Positions 1 through 31,846 of a stretch of DNA of 31,846 nt are shown in pieces (within the stretch, counting starts at the first letter, position 1; each line of letters opens with the position of its first letter). The stretch comes from a virus. The stretch lies in the IMG/VR virus record IMGVR_UViG_3300030104_002013, positions 1 through 31,846 of that record; one strand, given 5' to 3'. The notes below the pieces were generated by a model. The model was not told where the DNA came from and did not search any database. It saw only the letters and a program-made list of their open reading frames with translations. The position numbers were made by a program, and so were the translations under genes.

Positions 1-94
1 TGAGTTTTATGCAAAATGTTGGAATAAGAAACACCGTCACGTATTGTCAATATGGAGATAGTAGAATGAAGCCAACCGATATATGGACTAATAA
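1..94. repeat. Terminal direct repeat, copy A (circular assembly overlap)
   Basis: These 94 bases are identical to 31753-31846. The methyltransferase reading frame that leaves the right end continues exactly here, so the repeat marks a circular molecule or circularly permuted phage DNA closed by the assembler. It is unlikely to be a biological terminal repeat because it lies inside a coding sequence and its length is typical of an assembly overlap. One copy should be dropped, giving a unique length of 31,752 bp. Confidence 0.95.
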
Positions 95-254
95 TCTAAA
101 TTGGAAACCACGAAAGATGTGTAAAAATGGTATGCCTTGCCACGAACCAGCACCGAGAGGATCTAGAACAGGAACACAGGGTTTAAAAAACAATTATGAA
201 AGAAGTGTTGTTCCATATGAATTGTGTAAAGAAATTTTAAACAGTAGTATATGA
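1..254 (+). CDS. C5 cytosine DNA methyltransferase, C-terminal part (continues from 31398)
   Basis: This is the 3' end of the gene that begins at 31398. After joining the circle at 31752/1, the complete protein is 202 residues. The part here holds the motif-VIII-like stretch TYCQYGDSRMKPTDIWTN followed by a short region with several cysteines (KMCKNGMPCHE). In this family the C-terminal part contributes to substrate contacts and refolds onto the catalytic domain. An ATG at position 9 is internal and is not a real start. The stop codon overlaps the start of the VRR-NUC gene at 251 (ATGA). See the entry at 31398 for the catalytic motifs. Confidence 0.85.
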   Translation, partial: SFMQNVGIRNTVTYCQYGDSRMKPTDIWTNNLNWKPRKMCKNGMPCHEPAPRGSRTGTQGLKNNYERSVVPYELCKEILNSSI

Positions 255-613
255 AAGAACACCAATTACAAAAGTCAATTATAAAATACTTGAATTTAAA
301 ATATCCCAACTTGTTATATTGTGCAAGTGCAGGTGGAGTAAGAACATCTTTTAAACAAGCAATAAAAATGAAACAAACAGGATATGTAAAAGGTTTTCCC
401 GATTTGTTTATATATGAACCAGTAGAACCCTATCACGGATTAGCAATAGAAGTTAAAATAAAAAAGGGTAGACCAACAAAACCACAATTAGAGTGGCGAG
501 ATAAATTAAATAAACGAAATTACGTTTCCGAGATTACATACGGTTTTAATGAAACAATAGATGTCATTGAAAGATATTTAAACGGAACAATAACAAAATT
601 GAATGAGAATTAA
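251..613 (+). CDS. VRR-NUC domain nuclease
   Basis: This 120-residue protein carries the VRR-NUC version of the PD-(D/E)XK nuclease fold. It shows an N-terminal E-x-x-L-Q (residues 3-7), GFPD with Asp51, and the E-V-K pair Glu67/Lys69 followed by GRPTKPQ, all in the expected order. Family members are stand-alone nucleases in many phages and are thought to act on branched or structured DNA in replication and recombination. The length is normal for the phage form. The start overlaps the methyltransferase stop and the end overlaps the next gene, so it belongs to the same transcript. The role in this phage is inferred; the fold assignment is secure. Confidence 0.85.
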   Translation: MKEHQLQKSIIKYLNLKYPNLLYCASAGGVRTSFKQAIKMKQTGYVKGFPDLFIYEPVEPYHGLAIEVKIKKGRPTKPQLEWRDKLNKRNYVSEITYGFNETIDVIERYLNGTITKLNEN

Positions 614-887
614 ACCTACTTTTTTTAATACAAGAAACAAGAGTTTACATTGGGATTATACAGATACTAACAATAGGTTGTTAACAATTATTTTGGATAA
701 TGGGCAAGAATTAAATTTTATTTTTCGAGATTTGAAAAAAACAAAACTTAAAGCAAACCAAATTATATACAAACGCTTTGGAAAAGACAGAGTAAAATAT
801 ATAGAGTGCGACAGAATTTCAAAGACAGAATATGATATGTTAAAGAATTTAGGAACACCAAGTATAAACAATGTCAATATTAGATGA
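603..887 (+). CDS. Hypothetical protein
   Basis: This 94-residue basic protein is not recognised. It begins with an ATG that overlaps the end of the VRR-NUC gene, and its own end overlaps the sigma-factor gene by 17 bases, so it is translationally coupled on both sides. The sequence alternates short hydrophobic strands and charged turns (LLTIILDNGQELNFIFRDL) followed by a lysine-rich half, which suggests a small beta-rich protein that could bind nucleic acid. No signal peptide, membrane segment or zinc motif is visible. It is judged real from its overlap with neighbours and the usual A-rich codon use. Confidence 0.6.
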   Translation: MRIKPTFFNTRNKSLHWDYTDTNNRLLTIILDNGQELNFIFRDLKKTKLKANQIIYKRFGKDRVKYIECDRISKTEYDMLKNLGTPSINNVNIR

Positions 888-1431
888 ATTTATTAATGAA
901 AACTATAATAAATTACAAACTATCTCGCGGACGATAACGGGATCCAAACATCTAACATTGATTACCACCGATGCTGATGATTTACTACACGAAACAATAG
1001 AAATACTTTATACAAAGATTGATCCTAAAAAACTAAAAAGATTAATAAAAGCCGAAAAACTAATCTTTTTTATAGTTAGAATTATGATTAATCAATTTCA
1101 CTCAAACACCTCTCCTTATTTTTATAAATATAAAAAGTATTATAAGCACGTAAACACAAATTATAATACAAGTATATTGTGGACTGAACATTGGCTGAAT
1201 AATATACCAGAAGAAGAAGACCAAATTGAAATAAAGAAAGAGTTTGAAGTAATGCTTGAAAACATAGATAAACAATTATCTAAATTAAACTGGTTTGACG
1301 CAGAAGTTTTTAAAGTGTATTATCTATACAAACACAGCCTAAACACACTATCTGCTGAAACAGGGATTAATCGCAATACATTATATAATTCAATAAAGAG
1401 AGTAAAAGATAAATTAAAACAAGATGAATAA
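871..1431 (+). CDS. Small sigma-70-like factor (phage transcription switch candidate)
   Basis: The protein has 186 residues with the layout of an ECF-type sigma factor. An N-terminal helical part (about 10-90, with DADDLLHETIEILY resembling region 2) is followed by an acidic linker and a C-terminal helix-turn-helix at about 145-180. That HTH, LSAETGINRNTLYNSIKRVK, reads like region 4, which contacts the -35 element. Such factors bind host core RNA polymerase and redirect it. Here it is the only visible transcription factor besides the XRE repressor. It lies in the early transcript, and a phage-specific motif occurs before late genes, so it is a good candidate for late-gene activation. That link is inference. 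Sigma-like homology is moderately sure; a plain DNA-binding HTH protein is the alternative. Confidence 0.65.
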   Translation: MSILDEFINENYNKLQTISRTITGSKHLTLITTDADDLLHETIEILYTKIDPKKLKRLIKAEKLIFFIVRIMINQFHSNTSPYFYKYKKYYKHVNTNYNTSILWTEHWLNNIPEEEDQIEIKKEFEVMLENIDKQLSKLNWFDAEVFKVYYLYKHSLNTLSAETGINRNTLYNSIKRVKDKLKQDE

Positions 1432-1504
1432 TTATTTAGAAGAATTTATAATCGGAACAACATTATTAATAATAATAATCTTATTTATATTAGCACTATG
1501 GTAG
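1424..1504 (+). CDS. Tiny single-pass membrane protein
   Basis: An ATG at 1424 overlaps the sigma-factor stop and opens a 26-residue frame. After a short polar start (NNYLEEF) it is one hydrophobic segment (IIGTTLLIIIILFILALW) ending at a TAG. The next gene's ATG at 1498 lies inside its last codons. This nested stop/start arrangement and the clean membrane segment support a real small protein. It would sit in the inner membrane; the function is unknown. A similar tiny membrane protein is found at 6002. Confidence 0.5.
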   Translation: MNNYLEEFIIGTTLLIIIILFILALW

Positions 1505-1863
1505 AAAAAGGACTGGGAGATAAGGTTGAAAAGTTTACTGAATGGACTGGTTTAAAAAAATTAGTCAAATCTATTTTTGGTGAAGATTGTGGGTGCGATG
1601 AACGAAAAGCCAAACTCAACCAAATGTTTCCAAATTTTAAAAACATCAGACCGTTTAACGAAACAGAAAAACAAATATTTGAAGAAATATTACCACAAGT
1701 TGAAAAAAAGAATGCTATTAGTCCAGATGAGAAAAAAACCTTGTCAGTATTATATAAAGCTGTGTTTCAACAGGATCCATCTTGGAGTAATTGTGGAAGT
1801 TGTAATATAAAAGTTTTAAATAATTTAAAAAGAGTATATTCAAAATCGTGCAATACAAAATAG
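1498..1863 (+). CDS. Hypothetical phage protein with CGC motif
   Basis: The protein has 121 residues. The N-terminal pattern GDKVEKFTEWTGLKKLVK followed by GEDCGCDERKAKLNQMFP resembles a hypothetical protein common in Bacteroidota phages and prophages, usually found near head or terminase genes; I know of no established function. Cysteines occur as two groups, DCGCDE (about 31-35) and NCGSC (about 98-102), which together could bind one metal ion. No signal peptide or membrane segment is visible. It ends inside the start of the QueD gene (16-base overlap), so it is co-translated with the modification cassette. Confidence 0.65.
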   Translation: MVEKGLGDKVEKFTEWTGLKKLVKSIFGEDCGCDERKAKLNQMFPNFKNIRPFNETEKQIFEEILPQVEKKNAISPDEKKTLSVLYKAVFQQDPSWSNCGSCNIKVLNNLKRVYSKSCNTK

Positions 1864-2270
1864 AAAAGAAATATCACTTTTATGCAGGGCATAGGAACGA
1901 AAATTTGAATGACAAATGTTTCAATTTACACGGACACACATATTATATTAATATGTTTTTTGAATTTGATTATAATGTAGAAACAGGAATAACATTTTTA
2001 TTCAGCGATATAGATAAAATTGTTGATCCAATAATAAAAGAATTAGACCATTCATTATTAATACACGATAAAGACCCATTATTAAAGTATTTAAACCTTT
2101 TTATCAAAGAAGAAAACACACCGCTAAAATTATATAAAATGAATCAAACAACAAGTGCGGAAAATTTAAGCAAAATGATATTTGAAATGGTAGATAAATA
2201 TTTACCAATTAAGAAAATAACATTACAAGAAACAACATCAAGTATAGTTAGTTATGAAATTAGCAATTAG
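1848..2270 (+). CDS. queD: QueD, 6-carboxytetrahydropterin synthase
   Basis: The 140-residue protein is a member of the 6-pyruvoyl-tetrahydropterin synthase family. It converts 7,8-dihydroneopterin triphosphate, the FolE product, to 6-carboxy-tetrahydropterin, the second step of preQ0 synthesis. The zinc ligands are visible as His15 (AGHR), His28 and His30 (HGHTY). The catalytic cysteine is Cys24 four residues before HGH, the Asp67-His68 pair lies in KELDHSLL, and a late glutamate sits in QETTSS (Glu128). All active-site residues are present. The start is GTG at 1848; no in-frame ATG precedes the AGHR motif. It overlaps the upstream gene by 16 bases and QueE by 17. It acts in the cytoplasm and is the first gene of a five-gene 7-deazaguanine cassette. 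Confidence 0.93.
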   Translation: MQYKIEKKYHFYAGHRNENLNDKCFNLHGHTYYINMFFEFDYNVETGITFLFSDIDKIVDPIIKELDHSLLIHDKDPLLKYLNLFIKEENTPLKLYKMNQTTSAENLSKMIFEMVDKYLPIKKITLQETTSSIVSYEISN

Positions 2271-2988
2271 CGAACATTTTTATTCATTACAGGGCGAGGG
2301 AAAAACAATGGGAAAACCCTCTGTTTTTTTAAGGCTGACAGCTTGTAATCTAATGTGTGGTGGTAGAGGAACAGAAAAAGATAAAAAGCTACACAATGGA
2401 GCAACGTGGAGATGTGATAGTATAGAGGTGTGGAGAACAGGGCGAAACCTACCTATTGAAGAAGTGGTAGCTGAATTAATGGCTTACGAAAAAGATTTCT
2501 ATAATGGTGCACACTTAATTATAACAGGTGGTGAACCTTTATTACAACAGAAAGCGTTAGAACCGTTCATTGAAACATTAGTTGATATGTTGGGATATAA
2601 ACCATTCATTGAAATAGAAACAAACGGAACCATAACACCAAAAGGAAAACTATTTACATACATAGACCTTTTTAATTGTAGTCCAAAACTATCAAATAGT
2701 GGAGAGGAATTGAAAAGAAGATACAAACCCGATACACTTAACTTTTTAAATTTAACAAGAAGTATATTCAAATTTGTTGTTAGTAATGAAAAAGACCTAC
2801 AAGAAGTATTATTAATAGTAGACAAATGTAATATCTTTCCAAATAAAGTGTATTTAATGCCCTCTGCGAGCGATATAAAAGAATTAGAGGGAAATACACC
2901 ACAGACGGTGGAATGGTGTTTAAAACAAGGATTTAATTTTTCAACAAGATTACAGATAATAATATGGAACCAAACAACAGGAGTATAA
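2254..2988 (+). CDS. queE: QueE, 7-carboxy-7-deazaguanine synthase (radical SAM)
   Basis: The 244-residue radical SAM enzyme rearranges 6-carboxy-tetrahydropterin to 7-carboxy-7-deazaguanine (CDG). The start resembles the family (FYSLQGEGKTMGKPSVFLRL). The cluster cysteines are Cys31, Cys35 and Cys54, spaced C-x3-C-x18-C-D, so an insertion sits between the second and third ligands where many bacterial enzymes have two residues. Also visible are the SAM-binding ITGGEPLLQQ, EIETNGT and NCSPKL. Active-site features appear intact. It overlaps QueD by 17 bases and the FolE fusion by 25 bases, which implies coupled translation. Confidence 0.93.
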   Translation: MKLAISEHFYSLQGEGKTMGKPSVFLRLTACNLMCGGRGTEKDKKLHNGATWRCDSIEVWRTGRNLPIEEVVAELMAYEKDFYNGAHLIITGGEPLLQQKALEPFIETLVDMLGYKPFIEIETNGTITPKGKLFTYIDLFNCSPKLSNSGEELKRRYKPDTLNFLNLTRSIFKFVVSNEKDLQEVLLIVDKCNIFPNKVYLMPSASDIKELEGNTPQTVEWCLKQGFNFSTRLQIIIWNQTTGV

Positions 2989-3830
2989 GCTGGGTAGAAA
3001 TATATCAGCAAATAGATAAAATACTTAATCAATTAGAAAACAAGAAACACAAAGCATACGGAATACCGAGAGGTGGACAGGTTGTAGTGGGAATGCTGGG
3101 TTTTTGTAATGAGAAAATTGAGGTGGTTGAAGATCCAAATCAAGCCGATATTATTGTTGATGATTTATACGATAGTGGAACAACATATCAAAAGTGGAAA
3201 AAGAAATATCCTCAAGCTGATTTCTATTTTCTATTTGATAAAAGGGAAAAAGAATATGCTGGTAGATGGTTAGAGTTTCCGTGGGAGAATAGTGGAGACA
3301 AAGAAGTAGAGGAAAATGTAATAAGATTATTAGAATATTATGGTGAAGATGTTAATCGAGAGGGTTTAAAAGAAACACCCAAAAGATATATAAAATTCTT
3401 TAAAGAATTTTTAAACCCACCACTCTGGAAACCAACAACATTTTCTTCTGAAGGATATGACCAAATGATTGTTCAAACAAATATACCGTTTCACTCTTTA
3501 TGTGAACATCATATTGCACCGTTTTTTGGAGTAGGACATATTGCATACATACCAAATAAAAAAATAATTGGCTTAAGTAAATTAGCAAGAACACTTGAAA
3601 CATTTAGTAGACAATTACAGAATCAAGAGAGAATTACAAATCAAGTAGTAGATTTTCTAATGAAAGAATTAGAACCGCTTGGTGTTGGCTGTGTTATTAA
3701 AGCAAAGCATATGTGTATGGAAATGAGGGGCGTTAAGAAACACGATACATACACTACAACCTCTGCGTTGAGAGGTGTGTTTGAAAATAAAGAACAAAAA
3801 GACGAATTTTTTAAACTTATTGAATTATGA
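2964..3830 (+). CDS. folE: Phosphoribosyltransferase-GTP cyclohydrolase I fusion
   Basis: This 288-residue protein has two domains. Residues 1-105 look like a type I phosphoribosyltransferase, with YGIPRGGQVVVG (32-43) and the PRPP-binding loop ADIIVDDLYDSGTT (61-74). Residues 115-288 are GTP cyclohydrolase I, which makes dihydroneopterin triphosphate from GTP, the first step to preQ0. It keeps the zinc ligands Cys180, His183 and Cys251, with His182 and His249 in SLCEHHIAPF and KAKHMCMEMRG. Canonical FolE has about 190-220 residues with its own N-terminal helices, so the first domain is an addition. The role of the added domain is not known; salvage of a purine-like base or handling of the 7-deazaguanine product is a guess. 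The start ATG at 2964 lies inside queE. Confidence 0.88.
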   Translation: MEPNNRSISWVEIYQQIDKILNQLENKKHKAYGIPRGGQVVVGMLGFCNEKIEVVEDPNQADIIVDDLYDSGTTYQKWKKKYPQADFYFLFDKREKEYAGRWLEFPWENSGDKEVEENVIRLLEYYGEDVNREGLKETPKRYIKFFKEFLNPPLWKPTTFSSEGYDQMIVQTNIPFHSLCEHHIAPFFGVGHIAYIPNKKIIGLSKLARTLETFSRQLQNQERITNQVVDFLMKELEPLGVGCVIKAKHMCMEMRGVKKHDTYTTTSALRGVFENKEQKDEFFKLIEL

Positions 3831-4492
3831 AAAAAGCAATAGTGTTATTATCGGGTGGTCAAGATAGCACCACTTGTTTGTATTGGGCATTGAGAAACTT
3901 TAAAAAAGTTCTAGCAATCGGTTTTGATTACGGACAAAAGCATTTAAAAGAAATAGAATGTGCTAAAAAAATATGTAAAGATGTAGGAGTGCCTTATGAA
4001 TTAATAAACATAAAAGAATTGCTAGGAAATTCAGCTTTAACAAATCATAATCAAGATATAAATTCAAACCATAAAGATTTAGAACACTTGCCTGCAAGTT
4101 TTGTTCCCGCAAGAAATGCTTTATTTTTAACCGTTGCCACCACTTATGCTTTTAATAATGGAATAAAAAATATAATAACTGGCACGTGTCAAACGGATTA
4201 TAGTGGCTATCCAGATTGTAGACAAGTATTTATTAATAGTTTATCGGTTTCATTATCTTTAGCATTAGACACAGACATTAAAATACACACTCCTTTAATG
4301 TATTTAGACAAAGCACAAACGTGGAAATTAGCAAAAGATTTAGATTGTTTAGATGTTATAATTAAAGACACAATGACTGATTATAATGGATCTCAAAAGA
4401 TGAACGAGTGGGGCAGAGGGGAATTAGACAATCCAGCAAGTGAATTAAGAGCAAAAGGATATTACAAGGCAAAGGAAAACGGTTGGTTATGA
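3827..4492 (+). CDS. queC: QueC-like preQ0 synthase lacking zinc cysteines
   Basis: The 221-residue PP-loop ATPase of the QueC family uses ATP and ammonia to convert CDG through the amide ADG to the nitrile preQ0. The PP-loop LSGGQDSTT (residues 8-16) and the substrate signature GTCQTDYSGYPDCR are present. The C-terminal zinc knuckle is altered: where QueC normally has TCYNG then C-G-x-C-x2-C, this protein reads TMTDYNG (182-188) and EWGRGELDNPASELRAKGY (194-212), with none of the four cysteines. The downstream LRAKG stretch still aligns, so this is not a frameshift. It may be folded without zinc or may stop at ADG. The start overlaps folE by four bases (ATGA). Confidence 0.9.
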   Translation: MKKAIVLLSGGQDSTTCLYWALRNFKKVLAIGFDYGQKHLKEIECAKKICKDVGVPYELINIKELLGNSALTNHNQDINSNHKDLEHLPASFVPARNALFLTVATTYAFNNGIKNIITGTCQTDYSGYPDCRQVFINSLSVSLSLALDTDIKIHTPLMYLDKAQTWKLAKDLDCLDVIIKDTMTDYNGSQKMNEWGRGELDNPASELRAKGYYKAKENGWL

Positions 4493-5232
4493 AAATATAT
4501 TTTGCAAGTTATATAACAAGTCCAAAAATTTTAAAAGTTGAAGGAGATTTTGGAGTATTAATTTCTTATGTTGAAATAAACAAAAAAGGAATAGATGATT
4601 TAAAGAAACCTATAATTTTAGATAGTGGGGCTTTTTCAATAGCATCGGGAAAATCTAAACATACATTAGACGATTATATAAAATTTCTACACAAGAATAA
4701 ACATAAAGTAGAATGGTATGCTAATTTAGATATTATAGGAAATGCTAAAGCAACGTATGATAATCAAAAGGAAATGGAAAAACAAGGATTAAGCCCTGTT
4801 CCCACTTTTCATTATGGAAGTGATTTCAAATGGTTAAAAAAATATAAAGAAGAATATAATTTCATAGGATTGGGCGGGTTAGTTCCATATGCAAAACAAA
4901 AAAAGAAATTATTTAAACATTTATCCAAATGCTTTAATATATTGCGGTCAGATGTTAAAACGCACGGATGGGGAATGTTTGGAAAAAAAACTTTAGAAAC
5001 ATATCCTTTTTATTCTGTAGACAGCACGAGTTGGTTGTATGGTGGAAAGATGAGAAAAAAAGTAGATTTTTTAGAAAAAAATAAAGACGGAGACTGGAGA
5101 AAAGGTGAACCATCATTCGCAAGAGTAATGCACTTTCACGATTTAAACATACATAATGCAAAAGAGTATTTAAAACTTAATAATTATATAACAAAATTAT
5201 GGGAAAAAAGAGGAATAAAATGGGATACATAG
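4489..5232 (+). CDS. dpdA: DpdA-like DNA 7-deazaguanine transglycosylase
   Basis: The 247-residue protein resembles the tRNA-guanine transglycosylase superfamily, in the DpdA group that exchanges guanine for a 7-deazaguanine base in DNA. Visible motifs are ILDSGAFS with Asp45, WYANLDIIGN with Asp81, a GLGGLVP glycine loop, HGWGMFG and YSVDSTSW. It is clearly shorter than TGT (about 370 residues) and lacks the TGT zinc motif C-x-C-x2-C, as expected for phage DpdA forms. Position directly after QueC (ATGA overlap) fits a role as the final, DNA-modifying enzyme. ATG at 4489 is chosen over TTG at 4483. Family assignment rests on motifs and context; the exact DpdA subgroup is not determined. Confidence 0.85.
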   Translation: MKIYFASYITSPKILKVEGDFGVLISYVEINKKGIDDLKKPIILDSGAFSIASGKSKHTLDDYIKFLHKNKHKVEWYANLDIIGNAKATYDNQKEMEKQGLSPVPTFHYGSDFKWLKKYKEEYNFIGLGGLVPYAKQKKKLFKHLSKCFNILRSDVKTHGWGMFGKKTLETYPFYSVDSTSWLYGGKMRKKVDFLEKNKDGDWRKGEPSFARVMHFHDLNIHNAKEYLKLNNYITKLWEKRGIKWDT

Positions 5233-5855
5233 AAATATCTTTAGACAAATTAGTTAAAGCTGATTGGAATTATAAAACAGAAGATAAAGACAAACAGGAA
5301 AAGTTAAAAGAAAACATAAAAAGGAATGGACAAATAGAAAATATTATCATTAGAGAATTAGACACAGGCTTTTATGAGGTTGTTAACGGTAATCACAGAT
5401 TAAGCGTTTTAAAAGATTTAAATATCGAAAAAGCTTATTCGTATAACTTGGGCAAAATAACTCAAGCACAGGCAATAAGAATAGCAATAGAAACTAACGA
5501 AACAAAGTTTGACACAGATAGTATAGCATTAGCAGAAAGAGTTAAAGAATTAACAAAAGAATTTGACTTAAAAGATTTAATAAATACATTACCATATAGC
5601 GAAATAGAAATAGATAATTTTTCTAAACTAACTGACTTTGATTGGGAACAATATGAAACTGATGATTTGAGTGATACATTTAGTGATACAGAATTTGATA
5701 AAACTATTAATGTAAAAGTAAGCAATGAAACTTATAAAAGATGGTTAGAATTAAAAGATCGTTTAAAGGGAATAATAGGATATGAGAATGATAGTAAAGT
5801 AATGGAATTTGCTATTATTGAAACATTAAATATACCATTAAAGTCATTAGAATAA
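5220..5855 (+). CDS. ParB-like nuclease-domain protein
   Basis: With ATG at 5220 the protein has 211 residues; an in-frame ATG seven codons upstream (5199) is possible, but the 5220 start places the typical opening (MGYIEISLDKL) at the N-terminus. A ParB/Srx-type domain occupies about 1-85, with the NGNHRLSVLK box replacing the classical GERR/GHRR motif. An acidic middle and a C-terminal helical part follow. In phages such proteins often lie beside terminase or methyltransferase genes and are variously thought to be nucleotide hydrolases, nucleases or adaptor proteins. It overlaps dpdA by 13 bases, so it may belong functionally to the modification operon. Confidence 0.8.
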   Translation: MGYIEISLDKLVKADWNYKTEDKDKQEKLKENIKRNGQIENIIIRELDTGFYEVVNGNHRLSVLKDLNIEKAYSYNLGKITQAQAIRIAIETNETKFDTDSIALAERVKELTKEFDLKDLINTLPYSEIEIDNFSKLTDFDWEQYETDDLSDTFSDTEFDKTINVKVSNETYKRWLELKDRLKGIIGYENDSKVMEFAIIETLNIPLKSLE

Positions 5856-5901
5856 TTATACATAATTACACACAATAAAAAAAGAAAAAGAAATAATAGA
5901 G

Positions 5902-6015
5902 TTGTTAAACAGAATAGAGGAAAATCTAGAAACCTGTTGCGGTATCACAATGGAACAAGATGAGGTGTTAGAAATAGTAGATAAAATAAAAAATATAATT
6001 AATGGAAATAATTAA
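5902..6015 (+). CDS. Small acidic protein, start uncertain
   Basis: An open frame running from 5866 to the TAA at 6013-6015 reads KEKEIIELLNRIEENLETCC and continues GITMEQDEVLEIVDKIKNII. The even spacing of hydrophobic residues suggests a short helical hairpin, and the composition is that of a real protein. The best conventional starts are TTG at 5902 (37 residues) or ATG at 5950 (21 residues); an ATA at 5875 would fit the upstream coding-like sequence better. The real start may be non-canonical or hidden by a base error in the A-run at 5877-5883. Its stop overlaps the next small gene. Function unknown. Confidence 0.4.
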   Translation: MLNRIEENLETCCGITMEQDEVLEIVDKIKNIINGNN

Positions 6016-6121
6016 ACATTTGTTTGGATTTTGTGGAGAACCACATTTAAACTTGATTACATTGGTTTTAAGCACACCAATTATATTATACATCACATAT
6101 TACTTTAAACTTTTTAAATAA
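6002..6121 (+). CDS. Small membrane protein
   Basis: ATG at 6002 opens a 39-residue frame: a short N-terminal part (MEIIKHLFGFCGEPH) is followed by a hydrophobic segment (LNLITLVLSTPIILYITYYF) and a basic end. The stop TAA shares one base with the ATG of the small terminase gene (TAATG), the tight coupling seen throughout this genome. One membrane pass is predicted. It is not recognised; the position before terminase suggests nothing certain about the role. Confidence 0.6.
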   Translation: MEIIKHLFGFCGEPHLNLITLVLSTPIILYITYYFKLFK

Positions 6122-6492
6122 TGGCTAATAAGAATAAATACACATTAGAACAAATTAAAGACGCAATTAATAAAGCTGGGGGTTTCATTTCAATAGCTTG
6201 TAAGAGTTTAGGTTGCACAAGGAAAACAATTTATAATTATATTGATAAATACCCAGAACTCAAAGATGTTGTTAATGATATTAGAGAACATTATTTAGAT
6301 ATTGCAGAAGCTAGTTTAATTCAAAAAGTAAAAGACGGAAACACGCCAGAATTATTATTCTATTTAAAAACACAAGGAAAGAAAAGAGGATATGTTGAAA
6401 AGCAACAAATTGATTTGTCGAGTGGTGATAACCAAATAAACAAAATTGAAATTGAGATCGTTAAACCTAAAGGGAACAAGAATACTGAATGA
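6121..6492 (+). CDS. Terminase small subunit-like protein
   Basis: The 123-residue protein has an N-terminal helix-turn-helix at about 10-45 (AGGFISIACKSLGCTRKTIYNYI), followed by the stretch SLIQKVKDGNTPELLFYLKTQGKKRGY found in many small terminase subunits, and a polar tail. Small terminase subunits bind phage DNA at the packaging site and load it on the motor. It lies directly upstream of, and overlaps, the large subunit gene, the usual arrangement. The length is short but normal for this type. No pac or cos site could be recognised nearby. Confidence 0.8.
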   Translation: MANKNKYTLEQIKDAINKAGGFISIACKSLGCTRKTIYNYIDKYPELKDVVNDIREHYLDIAEASLIQKVKDGNTPELLFYLKTQGKKRGYVEKQQIDLSSGDNQINKIEIEIVKPKGNKNTE

Positions 6493-7612
6493 AAATCTAA
6501 ACGCGAAAACTAAAATTGTAGTTAATCAAGGTGGAACAAGAAGTGGAAAAACAATAGCGTTATTGCAGTTAATAATCATTCAAGCATTACAGAGCAATAA
6601 TAAAGTATTCACTATTGTGAGGAAATCATTTCCAAGTTTAAGACAATCGGTGTTAAGAGATTTTGTTAACCTATTAATTGAATACGATTTATATAGTGAG
6701 GAAAGGCACAACAAATCAGAACAGGTATTTAAATTTGGATCTAATATTATTGAATTTGTTTCATTAGACCAGCCACAAAAAAAGAGGGGAACAAAGCGAG
6801 ATATATTATTTATTAACGAATGTAATGAATTATCGTATGAAGATTATTTTCAGTTAATTATAAGAACAAACGAGAAAATATATATGGACTTTAATCCGTC
6901 CGATGAATTTCATTGGATATATGATAAAGTGTTAACGAGAGATGATTGCACATTCATAAAGTCTACATATAAGGACAACCCATTTTTAGAGCAATCATTA
7001 ATAGATGAAATTGAAAGACTAAAAGATACAGACAGCAATTATTGGAACATATATGGACTTGGAGAACGTGGTGTTAGTCAAAGTATTATATTTCCAAATA
7101 TTCAAATTGTAGAAAACTTTGATGGTGAACACTTGGGCTATGGACTTGATTTTGGATACGCTATTGATCCGAGTGCGATGGTGCAAGTATTTAAGAAAGA
7201 TGATAAGCTCTATTTTAAAGAATTGTTTTACGAAAGGAAACTAACAAACGATATGATAGCTAAAAGGTTTTCAGAATTGGGTGTTGATCGTAGAACATCA
7301 ATATATGCAGACAGTGCCGAACCCAAATCAATAGCTGAAATACATAGGTTCGGTTGGAATATAAAACCAACAATAAAGGGTAGAGATAGTATTAATATTG
7401 GAATAGATATATTGAGACGATATAAATTATATGTAGACAAATCAAGCCTTAATTTAATAAAAGAATTTAGAACATATAAATACGAAATAACTAAAGATGG
7501 AATTACTACTACAAAGCCAATAGATAGAGATAATCACGGAATAGACGCGATTAGATATGCTTGTGTAATGAATTTAAGTAAACCCAATTTCGGCAAGTAT
7601 TATATCGCATAA
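6446..7612 (+). CDS. terL: Terminase large subunit
   Basis: The 388-residue packaging ATPase-nuclease has Walker A GGTRSGKT (29-36), a Walker-B-like ILFINE (120-125, with Asn before the catalytic Glu125), the motor coupling region, and an RNase-H-fold nuclease beginning at GLDFGYAIDPSA and ending with the late catalytic Asp in NHGIDAIRYA. It cleaves and translocates phage DNA into the prohead. There is no ATG near the expected start. TTG at 6446 gives the longest form and overlaps the small subunit by 47 bases; TTG at 6452 or CTG at 6485 are alternatives. Confidence 0.93.
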   Translation: MKLRSLNLKGTRILNENLNAKTKIVVNQGGTRSGKTIALLQLIIIQALQSNNKVFTIVRKSFPSLRQSVLRDFVNLLIEYDLYSEERHNKSEQVFKFGSNIIEFVSLDQPQKKRGTKRDILFINECNELSYEDYFQLIIRTNEKIYMDFNPSDEFHWIYDKVLTRDDCTFIKSTYKDNPFLEQSLIDEIERLKDTDSNYWNIYGLGERGVSQSIIFPNIQIVENFDGEHLGYGLDFGYAIDPSAMVQVFKKDDKLYFKELFYERKLTNDMIAKRFSELGVDRRTSIYADSAEPKSIAEIHRFGWNIKPTIKGRDSINIGIDILRRYKLYVDKSSLNLIKEFRTYKYEITKDGITTTKPIDRDNHGIDAIRYACVMNLSKPNFGKYYIA

Positions 7613-7630
7613 AACAAAAAGTAAAAATTT

Positions 7631-7643
7631 ATATTTAATAAAA
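7631..7643 (+). promoter_or_regulatory. ATATTTAATAAAA motif, copy 1
   Basis: Exact 13-base motif preceded by T, ending four bases before the ATG at 7648. It lies in the 35-base gap after the terminase gene and is the same as the motifs at 16886, 17949 and 20650. It could be a late phage promoter (TATATTTA resembles the Bacteroidota -7 element TAnnTTTG) or a translation-start enhancer. Confidence 0.5.
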
Positions 7644-7647
7644 GCAT

Positions 7648-8223
7648 ATGAAAGTAGATTTAGTAATACCAAATGAATGGAAAGATATAACAATTCAACA
7701 ATTTCAAGAATTCGAGGAGAATATATCTTCAAAGAAAAGTAAGACTAATAAATTAATTACAAGTATATCTATATTATGTAATGTAGAGGAAAGAATAATT
7801 AAAAAACTTAAAACAAGAGACTTGCAGGAAATCGCTCTTGAAATAAATAAGTTAGAAAGCAAAAAACCATTAGCGTTTGAATTACAAAAGGTAATTGAAT
7901 ACAAGGGTTTTAAATACGGTTTAATACCAAATATGTCAGAAATGACAACAGGTGAATTCATCGACCTTGAAACGTGGGCTGGAAATGATAATGCGATGAA
8001 AAACCTACACAGGATAATGAGCATATTGTATCGACCAATAGTGGGTAGCATTAATGTAGCTGGGCAATATAAAATTGAAACATACGAACCCACATTAGAG
8101 AAAGAGAATGTGATGTTAGATTTGCCGATGGATATAGCTTTAGGGTGTGTAAATTTTTTTTTTCGTTTAGGCGGACTACTTATAGAGAATTTGCACAACT
8201 CTTTGAACAAGAGGAAAAAGTAG
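7648..8223 (+). CDS. Tail assembly chaperone-like protein, zero-frame product
   Basis: The 191-residue zero-frame protein is like a family in Bacteroidota phages with an opening such as PNEWKDITIQQFQEFEE, a central FKYGLIPNMSEMTTGEFIDL and a conserved LHRIMSILYRPI. I read it as the tail assembly chaperone by analogy with lambda gpG, though direct homology is not shown. At 8154-8163 a run of ten T lets ribosomes move to -1, giving a 261-residue product that ends at 8432. The zero-frame tail after the run (RLGGLLIENLHNSLNKRKK) is basic and short. It is the first gene after terminase and is preceded by the ATATTTAATAAAA motif. Confidence 0.6.
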   Translation: MKVDLVIPNEWKDITIQQFQEFEENISSKKSKTNKLITSISILCNVEERIIKKLKTRDLQEIALEINKLESKKPLAFELQKVIEYKGFKYGLIPNMSEMTTGEFIDLETWAGNDNAMKNLHRIMSILYRPIVGSINVAGQYKIETYEPTLEKENVMLDLPMDIALGCVNFFFRLGGLLIENLHNSLNKRKK

Positions 8224-8432
8224 ATGGGTTTGTTGATGATAATAAACCAAGTGGACAAGATTTGCAAAGTAAATACGGTTGGTATGCTATATTATACTCA
8301 TTAGCAAATGAAAACATTTTAAACATTAAAAAAATAACATTAATACCAATATATGAAACATTAACCTTTTTATGTTATCAAATGGATTACCAACAGGAAA
8401 TGAGAAAGAAACAAAAAAATAGTATTGTCTAA
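8145..8432 (+). CDS. Minus-one-frame extension of the tail chaperone-like gene
   Basis: This frame overlaps the end of the previous gene and continues to a TAA at 8430-8432. A GTG at 8145 could formally start it, but the sequence after the T-run (TTYREFAQLFEQEE, then SKYGWYAILYSLANENI and LTFLCYQMDY) looks like the natural C-terminal half of the preceding protein, not a separate gene. A -1 slip on U-UUU-UUU at 8154-8160 joins the two to give 261 residues, like the lambda G-GT product. The alternative is a one-base error in the ten-T run that split a single 260-residue gene. It overlaps the next gene by one base. Confidence 0.65.
   Translation: MCKFFFSFRRTTYREFAQLFEQEEKVDGFVDDNKPSGQDLQSKYGWYAILYSLANENILNIKKITLIPIYETLTFLCYQMDYQQEMRKKQKNSIV
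8154..8163 (+). other. Slippery T10 run, candidate -1 frameshift site
   Basis: Ten consecutive T, read in the zero frame as AAT TTT TTT TTT CGT. Both 8154-8160 and 8157-8163 fit the X-XXY-YYZ slippery heptamer as U-UUU-UUU. A -1 slip joins the frame ending at 8223 to the frame ending at 8432. No strong downstream stem was recognised by eye. Transcriptional slippage or a sequencing error in the homopolymer are alternatives. Confidence 0.6.
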
Positions 8433-9019
8433 TGGCTGATAAAAACACAAAACAAAACCCGAATAGATTACGATTTGCTTATATAGTAGAGCAATTTGAA
8501 ACAATTCAAAAGAAACACAATTATATCAAATCATTTCATATGGGTCCAGATGAAGAAATTGATATTACAAAACTCGGAATGGAAAATTATCCTATACTAT
8601 ATGTTGAACCAACATCATCATCAGTAGATAATTTTATTGAAAACTTTACATTCAATGTATTGATTTTAGATTTATTTGTTTATAAGGGCATAATAAACAC
8701 ACAATTAATGCCTAACGAAGAAACAATACAAAACAATGTATTACCAATTCAAAGCATAAGAAATGACGCACAAAAAAGAATATTATCACAAGCTCATCAA
8801 ATATTTAAAGATGTTATTATTCAGTTTGTTCAAAATTTTGATGAAGTTAATTCGTGGGTCAATCAAGAGGTAGATTTACAAATGCCTATTAATATGTCGC
8901 CTATTGCAACAGGTGATGATAATATGTTATGGGGTTGGACTGGTCAATTCACTATAACAGTAAATAATCAGAATAGTATATGCACCGATAACACCGTTCA
9001 AATTATAGATCAAACATAA
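8432..9019 (+). CDS. Putative tail terminator or minor tail protein
   Basis: The 195-residue protein is a mixed alpha/beta protein resembling structural proteins found between terminase and tail genes in Bacteroidota phages. The stretch YPILYVEPTSSSVDNF followed by a beta strand NFTFNVLILDL, a central helix with NDAQKRILSQAHQIFKD and a C-terminal WGWTGQFTITV is the pattern expected of a small tail terminator (gpU-type) fold. No signal peptide or catalytic motif is seen. The next gene is gp10-like, a usual neighbour of tail terminators. The assignment is an inference from pattern and position. Confidence 0.5.
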   Translation: MADKNTKQNPNRLRFAYIVEQFETIQKKHNYIKSFHMGPDEEIDITKLGMENYPILYVEPTSSSVDNFIENFTFNVLILDLFVYKGIINTQLMPNEETIQNNVLPIQSIRNDAQKRILSQAHQIFKDVIIQFVQNFDEVNSWVNQEVDLQMPINMSPIATGDDNMLWGWTGQFTITVNNQNSICTDNTVQIIDQT

Positions 9020-9020
9020 T

Positions 9021-9623
9021 ATGAAAATAGACGTAGACCCTAAACAATTACTCAAGACAATACAGGTTTTTCAAGATTATGGAAAACAGGTAAGACGATA
9101 CGCTCGTATGATCTTATCACAAAGAAAGAAAAACACCAAATCAAAACAATTATACAACTCAATAGCATATGAAGTAAACACATCTGGGAACACGGTATCT
9201 GTAAAAATTAGTATGGACGAGTATGGAAAGTTTGTAGACCAAGGGGTTGCGGGTAGTAAGAGTTCTTATCCTGGTGTTGGTAAGACAAAAGATATACTTG
9301 GAATAGAAGAAAATTTTGGTTTTAAGGGTTTAAATATAAAAGAGGGGGTGGTTGAATCGTGGATAGCAAATAAACCCATTAAACTGCGAGAATTAAAAGG
9401 ATCGTCAAAGGGCGGTCAATACAAATCTAAAACAAAACCAAATATCAAAAGTGCAAGTTATTTAATAGGTAGAGCAATAGCGACAAGGGGCTTACCTTAT
9501 ACTGGTTTCTTATCAAAACCAATTATAACACAAGGTAAAAATCTTGAGAATAATCTTTGGAATGCTTTTGGTGAAGATATTGGAGATAATTTAGATAAGG
9601 TTTTAAATTTAAATTTTAAGTAA
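9021..9623 (+). CDS. HK97 gp10-like tail completion protein
   Basis: The 200-residue basic protein has an N-terminal helix, a beta-rich middle containing the characteristic DEYGKFVDQGVAGSKS stretch, and a C-terminal helix with RAIATRGLPYTGFLSKPI. Proteins of this sort (HK97 gp10 or neck/tail-completion family) act at the head-tail joint or as minor tail components. The segment TKSKQLYNSIAYEV before the motif is also typical (short helix plus strand). It begins one base after the previous stop and is followed after two bases by a large tail protein. Confidence 0.65.
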   Translation: MKIDVDPKQLLKTIQVFQDYGKQVRRYARMILSQRKKNTKSKQLYNSIAYEVNTSGNTVSVKISMDEYGKFVDQGVAGSKSSYPGVGKTKDILGIEENFGFKGLNIKEGVVESWIANKPIKLRELKGSSKGGQYKSKTKPNIKSASYLIGRAIATRGLPYTGFLSKPIITQGKNLENNLWNAFGEDIGDNLDKVLNLNFK

Positions 9624-9625
9624 TT

Positions 9626-11185
9626 ATGGGATTAAGTATAGCACAAGCACCGATTTGGAGTGGCTCACAAAAATGGATACCAATTTGGTGGAGAAATCAT
9701 CTGATATTTGGAATTGCACAAAGTAGTGATATATCAGCTTTGTATAAATATAAATTTGTATTAGCGGTATATTTAGATACAACGTCCGGAACACAAATAG
9801 CTAAAATTAAACAACCTTGGAATGGATATGAAAGCTCAAGTGGTGTAGATAGAAGAACATTTTTTGATATAAAAGAAATTGTTGCGAGTTATGTTAGTTT
9901 TACAACAAGGGATCCAAACGAAACCAGCTCATCTCAAGACGCTGAAATTCACGGACTGGGAATGAATAACCCAGACAAACCGTATGGCTTAAGTAATAAT
10001 ATAGTTAGAAAAATAGCTGTCAAAGCGTGGGTTGAATATGCTACAACACCGAACGGTGTTCCAACAGAAGATACGAGCGACACGGTAGACCAATTAGATT
10101 ATTATCAAAATGCTACATATAAATTACCACCAGATATTACACAAACTCAATATGATTTAGATTCTGACCCTTTAGATGATTACGATCCAAATTCAGGAGG
10201 AACAGGAAAGCTACTTACTGACGCTGATTATACTGACGCTAAAGTAAATATTAAATATGATTTCGATACTTTGACAGGTAGTGCTGGAGAAGATTTAAGA
10301 TTTAATACTACTAAATATGTCCAGTTTATTAATCAACAAGATAGAGCAACAATAGCATACAGACCAGACACTTATTATAAAAGAACAGCTATTACAGTAT
10401 ATTATTCAAGCGGTTCAGATACCGACTATATTACAAGCGAGACTGCAACTGGTGGTTCGGCAACTGCAACATCTGACGATAAAAGAATAATACATTTTGG
10501 GTGCGGTCCAAGAAATTTACAATCAATATCAGCGGGTGCTTGGGGTAGTGGCTCAAATACAATATCAATTCAAATTGCGTCTGGTAATTGGTATTATTAT
10601 ACCATACACGGAGAAAGCACAGCGGGAACAGATGGAACAGAAAAATACTATTTTGTTAACGGAAAATATGCTGATGATAATATGGGTTGCAATATTTGGA
10701 ATAGACCTGTCGCTTTAGGAGATAATACAACTGAAAATTTATCTTACATTCGTTTAGGTTGGATAAATAGTTTAGGCACGTGGGATTATTTTAATTTCGC
10801 TTGTAAAAATACAGAACGAATTGAAATCAAAGAACGTATTGATATGCAAACACCAAGAGGTGTATTCAATGAAGAATACTATTCAGAATGGTCTACAGCT
10901 CAAACCAACAGGTCGCTGGGTGTTAGTGCGAAAAGAGTAATGACATTAAACACAGGCTACATTTCAGATGGCGAGGGCAAATTTCTACAATGGTTATTAA
11001 AATCACCACTTGTTCATTTTATAGGAATGGGTGAACAAAACGCAAGTGGAGACAATAATATCTCTTGTCCTGTAAAAGTTAAAACCAGCACACTGACTAA
11101 AAAAACTAAACTGAATGATGGTGTTAAAACTAACTATTCATTTGATATAGAATTTATTGAAAAAGAACCAGTAGTAGCAAGATAA
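9626..11185 (+). CDS. Large virion tail protein (distal tail-like)
   Basis: The 519-residue protein is rich in Thr, Ser, Asn and Tyr and appears beta-structured. Opening residues (IAQAPIWSGSQKWIPIWW) and the C-terminal part (RLGWINSLGTWDYFNFACK, then TLNTGYISDGEGKFLQWLLK) resemble virion proteins of Bacteroidota siphoviruses located near the tail tip. The C-terminal half probably forms the tube- or hub-binding domain. A central variable part (about 150-330) may be exposed. No enzymatic motif is visible. It lies between the gp10-like and hub-like genes, so it is likely a distal tail or baseplate component; receptor binding is possible but not shown. Confidence 0.55.
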   Translation: MGLSIAQAPIWSGSQKWIPIWWRNHLIFGIAQSSDISALYKYKFVLAVYLDTTSGTQIAKIKQPWNGYESSSGVDRRTFFDIKEIVASYVSFTTRDPNETSSSQDAEIHGLGMNNPDKPYGLSNNIVRKIAVKAWVEYATTPNGVPTEDTSDTVDQLDYYQNATYKLPPDITQTQYDLDSDPLDDYDPNSGGTGKLLTDADYTDAKVNIKYDFDTLTGSAGEDLRFNTTKYVQFINQQDRATIAYRPDTYYKRTAITVYYSSGSDTDYITSETATGGSATATSDDKRIIHFGCGPRNLQSISAGAWGSGSNTISIQIASGNWYYYTIHGESTAGTDGTEKYYFVNGKYADDNMGCNIWNRPVALGDNTTENLSYIRLGWINSLGTWDYFNFACKNTERIEIKERIDMQTPRGVFNEEYYSEWSTAQTNRSLGVSAKRVMTLNTGYISDGEGKFLQWLLKSPLVHFIGMGEQNASGDNNISCPVKVKTSTLTKKTKLNDGVKTNYSFDIEFIEKEPVVAR

Positions 11186-11186
11186 T

Positions 11187-14100
11187 ATGAGCAAACCCAC
11201 AATACAAGTAGTTGCGTTTCGTAGAGAAACAAATTCAGACAGTATATATAATACAAAGCCCTATTATTTAGATATACAGGACGCACCTAATATCTCAATC
11301 AATTATAATTTTGAAGATGTTAAAAACCCAGAAACAAGAAAAACAGATTTCAGCCAGACATTCAAATTACCTATGTCAGATGTCAATAATCAATTCTTTG
11401 AACATTGGTATAATGTAAATATCGACAAATTAATCTATTCACAAAATGATTTAATAGAAGCTCAAATAATAGTAAACGGACAACCTGTATTAACTGGTAA
11501 TTTAAAGCTACAAGGGGTTTATAAAAAGGCTGGATATTACGATGTTGCTATATTGGGAAAAATTGCAACACTATTTACAGCGGTGGGAACAAAAACCGTG
11601 AGAGAGGCTTTTACTACACAAGACGAAACAGACCCTACCGTATTCACCGATGATGATGATTTCAAACACTTGTGGGGAACAGGAAATGTTGAGAATTCTT
11701 GGACTGGAGATGGTTCAGTTGTTTTCAATAATACGAGTGGTGTTAGCTTACGAGATACGGTGGCGAGTGTAAATAAAGTTATTTATCCAATAACAGCAAG
11801 CACACATTATCGATGTGAATGGGATAATAGTAATGAAAATGACTGGTTGAATAATCAAACAGATATAGACGATATAGATGGTCAGGATAGAAATTGGGTT
11901 CATTATTTGCCACCAGCTTTGCAGTTAAGATCCATATTAGATAAGATATTTTCAAAGGCTGGTTTCAGATGGTCAAGCACATTTTTAGATAGTATTTATT
12001 TTAGGCGAATATTTATGTCTACAATGGATCACGATGAAACAGCAAATAGATTACCTTCAAGCGATTATCCGGCTGTATTCAATGGTAATGCTTATATGAT
12101 AGCCCCAACAACAACTGACGCACCAGACGCCCCATTAATCTGGGGTGTTGATGATTGGATATTTATGGACACAGGCGAAGACACTTTATCAACAGGTTCT
12201 TTTTCTGGTCCTGCTGTTGATAGTGGTGAGGTCGGACCAATGAGTTCATTTCCAGACTTGTATGAGTTTACACCGAACGTGACTGGTGCTTATCAAATAA
12301 CTATCACATCATATATAGAGCACTATAATATAAGTAGTGGTTCTGCAACAGGACAAATTGCTTTCAGCTTTCACGATGGATCGTATGGGGTAAACCCTTT
12401 AGCTATTCAAGATTTTGAATTTAATGGTTTTACGGATCAATTTTTACAACTAACAACCACAGTATATTTAGAAGCTGGTGAAAGTTATCGACCATATATG
12501 GCTGTTGCGTCAGATAGTGGATATGCTTATCCAATAATAGAACTTGGCGGCAATACATTAATTAATGGTCATCGTTATGAAATAATGGTTCTACCCGAAC
12601 AAATAGGGGTTCAGATTAATGGTGCAACAATCAATCCACCTGTTGGAATTGACCCAGATTTAAAACAATCAGATTTCTTAAAAGATATTATTCAAAGATT
12701 TAATTTAGTAGTGTCTGCAGATAAGGAAGATTCGTCATTATTATATATTGAACCCTTTGATGATTTTGTGGGAACAGGTGAGGTTAGAAATTGGGATAAT
12801 AAAATAGATGATGAAAAGGAAATACTATTAAAACCAACATCAGATTTAATTAAAAAGGGGGTTCATTTTCACGATAAAGAGAGTGAAGATTTCTTAAATA
12901 AAGTAGTTAAAGAACAAATGCCTAATTCTAATGTCTGGGGTCATTATAAACAGAATTTCAATAATGTATTTGCTAAAGATGGTGAATTTGAAAATAAACC
13001 AGTATTAGCACCTTATTTAGTTAATAGACCAATGACTTCGCAGAATAGTGGAACATACGATCCTTTATTAAATAATTTTGTATTTAATGACCAAGCAAGT
13101 TTCAACGAAAATGGTTCACCGATAATAAAAAAATCTCCTCATAAATTATTCTATTATAATGGTATGCCCACTACTTTAGATGAGCCAATATATATGTTTA
13201 ATTATTATTATGTTTATGAACAAATATATTATGCAACCATCGAATACACCAAATACCCATTATGCACTGCATATGAATTAGATAATTCAAATTGGGGTTC
13301 AACAAATGATTTCAGCACAATGAGGTCTTTATTCTGGGATTATAATCGTAATGACTGGATAACCGCTACCACTATGTTTAATGGCTATATGGGAGATATA
13401 CCAAAAGCTTTATACGAAACATATTGGAAAAGATATATACAAGAAATGTATTCAGAAGATAGTAGACTTCTTGAATTAAATATTTACTTAACACCACTTG
13501 ATATAGCAAACTTTGATTTCAGAGATATTATATATCTTAAAGGAACATACTGGAGAGTGGTTAAGCTATCGAATTACCAAGTAGGAACAACAACATCAAC
13601 AAAAATTACTTTATTGAAATCACCAGACTTGAATGGTATGGTTTGTTGGTCTGACCTTTGTGATAATTTAGAATATCAAGTATTAGTGGGTGGTTCAGCG
13701 TTTGGGGCTGATTATTTCATTCAGATTGCTGATGGTTCTGGTGGCTTTACTCCTTTTATGAGCCCAGAATGTTGTGAATGTTTTGGGGGAACACCAATAG
13801 CAGATTTGAACCCTACATTTTGCCTTGTATATGGTGCGTATTCTGACCCTAATAGTGAAACCGTCACCAACACTGATGATCCTGTTGTTCCAGAGGGTAT
13901 GCCGGGGCAACCAACAGGTTCAGGACAAGCGGGTATTATGTCGATGGGAACTAATTTAATTGGTGGTGGTGGTGTTGATGTAAAAAAGATTAAAGCTTTA
14001 ACAAAATTAAAGTCATTTTCTCCAAACAAAACATATAAATTTGTAGACAAAAATGGAACTATAAGAGATATTACAAAGCCAAAGACACCGCAATTAAGCT

Positions 14101-14621
14101 ATCAGAGAAATGATTTCGATGTGGTGGGTAATACTACGAGTGCAATAGGATATATTAATGTCGGAGGTAGTAAAAAACCAATAATAATACGAGGTGAAAC
14201 CATTTCATATGTTAATGCTAAAATTACTTGTATCGTAATTGATGGTGCAGTAGATACAGGAAAGAGTGCTACATTCAATATTGACACCGCTTTTACAATT
14301 TCAGAGGGCTTAATAACTAAAATAGGTGTTGGAAACATAACAACTACTATACAAAGTAATTTAACAACATTATCTTTTGCTTTTGCTTTAGAATGTCAAT
14401 CAATAAGTTCGGGAAGACCGCAAATGATAATTAAAGTAGTCACGTCAAATGCCGACAGTTATACAAAAGTCCAATGGGCTGGACAAATGAGCGTGAATAC
14501 GATGGATATATTGAATTCAACAATTAGTGTTGCTGAAACATTTCTCGCATTATACGAGTCGGCACCATCAGTAAGAGATAATATACTATTAGAAGATAAT
14601 AACAAATTAGCTTGGAATTAA
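11187..14621 (+). CDS. Large tail tip/baseplate hub-like protein
   Basis: This is the largest gene, 1144 residues. The first 130 residues (NFEDVKNPETRKTDFSQTFK, then NQFFEHWYNVN, LIEAQIIVNGQPVLTGNLKL and YDVAILGKIATLF) match the opening of large tail proteins in Bacteroidota phages that occupy the hub or tail-associated-lysin position. The middle (about 300-500) is beta-rich and may be an exposed carbohydrate- or receptor-binding part. Another domain at about 500-780 contains the LKQSDFLKDIIQRFNLVVSADKE segment also seen in hub proteins. The C-terminal 250 residues are Gly/Ser/Thr-rich and look like a separate surface domain. No peptidase motif was recognised. Confidence 0.6.
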   Translation: MSKPTIQVVAFRRETNSDSIYNTKPYYLDIQDAPNISINYNFEDVKNPETRKTDFSQTFKLPMSDVNNQFFEHWYNVNIDKLIYSQNDLIEAQIIVNGQPVLTGNLKLQGVYKKAGYYDVAILGKIATLFTAVGTKTVREAFTTQDETDPTVFTDDDDFKHLWGTGNVENSWTGDGSVVFNNTSGVSLRDTVASVNKVIYPITASTHYRCEWDNSNENDWLNNQTDIDDIDGQDRNWVHYLPPALQLRSILDKIFSKAGFRWSSTFLDSIYFRRIFMSTMDHDETANRLPSSDYPAVFNGNAYMIAPTTTDAPDAPLIWGVDDWIFMDTGEDTLSTGSFSGPAVDSGEVGPMSSFPDLYEFTPNVTGAYQITITSYIEHYNISSGSATGQIAFSFHDGSYGVNPLAIQDFEFNGFTDQFLQLTTTVYLEAGESYRPYMAVASDSGYAYPIIELGGNTLINGHRYEIMVLPEQIGVQINGATINPPVGIDPDLKQSDFLKDIIQRFNLVVSADKEDSSLLYIEPFDDFVGTGEVRNWDNKIDDEKEILLKPTSDLIKKGVHFHDKESEDFLNKVVKEQMPNSNVWGHYKQNFNNVFAKDGEFENKPVLAPYLVNRPMTSQNSGTYDPLLNNFVFNDQASFNENGSPIIKKSPHKLFYYNGMPTTLDEPIYMFNYYYVYEQIYYATIEYTKYPLCTAYELDNSNWGSTNDFSTMRSLFWDYNRNDWITATTMFNGYMGDIPKALYETYWKRYIQEMYSEDSRLLELNIYLTPLDIANFDFRDIIYLKGTYWRVVKLSNYQVGTTTSTKITLLKSPDLNGMVCWSDLCDNLEYQVLVGGSAFGADYFIQIADGSGGFTPFMSPECCECFGGTPIADLNPTFCLVYGAYSDPNSETVTNTDDPVVPEGMPGQPTGSGQAGIMSMGTNLIGGGGVDVKKIKALTKLKSFSPNKTYKFVDKNGTIRDITKPKTPQLSYQRNDFDVVGNTTSAIGYINVGGSKKPIIIRGETISYVNAKITCIVIDGAVDTGKSATFNIDTAFTISEGLITKIGVGNITTTIQSNLTTLSFAFALECQSISSGRPQMIIKVVTSNADSYTKVQWAGQMSVNTMDILNSTISVAETFLALYESAPSVRDNILLEDNNKLAWN

Positions 14622-14815
14622 TGATACACTTAAATCAAATACCTAAATATATTAATTCTACTTGCGAAACAATACCAAAGCAAGTAAAATTAGCAGGAAT
14701 GAAAAAAAGATACGGAAACGAAGAAATAGACATCTTATTCGGCAAATATGAAAAGCATACAAGCTGGAAAAAGTTTATTCATAACATAAAGCAAATATTA
14801 TGGCGAAGAAAATAA
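14621..14815 (+). CDS. Small basic protein before the tape measure
   Basis: With ATG at 14621 (sharing a base with the previous stop, TAATG) the product is 64 residues; a TTG nine bases upstream is in frame but inside the previous gene. The protein is rich in Lys and Ile (MKKRYGNEEIDILFGKYEKH then KKFIHNIKQILWRRK) and looks helical. It overlaps the tape-measure start by 16 bases. It occupies the place where tail chaperones lie in many phages, but is too short and unlike them to call it one. Confidence 0.6.
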   Translation: MIHLNQIPKYINSTCETIPKQVKLAGMKKRYGNEEIDILFGKYEKHTSWKKFIHNIKQILWRRK

Positions 14816-16854
14816 CATACGAAGTAGAAGTTAATGTAGGAAATGCGGAAAAAGGCTTGAAGAAAGTTGATGATGGTGTGAAAGATATAGGAAAATCAAC
14901 TGATGAGTTGAAAAACAAACAAAAGGGTCAAGCTAGTGGTCGATCTAAACAGCTTTCAGAAGAAAAGAAACAACAGGAAGAATTAACCAGCGAAATTGGT
15001 TTTATGGGAATCACTATTGGTGGTGTGAAAAGTGCGTTTTCAAAAATGGGAAAGACAGCAAAATTAGCTTTTTCAAGTATCAAAATGGGTTTAATTGCAA
15101 CAGGGATAGGTGCTTTTCTTATAGCTATAACATCTCTGATGGCTTATTTCACCAAAACAAAAAGAGGTGCGGAACAGTTAAGAGTTGGAATGGCTGTTCT
15201 TGGTGGTATAATGGACAAATTAATGGACACGGTGATTTCAGTGGGTGAATGGCTTGTGAAATTATTTACAGACCCTAAACAAGCGATTAAAGATTTGTGG
15301 AAGTCTATAAAAGAGAATTTAATAAATAGGTTTAAAGGGCTTATTAATACCAGCAAAGCACTTGGAAAAGTATTAAAGGGGGTGTTCACTTTAGATTGGG
15401 ATATGATGAAAGAGGGGGCAAAGGACGCAACAAATGCTCTAGTTCAATTATCAACTGGAATGGATCCAACCAAGATAAAAGAATATAGTCAAGAAATAAT
15501 AAATACAGCAAATGCGTATGGAGAGTTAGAAAAAAGAACAAATGCTTTAAAAAACAGCAACAGAGAATTAAATGTTGAATTCGCACAACAAAGAGCAGAG
15601 GTGGCGGCACTTCGATTAATAGCGGAAGATATTACAAAGAGTGTAGAAGAAAGAATTGACGCGGCTCAAAGAGCGTTTGATATTGAAGATGAATTAATGC
15701 AAAAAAGGGTTGCAAATGCCGAAGAAGAATTAAGAATACAACAAGAAAAAATGGCTTTAGCCGAAAGTTCGGAAGAAGATTTTGACCGTGAGGCTGAATT
15801 GATGATAGCACTCGCAAACATAAGACAGGAAAGTGCTCAAAAACAAATAGCAATTAATGTTAAATTAAATTCTATTAAACAACAACAGGCTGCCGAAGAT
15901 AAAAGACTGCACGATGAAGAAATGGCTCGACAAAAAGAGACAGAACTTGCCCTTGAAAAAGAAGCTCAATTAATAAAAGACAATGCTAAAAAAAGGAGAG
16001 AATATCAAACAAAAGTTGCCGAAGATTATGACGCTTTGAGATTGTCTTATACTTCAATGCTAGACCAAGAGTTATACGCTTTAGAAGAAAAGTTTTTAAA
16101 TGAAACAGCAATAATTGAAAGAGCAAGAAATCAAGGTCAAATTCGAGATGAAGAATATCGTGAAATGATGGATATTGCCCAATACAATTATGACCAATCT
16201 GTATTACAAGCAACACAGGAATTAGCTAATGCAGAATTAGCAATAGAAGCTGATAAAATAGATCAACAATTACAAATGAGACTTGAAACAGCAAGTAATA
16301 TTTTATCAAGTATTGAAAGTATAGGGGCAACAGCAACAGCAAAAGAAATGGACGCTTTAGATAAAGCATATGCCGATGGAAAAATGAGTGAAGAAAAATA
16401 TAATAAACAAAAAGAACAAATTGAGAAAAAAGCGGTGAAACGAGAAAAGAGAATGGCTATGTTAAAATTATTAATTGATACTTCGAGTGCTATTTCAAGT
16501 GGTATAGCAGGTGCGATGGCTAGTGCAACAGCAACGGGGCCGGGAGCGGTATTTACAGCGCCGGGTTTTGTAGCAAGTATGATTGCTTTAGCTCTTGGTA
16601 GTTTTGCTCAAGGTTATGCAATTCTCAACCAAGTGCCGGGCGGGGGTGGAGATGGTCCACCATCTGACAGCTCACCAGAAACATCGGGGGGTGGAAATTC
16701 AACACCAGCACCTGTATTTAACCCAGACGCTTTATTACCACAAAATATGCAAGACACAAATGAGCAACAACCAGTCCAAGCATATGTAATAGAAAACGAT
16801 ATTACTAATGCACAAGCGTTAGCAGAAGAATTAGAGTTTCAAGCCACTTTATAA
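14800..16854 (+). CDS. Tape measure protein
   Basis: The 684-residue protein has the tape-measure plan. It has a charged N-terminus, a hydrophobic segment at about 95-117 (GLIATGIGAFLIAITSLMAYF), amphipathic helices, a very long charged coiled-coil region at about 240-540, a hydrophobic Ala/Gly-rich segment at about 565-610, and a proline-glycine linker. The ending AYVIENDITNAQALAEELE is seen in other Bacteroidota phage tape measures. At roughly 0.15 nm per residue the tail would be near 100 nm long. Tape measures set tail length and enter the host envelope with the DNA. Confidence 0.85.
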   Translation: MAKKITYEVEVNVGNAEKGLKKVDDGVKDIGKSTDELKNKQKGQASGRSKQLSEEKKQQEELTSEIGFMGITIGGVKSAFSKMGKTAKLAFSSIKMGLIATGIGAFLIAITSLMAYFTKTKRGAEQLRVGMAVLGGIMDKLMDTVISVGEWLVKLFTDPKQAIKDLWKSIKENLINRFKGLINTSKALGKVLKGVFTLDWDMMKEGAKDATNALVQLSTGMDPTKIKEYSQEIINTANAYGELEKRTNALKNSNRELNVEFAQQRAEVAALRLIAEDITKSVEERIDAAQRAFDIEDELMQKRVANAEEELRIQQEKMALAESSEEDFDREAELMIALANIRQESAQKQIAINVKLNSIKQQQAAEDKRLHDEEMARQKETELALEKEAQLIKDNAKKRREYQTKVAEDYDALRLSYTSMLDQELYALEEKFLNETAIIERARNQGQIRDEEYREMMDIAQYNYDQSVLQATQELANAELAIEADKIDQQLQMRLETASNILSSIESIGATATAKEMDALDKAYADGKMSEEKYNKQKEQIEKKAVKREKRMAMLKLLIDTSSAISSGIAGAMASATATGPGAVFTAPGFVASMIALALGSFAQGYAILNQVPGGGGDGPPSDSSPETSGGGNSTPAPVFNPDALLPQNMQDTNEQQPVQAYVIENDITNAQALAEELEFQATL

Positions 16855-16885
16855 ATACACACGAATAAACAATATGTTTAAAATT

Positions 16886-16898
16886 ATATTTAATAAAA
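16886..16898 (+). promoter_or_regulatory. ATATTTAATAAAA motif, copy 2
   Basis: Exact 13-base motif preceded by T, in the 53-base gap after the tape measure and nine bases before the ATG of the protease gene. No TTG is found at the usual -33 distance. It is a candidate phage late promoter or translation-start signal. Confidence 0.5.
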
Positions 16899-16907
16899 CG
16901 ATAAGAA

Positions 16908-17924
16908 ATGAGCAAAAAGAAACTTGTTGAACTAATAATAGATCAGTTTTCTGAAAAGTTTGGTGTCCAAGCAATATCATTAGTTGAACTACCAGCAATC
17001 GAAGCTGACTGGGTTTATCTATCTAACGATAATTATTTATCACTTGCAAAAGTAGATGAAGAAAAAAGAATACTTGTGGGCGCAGTATTAATACCCGATA
17101 AAAAAATACCAAGATATGACGCTGACGCTGGTGAAGAATATGAGGTTTATTTCACCTCTGAAACAATAGAACAGGCTGAACAATTATTTATGAAAAACCT
17201 AAATGGTAATAATGCTACATACGAACATAGTGTAGATATACAAGGTTTGTCAGTTATTGAAAGCTGGATAAGTGAAGATGAAAAATATGACAAGTCAAAT
17301 ATGTATGGTTTTAAAATGCCTGTTGGAACTTGGTTTGTAAAAATGAAAGTTGATAATCAAGAAGTGTGGGATAAAATAAAATCAAATGAAGTTCGTGGCT
17401 TTAGTATAGAGGGATATTTCGTTGATAGAATTGAGCAAATGAACCAAGATATAATACCACTCACAGAAGATTGCGACGATTGTTTAGATCAATATACGTT
17501 GGGAAAAATAGGTGAATTGTTATTAGAAGAATTAAAACCTATTGCCGAACTTGATGGTGAACCTTTATTTAAAACAAAACAAGAAGCTGAATTATACGCT
17601 GAAACAATAAAGGGTTGCAAAGGGTATCACGAACACTCTATTGATGGAGTGAGATTATTTATGCCCTGTAAAGACCACAAAACATCTACAATGGATAGAT
17701 ACATCGTTGATGAATTTGGGGAAAAGAAGAAAATGAAGAAGAAAAAATACAAAATGCTTAAATATATATCTTTTATTAAAAGACAGGCTTTAAAGCGATA
17801 TGACTGGAATGAGTGCATAAGGGATATGAGAAAAAAGTTCGGTCAGCAGACGCGAGGAAAAGAGGGTATATGCAAAGATAAACCACTTGCCGAGTGTATG
17901 TGCAGGGCTATGAACAACAGATAA
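16908..17924 (+). CDS. XkdF-like prohead protease
   Basis: The 338-residue protein has an N-terminal XkdF-like protease domain (1-180). It starts with the VQAISLVELPAIEADWVYLS segment, has a candidate catalytic His107 in YEHSVDIQG and a candidate nucleophile Ser166 in VRGFSIEGYF, with GTWFVKMKV between. A second part (225-270) contains GCKGYHEHSIDGVRLFMPC, a conserved phage module with paired His and Cys that might bind metal. The third part (285-338) is basic with several Cys and may bind DNA or capsid. These enzymes process scaffold and capsid in head maturation. Genes for scaffold and capsid follow. Confidence 0.8.
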   Translation: MSKKKLVELIIDQFSEKFGVQAISLVELPAIEADWVYLSNDNYLSLAKVDEEKRILVGAVLIPDKKIPRYDADAGEEYEVYFTSETIEQAEQLFMKNLNGNNATYEHSVDIQGLSVIESWISEDEKYDKSNMYGFKMPVGTWFVKMKVDNQEVWDKIKSNEVRGFSIEGYFVDRIEQMNQDIIPLTEDCDDCLDQYTLGKIGELLLEELKPIAELDGEPLFKTKQEAELYAETIKGCKGYHEHSIDGVRLFMPCKDHKTSTMDRYIVDEFGEKKKMKKKKYKMLKYISFIKRQALKRYDWNECIRDMRKKFGQQTRGKEGICKDKPLAECMCRAMNNR

Positions 17925-17948
17925 GGAACAAACAAGTAATTAATAATC

Positions 17949-17961
17949 ATATTTAATAAAA
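17949..17961 (+). promoter_or_regulatory. ATATTTAATAAAA motif, copy 3
   Basis: Exact 13-base motif, here preceded by C, in the 47-base gap before the scaffold-like gene and ten bases before its ATG. Sequence between the motif and start (CATTAAGAAA) resembles copy 2 (CGATAAGAA). Confidence 0.5.
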
Positions 17962-17971
17962 CATTAAGAAA

Positions 17972-18721
17972 ATGGCTACAACATTAGAAAAAATTCAAAC
18001 ACTATTATCAAGAAAAAAGAAATCAAAAGCATACACGGTAAATTTTTATGCTGAAATGAAATTAGATGACGGAAGAATAATTGCTACAGAAGAAGAAAGT
18101 ATTGCAGTTGGTGTTGCAGTAAAAGTATTAGAAGATGATGGTGTTGCTTATCCACTTGACGCTGGAACATATACGTTAGAAGATGGAACAGCTTTAGTAA
18201 TTGCTGACGGTGGTATCGTATCACAATATGGTGAGGTAGCGGAAACAGAAGAAGTAGTTGAAGAAGTAATGAATGAAGAAGTGGTTGAAGAAGTTGCTGA
18301 CACATCGGTTGTTGATGAAGTGGCTGAAAAAATTGATAGTGCTACACCAGATGAAGTCACCACAGAAGTTGCTAAAGAAATTGCTCAAGAAATTGTGGAT
18401 CATATGACTGAAAAAGTTGAGGACGCTGTTGCAGAGGTTGAAGAAGAAGAAACAGAGGAAGTTGAGGAAATGAAAAAAACTGAAATGTCTTCAATGGTGG
18501 GAGAGTTAATCACAAGATTAGAAAGCGTTGAGACTAAATTAAAAGAAATAGACGAAACACCAGCTGATAATGGAGTATCAATTAACCCAACAGGAGATGA
18601 ATACTCATTCTCAAAAAAACCAAAAGACTTATTTGCAAAACAAAGTCGTAAAGATGTTCTAAAAATGACAACTTCTGAAAGAGCACGATTTATGATACAA
18701 AATAAAATAACAAGAATCTAA
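17972..18721 (+). CDS. Capsid scaffold-like acidic protein
   Basis: The 249-residue protein has a small beta domain at about 18-78 (DDGRIIATEEESIAVG, AGTYTLEDGTALVIADGGIV), then a highly acidic Glu/Val-rich low-complexity stretch (about 85-165) built of repeated EEVVEEV-like units, a coiled coil at about 172-195, and a basic C-terminus. This is the plan of scaffolding proteins in Bacteroidota phages and the gene sits between protease and major capsid, where scaffold normally lies. The basic tail may bind capsid protein. A decoration function for the beta domain is possible. Confidence 0.7.
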   Translation: MATTLEKIQTLLSRKKKSKAYTVNFYAEMKLDDGRIIATEEESIAVGVAVKVLEDDGVAYPLDAGTYTLEDGTALVIADGGIVSQYGEVAETEEVVEEVMNEEVVEEVADTSVVDEVAEKIDSATPDEVTTEVAKEIAQEIVDHMTEKVEDAVAEVEEEETEEVEEMKKTEMSSMVGELITRLESVETKLKEIDETPADNGVSINPTGDEYSFSKKPKDLFAKQSRKDVLKMTTSERARFMIQNKITRI

Positions 18722-18732
18722 ATATAAAAACA

Positions 18733-19731
18733 ATGGCTAATAAAAATTTTCAAGAGGATTATAAAGAAATTAATCCTAAATTAAAAAAGTATTTTTTTAC
18801 AACAACTAACCCAGCAATAACATCAACATATGCTGGAGAGTTAGCACTACCTTATTTAAGTGCGGCACTAAAGAGTGGTAAAACACTTGCTAATAACTGG
18901 ATAACTATTAAAGAGAATATTCCGTTTAAAGCTGTTCTTAAAAACGCAACAAATGCAACTCTTATTCAAGATGGTTCGTGTGATTGGACTGAAAGCGGAA
19001 CTACTACTCTTGCAGAAAGAATATTACAACCAGAAGAATTTATGGTAAACACTGAATTGTGTAAAGGTAAATTCAGAAGTGATTGGGAGGCTTTAGCTAC
19101 TGGTTCATTATACGATGATAAAATACCACCAACATTTGAAGAATTTTTATTAAGTATGATTGCTGACGAAGTTGCTCAAAGTATTGAAAATTCTATTTGG
19201 GTTGGAGATAATACAGTATCGGGACAATTTGAAGGACTTGCTCGTGATACTGGTGTTATTGCTACTGACGGAAATACAGTATTGTCGGGAGCTGACTTTA
19301 CATCGGGAACTAATGTTTTAACGAACTTGGATAAATTATTTACTGATGGAACGAATGGTATTTTAGCAAACTCTCCTGCAATAATAGACAAAGAAGATTT
19401 CACTATTTATGTATCACCTAAAGTTGCTTTATTGTATCAACAAAAATTAGCGTCTGATGGTTATTTAAATGAATACTATGTAAACGAAAAACCACTTAAC
19501 TATATGGGTTATGAAATGGTTGTTTGTCCCGGAATGTCAGATCACAGATTAGTTGCTGGTCAAAAATCTAACTTATATTTTGGCTGTAATACTATGACTG
19601 ATATGACCTCTGTTCGTGTTATCGACAGAACACCAATCGATGGAAGTGATAATGTAAGAATAGCAATGCGATATTCTGCAGGTGTTCAAATAGGTATAGC
19701 AAACGAGACATACGTTGTTAAAGAGGGTTAA
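18733..19731 (+). CDS. Major capsid protein (HK97-like)
   Basis: The 332-residue protein is immediately after the scaffold and has the expected length and composition. It has an N-terminal arm, ITIKENIPFKAVLKNATNATLI, a long helix at about 105-155 (FEEFLLSMIADEVAQSIENS followed by IWVGD) as in the HK97 spine region, and a C-terminal part with YVSPKVALLYQQKL, YMGYEMVVCPGM and the final VRIAMRYSAGVQIGI. These segments are typical of capsid proteins of Bacteroidota phages with HK97 fold. There is no cleavable scaffold domain, so the scaffold is the separate upstream gene. Confidence 0.85.
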   Translation: MANKNFQEDYKEINPKLKKYFFTTTNPAITSTYAGELALPYLSAALKSGKTLANNWITIKENIPFKAVLKNATNATLIQDGSCDWTESGTTTLAERILQPEEFMVNTELCKGKFRSDWEALATGSLYDDKIPPTFEEFLLSMIADEVAQSIENSIWVGDNTVSGQFEGLARDTGVIATDGNTVLSGADFTSGTNVLTNLDKLFTDGTNGILANSPAIIDKEDFTIYVSPKVALLYQQKLASDGYLNEYYVNEKPLNYMGYEMVVCPGMSDHRLVAGQKSNLYFGCNTMTDMTSVRVIDRTPIDGSDNVRIAMRYSAGVQIGIANETYVVKEG

Positions 19732-19748
19732 TTGATAACTAAATTGAT

Positions 19749-19774
19749 AAGAGTGGTTGAAATATACCACTCTT
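19749..19774 (+). terminator. Hairpin after the major capsid gene
   Basis: A perfect nine-base-pair stem (AAGAGTGGT paired with ACCACTCTT) with an eight-base loop lies in the 65-base gap after the capsid gene. The tail after it is only CTTTAACTA, so termination is probably partial. It may stabilise the capsid message, as capsid genes need high expression. Confidence 0.6.
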
Positions 19775-19796
19775 TAACTATAAAAATTATACACAA

Positions 19797-20396
19797 ATGG
19801 GATGTAGTTTAACAAAAGGAAGAACATTATCTTGCACACAAGCAATAGGAGGTATCAAAAGAGTTTATTTTTCATTATGGAGTAAAACTTTTTGGAGTTC
19901 GGATCTAACTTATAACGGAACTGATGTTTATCAAATAGATGATATTGATTCTTCAACAAATATGGTTCAATACGATACAAGACCTAATTTATCACAAATG
20001 ACCGTGACGGTAGCTAATGGAGACGCAAGTGCTGGAACACCTGCTTTCTACGATCAAGCGTGTGATTTAGTTCTACAGAAATTAGATGTTGTTTCATTGG
20101 CTTATTTAAAAGAGTTGGGAGATAGTAGAACAATTGCTTGGGTTTTAGATATGAATAATAGAATTTGGGTTTTAGGTTTAAAACACGGATGTAGAATTAC
20201 TGGAGGAACATTTGTTTCTGGAACAGCACGAGGTGATATGTCGGGCTTTACTTTATCATTATCAGCACAAGAAGCTGAACCAATGTATGGAGTGAAATTT
20301 GATGCGTCTGCAACTGAAACCACTGCGAATTATCCTTGGACAGGAATAACAACTCCTGCTAATGCGGCGATTCAAGCACAAGTGACACCAGCATAA
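19797..20396 (+). CDS. Major tail (tube) protein-like
   Basis: The 199-residue protein begins with MGCSLTKGRTLSCTQAIGGI, an opening I associate with Bacteroidota phage tail tube proteins, which have the same KGRxLxC...GGIK pattern. The remainder alternates beta strands (QMTVTVANGD, IWVLGLKHGCRITGG, GFTLSLSAQEAEPMYG). The SGTARGDMSGFTLSLSAQEA segment fits the tube family. The gene follows the capsid gene and ends a transcription unit with a strong terminator. There is no signal sequence or enzymatic motif. A capsid-associated beta-sandwich protein is the alternative. Confidence 0.6.
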   Translation: MGCSLTKGRTLSCTQAIGGIKRVYFSLWSKTFWSSDLTYNGTDVYQIDDIDSSTNMVQYDTRPNLSQMTVTVANGDASAGTPAFYDQACDLVLQKLDVVSLAYLKELGDSRTIAWVLDMNNRIWVLGLKHGCRITGGTFVSGTARGDMSGFTLSLSAQEAEPMYGVKFDASATETTANYPWTGITTPANAAIQAQVTPA

Positions 20397-20426
20397 ATAA
20401 AACAAATTTTTCATATTCTGTTTTTG

Positions 20427-20468
20427 AAAAAGAGGGCACATCTGACGGTGGTTAGTCCTCTTTTTTTT
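20427..20468 (+). terminator. Rho-independent terminator after the tail tube gene
   Basis: AAAAAGAGG at 20427-20435 pairs with CCTCTTTTT at 20457-20465, followed by more T (run to 20468). The 21-base loop can fold a little. It lies 31 bases after the tube stop and is the clearest terminator in the window. It separates the capsid-tube unit from the portal unit. Confidence 0.8.
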
Positions 20469-20513
20469 ATGTTATAATAAAAAAAAACCATAAAGCCAAA
20501 TAATTAATTTTAT

Positions 20514-20525
20514 ACATCTGTTAAT
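20514..20525. promoter_or_regulatory. ACATCTGTTAAT site, copy 1 (possible operator)
   Basis: The sequence TACATCTGTTAAT (20513-20525) occurs here and again at 28084-28096, both in the only two sizeable non-coding gaps and both upstream of candidate promoters. The surrounding 275-base gap (20397-20671) holds this site, a terminator, a candidate promoter and the late motif, but no gene. The sequence may be an operator for the XRE-type regulator; this is a guess. Confidence 0.35.
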
Positions 20526-20591
20526 TTAGTTTCGTGCAGTAGGTAATGTATTTATACCACAAAAGATAGATAATGCCTTAAAACGAAGATT

Positions 20592-20619
20592 TTGCGTGTT
20601 AAATTAAATGTTATATTTT
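20592..20619 (+). promoter_or_regulatory. Candidate host-type promoter before the portal unit
   Basis: TTG at 20592-20594 is followed after 17 bases by TATATTTT at 20612-20619, close to the Bacteroidota pattern TTG-N17-23-TAnnTTTG. The TTTGCGT containing the -33 element is also repeated inverted as ACGCAAA at 20627-20633. It lies after a terminator and before the gene at 20672, where a promoter is needed. Confidence 0.4.
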
Positions 20620-20649
20620 TACACATACGCAAACAGATTGCTGATATTT

Positions 20650-20662
20650 ATATTTAATAAAA
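20650..20662 (+). promoter_or_regulatory. ATATTTAATAAAA motif, copy 4
   Basis: Exact 13-base motif preceded by T, nine bases before the ATG at 20672 and the only copy that follows a strong terminator. That placement supports a promoter role, because the downstream portal unit must be transcribed from somewhere in this gap. Confidence 0.55.
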
Positions 20663-20671
20663 GAGATAACT

Positions 20672-20845
20672 ATGTTAAAAGTTAAAACAAAATACCTTAA
20701 TCAAAAGCCACCTCATTGTGGAATTACACTTGCTGAATTTTCACAAAAGCAATTAAAAAATTTACCAGAATATTTACGAAACGAGTATTGTGTTGAAGAA
20801 AAACCAAAACCAAAAAAGGTAAAAAAAGATGGCTTGGAAGATTAA
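20672..20845 (+). CDS. Small hypothetical protein
   Basis: The 57-residue protein (MLKVKTKYLNQKPPHCGITL at the start, a Lys/Pro-rich KPKPKKVKKD end) is not recognised. It is judged real because it follows a promoter-like motif at the correct distance and overlaps the next small frame. The N-terminus would form one small strand-helix unit. It is too short for a head-tail connector and may be a small virion or regulatory protein. Confidence 0.55.
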   Translation: MLKVKTKYLNQKPPHCGITLAEFSQKQLKNLPEYLRNEYCVEEKPKPKKVKKDGLED

Positions 20846-20972
20846 AGATGAAATTTTAGAATTAATAAAAAAGAACAAATTTCCGGATATAAGATATTAT
20901 ACAGACGAAATGATTGATGGTATGAGTGAAGATAAATTGCGGGAACATATATTTGAGCAAGATGGTAAATAA
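20829..20972 (+). CDS. Small hypothetical protein
   Basis: ATG at 20829 overlaps the previous gene by 17 bases and gives 47 residues, WKIKDEILELIKKNKFPDIR followed by YYTDEMIDGMSEDKLREHIF. The two amphipathic helices suggest a helical hairpin protein. It ends inside the next gene's start. Overlapping tiny genes are common here, and codon use is like the neighbours. Function unknown. Confidence 0.5.
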   Translation: MAWKIKDEILELIKKNKFPDIRYYTDEMIDGMSEDKLREHIFEQDGK

Positions 20973-21570
20973 TTGGCAAGTAGAGTATTTTAGTTCACAA
21001 TGGATGTGGTGGACTTATAATTACCTGTTTTTTCCCAACATTTGGGATAAAATGGTTTCAACACCAGTTATTACAGCAGAAACAGGAGTAATTACATTTC
21101 CATATTTCAAATGTAGGTTTATTAATATGAATAGTGGAGACTATTTTGATTGTTTACCTCATTCATCTCTTATACCTCCTAATTATTCAGCTGGTTGGAC
21201 TGAACGATATGGTATTCAATTATGGTTTAAAGTATTTAATAATAAAGCTGTTGACGATCCATCACCATCACCAGCACAAGCGGAAGATTTATCTGATGGT
21301 CAATTAGACTTTGGATATAATAAGGGAAGTAGAACATCTCACTCTTGGGAAGTTCAATTAATAGAATGCACTGACGTGACTAATTTATCTCAATATACAT
21401 ATAATGTGGCTTTGCTGGGGTCTGGTAGTATGTATTTTGAGGATAAAGAAAACAAAATTTATAAAGAGTATGCATACGGTAATTACTATCACGATAATAT
21501 TTACTTGTGGAATACTCATAACAGGCTTAAATCTTATAGATCACCTTTACCACCACTTGATGAATCTTAA
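20962..21570 (+). CDS. Hypothetical aromatic-rich protein upstream of portal
   Basis: With ATG at 20962 (overlapping the previous stop) the protein has 202 residues; a GTG at 20926 is in frame but would lie well inside the previous gene. The sequence is unusually rich in Trp, Tyr and Phe (NNWQVEYFSSQWMWWTYNYL). A beta-like core follows (VITFPYFKCRFINM, YGIQLWFKVFN), then a Pro/Ser linker and SWEVQLIECTD. No known family was recognised. The position between tail tube and portal suggests a virion component such as a fibre or neck protein; the aromatic composition would also suit a carbohydrate-binding surface. Confidence 0.55.
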   Translation: MVNNWQVEYFSSQWMWWTYNYLFFPNIWDKMVSTPVITAETGVITFPYFKCRFINMNSGDYFDCLPHSSLIPPNYSAGWTERYGIQLWFKVFNNKAVDDPSPSPAQAEDLSDGQLDFGYNKGSRTSHSWEVQLIECTDVTNLSQYTYNVALLGSGSMYFEDKENKIYKEYAYGNYYHDNIYLWNTHNRLKSYRSPLPPLDES

Positions 21571-21572
21571 TT

Positions 21573-23405
21573 ATGAGAAAAACTAAAAAAACAAATCTAT
21601 CAGTATTCAATTTGAGTGAATACAATTTACCTACCATAAACGAAGACTATGGAAAGGACTGGGTTTCATTTGGTGATGATAATTTATATCCTCAATATTT
21701 AATTGAATTATATACAGGTTCATCAATACATTCAGCAATAGTAAAAGGTGTATCAGCAATGATATACGGAGAGGGGATAGACGCTACCGATAAAGATGAA
21801 AACCCTGAAAAAATGGAATCGTGGTTAAAACTTCAAACATTATTAAGTAATAGCCCAGATTGTTTGAAAAGATTAGCGTTTGATTTAAAATTACACGGAA
21901 TGTGTTATGTCAATGTAATATGGAACAAACCACGAACAAAAATTGCACAAATAAAACATATACCATCACAATATATAAGGGCTGGTAAACAAGACCACAC
22001 GGGCGAAATACCTTATTATTATTTCAGTAGTGATTGGTCGCAACCAAGACGTAAAGAGTTCAAACCATACACAATACCAGCGTTTAACAGCAACGATAGA
22101 AGTCAAGCAAGTCAAATTTTATGTATTAAAGACTATTCTCCAAGTAGTGTTTTTTATTCAACACCAGATTATCAAGGATCTACAAGCTATATACAATTAG
22201 ACCTCGAGATAGCACAATTTCATCTGTCTAATATCAAGAGCGGGTTATTTCCAAGCGCGATGTTAAATTTCAATAATGGAATACCAACGGAAGAAGAAAG
22301 AAAAGTAGTTGAACGAAAGGTGTATGAGAAGTTCGGTGGTTCGGGTAATGCAGGTAAGCTCCTAATCACATACAACGATGGAACCGATACCAAACCAGAA
22401 ATTACACCGATTACAACTAATAATGCAGACGAACAATACCAATTCTTATCACAGGAAACTACTAAAAAGATACTTACGGGTCATCGTTGCACCTCCCCTT
22501 TATTATTCGGTGTCAAAGGAGATGGATCGGGCTTTGGAAACAACGCTGAAGAATTAAGAGATAGTTATTCGTTATTTTCATCGAGTGTGATTGCTCCATT
22601 TCAAGAAACTTTGCTTAATGGTATGCAAAAGATATTCGCAATTAATGAAATACACTTAGACTTATTCTTTATTACTTTAAAACCAGCCGATTTCCTTGAT
22701 TTAGATGTAGTAGAAACAATATCGGAAGAAGAACAACAAAAAGAGGGTGTTGAAATGTCTAAACAAGGTATTGAAGTAAAAGATGATAAAGTTTGTCTTG
22801 ATTATTTTGATGAAATAGGAATACAATTAGATGACGATGAATGGCACGAATGTTATGCGGAAAAGATTTCAGATCATAAAACATCTTTAAAGTATCACGA
22901 ATTCGCTTATGCACCCGCTGGACACCCAAATGAAATAACAAAAGCAAGTGATTTAGGAATGTTTAGATTATTATATCGTTATTCTCAAAACTTATCTCAT
23001 AATAGTAGACAATTTTGTCAAAAGATGGTAGCCAAATCTCAAGCGGGAACATTATACAACATTGATGATTTACGAAAGGCAAGTAATAGGGCTGTGAATT
23101 CTGGGTTCGGTCCTGATGGATCAAACACATATGATATTGCTCTTTATAAGGGCGGTGCTAACTGCAAACATCATTGGGAGAGAGTGTGGTATTTTAGAAA
23201 AAAAGTTCCTAAAGGTGTCACGTTTGTTGATATGGACGGAAAGGAATATACAGAGGGCGAGTATTTACCGAACGGAACACTAAACCAATACGAAAAAATA
23301 TCAGAAGCAACAGCTCAATCTATTGGTTATCCAGCTTATATGCCCGCAGATGATGTAATGAGAATACCAACTTATGACCTGCCGAATCACGGTTTTTTAA
23401 AATAA
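21573..23405 (+). CDS. Portal protein with C-terminal extension
   Basis: The 610-residue protein opens with WVSFGDDNLYPQYLIELYTGS and HSAIVKGVSAMIYGEGI, the usual start of Bacteroidota phage portal proteins. Portal segments (KHIPSQYIRAGK, a long helix with EEERKVVERKVYEKFGG, TTKKILTGHRCTSPLLFGV) fill residues 1-390. After an acidic linker, residues about 450-610 form an extension with ARLGMF-like FRLLYRYSQNL and ALYKGGANCKHHWERVWYF, which carries a possible Cys/His pair. Such extensions occur in portal proteins from the same group, and may be a separate activity. The portal forms the packaging and DNA-exit ring. Confidence 0.85.
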   Translation: MRKTKKTNLSVFNLSEYNLPTINEDYGKDWVSFGDDNLYPQYLIELYTGSSIHSAIVKGVSAMIYGEGIDATDKDENPEKMESWLKLQTLLSNSPDCLKRLAFDLKLHGMCYVNVIWNKPRTKIAQIKHIPSQYIRAGKQDHTGEIPYYYFSSDWSQPRRKEFKPYTIPAFNSNDRSQASQILCIKDYSPSSVFYSTPDYQGSTSYIQLDLEIAQFHLSNIKSGLFPSAMLNFNNGIPTEEERKVVERKVYEKFGGSGNAGKLLITYNDGTDTKPEITPITTNNADEQYQFLSQETTKKILTGHRCTSPLLFGVKGDGSGFGNNAEELRDSYSLFSSSVIAPFQETLLNGMQKIFAINEIHLDLFFITLKPADFLDLDVVETISEEEQQKEGVEMSKQGIEVKDDKVCLDYFDEIGIQLDDDEWHECYAEKISDHKTSLKYHEFAYAPAGHPNEITKASDLGMFRLLYRYSQNLSHNSRQFCQKMVAKSQAGTLYNIDDLRKASNRAVNSGFGPDGSNTYDIALYKGGANCKHHWERVWYFRKKVPKGVTFVDMDGKEYTEGEYLPNGTLNQYEKISEATAQSIGYPAYMPADDVMRIPTYDLPNHGFLK

Positions 23406-23411
23406 TATAAT

Positions 23412-23993
23412 ATGATAGTAAAAGGATTATACGTTTCATCAGCACAAGTAATGCTGACAACACCACTCTCACAGAGTGTAGACCCAGATATAATAACACC
23501 GATTATATCACTTGCACAATATAAATATATCGTTCCTGTTCTGGGCTGGGATCTACATTCTGAATTAGAAAATATCATAAATTACAACACCTCAAGTATT
23601 ACAACCGATCAAAGAAGATTAATTGAAGAATATATTACACCAGCTTTATGTGCTTTTACGTTTTGTGAGTTAGTTCCTAATTTAAGACTGCGATTTGTAA
23701 ATAACTCGGTGACTATTATGAACAGTAATCAATCTACTGGTGCAAGTTATGATGATTTGAAACCAATTATTAATCAGTGGAGAGATATGGGCGAGTTCCA
23801 TAGACAAAGATTAATTAATTACCTTTGTAAAAATCAAACCCTGTTTCCTAAATATAGCACTGACACAGAAGATCAATTAAGTGCAACAACAAATAATTAT
23901 TATTCTGGTTTAAATATTGATAGAGGAATATCAAAAAAAGACTTACAACTCAAATCAATTATTTCTGCGGCAGGTATTAAAGGTTTCAACTAA
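23412..23993 (+). CDS. Putative head-tail connector protein
   Basis: The 193-residue helical protein follows the portal. The segments DPDIITPIISLAQYKYIVPV and LGWDLHSELENII plus RRLIEEYITPALCAFTFCEL match the helix pattern of small head completion (gp6/gp15-type) proteins seen in Bacteroidota phages. The C-terminal tail with NIDRGISKKDLQL could fit between portal and tail. Direct family evidence is limited to pattern and position. Confidence 0.6.
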   Translation: MIVKGLYVSSAQVMLTTPLSQSVDPDIITPIISLAQYKYIVPVLGWDLHSELENIINYNTSSITTDQRRLIEEYITPALCAFTFCELVPNLRLRFVNNSVTIMNSNQSTGASYDDLKPIINQWRDMGEFHRQRLINYLCKNQTLFPKYSTDTEDQLSATTNNYYSGLNIDRGISKKDLQLKSIISAAGIKGFN

Positions 23994-24133
23994 TGATAAA
24001 AGGAAATAATAATAATTGGAAAAAGGTTATTAAAAAAAACGAAAACCGATTAAAAAAATACTTAACTAAATTAGATACAAATGGCGACAAGACTATCTCA
24101 AATAACAGCACTTGCGGAGAACCCAGCAAGTGA
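23993..24133 (+). CDS. Small basic hypothetical protein
   Basis: ATG at 23993 shares one base with the preceding stop (TAATG) and gives 46 residues (NNNNWKKVIKKNENRLKKYL). It is mostly lysine and asparagine, helical at the N-terminal half. The last 17 codons overlap the next gene in another frame, so the C-terminal end may be constrained by that gene. The TAATG coupling is the main reason for accepting it; it may also serve only to lead ribosomes to the next start. Confidence 0.4.
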   Translation: MIKGNNNNWKKVIKKNENRLKKYLTKLDTNGDKTISNNSTCGEPSK

Positions 24134-24623
24134 TGATTTTTTAATGGTTGTTGACAAATCAGATACAACCTCATCAGCAGACGGAACAAGTAAAAAAATT
24201 GATAATAAATATATTATCCAAACTGACAAATTGAGTTTAGTGGCGGCAAATTTTAACGCGATGGACGATACAGGTGCGGTGGGAACATACCAAGAGTTAG
24301 TTCAAAACCCTGGTTCTGGTTATGCAATTATACCGTTAAGTGTTTTAATTATTACAAAAAATTTCGTGACAGCAGAAACATCAAATAATAGTTTGTATTT
24401 CGGTTGGTCTCCATCAACAACAACTTCTTATTGGAAAACTATATCAAGATGGAATGGGTCTGTTTTAACAGTAGCTTCTTTTCAATATGTAGCCGACATT
24501 TCAGCACGAGGAATGGCGGGAGCATCAATAGAAAATTTGAAATTCTATATGTTTGCTAACAATAATTTCAACGGAAATTATGGTGCTGATGTTTATACAA
24601 CATATCAAATAGTCAAGTTATAA
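24081..24623 (+). CDS. Virion surface protein/fibre-like
   Basis: The 180-residue protein begins with LSQITALAENPASDDFLMVV, a form common at the N-terminus of phage tail or head fibre proteins, where it anchors the fibre to the particle. The rest is a Ser/Thr/Asn-rich beta domain with aromatic residues (YFGWSPSTTTSYWKTISRW). No cleavage motif or membrane segment is seen. The location after the connector and before the lysis region suits a head fibre or decoration. Receptor-binding function is uncertain. Confidence 0.5.
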   Translation: MATRLSQITALAENPASDDFLMVVDKSDTTSSADGTSKKIDNKYIIQTDKLSLVAANFNAMDDTGAVGTYQELVQNPGSGYAIIPLSVLIITKNFVTAETSNNSLYFGWSPSTTTSYWKTISRWNGSVLTVASFQYVADISARGMAGASIENLKFYMFANNNFNGNYGADVYTTYQIVKL

Positions 24624-25654
24624 TGCTCAAATATCTAATATATATATTATTAATACCTTTATTGTCTTTCGGGCAATTCTATAAGTATTCTACAATATAT
24701 ATGGGCGGAAGTATGAATGCTATTGCACCAGCTATTGAAACATATCAATATACAAATGGTCAATTAATTGAAACCACTGATAATAATGGTTATAATTATC
24801 GTTATCAAATAGGTATTAAAAAAATATCACGATATAAATGGGAAAAGAAACCCAAATATTATTACGATGGAAAAGAAAAAAACACAAGTATATATCGCTC
24901 TCCTGTAGATAAATTTGAATACTTATTACAATATGAAAGGGTAAAAGAACGCTCGTTAGAATTTGAAAATTATGACCTTTGGTTTCGTTATGTAGGTGAA
25001 AACTATATTGTCAAAATACAACAATCAAATAATGGTTATGTAGATTTGCAATATAAAGCCCTTGATTTTCGCTTTAAACACGATTTTAAGGACTTTAGAG
25101 CAACGATTGGAACAATTATAAGGAATTACCCTATTTACGATGTAAATGCCTTTAAAAACGAATTTCCTAATTATAACAATTTTCATCAAACAATTAATCA
25201 ACTTGGATATTATTCTGAATCTTCATTTGTTGATGGTAATAATAACGGTTTTATGGATCGGTGGGAACAAGCACAAACATTATGGTTGAATAATAATGGA
25301 GATACAATAGCAAATTCAACTTCACAAATGCAAGATATATACGGAAATATTGTGAGTGATTACAATAGGAACTGGGCTACCGAGCAAGGAAATCAAAATA
25401 CATTATCTGCGGTGGTGGGTTTATCTTATTACAAGTATTTTAATAATTTCTTTATTCTTTTATATGGAAATTACTTTGTATATAATCACGGACTAACAGA
25501 ATATGCAACAACTTCTAACGATTACGATTTTGGGCTGGTAGGAAATTTAAAATTGACTAAATGGTTTTCGTTGTATTCTCAATTAAATTATTTAAAATAC
25601 TTTAATAGAGAAAATTACACAATTAACTTTGGAATTAACTTTATAATAATTTAA
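24623..25654 (+). CDS. Secreted outer-membrane barrel-like protein with EF-hand loop
   Basis: The 343-residue protein starts with a clear signal peptide (MLKYLIYILLIPLLSFGQ). It consists of alternating aromatic/polar strands with C-terminal strands (KLTKWFSLYSQLNY, then NYTINFGINFIII) like an outer-membrane beta-barrel. In the middle, residues 204-215 read DGNNNGFMDRWE, a good EF-hand calcium loop (ligands at positions 1, 3, 5, 9 and 12). The protein should leave the cytoplasm through Sec and insert in the host outer membrane. Roles to consider are outer-membrane lysis, superinfection exclusion, or a virion part. Similar proteins appear in other marine Bacteroidota phages as I recall, without known function. 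It leads into the lysis cassette. Confidence 0.7.
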   Translation: MLKYLIYILLIPLLSFGQFYKYSTIYMGGSMNAIAPAIETYQYTNGQLIETTDNNGYNYRYQIGIKKISRYKWEKKPKYYYDGKEKNTSIYRSPVDKFEYLLQYERVKERSLEFENYDLWFRYVGENYIVKIQQSNNGYVDLQYKALDFRFKHDFKDFRATIGTIIRNYPIYDVNAFKNEFPNYNNFHQTINQLGYYSESSFVDGNNNGFMDRWEQAQTLWLNNNGDTIANSTSQMQDIYGNIVSDYNRNWATEQGNQNTLSAVVGLSYYKYFNNFFILLYGNYFVYNHGLTEYATTSNDYDFGLVGNLKLTKWFSLYSQLNYLKYFNRENYTINFGINFIII

Positions 25655-25658
25655 AACT

Positions 25659-25859
25659 ATGGACTTTATAAAAAGAATATTAGATACATTTGAAGACGCT
25701 TTTCAATCAAAGAAATTTTGGTATGCAGTAGGAACAATATTTTTATTGTTTTTCTCTAATAATGTTGGTATTAGCGACCAAGCAGTAAATAATGTAGTAT
25801 TAATAGCTATTGCTTTACTAATTAGTCAAGGAATTGCAGATAGACAATGTAGCAAATGA
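25659..25859 (+). CDS. Small membrane protein, holin-like
   Basis: The 66-residue protein has two hydrophobic segments (FWYAVGTIFLLFF at about 20-32 and NVVLIAIALLISQGI at about 44-58) separated by a short turn, with charged ends. This is like small phage holins. It is located in a run of overlapping genes with endolysin and a second holin-type protein. It would act in the inner membrane. Confidence 0.6.
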   Translation: MDFIKRILDTFEDAFQSKKFWYAVGTIFLLFFSNNVGISDQAVNNVVLIAIALLISQGIADRQCSK

Positions 25860-26128
25860 AAATAAATGAAAAGTCAGAATTCACTCTTGATCTCAAGACA
25901 ATTATTTTAATCATTGGTTTTGTGGTATCATTATCAACTACTTATTTTACTTTGAAAGCTGAAATTGATATTGCTAAAGAATTACCAAAAATGCCCATTT
26001 CTGAAAAAGAATTTGAGCTAAAGGACGAATTAATACGCTCAACCATAATGAGTAATGCCGATAGGTTAGAAAAGATTGAAAATAAATTGAATAAGATTGA
26101 TGAAAGACTTTATGATTTAAATCAATGA
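25856..26128 (+). CDS. Membrane-anchored coiled-coil protein (lysis accessory or spanin-like)
   Basis: The 90-residue protein has one N-terminal membrane segment at about 13-30 (TIILIIGFVVSLSTTYFTL) and a charged coiled coil (about 50-90, ADRLEKIENKLNKIDERLYD). The design fits an inner-membrane spanin (Rz-like) or a holin accessory protein. It overlaps the previous and next genes by four bases each. No lipobox partner was seen within the cassette. Confidence 0.55.
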   Translation: MKINEKSEFTLDLKTIILIIGFVVSLSTTYFTLKAEIDIAKELPKMPISEKEFELKDELIRSTIMSNADRLEKIENKLNKIDERLYDLNQ

Positions 26129-26472
26129 TTATGAATGTAGGACAGATATTATTAATTGTTATTGGATTTTTGTTTTTTGGGTTAGGAGTTTGTAATGCAC
26201 AAGTTTCGGTAATTCATTTTAATAGCGATTGGAACACGGATAATTCTTTTGATATATCAACACTAAATGATTGTGATACTCAAAATGTAATTATTTGTAA
26301 TGAACCTGTTTTAAAAGATAAACATAATATAATATCTGTTCCTACAATTATTGTATTTGATGAAGACGAAGAAGTGAAAAGATTTCAAGCAAATATTATG
26401 ATGGAATTAACTTGCACAAAAAAAGATATTCAAAAAGAAATAGATAAAATATTACTAAAAAGATTTGAATGA
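26125..26472 (+). CDS. Secreted thioredoxin-like protein without CxxC
   Basis: The 115-residue protein has an N-terminal signal peptide (about 1-25, ending VCNA-QVS). Next comes a thioredoxin-like fold: strand VSVIHFNSDW, strand NVIICNEP, the cis-proline segment SVPTIIVFDEDEEVKRF, and a last helix. At the place where thioredoxins have CxxC it has SDWNTDNSF, so redox activity is not expected in the usual form. The remaining cysteines (DCDT, ICNE, LTCTK) could form a structural disulfide. Proteins of this type occur in the lysis cassettes of Bacteroidota phages. A periplasmic role during lysis is inferred. Confidence 0.65.
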   Translation: MIMNVGQILLIVIGFLFFGLGVCNAQVSVIHFNSDWNTDNSFDISTLNDCDTQNVIICNEPVLKDKHNIISVPTIIVFDEDEEVKRFQANIMMELTCTKKDIQKEIDKILLKRFE

Positions 26473-26933
26473 GATTATCTAAAAATTTCACTCTTAATGA
26501 ATTTACAAGATCCGCAACAGCTTTAAGACTGGGTATTGATAACGATCCAAACATAATTGCCTTAGATAATATACAAAATCTTGTGGATAATTTATTACAA
26601 CCATTAAGAAACAAAATTGGTGCAATTAGAATAACATCTGGATATAGAAATGAAAATTTGTGTTTGGCTTTAGGATCAAAAAAAACAAGTCAACATACAA
26701 AAGGACAGGCGGTAGATATGCAGTTTGTAAAAAGAGGTAGAATGGACAATATGTTTTTAATGAATACTATTATTAAAAATTTTGATTTTGACCAAATAAT
26801 AAACGAATTCAATTACTCTTGGATACATTGCTCGTATAAATGTGAGGGTAATAGAAATCAAATACTTAAAGCATACAAAGAAAACGGAATAACTAAATAT
26901 ATAGATATAACACATCAATACAAATCAATATGA
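26469..26933 (+). CDS. Peptidase M15A-type endolysin
   Basis: The 154-residue protein is a Peptidase_M15 family member (D-Ala-D-Ala-type peptidase, as in phage endolysins and VanY-like enzymes). It opens with FTLNEFTRSATALRLGI and has ITSGYRNENL, followed by SQHTKGQAVDMQF with zinc ligands His76 and Asp83, and WIHCSY with ligand His120. It should cut cross-links in host peptidoglycan. It has no signal peptide, so it would need the holins for export. It overlaps the next holin-type gene by four bases. Confidence 0.88.
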   Translation: MRLSKNFTLNEFTRSATALRLGIDNDPNIIALDNIQNLVDNLLQPLRNKIGAIRITSGYRNENLCLALGSKKTSQHTKGQAVDMQFVKRGRMDNMFLMNTIIKNFDFDQIINEFNYSWIHCSYKCEGNRNQILKAYKENGITKYIDITHQYKSI

Positions 26934-27310
26934 AATTCTTAAAAAATTTATTCGGTGGCTTAAATTTAGATATTAATAATCTGGTAGATAATGTTATTAC
27001 CACTGATGAAGAAAAGAAAACACTAAAAATAAAACTAAAAGAGGTTATATTCAAAGCCCAAGCGAGTGCAGAAGAACAAATTACTCGTAGATGGGAAAGT
27101 GATAACAAAGCTGGGTGGCTACCAGCAAACATCAGACCACTAACTTTAGCGTTTTTAGTGGTATCAACTATGCTATTAATATTTATAGAGGGCGGAGTAA
27201 TTAATTTTAATGTAAAAGAAAATTGGATTGATCTACTTCAGCTCGTTTTAATTACGGTGATTGGTGCTTACTTTGGTGGGCGAAGTTTTGAAAAAGTTAA
27301 AAAGAATTAA
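26930..27310 (+). CDS. Three-TM holin (HOL3TM-like)
   Basis: The 126-residue protein resembles the 3-TM holin family first noted in gene-transfer agents. The stretch QITRRWESDNKAGWLPANIRP precedes the membrane segment PLTLAFLVVSTMLLIFI, and the last segment DLLQLVLITVIGAYFGGRSF is followed by a lysine-rich tail. It would make membrane holes that release the endolysin. The partner gene (M15) lies directly upstream. Confidence 0.8.
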   Translation: MKFLKNLFGGLNLDINNLVDNVITTDEEKKTLKIKLKEVIFKAQASAEEQITRRWESDNKAGWLPANIRPLTLAFLVVSTMLLIFIEGGVINFNVKENWIDLLQLVLITVIGAYFGGRSFEKVKKN

Positions 27311-28082
27311 AGAAAAAAGGTCATATAGGTTAAGATTAACCAAAACTGAACACGATATAATTAAAACAAGACGAGACGGTGAAGATGAAGTAATTTTAAT
27401 TATTTCGGATATGCATATACCATACCATCACAGGCATACAATTAACTTTTTAAAAGCTATAAAACAACGCTATAAACCCACGAATATCTGGTGCATAGGT
27501 GATGAGGTCGATTTTCACGGATTGAGTTATCACGATAGCGAACCATCTTTAGACACGCAACATCAAGAAACTTTAAAAGCGAGAACAACCATACAAGAAT
27601 TAGAAAACTTATTTCCAGAAATGGTGCTCGTTCATTCTAATCACGGATCTATGCTATATAGACGTGGGAAAACTCACGGCATACCCAATTATATGTTGAA
27701 AGATTATAACGAAGTTCTGGGTGTTGGAAAGGGCTGGAAATGGTATGTTGATTATAAGTATCAAATGAATAATAAACAATGGGTATTTATGACACACGGA
27801 ATGAAAAAAAATGGTTTAGCTTTAGCTAAAGAAATGGGAATGTGTGTTATTCAAGGTCATTATCACACGGAATTTAACATAGCATATACCTCAAACCCGA
27901 TGGCTTTGAATTGGAGTATGATGTGTGGATGTATGATAGATGATAAGTCTTTAGCATTTTCTTATAATAAAGTCCATTCTGCGAGAGTAATATTAGGATG
28001 TGGTATTATTATCAATGGACAGCCAAAATTATTACCAATGGTATTAAATAAGGGTGGAGATTGGAATGGTATTATAAATTAA
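27288..28082 (+). CDS. Calcineurin-like metallophosphoesterase
   Basis: The protein is 264 residues with TTG at 27288 as start; the longer form from TTG 27261 adds residues from the holin's frame and is less likely. Metal-binding motifs are in order: SDMHIPYHH (Asp41, His43), CIGDEVDFHG (Asp72, Asp75), HSNHGSM in place of the usual GNHD, and QGHYHTEF (GHxH). It should hydrolyse a phosphoester or act as a nuclease; the substrate is unknown. It overlaps the holin by 23 bases and ends the late unit. Such enzymes are widespread in phages with no fixed role; DNA repair and nucleotide signalling are both possible. Confidence 0.8.
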   Translation: MKKLKRIKEKRSYRLRLTKTEHDIIKTRRDGEDEVILIISDMHIPYHHRHTINFLKAIKQRYKPTNIWCIGDEVDFHGLSYHDSEPSLDTQHQETLKARTTIQELENLFPEMVLVHSNHGSMLYRRGKTHGIPNYMLKDYNEVLGVGKGWKWYVDYKYQMNNKQWVFMTHGMKKNGLALAKEMGMCVIQGHYHTEFNIAYTSNPMALNWSMMCGCMIDDKSLAFSYNKVHSARVILGCGIIINGQPKLLPMVLNKGGDWNGIIN

Positions 28083-28084
28083 TT

Positions 28085-28096
28085 ACATCTGTTAAT
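28085..28096. promoter_or_regulatory. ACATCTGTTAAT site, copy 2 (possible operator)
   Basis: TACATCTGTTAAT at 28084-28096 matches 20513-20525 exactly. It lies directly after the metallophosphoesterase stop and 46 bases upstream of the -33 element of the early promoter. It might bind the XRE-type regulator encoded at 29188, or mark the end of the late unit. Confidence 0.35.
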
Positions 28097-28142
28097 CTGA
28101 AAATTATTAAATTTTTTTTACATTTTTCTTGAAAATACTTGC

Positions 28143-28170
28143 TTGATATATAAAATTTTTTTTATATTTG
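28143..28170 (+). promoter_or_regulatory. Host-type early promoter
   Basis: TTG at 28143-28145 and TATATTTG at 28163-28170, 17 bases apart, match the Bacteroidota/flavobacterial consensus TTG-N17-23-TAnnTTTG. Transcription should begin near 28177, leaving a leader of about 17 A-rich bases before the ATG at 28194. It is the best consensus promoter in the genome and lies in the only large gap before the early genes, so it likely drives the long transcript across the circular join. Confidence 0.75.
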
Positions 28171-28193
28171 TATAACAAACAAACAGAAATACT

Positions 28194-28520
28194 ATGAAAA
28201 ATTTAAAAACAATACTAAAAGAATCATTAAAAGAGGGTTTAAAAATAGAATTATATAATAAAAATAATGATGATTATTATATTATACATAAGAATTATGA
28301 TAGTTTTATTTTAGAAATGAATGGTAAAGCTGTAAAGATTACTAAAACATTGAATCCATTATTAAAGATATTTAAAAGCATAGAAAGTCAAATGTATATC
28401 TATTTGGATTTTATTAATTATGTAGATAAAAATTATAATACATGGAAATCTTTTAACTGGTTAATTGAAGATATGGAGAATTATGAGATAATTGAGGACA
28501 TAGATTTTAATAGAGAATAA
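28194..28520 (+). CDS. Early hypothetical protein
   Basis: This 108-residue protein is the first gene after the host-type promoter. It is Asn/Ile/Lys-rich (KNLKTILKESLKEGLKIELY) with beta-like YYIIHKNYDSFILEM and a helical acidic end. It is not recognised. First early genes in phages often encode host-takeover or anti-defence proteins, but nothing in the sequence shows that here. It is followed by a GC-only hairpin that may control read-through. Confidence 0.6.
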   Translation: MKNLKTILKESLKEGLKIELYNKNNDDYYIIHKNYDSFILEMNGKAVKITKTLNPLLKIFKSIESQMYIYLDFINYVDKNYNTWKSFNWLIEDMENYEIIEDIDFNRE

Positions 28521-28531
28521 TAATAATAACA

Positions 28532-28550
28532 GGGGGGTGTAATTCCCCCC
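28532..28550 (+). terminator. G6/C6 hairpin after the first early gene
   Basis: GGGGGG (28532-28537) pairs with CCCCCC (28545-28550) around a seven-base loop TGTAATT. In such an A+T-rich genome a pure G/C stem is striking. It is followed by AATTAAAAAC, not a T-tract, so it may be a partial terminator, an RNA-stability element at the 3' end of the first early message, or a processing site. Confidence 0.5.
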
Positions 28551-28568
28551 AATTAAAAACAATACAAA

Positions 28569-28721
28569 ATGGAATATCAAAGACTTGTAGACTTAATGTT
28601 ATTAGATAAAGAAACATTAGTTAAACGAATAGATGAATTAGAACGCAATTTAGAAGCTCGAGAACGAGATATAAAACAAATCTTAAAAGATTGGAGAAAA
28701 ACAATTGATTTAATTAAATAA
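28569..28721 (+). CDS. Small coiled-coil protein
   Basis: ATG at 28569 gives 50 residues, nearly all a single charged amphipathic helix (LVKRIDELERNLEARERDIK). It is likely an oligomeric coiled coil. Leader bases before the start are A-rich (AACAATACAAA), which suits this host's translation. No function can be assigned. Confidence 0.55.
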   Translation: MEYQRLVDLMLLDKETLVKRIDELERNLEARERDIKQILKDWRKTIDLIK

Positions 28722-28723
28722 TT

Positions 28724-28933
28724 ATGGATAAAACATTACACATTAAAGAATTTGATACCTCTACGAATAAGGGGTTCAAACGAGCAATTAATTGGGAAGA
28801 ACAAAACCCTGATTGGAAATTATTAACACCACGAATTGAATTGACTTGGTATTATGAGCTTGAAGAAATAAACGGAAAGGCTTATTCAAATGAATTAGAT
28901 GAGTGGGTTGACATTAAAAGATTTGGACTATGA
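28724..28933 (+). CDS. Hypothetical protein
   Basis: The 69-residue acidic protein (HIKEFDTSTNKGFKRAINWE) starts two bases after the previous stop and overlaps the next by four bases (ATGA). Two tryptophan-rich segments (NPDWKLLTPRIELTWYYELE) suggest a small beta domain. Not recognised. Confidence 0.6.
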   Translation: MDKTLHIKEFDTSTNKGFKRAINWEEQNPDWKLLTPRIELTWYYELEEINGKAYSNELDEWVDIKRFGL

Positions 28934-29181
28934 GTTATCAAGATTGGAAAGAAGATAAAATATACAAACATCAACACGGAACAAGTGGTAGGAGTGATTG
29001 CTGTGGTGCAAAGGTTTATGACGATGTTTTAATATGTGTTCAATGTAATGACCATTGTGATTATGCTAATGAATTATGTGGCTATTGCGGTGATGTTGAA
29101 GTGGAAGAAGATGAGCAATTTTGTTGTGATGATTGTTGGAGAGGTTATGCAAGTGAAACATTTTATGATGATAAAGATTAA
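28930..29181 (+). CDS. Small double zinc-ribbon protein
   Basis: The 83-residue protein has two clusters of cysteine pairs. Cluster one is DCCGAKVYDDVLICVQCNDHC (Cys24/25 with Cys36, Cys39, His/Cys following), and cluster two is LCGYCGD and FCCDDCW (about 50-71). Such small zinc ribbons are common in phages and may bind nucleic acid or host proteins. It is acidic overall (about one quarter Asp and Glu), which argues against simple DNA binding. It overlaps the previous gene by four bases. Confidence 0.65.
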   Translation: MSYQDWKEDKIYKHQHGTSGRSDCCGAKVYDDVLICVQCNDHCDYANELCGYCGDVEVEEDEQFCCDDCWRGYASETFYDDKD

Positions 29182-29187
29182 TTAATT

Positions 29188-29415
29188 ATGATTAAAGATG
29201 AAAAAATATTAGCACAAGATATTAAGAAATTGATGTGCAAAAATAAATTAACAAAGTTGGATATGTCAAAGAAATTAGATTTAACTTATCCTACTATGTT
29301 GACCAAATTAAAAGAACCATATAATTTAAAATTAAGTGAATTAAGGTCGATATGTTCGGTTCTCAAAATTGACCACAAAATTTTAAAAAAACAGAATTAT
29401 GACAAAAAAATCTAA
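29188..29415 (+). CDS. XRE-type helix-turn-helix regulator
   Basis: The 75-residue protein has one HTH at about 20-45 (LTKLDMSKKLDLTYPTMLTK), resembling Cro/C1-type repressors, and a helical C-terminal end (LSELRSICSVLKIDHKILK). It probably binds DNA as a dimer. The ACATCTGTTAAT sites are candidates for its target. It overlaps the next gene by 17 bases. No lysogeny genes were seen, so it would control timing, not lysogeny. Confidence 0.7.
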   Translation: MIKDEKILAQDIKKLMCKNKLTKLDMSKKLDLTYPTMLTKLKEPYNLKLSELRSICSVLKIDHKILKKQNYDKKI

Positions 29416-29803
29416 AGTAGTTCGAGTTTCTGGTAATGGAACTTGGGAGGGCAAATACGGACTTATGTATAAGTTTGAAATTGAAATGGAAAACGGAGAC
29501 ATAGGCGAAAATTTATCTAAAACCTCTGAATGTAAATTCAAAGAAGGACAGGAAACAGAATACGAATTTGTGGACGGACAGTTCCCAAAAATAAAACCTG
29601 TTAATAATTTTCAACCAAGAGCAAATTATTCAAGTGCTGGTTCAGATGTTCAGGATAATATAAGATTTGCACAAGGTTTAAATATAGCTAATCTTCAATA
29701 TTGCCACGGACTAATAACCGAAGACCAGATTGATGAGGTTGCGAACAGATATTATGAGAAGTTGAAAAACGGACCGCAAGTTAGTTTACCATTTTCTAAT
29801 TAA
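29399..29803 (+). CDS. Putative OB-fold single-strand DNA-binding-type protein
   Basis: The 134-residue protein has a five-strand pattern near the N-terminus (VRVSGNGTWEGKYGLMYKFE, followed by IEMENGDIGENLSKTS and TEYEFVDGQFPKIKPV) resembling an OB-fold. A proline/serine linker and a helical acidic C-terminal part follow. In Bacteroidota phages such proteins lie next to replication genes, and here they precede the DUF4373 gene. An ssDNA-binding role is inferred from shape and position only. The length is in the range of small phage SSBs. Confidence 0.45.
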   Translation: MTKKSKVVRVSGNGTWEGKYGLMYKFEIEMENGDIGENLSKTSECKFKEGQETEYEFVDGQFPKIKPVNNFQPRANYSSAGSDVQDNIRFAQGLNIANLQYCHGLITEDQIDEVANRYYEKLKNGPQVSLPFSN

Positions 29804-29815
29804 AATATTATATAT

Positions 29816-30124
29816 ATGAAAGCTACATTTTTAAAATACTCAAAAAAACCCTCTAACTTTGGGGGGTTTTTTTACTACATTTTTGTAAAAGGTGAAGACG
29901 GAAAATCATATCGTGGTTGTATTGGTGATGGTTTTATAAACTTTGGTAAGTGGAACAGAATACTCGCAACAGCAGAACGAGGAGATATACTTGAAAATTT
30001 ACGTTTAAAAGAATATAAAGGTAAACCAATTATTGACGCAGATAGTAATGTTGTTTTAAAGAAATTAGATATGCCTGGTTTTGAAGGAACTTATGAGCGA
30101 TTAAATAACCTTAAAATACGATAA
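29816..30124 (+). CDS. Hypothetical protein with embedded terminator-like hairpin
   Basis: The 102-residue basic protein begins MKATFLKYSKKPSNFGGFFY, then YIFVKGEDGKSYRGCIGD, a beta-rich start seen in phage replication-region proteins, and ends with KGKPIIDADSNVVL. The stretch FYYIFVKGEDGKSYRGCI looks conserved in such proteins as I recall. Unusually, codons 9-20 encode a stem with A7CCC/GGGT7 arms (see the entry at 29842), which could terminate or pause transcription inside this gene. Function unknown. Confidence 0.6.
   Translation: MKATFLKYSKKPSNFGGFFYYIFVKGEDGKSYRGCIGDGFINFGKWNRILATAERGDILENLRLKEYKGKPIIDADSNVVLKKLDMPGFEGTYERLNNLKIR
29842..29873 (+). terminator. Intragenic terminator-like hairpin
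   Basis: AAAAAAACCC at 29842-29851 pairs perfectly with GGGTTTTTTT at 29864-29873, loop TCTAACTTTGGG. The T7 arm gives the usual U-tract. It begins 26 bases after the ATG at 29816, inside coding sequence. Termination here would cut the replication and methyltransferase genes off from the promoter at 28143 unless translation keeps the stem open, so an attenuator is one reading. Confidence 0.55.
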
Positions 30125-30125
30125 T

Positions 30126-30884
30126 ATGAAACAAACATACTTTCCACACGATTCAAACGCAAGGAATGATATTAAAATAATAAAATTGAGACAGTCTTTG
30201 GGTTTAGAGGGATACGGAATTTACTTTTGTTTACTTGAAATGTTATTTGCCGATAAAAATATGCTATGTGTTGATGATTATGATACACTTGCGTTTGCTT
30301 TACATTGCGAACCAGAAAAATTAAAAGCAGTTATCAACGATTTTGATCTATTTGAAGTTGATGGTAATTGCTTTTATTCTGCACGATTAAACGAAACAAT
30401 AGGTGAAATTATAAAGAAAAGTGTAAACGCTCGTAAGAACGCAGAAAAACGGTGGAATAAACCTAATAATATGCAGTCGCATAGCAACGGTAATGCTATT
30501 AAATTAAATAAAAGTAAAGAAGATGACATTAAATTAGATAAAAGAATAACTTTATTTAAAACCGAAATTAATTCATTTGAACAATTTAATAAAGATGATA
30601 AGGAAAACTTTTTCCTCTATTGGTCAGAGTTAAACAAATCAAAAACTAGAATGAGGTGGGAACTGGAGAGAACGTGGGATCTGAAAAGACGGTTGCAAAG
30701 GTGGTCAAATTCTCAATTTAATAATATAAATAAGCAAACCAAATTTCCAGACTGGTATGATGAATATACCTACAAGAAATTAGATAATGATGGTAGAAAA
30801 AAATATGAAGAACATTTAAAATCTTTAGGTTGGGAAAGTAAATATGCTCCAAGTGTTGGAATGGTATGGAACAAAAAAAAGTAA
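30126..30884 (+). CDS. Lin1244/DUF4373-type replication protein
   Basis: The 252-residue protein opens with YFPHDSNARNDIKIIKLRQS and LGLEGYGIYFCLLEMLFA, the hallmark of the Lin1244/Lin1753 (DUF4373) N-terminal winged-helix-like domain. A variable linker and C-terminal helical part follow (WSELNKSKTRMRWELERTWD). Such proteins are common in replication modules of phages of Firmicutes and Bacteroidota, where they are believed to act in replication initiation, similar to DnaD. No helicase or polymerase gene is seen, so the phage may recruit host replication proteins. Confidence 0.75.
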   Translation: MKQTYFPHDSNARNDIKIIKLRQSLGLEGYGIYFCLLEMLFADKNMLCVDDYDTLAFALHCEPEKLKAVINDFDLFEVDGNCFYSARLNETIGEIIKKSVNARKNAEKRWNKPNNMQSHSNGNAIKLNKSKEDDIKLDKRITLFKTEINSFEQFNKDDKENFFLYWSELNKSKTRMRWELERTWDLKRRLQRWSNSQFNNINKQTKFPDWYDEYTYKKLDNDGRKKYEEHLKSLGWESKYAPSVGMVWNKKK

Positions 30885-31039
30885 AATACATTATTTATAT
30901 AGATAAAGAAACAAATGGAACTAAAGGTGTTTATTTACATAGTCCGGGCATTATGAATGAAAAAAAATATAAAAAGTGGTTAAAAGATAACCCGAAAATA
31001 AAAATATATAAAACAGATACTTATGAGTCAGATATTTAG
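30866..31039 (+). CDS. Small hypothetical protein
   Basis: ATG at 30866 overlaps the end of the replication gene by 19 bases and gives 57 residues (MEQKKVKYIIYIDKETNGTK, then GVYLHSPGIMNEKKYKKWLK). It appears to have two strands and a lysine-rich helix. Overlap on both sides (next ATG at 31023) supports it. Not recognised. Confidence 0.5.
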   Translation: MEQKKVKYIIYIDKETNGTKGVYLHSPGIMNEKKYKKWLKDNPKIKIYKTDTYESDI

Positions 31040-31172
31040 ATTTTGTATCAGATGTTGTAGAATGTCTTTAATACAAGATGGAGAATGTTTTTTCTGCAAA
31101 GGTAAGTTTGTATTATCTGGTTTAAAAGATGATAGTAAAATAAGAAAACCAAAAAATGAAAAAACACACTAA
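31023..31172 (+). CDS. Small zinc-ribbon protein
   Basis: The 49-residue protein has a C-x2-C pair at residues 8-11 (FCIRCC) and a second at 22-25 (ECFFCKG), the spacing of a minimal zinc ribbon, followed by a lysine-rich tail. It overlaps the small gene before it by 17 bases and the HNH gene after it by 17 bases. It could bind nucleic acid with the HNH product, but this is speculation. Confidence 0.55.
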   Translation: MSQIFRFCIRCCRMSLIQDGECFFCKGKFVLSGLKDDSKIRKPKNEKTH

Positions 31173-31401
31173 AATTTATATGCAATATTTTGATTATTGT
31201 TTAGATGATGTAATTTTGTGTGAGTATTGTAATGCGAAAGCTGTCGATATTCATCACATAAAGCCTCGAGGTTTGGGGGGCAGTAAAACTAAAGACTTTA
31301 TTGCAAACCTCGTGGCCTTATGTAGACCTTGCCATATTAAAGCTGAACATAATAAAGAGTTTAATCAAAGAGTGAAAGAAATTCATTTAAAAAATTTATG
31401 A
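31156..31401 (+). CDS. HNH endonuclease
   Basis: The 81-residue protein has a full HNH core: the first pair LCEYCNA (Cys22, Cys25), then DIHHIKPRGLGG (HH pair), NLVALCRPCH (Asn, second Cys pair and final His). It is a stand-alone HNH, often found near phage replication or terminase genes, where it may help packaging or recombination. The distance to terminase (about 7 kb across the circle) makes packaging less likely. The stop overlaps the methyltransferase start (ATGA). Confidence 0.85.
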   Translation: MKKHTKIYMQYFDYCLDDVILCEYCNAKAVDIHHIKPRGLGGSKTKDFIANLVALCRPCHIKAEHNKEFNQRVKEIHLKNL

Positions 31402-31846
31402 AAGTATTGGAATTATTTGCTGGTAGTAGGTCATTCAGTAAAGTGGCTGAACAAATGGAAATGGAAACATTTACAACTGACTATAAAGATTTTGAAAGAA
31501 TAGATTATGTATGTGATATATTAGATTTTGATATAAATAAAATACCATTCAAGCCAGATATTATTTGGGCTAGTCCACCGTGCACTACATTTTCAATAGC
31601 AAGTTGCTCAACACATTGGACTAAAGATAAAAAACCCAAAACTGAAAAGTGTTTAAAAGGTATATTAATGATTAAAAAAACATTATCAATAATACAATAT
31701 TTAAAACCAAAATATTATTATATAGAAAACCCAAGAGGACTATTAAGAAAAATGAGTTTTATGCAAAATGTTGGAATAAGAAACACCGTCACGTATTGTC
31801 AATATGGAGATAGTAGAATGAAGCCAACCGATATATGGACTAATAA
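31398..31846 (+). CDS. C5 cytosine DNA methyltransferase, N-terminal part (continues at 95-254)
   Basis: Joined across the circle the protein is 202 residues. Motif I is LELFAGSRSFSKVA (4-17), the catalytic cysteine is Cys62 in the motif-IV WASPPCTTFS, and motif VI is YYIENPRGL with Glu110 (ENP instead of the more usual ENV). Motif VIII-like residues lie after the join. The family methylates C5 of cytosine in DNA with S-adenosylmethionine. It is far shorter than host enzymes (about 330 residues) because little target-recognition domain remains, as in a group of small phage methylases. It overlaps the HNH gene and leads into VRR-NUC. Confidence 0.88.
   Translation, partial: MKVLELFAGSRSFSKVAEQMEMETFTTDYKDFERIDYVCDILDFDINKIPFKPDIIWASPPCTTFSIASCSTHWTKDKKPKTEKCLKGILMIKKTLSIIQYLKPKYYYIENPRGLLRKMSFMQNVGIRNTVTYCQYGDSRMKPTDIWTN
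31753..31846. repeat. Terminal direct repeat, copy B
   Basis: Exact copy of 1-94. The methyltransferase reading frame crosses it in the same phase, so it is an overlap of a circular assembly. Confidence 0.95.

What the first reader, a model, noticed from the sequence alone, without database searches (positions are those of the whole stretch)
2964..3830. Phosphoribosyltransferase domain fused to GTP cyclohydrolase I
Residues 1-105 contain YGIPRGG and ADIIVDDLYDSGTT, the signature of PRPP-binding transferases, directly joined to a complete FolE domain with all zinc ligands. I do not recall a described function for this fusion. It may link base salvage or nucleotide formation of a 7-deazaguanine to its synthesis, or supply GTP locally.
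Basis: partly seen in the sequence, partly recalled or inferred. Interest (0 to 1): 0.75.

Follow-up and report, generated by a model that had tools for sequence, protein, structure and literature searches.

The report
Lidless PRTase fused to phage FolE
Many phages that swap the guanines in their DNA for 7-deazaguanines carry the first enzyme of that pathway (FolE) fused to a cut-down purine-salvage enzyme, which most likely recycles the guanine thrown out by the swap, a step that papers on this DNA modification which I could read do not mention.

Summary
ORF 2964-3830 is one 288-aa protein: residues 1-110 have a type I phosphoribosyltransferase (PRTase) fold and residues 111-288 are a complete FolE. 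The model is confident (pLDDT 94). The N-domain superposes on E. coli xanthine-guanine PRTase (Gpt; Z 13.4, 2.4 Å over 106 of 110 residues) but lacks its catalytic lid, flexible loop II. In 121 aligned fusions, the only N-domain residues conserved at 95% or more lie in the PPi loop, the PRPP loop and the purine-stacking hood. The lysine that contacts purine O6 is at 94%.

The fusion is widespread: I recovered 163 further loci, and 55 of the 56 with long flanks also encode DpdA. Related PRTases that are not fused sit next to folE and queE in other phages. The domain is therefore a recurrent part of phage 7-deazaguanine DNA modification, and published records label it only as FolE.

My preferred mechanism, inferred and untested: the domain converts guanine released by DpdA to GMP, refilling the GTP that FolE consumes and pulling the exchange forward (about 0.45). 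Main rival: a non-catalytic PRPP- or nucleotide-sensing domain controlling FolE (about 0.27). Making a 7-deazaguanine nucleotide is less likely. New variant of a known kind.

The parts
2964..3830 (+). PRTase-FolE fusion protein, 288 aa
   Evidence: one chain modelled at pLDDT 94.1, pTM 0.81
2964..3293 (+). N-terminal lidless Gpt-type phosphoribosyltransferase domain, residues 1-110
   Evidence: AF2 model alone pLDDT 94.1; VIA-align Z 13.4 to E. coli XGPRT 4jls; profile vs PDB E 1e-15 to 5e-17
3066..3077 (+). PPi loop PRGG (residues 35-38; R36 = Gpt R37)
   Evidence: R36 and G38 invariant in 121 fusions; mapping
3144..3185 (+). PRPP loop ADIIVDDLYDSGTT (residues 61-74; D66/D67 = Gpt D88/D89, D70 = D92, T74 = T96)
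   Evidence: D66, D67, D70, T74 121/121; mapping
3240..3242 (+). K93 (= Gpt K115, purine O6 ligand)
   Evidence: 114/121 conserved; mapping
3267..3287 (+). hood WLEFPWE (residues 102-108; W102 = Gpt W134, E108 = D140)
   Evidence: W102 and E108 121/121; mapping
3294..3830 (+). FolE (GTP cyclohydrolase I) domain, Zn ligands C180, H183, C251
   Evidence: PF01227 E 2e-62, TIGR00063 over cut-off, Foldseek to T. thermophilus FolE 1wm9 E 2.5e-21
1848..2270 (+). QueD
   Evidence: PF01242 E 5e-23, phrog_2389
2254..2988 (+). QueE (overlaps the fusion by 25 bp)
   Evidence: phrog_2076 E 1.5e-56
3827..4492 (+). QueC (ATGA overlap with the fusion)
   Evidence: PF06508 E 2e-66
4489..5232 (+). DpdA, DNA-guanine transglycosylase
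   Evidence: phrog_887 E 2.5e-45 (scanned from the TTG at 4483)

Best explanation
The protein is a bifunctional accessory of the phage's 7-deazaguanine DNA-modification pathway. SHOWN: the N-domain is a PRTase fold of the Gpt (xanthine-guanine PRTase) lineage that keeps the PPi loop, the PRPP loop, the O6-contacting lysine and the purine-stacking tryptophan but has lost flexible loop II; the C-domain is a complete FolE; and it sits in one overlapping operon with queD, queE, queC and dpdA. INFERRED: DpdA swaps guanine in the DNA for the 7-deazaguanine base and releases one guanine per swap. The N-domain joins that guanine to PRPP to give GMP, host kinases return it to GTP, and the adjoining FolE domain spends GTP on the next 7-deazaguanine. 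Removing free guanine would also pull the reversible exchange forward and keep guanine from competing in DpdA's base pocket. Catalysis without the lid is the weakest step.
For: (1) Fold and lineage: Z 13.4 to E. coli XGPRT, hhalign probability 98.9, profile E about 1e-15 to XGPRT. NCBIfam's best PRTase model for the fusion and for its unfused relatives is xanthine PRTase NF006613. (2) The only N-domain residues conserved at 95% or more in 121 fusions are active-site motifs, and K93 is at 94%. D70 corresponds to Gpt D92, i.e. the HGPRT aspartate that handles purine N7 (own knowledge of 6-oxopurine PRTases); its invariance suits guanine, which has N7, better than 7-deazaguanines, which do not. 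(3) Context: of 163 further fusion loci, 153 have a que/dpd gene within 100 bp; of the 56 with 4.4 kb or more on both sides, 55 have DpdA, 56 QueD, 55 QueE. (4) PRTases found with PRTase-only queries and not fused lie in the same neighbourhood: 51 of 59 well-flanked loci have a pathway gene, 67 of 101 have folE within 500 bp. In Flavobacterium phage immuto the order is queD-queE-PRTase-folE-dpdA, a split version of the window. (5) Some PRTases next to folE keep a full-length lid region (Brevundimonas phage StAshley, L296, L302, L308), so a PRTase with the usual catalytic parts does occupy this niche. (6) The fusion is independent of end product: it occurs with QueC, Gat-QueC, QueF-like genes or no QueC, which points to a substrate common to all DpdA systems. 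(7) Purifying selection on the domain.
Against: All 142 fusions whose spacing could be measured have only 20-35 residues between the RGG and DD motifs, against 48 in Gpt, so the lid that closes over PRPP in type I PRTases is missing; activity is not assured. Free guanine can also be salvaged by host Gpt/Hpt. GMP still needs two host kinase steps before FolE can use it, so fusion gives no direct channelling. At least 34 FolE loci of related systems, most with DpdA, have no such PRTase, so it is dispensable. No biochemical data.
Confidence: 0.45

Rival explanations
1. The N-domain is a non-catalytic, PRTase-derived ligand sensor: it binds PRPP, GMP/guanine or (p)ppGpp in the retained pocket and switches the FolE decamer on or off, much as GFRP regulates animal GTP cyclohydrolase I, so that the phage does not drain GTP.
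For: The catalytic lid is missing in the fused forms and in the immuto-type separate forms, while ligand-binding residues are kept. Structural neighbours include regulatory PRTases (PyrR, Z about 10) and a Neisseria PRTase solved with ppGpp (5vog, Z 11.3). The domain takes the place of FolE's N-terminal region, and the mammalian enzyme is known in complexes with its regulator GFRP (PDB titles).
Against: D70, the general acid/base position, is retained in all 121 fusions although mere binding would not need it. PRTases with a full-length lid region sit in the same folE-adjacent niche.
Confidence: 0.27
2. The N-domain makes the ribonucleotide of the 7-deazaguanine (CDG, preQ0 or ADG plus PRPP), as TubE does in tubercidin biosynthesis, for incorporation through the nucleotide pool.
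For: TubE is a proven CDG phosphoribosyltransferase beside FolE/QueD/QueE homologues (PMC6112128). Phages CP220, phi13:1 and StAshley carry unfused PRTases together with ribonucleotide reductase, and modified dGTP has been proposed for Campylobacter phages (PMC6884629).
Against: Fused forms almost always coexist with DpdA, which needs the free base (55 of 56). No ribonucleotide reductase in 22 of 22 fusion phage records. Family scans of most window ORFs show no DNA polymerase, nucleotide kinase or reductase. The N7-contact aspartate is invariant. The family is Gpt, whereas TubE is described only as a purine PRTase and could not be compared here.
Confidence: 0.14
3. The domain is a structural remnant used only for assembly or docking of FolE with QueD/QueE/DpdA, with no small-molecule ligand.
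For: Reduced fold; fused in one operon with the partner enzymes.
Against: Strict conservation is confined to the ligand-binding motifs while the rest varies.
Confidence: 0.06

Closest known systems
E. coli xanthine-guanine phosphoribosyltransferase Gpt/XGPRT (1a95, 4jls) and Pyrococcus horikoshii purine PRTase (1vdm)
   Same: Fold over 106 of 110 residues; PPi loop, PRPP loop, O6 lysine and tryptophan hood in the same order and positions
   Different: A deletion of about 20 residues removes flexible loop II and its supporting strand, and about 10 more are missing before the hood; 110 instead of about 150 residues; fused to FolE
Bacterial/animal GTP cyclohydrolase I (FolE)
   Same: Complete catalytic domain, zinc ligands, about 40% identity to T. 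thermophilus FolE
   Different: A PRTase domain in place of the usual N-terminal region
TubE / ToyH of deazapurine nucleoside antibiotics
   Same: A purine-type PRTase encoded beside FolE, QueD and QueE homologues; TubE shown to use CDG + PRPP (PMC6112128)
   Different: Not fused; makes a ribotide for an antibiotic; DpdA is not part of that pathway; sequence not compared here
Phage 7-deazaguanine DNA modification (9g, CAjan, Rosebush: FolE-QueD-QueE-QueC-DpdA; PMC6884629)
   Same: Same gene set and operon logic
   Different: The paper does not mention a PRTase or the N-terminal domain; its text contains no 'phosphoribosyl'
GFRP-regulated GTP cyclohydrolase I
   Same: Possible analogue if the domain regulates FolE
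   Different: GFRP is an unrelated fold and a separate protein (own knowledge)

Membership tests
Type I PRTase, Gpt (XGPRT) lineage | PRTase core fold | tested here: met
   AF2 pLDDT 94; Z 13.4, rmsd 2.4, 106 of 110 aligned
Type I PRTase, Gpt (XGPRT) lineage | PRPP loop hh[DE]D..D[ST]G.T and PPi loop RGG | tested here: met
   D66, D67, D70, T74, R36, G38 invariant in 121 fusions
Type I PRTase, Gpt (XGPRT) lineage | 6-oxopurine pocket: Lys (K115) and stacking Trp (W134) | tested here: met
   K93 114/121, W102 121/121
Type I PRTase, Gpt (XGPRT) lineage | flexible catalytic loop II | tested here: not met
   RGG to DD spacing 20-35 vs 48 in Gpt; alignment gap
Type I PRTase, Gpt (XGPRT) lineage | NCBIfam equivalog cut-off for xanthine PRTase NF006613 | tested here: not met
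   25.3 bits vs cut-off 138, though E 9e-6
Type I PRTase, Gpt (XGPRT) lineage | PRTase activity | not testable with these tools
   needs enzyme assay
FolE (GTP cyclohydrolase I) | family profile and zinc ligands | tested here: met
   PF01227 E 2e-62; TIGR00063 over cut-off; C180, H183, C251 conserved
[quoted passage not shown]
   window 1848-5232
Phage 7-deazaguanine DNA-modification system | 7-deazaguanine present in the phage DNA | not testable with these tools
   needs mass spectrometry of virion DNA
TubE-like 7-deazaguanine PRTase (nucleotide route) | phage-encoded means to carry the ribotide to a dNTP (ribonucleotide reductase) | tested here: not met
   PF02867 absent from 22 of 22 fusion phage records; window ORF scans show none. 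Host enzymes could substitute, so this is not decisive
TubE-like 7-deazaguanine PRTase (nucleotide route) | sequence relationship to TubE/ToyH | not tested
   sequences not at hand

The most novel reading that the evidence does not exclude
Phage DNA-modification operons contain a dedicated guanine-recycling module that closes the loop DNA-guanine -> GMP -> GTP -> 7-deazaguanine -> DNA and thermodynamically drives DpdA, using an unusually small PRTase architecture that works without a catalytic lid.
Probability: 0.35. Interest if true: 0.75.

Novelty: new variant of a known kind. Interest (0 to 1): 0.6.

Why it matters
The published scheme for phage 7-deazaguanine DNA lists FolE, QueD, QueE, QueC, DpdA and tailoring enzymes and leaves out what happens to the guanine that is displaced. 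A conserved PRTase in these operons, fused or separate, suggests that this guanine (or the GTP budget of the infected cell) is managed. By my own arithmetic, a genome of about 31.75 kb holds roughly 9,900 guanines, so a burst of 100 with a quarter of them replaced releases and consumes about 2.5 x 10^5 molecules, comparable to a bacterial GTP pool. It also supplies a natural minimal PRTase for asking whether the lid is essential. In public records the domain is hidden under the label GTP cyclohydrolase; only the unfused relatives are called phosphoribosyl transferase.

Tried and rejected
Loop length against DpdA: within locus flanks, none of the 10 well-flanked long-lid PRTases had DpdA, which looked like a clean split between nucleotide-route and exchange-route enzymes. 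Searching the whole records with a broader DpdA alignment found DpdA-like genes in several of them and in CP220 and phi13:1, so I dropped that claim. The PHROG profile for DpdA (phrog_887) missed known DpdA genes such as that of immuto and was not used for counting. Foldseek of the full chain returned only FolE, so the N-domain was modelled and searched alone. A tree of the domain puts all 60 sampled fusions in one clade, but with support of only 0.64, so a single origin is likely, not shown. I looked for remnants of the PRTase in 34 FolE-only relatives and found none. Papers most likely to discuss this (Cui 2023 and Olsen 2023, both NAR) are not held; the original Campylobacter dADG paper was known here only through its citation in PMC6884629. 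Prior mention therefore cannot be excluded.

Full report
OBSERVATION. The ORF at 2964-3830 encodes 288 aa and carries both quoted motifs. The C-terminal part is FolE (PF01227 E 2e-62, residues 116-286), passes the TIGR00063 equivalog cut-off and keeps the zinc ligands C180, H183, C251. The window looks like a complete, circularly represented phage genome: 94 bp are repeated at its ends, and it is held as a virus record of 31,846 bases. The fusion overlaps queE by 25 bp and queC by 4 bp; queD lies upstream and dpdA downstream.

FOLD. With an alignment of 94 fusions, AlphaFold2 gives pLDDT 94.1 and pTM 0.81 for the full chain. Residues 1-110 alone, with 123 related domains, give pLDDT 94.1 and pTM 0.86. 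The best structural matches are E. coli and Yersinia XGPRT (Z 12.5-13.4, rmsd 2.2-2.4, about 107 residues), S. solfataricus HGXPRT (12.6) and P. horikoshii purine PRTase (12.4), well above PyrR (about 10) and HPRTs (8-9.6). Sequence profiles agree: 1vdm E 5e-17 and XGPRT about 1e-15, hhalign to Gpt 98.9%. The mapping is R36=R37, D66/D67=D88/D89, D70=D92, T74=T96, K93=K115, W102=W134, E108=D140.

WHAT IS MISSING. The alignment to Gpt has one gap of about 22 residues, where flexible loop II and the strand before it should be, and one of about 10 residues before the tryptophan hood. RGG-to-DD spacing is 48 in Gpt and 20-35 in the 142 fusions where both motifs could be placed. Among unfused relatives it falls into a short set (26-40) and a long set (47-70). 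Since loop II is a defining feature of working type I PRTases and was tested and not found, I do not file the domain as a bona fide XGPRT. I describe it as a lidless PRTase-fold domain of the Gpt lineage.

CONSTRAINT. In 121 aligned fusions, sixteen N-domain positions are conserved at 95% or more, and all sixteen are in the PPi loop, the PRPP loop or the hood; K93 follows at 94%. dN/dS is 0.07-0.23 for the PRTase part and 0.03-0.18 for FolE between the window and its closest relatives where dS was not saturated. The pocket is kept and the rest drifts, which argues for a ligand.

DISTRIBUTION. The fusion occurs in Pseudomonas (NP1, PaMx25, Quinobequin-P09), Stenotrophomonas, Xanthomonas, Variovorax, Sphingomonas (MMDA13) and Vibrio (VpKK5, 1.207.B) phages, usually annotated only as GTP cyclohydrolase. 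IMG/VR scans gave most of the 163 further loci (tally). Gene orders differ (dpdA-queC-queD-queE-fusion; queE-queC-queD-fusion-dpdA; queD-queE-fusion-queC-dpdA), yet the fusion stays with the pathway: 153 of 163 have a pathway gene within 100 bp, and of 56 loci with long flanks 55 have dpdA, 56 queD, 55 queE, 42 queC. In cellular genomes I found it only in two contigs of one MAG, with the whole cluster.

UNFUSED RELATIVES. Queries with PRTase-only proteins (P0009, P0010) returned 101 unfused loci. Of these 79 hold folE (67 within 500 bp), and 51 of 59 with long flanks hold some pathway gene. Flavobacterium phage immuto has queD, queE, PRTase, folE and dpdA in that order, a split version of the window. 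Brevundimonas phage StAshley has a PRTase with a full-length lid region beside folE, ribonucleotide reductase and a dNMP kinase, with no DpdA match in its record. This is two-way evidence, by fusion and by neighbourhood, that the PRTase belongs to the pathway.

WHICH SUBSTRATE. Three arguments favour guanine over a 7-deazaguanine for the fused form. First, DpdA is almost always present and needs the free 7-deazaguanine base, so turning that base into a nucleotide would be counter-productive; DpdA's by-product is guanine. Second, the fusion is kept whatever the end product would be. Third, the Gpt D92 position (in HGPRT the aspartate that handles purine N7; own knowledge) is invariant, and N7 is absent from 7-deazaguanines. 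In addition none of 22 fusion phage records has a ribonucleotide reductase, while four of four named phages with unfused PRTases do; genome size confounds that contrast. Against: TubE shows that a purine PRTase can take CDG (PMC6112128). None of this is proof.

CATALYSIS OR SENSING. The missing lid is the main reason for doubt. That PRTases with a full-length lid region occupy the same folE-adjacent niche suggests that the chemistry, not just binding, is wanted. That fused and immuto-type forms both lack the lid, in groups that separate in a weakly supported tree, suggests that something about this setting makes the lid unnecessary, or that the domain has become a sensor. I put recycling at 0.45, sensing at 0.27, ribotide formation at 0.14 and scaffold at 0.06.

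KNOWN OR NOT. The main paper on phage 7-deazaguanine DNA (PMC6884629) has no occurrence of 'phosphoribosyl'. The MMDA13 paper has none either and calls the gene FolE, with the FolE domain annotated only from residue 116. A search for papers holding phosphoribosyltransferase, DpdA, preQ0 and phage found none. The library is incomplete, so this is weak evidence of novelty. Each domain is known, the pathway is known, and the combination and its likely role appear not to be described: new variant of a known kind.

Noticed in passing
L109:2540-4919 (also L041, L050): Fusion phages with dpdA, queD and queE but no detectable queC carry, between dpdA and queD, an ORF of about 384 aa with weak similarity to GT4 glycosyltransferases (PF00534 E 3e-4) and a small protein weakly resembling QueD (PF01242 E 0.003; phrog_17812 E 3e-18). 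Perhaps these DNAs hold CDG or a glycosylated 7-deazaguanine.
   Followed up: partly
Campylobacter phage CP220 NC_027997.1:54675-55331; Cellulophaga phage phi13:1 KC821625.1:30489-31112: DpdA-like genes (E 6e-30 and 4e-14 with alignment A4). CP220-type Campylobacter phages have been placed among phages without DpdA and proposed to use modified dGTP; this deserves a check.
   Followed up: partly
L095:6001-6870: Compared with the window, the PRTase half is closer (dN 0.06) than the FolE half (dN 0.19), the reverse of most relatives: possible recombination at the domain boundary.
   Followed up: no
window 31398-31846 continuing into 1-254: A C-5 cytosine DNA methylase-like gene (PF00145 E 2e-8) runs across the ends of the record, which share a 94-bp repeat, so the phage may carry a second kind of DNA modification.
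   Followed up: no
L309:3350-4789 and L310:3398-4798: DpdA-like ORFs of 467-480 aa with a long N-terminal extension, beside a PRTase and the que genes.
   Followed up: no
L157:5810-8350: DpdA-like ORF of 847 aa whose DpdA part appears to be interrupted, possibly by an intein or similar insertion.
   Followed up: no

Follow-up and report, generated by a model that had tools for sequence, protein, structure and literature searches.

Genome organization around the late genes

The window, as we call the whole 31.8-kb stretch of phage DNA analysed here, carries a 94-bp direct terminal repeat (positions 1-94 and 31753-31846), and because of this repeat the record, for which no completeness is stated, is probably a complete genome. 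Its G+C content is 31%. The major capsid protein (MCP), encoded at 18733, weakly matches Nonlabens phages P12024S/L (27%). When the late region was compared with cultured phages by megablast, nothing matched, and a scan of bacterial genomes with the MCP matched only contigs of metagenome-assembled genomes (MAGs).

An early-type block extends from 28194 across the genome ends to about 5855 and holds a sigma factor gene and 7-deazaguanine genes; its radical SAM, GTP cyclohydrolase I, QueC and ParB-like genes (2254-5855) suggest 7-deazaguanine DNA modification. The late block (7648-28082), which terL immediately precedes, comprises the tail, protease, scaffold, capsid, portal, peptidase and related genes. 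Ahead of the first early-block gene (28194) lies a host-type box, TATATTTG, on the + strand at 28163-28170, which is probably an early promoter; the box of flavobacterial sigma-A promoters is TAnnTTTG (PMC9723704). A generic sigma-70 promoter scan returned 80 matches in the window and 97 in shuffles, so that E. coli-type promoters are uninformative here.

Two hairpins followed by T-runs were read from the sequence of the + strand. The one at 20427-20468, with the stem AAAAGAGG...CCTCTTTT, is probably a terminator and recurs at this position in most relatives; the terminator scan paired with the sigma-70 scan did not pick it up in the window. The other (GAGTGG...CCACTC, 19751-19772) lies between the major capsid gene and 19797. 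Its stem is preserved with changed bases in relatives and no late promoter follows it, and it may be an attenuator or an mRNA-stability element.

A 13-base word and a second box precede four late-block genes

No other 13-mer of the window is repeated as often as ATATTTAATAAAA, which occurs at 7631-7643, 16886-16898, 17949-17961 and 20650-20662, always on the + strand. Markov models of orders 1-3 predict 0.04-0.06 copies on this strand against the four observed. All four lie inside gaps, where the non-coding share of the window is 3.2% by our own gene set, and they end 4, 9, 10 and 9 nt before the ATG of genes that start at 7648, 16908, 17972 and 20672. The original prediction had described these copies at the same positions, 4-10 nt before start codons, with three preceded by T and none elsewhere in the window. 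An exact and degenerate motif search bore this out: the base before the fourth copy (17949) is C, no further exact copy exists on either strand of the window, and coding regions hold none. When two mismatches were allowed, the word was not enriched in the window (23 found, 19 expected). Only its near-exact form is informative, and we therefore used a two-part element in its place.

The second part of this element had been missed. In all four window copies, ATATTT is preceded by an AACA whose first base lies exactly 18 nt upstream. Judged by this arrangement, the 13-mer is part of a two-part signal in which a -35-type AAC(A) box stands upstream, on the plan AAC-N16-TATATTTA. The original prediction had described a lone -7-like box resembling the host early box; TATATTTA is indeed one base from TATATTTG, but the box does not stand alone.

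The four motifs are placed at the heads of four late-block units, all on the + strand. Predicted late promoter 1 (7613-7643) has AAC at 7613, the -10-type box TATATTTA at 7630-7637 and the 13-mer at 7631-7643; RNA would start at about 7644 (+/-2), ahead of the first tail-cluster gene at 7648, and the element precedes the orthologous gene in six relatives (G001, G002, G010, G013, G014 and L109). Predicted promoter 2 (16868-16898), with AAC at 16868 and TATATTTA at 16885-16892, would start RNA at about 16899, upstream of the protease gene at 16908. The orthologous site is found in G001, G002, G010 and G014, and in G002 it comes directly after a hairpin and T-run. In predicted promoter 3 (17931-17961), AAC at 17931 is combined with CATATTTA at 17948-17955, for a predicted start at about 17962 and a scaffold gene at 17972; the same four relatives share this site, with spacing one base longer in G001. 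Predicted promoter 4 (20632-20662) has AAC at 20632 and TATATTTA at 20649-20656 and would start RNA at about 20663, before the gene at 20672 that lies upstream of the portal gene. Its position, after the terminator and before portal, is common to about 30 relatives.

These sites share features with promoters of extracytoplasmic function (ECF) sigma factors. AAC is present in the -35 region at all four window sites, and it is separated from the -10 box as AAC-N16-TATT in the window and as AAC-N16/17 in other clades; 16-17 nt is the standard spacing between AAC and the -10 box of ECF promoters. The CGT of ECF -10 boxes is absent from the window clade, which has TATT, and present in P12024S (CGTTA) and in L165 (CGTTATA). 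The sites do not follow the host sigma-A pattern of TAnnTTTG with TTG near -33, since A replaces the final G and, as had been noticed before, no TTG is conserved upstream. Nor do they follow the phiEco32 type, an extended -10 with no -35 element, given the AAC at fixed spacing in four of four sites.

The two-part element is conserved in related phages

In the relative G001, whose MCP is 78% identical, four exact copies of the 13-mer occupy the same places although their flanks have diverged, and AACA lies 18 nt before ATATTT at three of these four syntenic sites, the fourth being one base longer. AAC-N16-TATATTTA also stands before genes of the same classes in G002, G010, G013 and G014. The two-part element is thus present in G002, where the 13-mer is missing even at one mismatch; the 13-mer is therefore only a local form. 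Across the window and these five relatives, ACAA-N12-TATATTTA has 13 exact matches where 0-0.05 would be expected per strand per genome, and a gene start follows closely after each of them; near-exact copies occupy the remaining places in the six genomes. With a weight matrix built from the window, G001 and G002, the four late starts of G010 were the top four places on both strands, and the top matches in G014, L109, G007, G018 and P12024S were late starts.

We also counted ACAAA in 763 upstream regions, drawn from 126 related records, with start codons called mechanically and contigs partly redundant. The counts peaked precisely at position -30 relative to the start codon, with 35 occurrences where offsets averaged 4.9 (P ~1e-18), and 26 different records contributed to this peak. 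No such peak was seen in four Cellulophaga phages that lack the sigma factor. At the post-terminator gene before portal, hairpin, T-run, AAC, N16/17, -10 box and ATG are contiguous in about 30 phages.

The -10 box differs between clades while AAC is kept

In more distant phages, AAC is retained some 31 nt ahead of the start codon, and the -10 box differs by clade. It is TATTATATA in G007-9, CTATTATATA in G015, G017 and G018, TTATTATAATA or TTATTGTATA in G027 and G004, of GTTA types in many relatives and CGTTA in Nonlabens phage P12024S, which has seven copies of AAC-N16/17-CGTTA, each 31-32 nt before an ATG. Among loci fetched afterwards, a Flavobacteriaceae MAG contig has a CGTTATA box at its tail, protease, scaffold and post-terminator genes, with a weaker AAC, and two others have CTATTATATA on the same plan. 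AAC and the start codon are 35-41 nt apart in the window and 30-34 nt apart at most sites of other clades. Within the window clade, the -10 box lies a variable 5-18 nt from the ATG, whereas the spacing from AAC to the box is fixed.

Other upstream motifs were seen in these records. In L076, L089, L028 and G030, a sigma homologue is present and the upstream motif is different. At the post-terminator gene of L034, L098, L076, L027, L083, L089 and G030, TTGTTA leads a series of as many as three AGATAA units, which run into the ATG at a pitch of about 10 nt, with no AAC at -31; this may be a second type of late promoter or an activator site. The perfect 12-bp palindrome TTGATTAATCAA has 18 copies in the 126 records and is absent from the window. 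Each copy closely follows a late-promoter-like box and stands some 10 nt ahead of the gene that precedes terL, for example in G007 (L018) at 14026, G015 (L152), G018 (L147) at 12788, G017 (L155) at 11163 and G027 (L149) at 16738, among others, and the palindrome resembles an operator over the predicted RNA start. Finally, host-type TATATTTG lies a few nucleotides before an ATG at 19927-20046 of G007 (L018/L019) and in its G009 homologue, a placement that could make an early message leaderless too.

The early-type block encodes an ECF-type sigma factor

The gene at 871-1431 (+ strand) encodes an ECF-type sigma factor of 186 aa, the candidate reader of the four predicted promoters. The protein matches TIGR02937 (sigma70-ECF) over residues 4-184 with 46.9 bits (E 2.3e-12), above the curated NCBI cut-off of 42.9 bits, and also matches phrog_1740. 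It is small and consists of regions 2 and 4 only. Its AlphaFold2 model is all-helical and two-part (pLDDT 79, pTM 0.55). Foldseek matches of the whole model were weak (E >0.01), with ECF sigma factors making up most of the top matches, and the C-terminal part matched sigma-E region 4 bound to -35 DNA (TMt 0.72).

With iterated profiles, we found homologues in all relatives that have full or nearly full sequences, including P12024S_33. The window sigma gave no tblastn match in cultured phages, and the homology to P12024S_33 is distant, as it was reached by iterated profiles only. Region 2 is less conserved than region 4 between clades A and B (24% vs 34% identity) and between clades B and C (19% vs 33%); the pattern is absent in comparisons with P12024S. 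These identities are only suggestive of co-evolution between the sigma factor and the -10 box. In general, the sequences recognised by ECF sigma factors are AAC at -35 and CGT at -10 (PMC4153023), a plan that the P12024S promoters fit literally.

Discussion

Together, these results make it highly probable that the four sites are late promoters of the phage ECF-type sigma factor and give rise to structural-gene messages that are nearly leaderless. A late promoter, a phage sigma factor and a nearly leaderless message had all been part of the original prediction, and comparison with relatives strongly supports them. The reader would indeed be a phage sigma factor; it is of ECF type, so the likeness of its box to host TAnnTTTG is probably incidental. 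The link between sigma factor and promoters draws on knowledge of the ECF family and on co-occurrence, and the lack of the ECF-typical CGT in the window -10 box counts against it. The weak whole-model Foldseek matches also speak against this reading, as does the group of L076, L089, L028 and G030, in which the sigma homologue goes with another upstream motif.

That the sites are weak host sigma-A promoters, with TATATTTA a TAnnTTTG variant and the phage sigma acting elsewhere, appears improbable to us. A single base separates the two boxes, and the distance from box to start would suit a host box, which lies at -12 to -5 (PMC9723704), but the final G is missing at all sites, TTG is missing near -33, and a different upstream box, AAC, stands at fixed spacing. 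Moreover, relatives hold AAC while the other box turns into CGTTA, GTTA or TATTATATA, none of which resembles a sigma-A box. We think it unlikely, too, that ACAA is the site of another phage DNA-binding protein, a separate activator that works with the host or phage sigma factor. ACAA is rather near the predicted start (about -30) and a helix-turn-helix protein (6121-6492) adjoins terL; against this, the ECF -35 plan is itself AAC followed by a 16-17 nt spacer, an ECF sigma is present, and no dyad or longer site surrounds ACAA.

A role in translation, as an A/T-rich mRNA element that aids ribosomes working without Shine-Dalgarno pairing, would agree with the finding that initiation in Flavobacterium benefits from an A-rich context ahead of start codons (PMC6847099). 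It is very improbable, because it is the distance between AAC and the box that is fixed and not that to the ATG, because other gene starts, including that of the MCP gene, lack the element, and because the sites often come directly after terminators. That an A/T-rich word recurred by chance or was recently duplicated might be considered in a genome this poor in G+C, where the word is unenriched at two mismatches, but is hardly credible given the expected number of exact copies, the four syntenic copies with diverged flanks in G001 and the presence of the same plan in distant phages.

Under the ECF promoter interpretation, host sigma-A would start the early block, probably from TATATTTG at 28163, and the ECF sigma would be made with it. 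The phage sigma would then bind host core RNA polymerase and direct it to the four late promoters, with region 4 reading AAC and region 2 reading TATATTTA, as expected from the ECF family. From the geometry, the RNA start would lie some 31 nt downstream of the AAC box, immediately past the 13-mer. The tail, protease, scaffold/capsid and portal/lysis messages would thus have leaders of about 4-10 nt, in keeping with the 35-41 nt from AAC to the start codon; in most related phages, where 30-34 nt prevail, the predicted leader is about 0 nt, with RNA starting at the A of the ATG or beside it. Host ribosomes that are independent of Shine-Dalgarno sequences would tolerate such short leaders.

Phage-encoded ECF-type sigma factors with middle or late promoters are known from phiEco32 (gp36) and phage 7-11 (PMC4331800, PMC7881722), and the window resembles these in having few conserved promoter copies per genome, before structural genes. 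The phiEco32 and 7-11 promoters have an extended -10 (TAATGTATA; TGATGT core) and were described without a recognisable -35 element (PMC5333181), whereas the system described here belongs to Bacteroidota phages, has a clear AAC at fixed spacing, would start RNA at or next to the start codon and changes its -10 box clade by clade. Bacterial ECF promoters, including flavobacterial SM6, share the AAC -35 box, a CGT-like -10 box and 16-17 nt spacing (PMC4153023, PMC9723704), a likeness clearest in P12024S; the window clade differs from them in its TATATTTA box, in serving phage late genes and in its predicted near-leaderless messages. The A/T-rich -10-side box of the window recalls Bacteroidota sigma-A promoters (TTTG at -33, TAnnTTTG at -7), but the last G and the TTG at -33 are missing and AAC is there instead. 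Late promoters of T4 (TATAAATA) have no -35 box and are read by gp55, which is not an ECF sigma with region 4. As in T4, late genes lie behind a short A/T-rich -10-type box for which we propose a phage sigma reader, but the window sites have AAC and the window sigma is of ECF type. In the open-access literature, to which our search extended, we found no reports of these promoters.

For a common, unstudied group of Bacteroidota phages with one cultured member, P12024S (on Nonlabens), these results offer a testable late-transcription programme, and they predict strong structural-gene expression with almost no 5' leader in hosts without Shine-Dalgarno pairing. It seems reasonably likely that widespread Bacteroidota phages make nearly all their late messages leaderless from ECF-type promoters, with co-evolving pairs of sigma factor and -10 box while the -35 box and the geometry stay fixed. 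Leaderless mRNAs make up 5.5% in flavobacteria (PMC9723704), and mRNAs with a 5' leader of <10 nt make up 3.7% in Bacteroides (PMC7366714). If true, the phages would carry a naturally occurring collection of sigma factors that differ in specificity, within a phylum in which such messages are rare. Swapped -10 boxes beside a constant -35 would provide matched sigma/promoter pairs in which to study how the specificity of ECF region 2 evolves, and these pairs may also become tools for Bacteroidota genetics.
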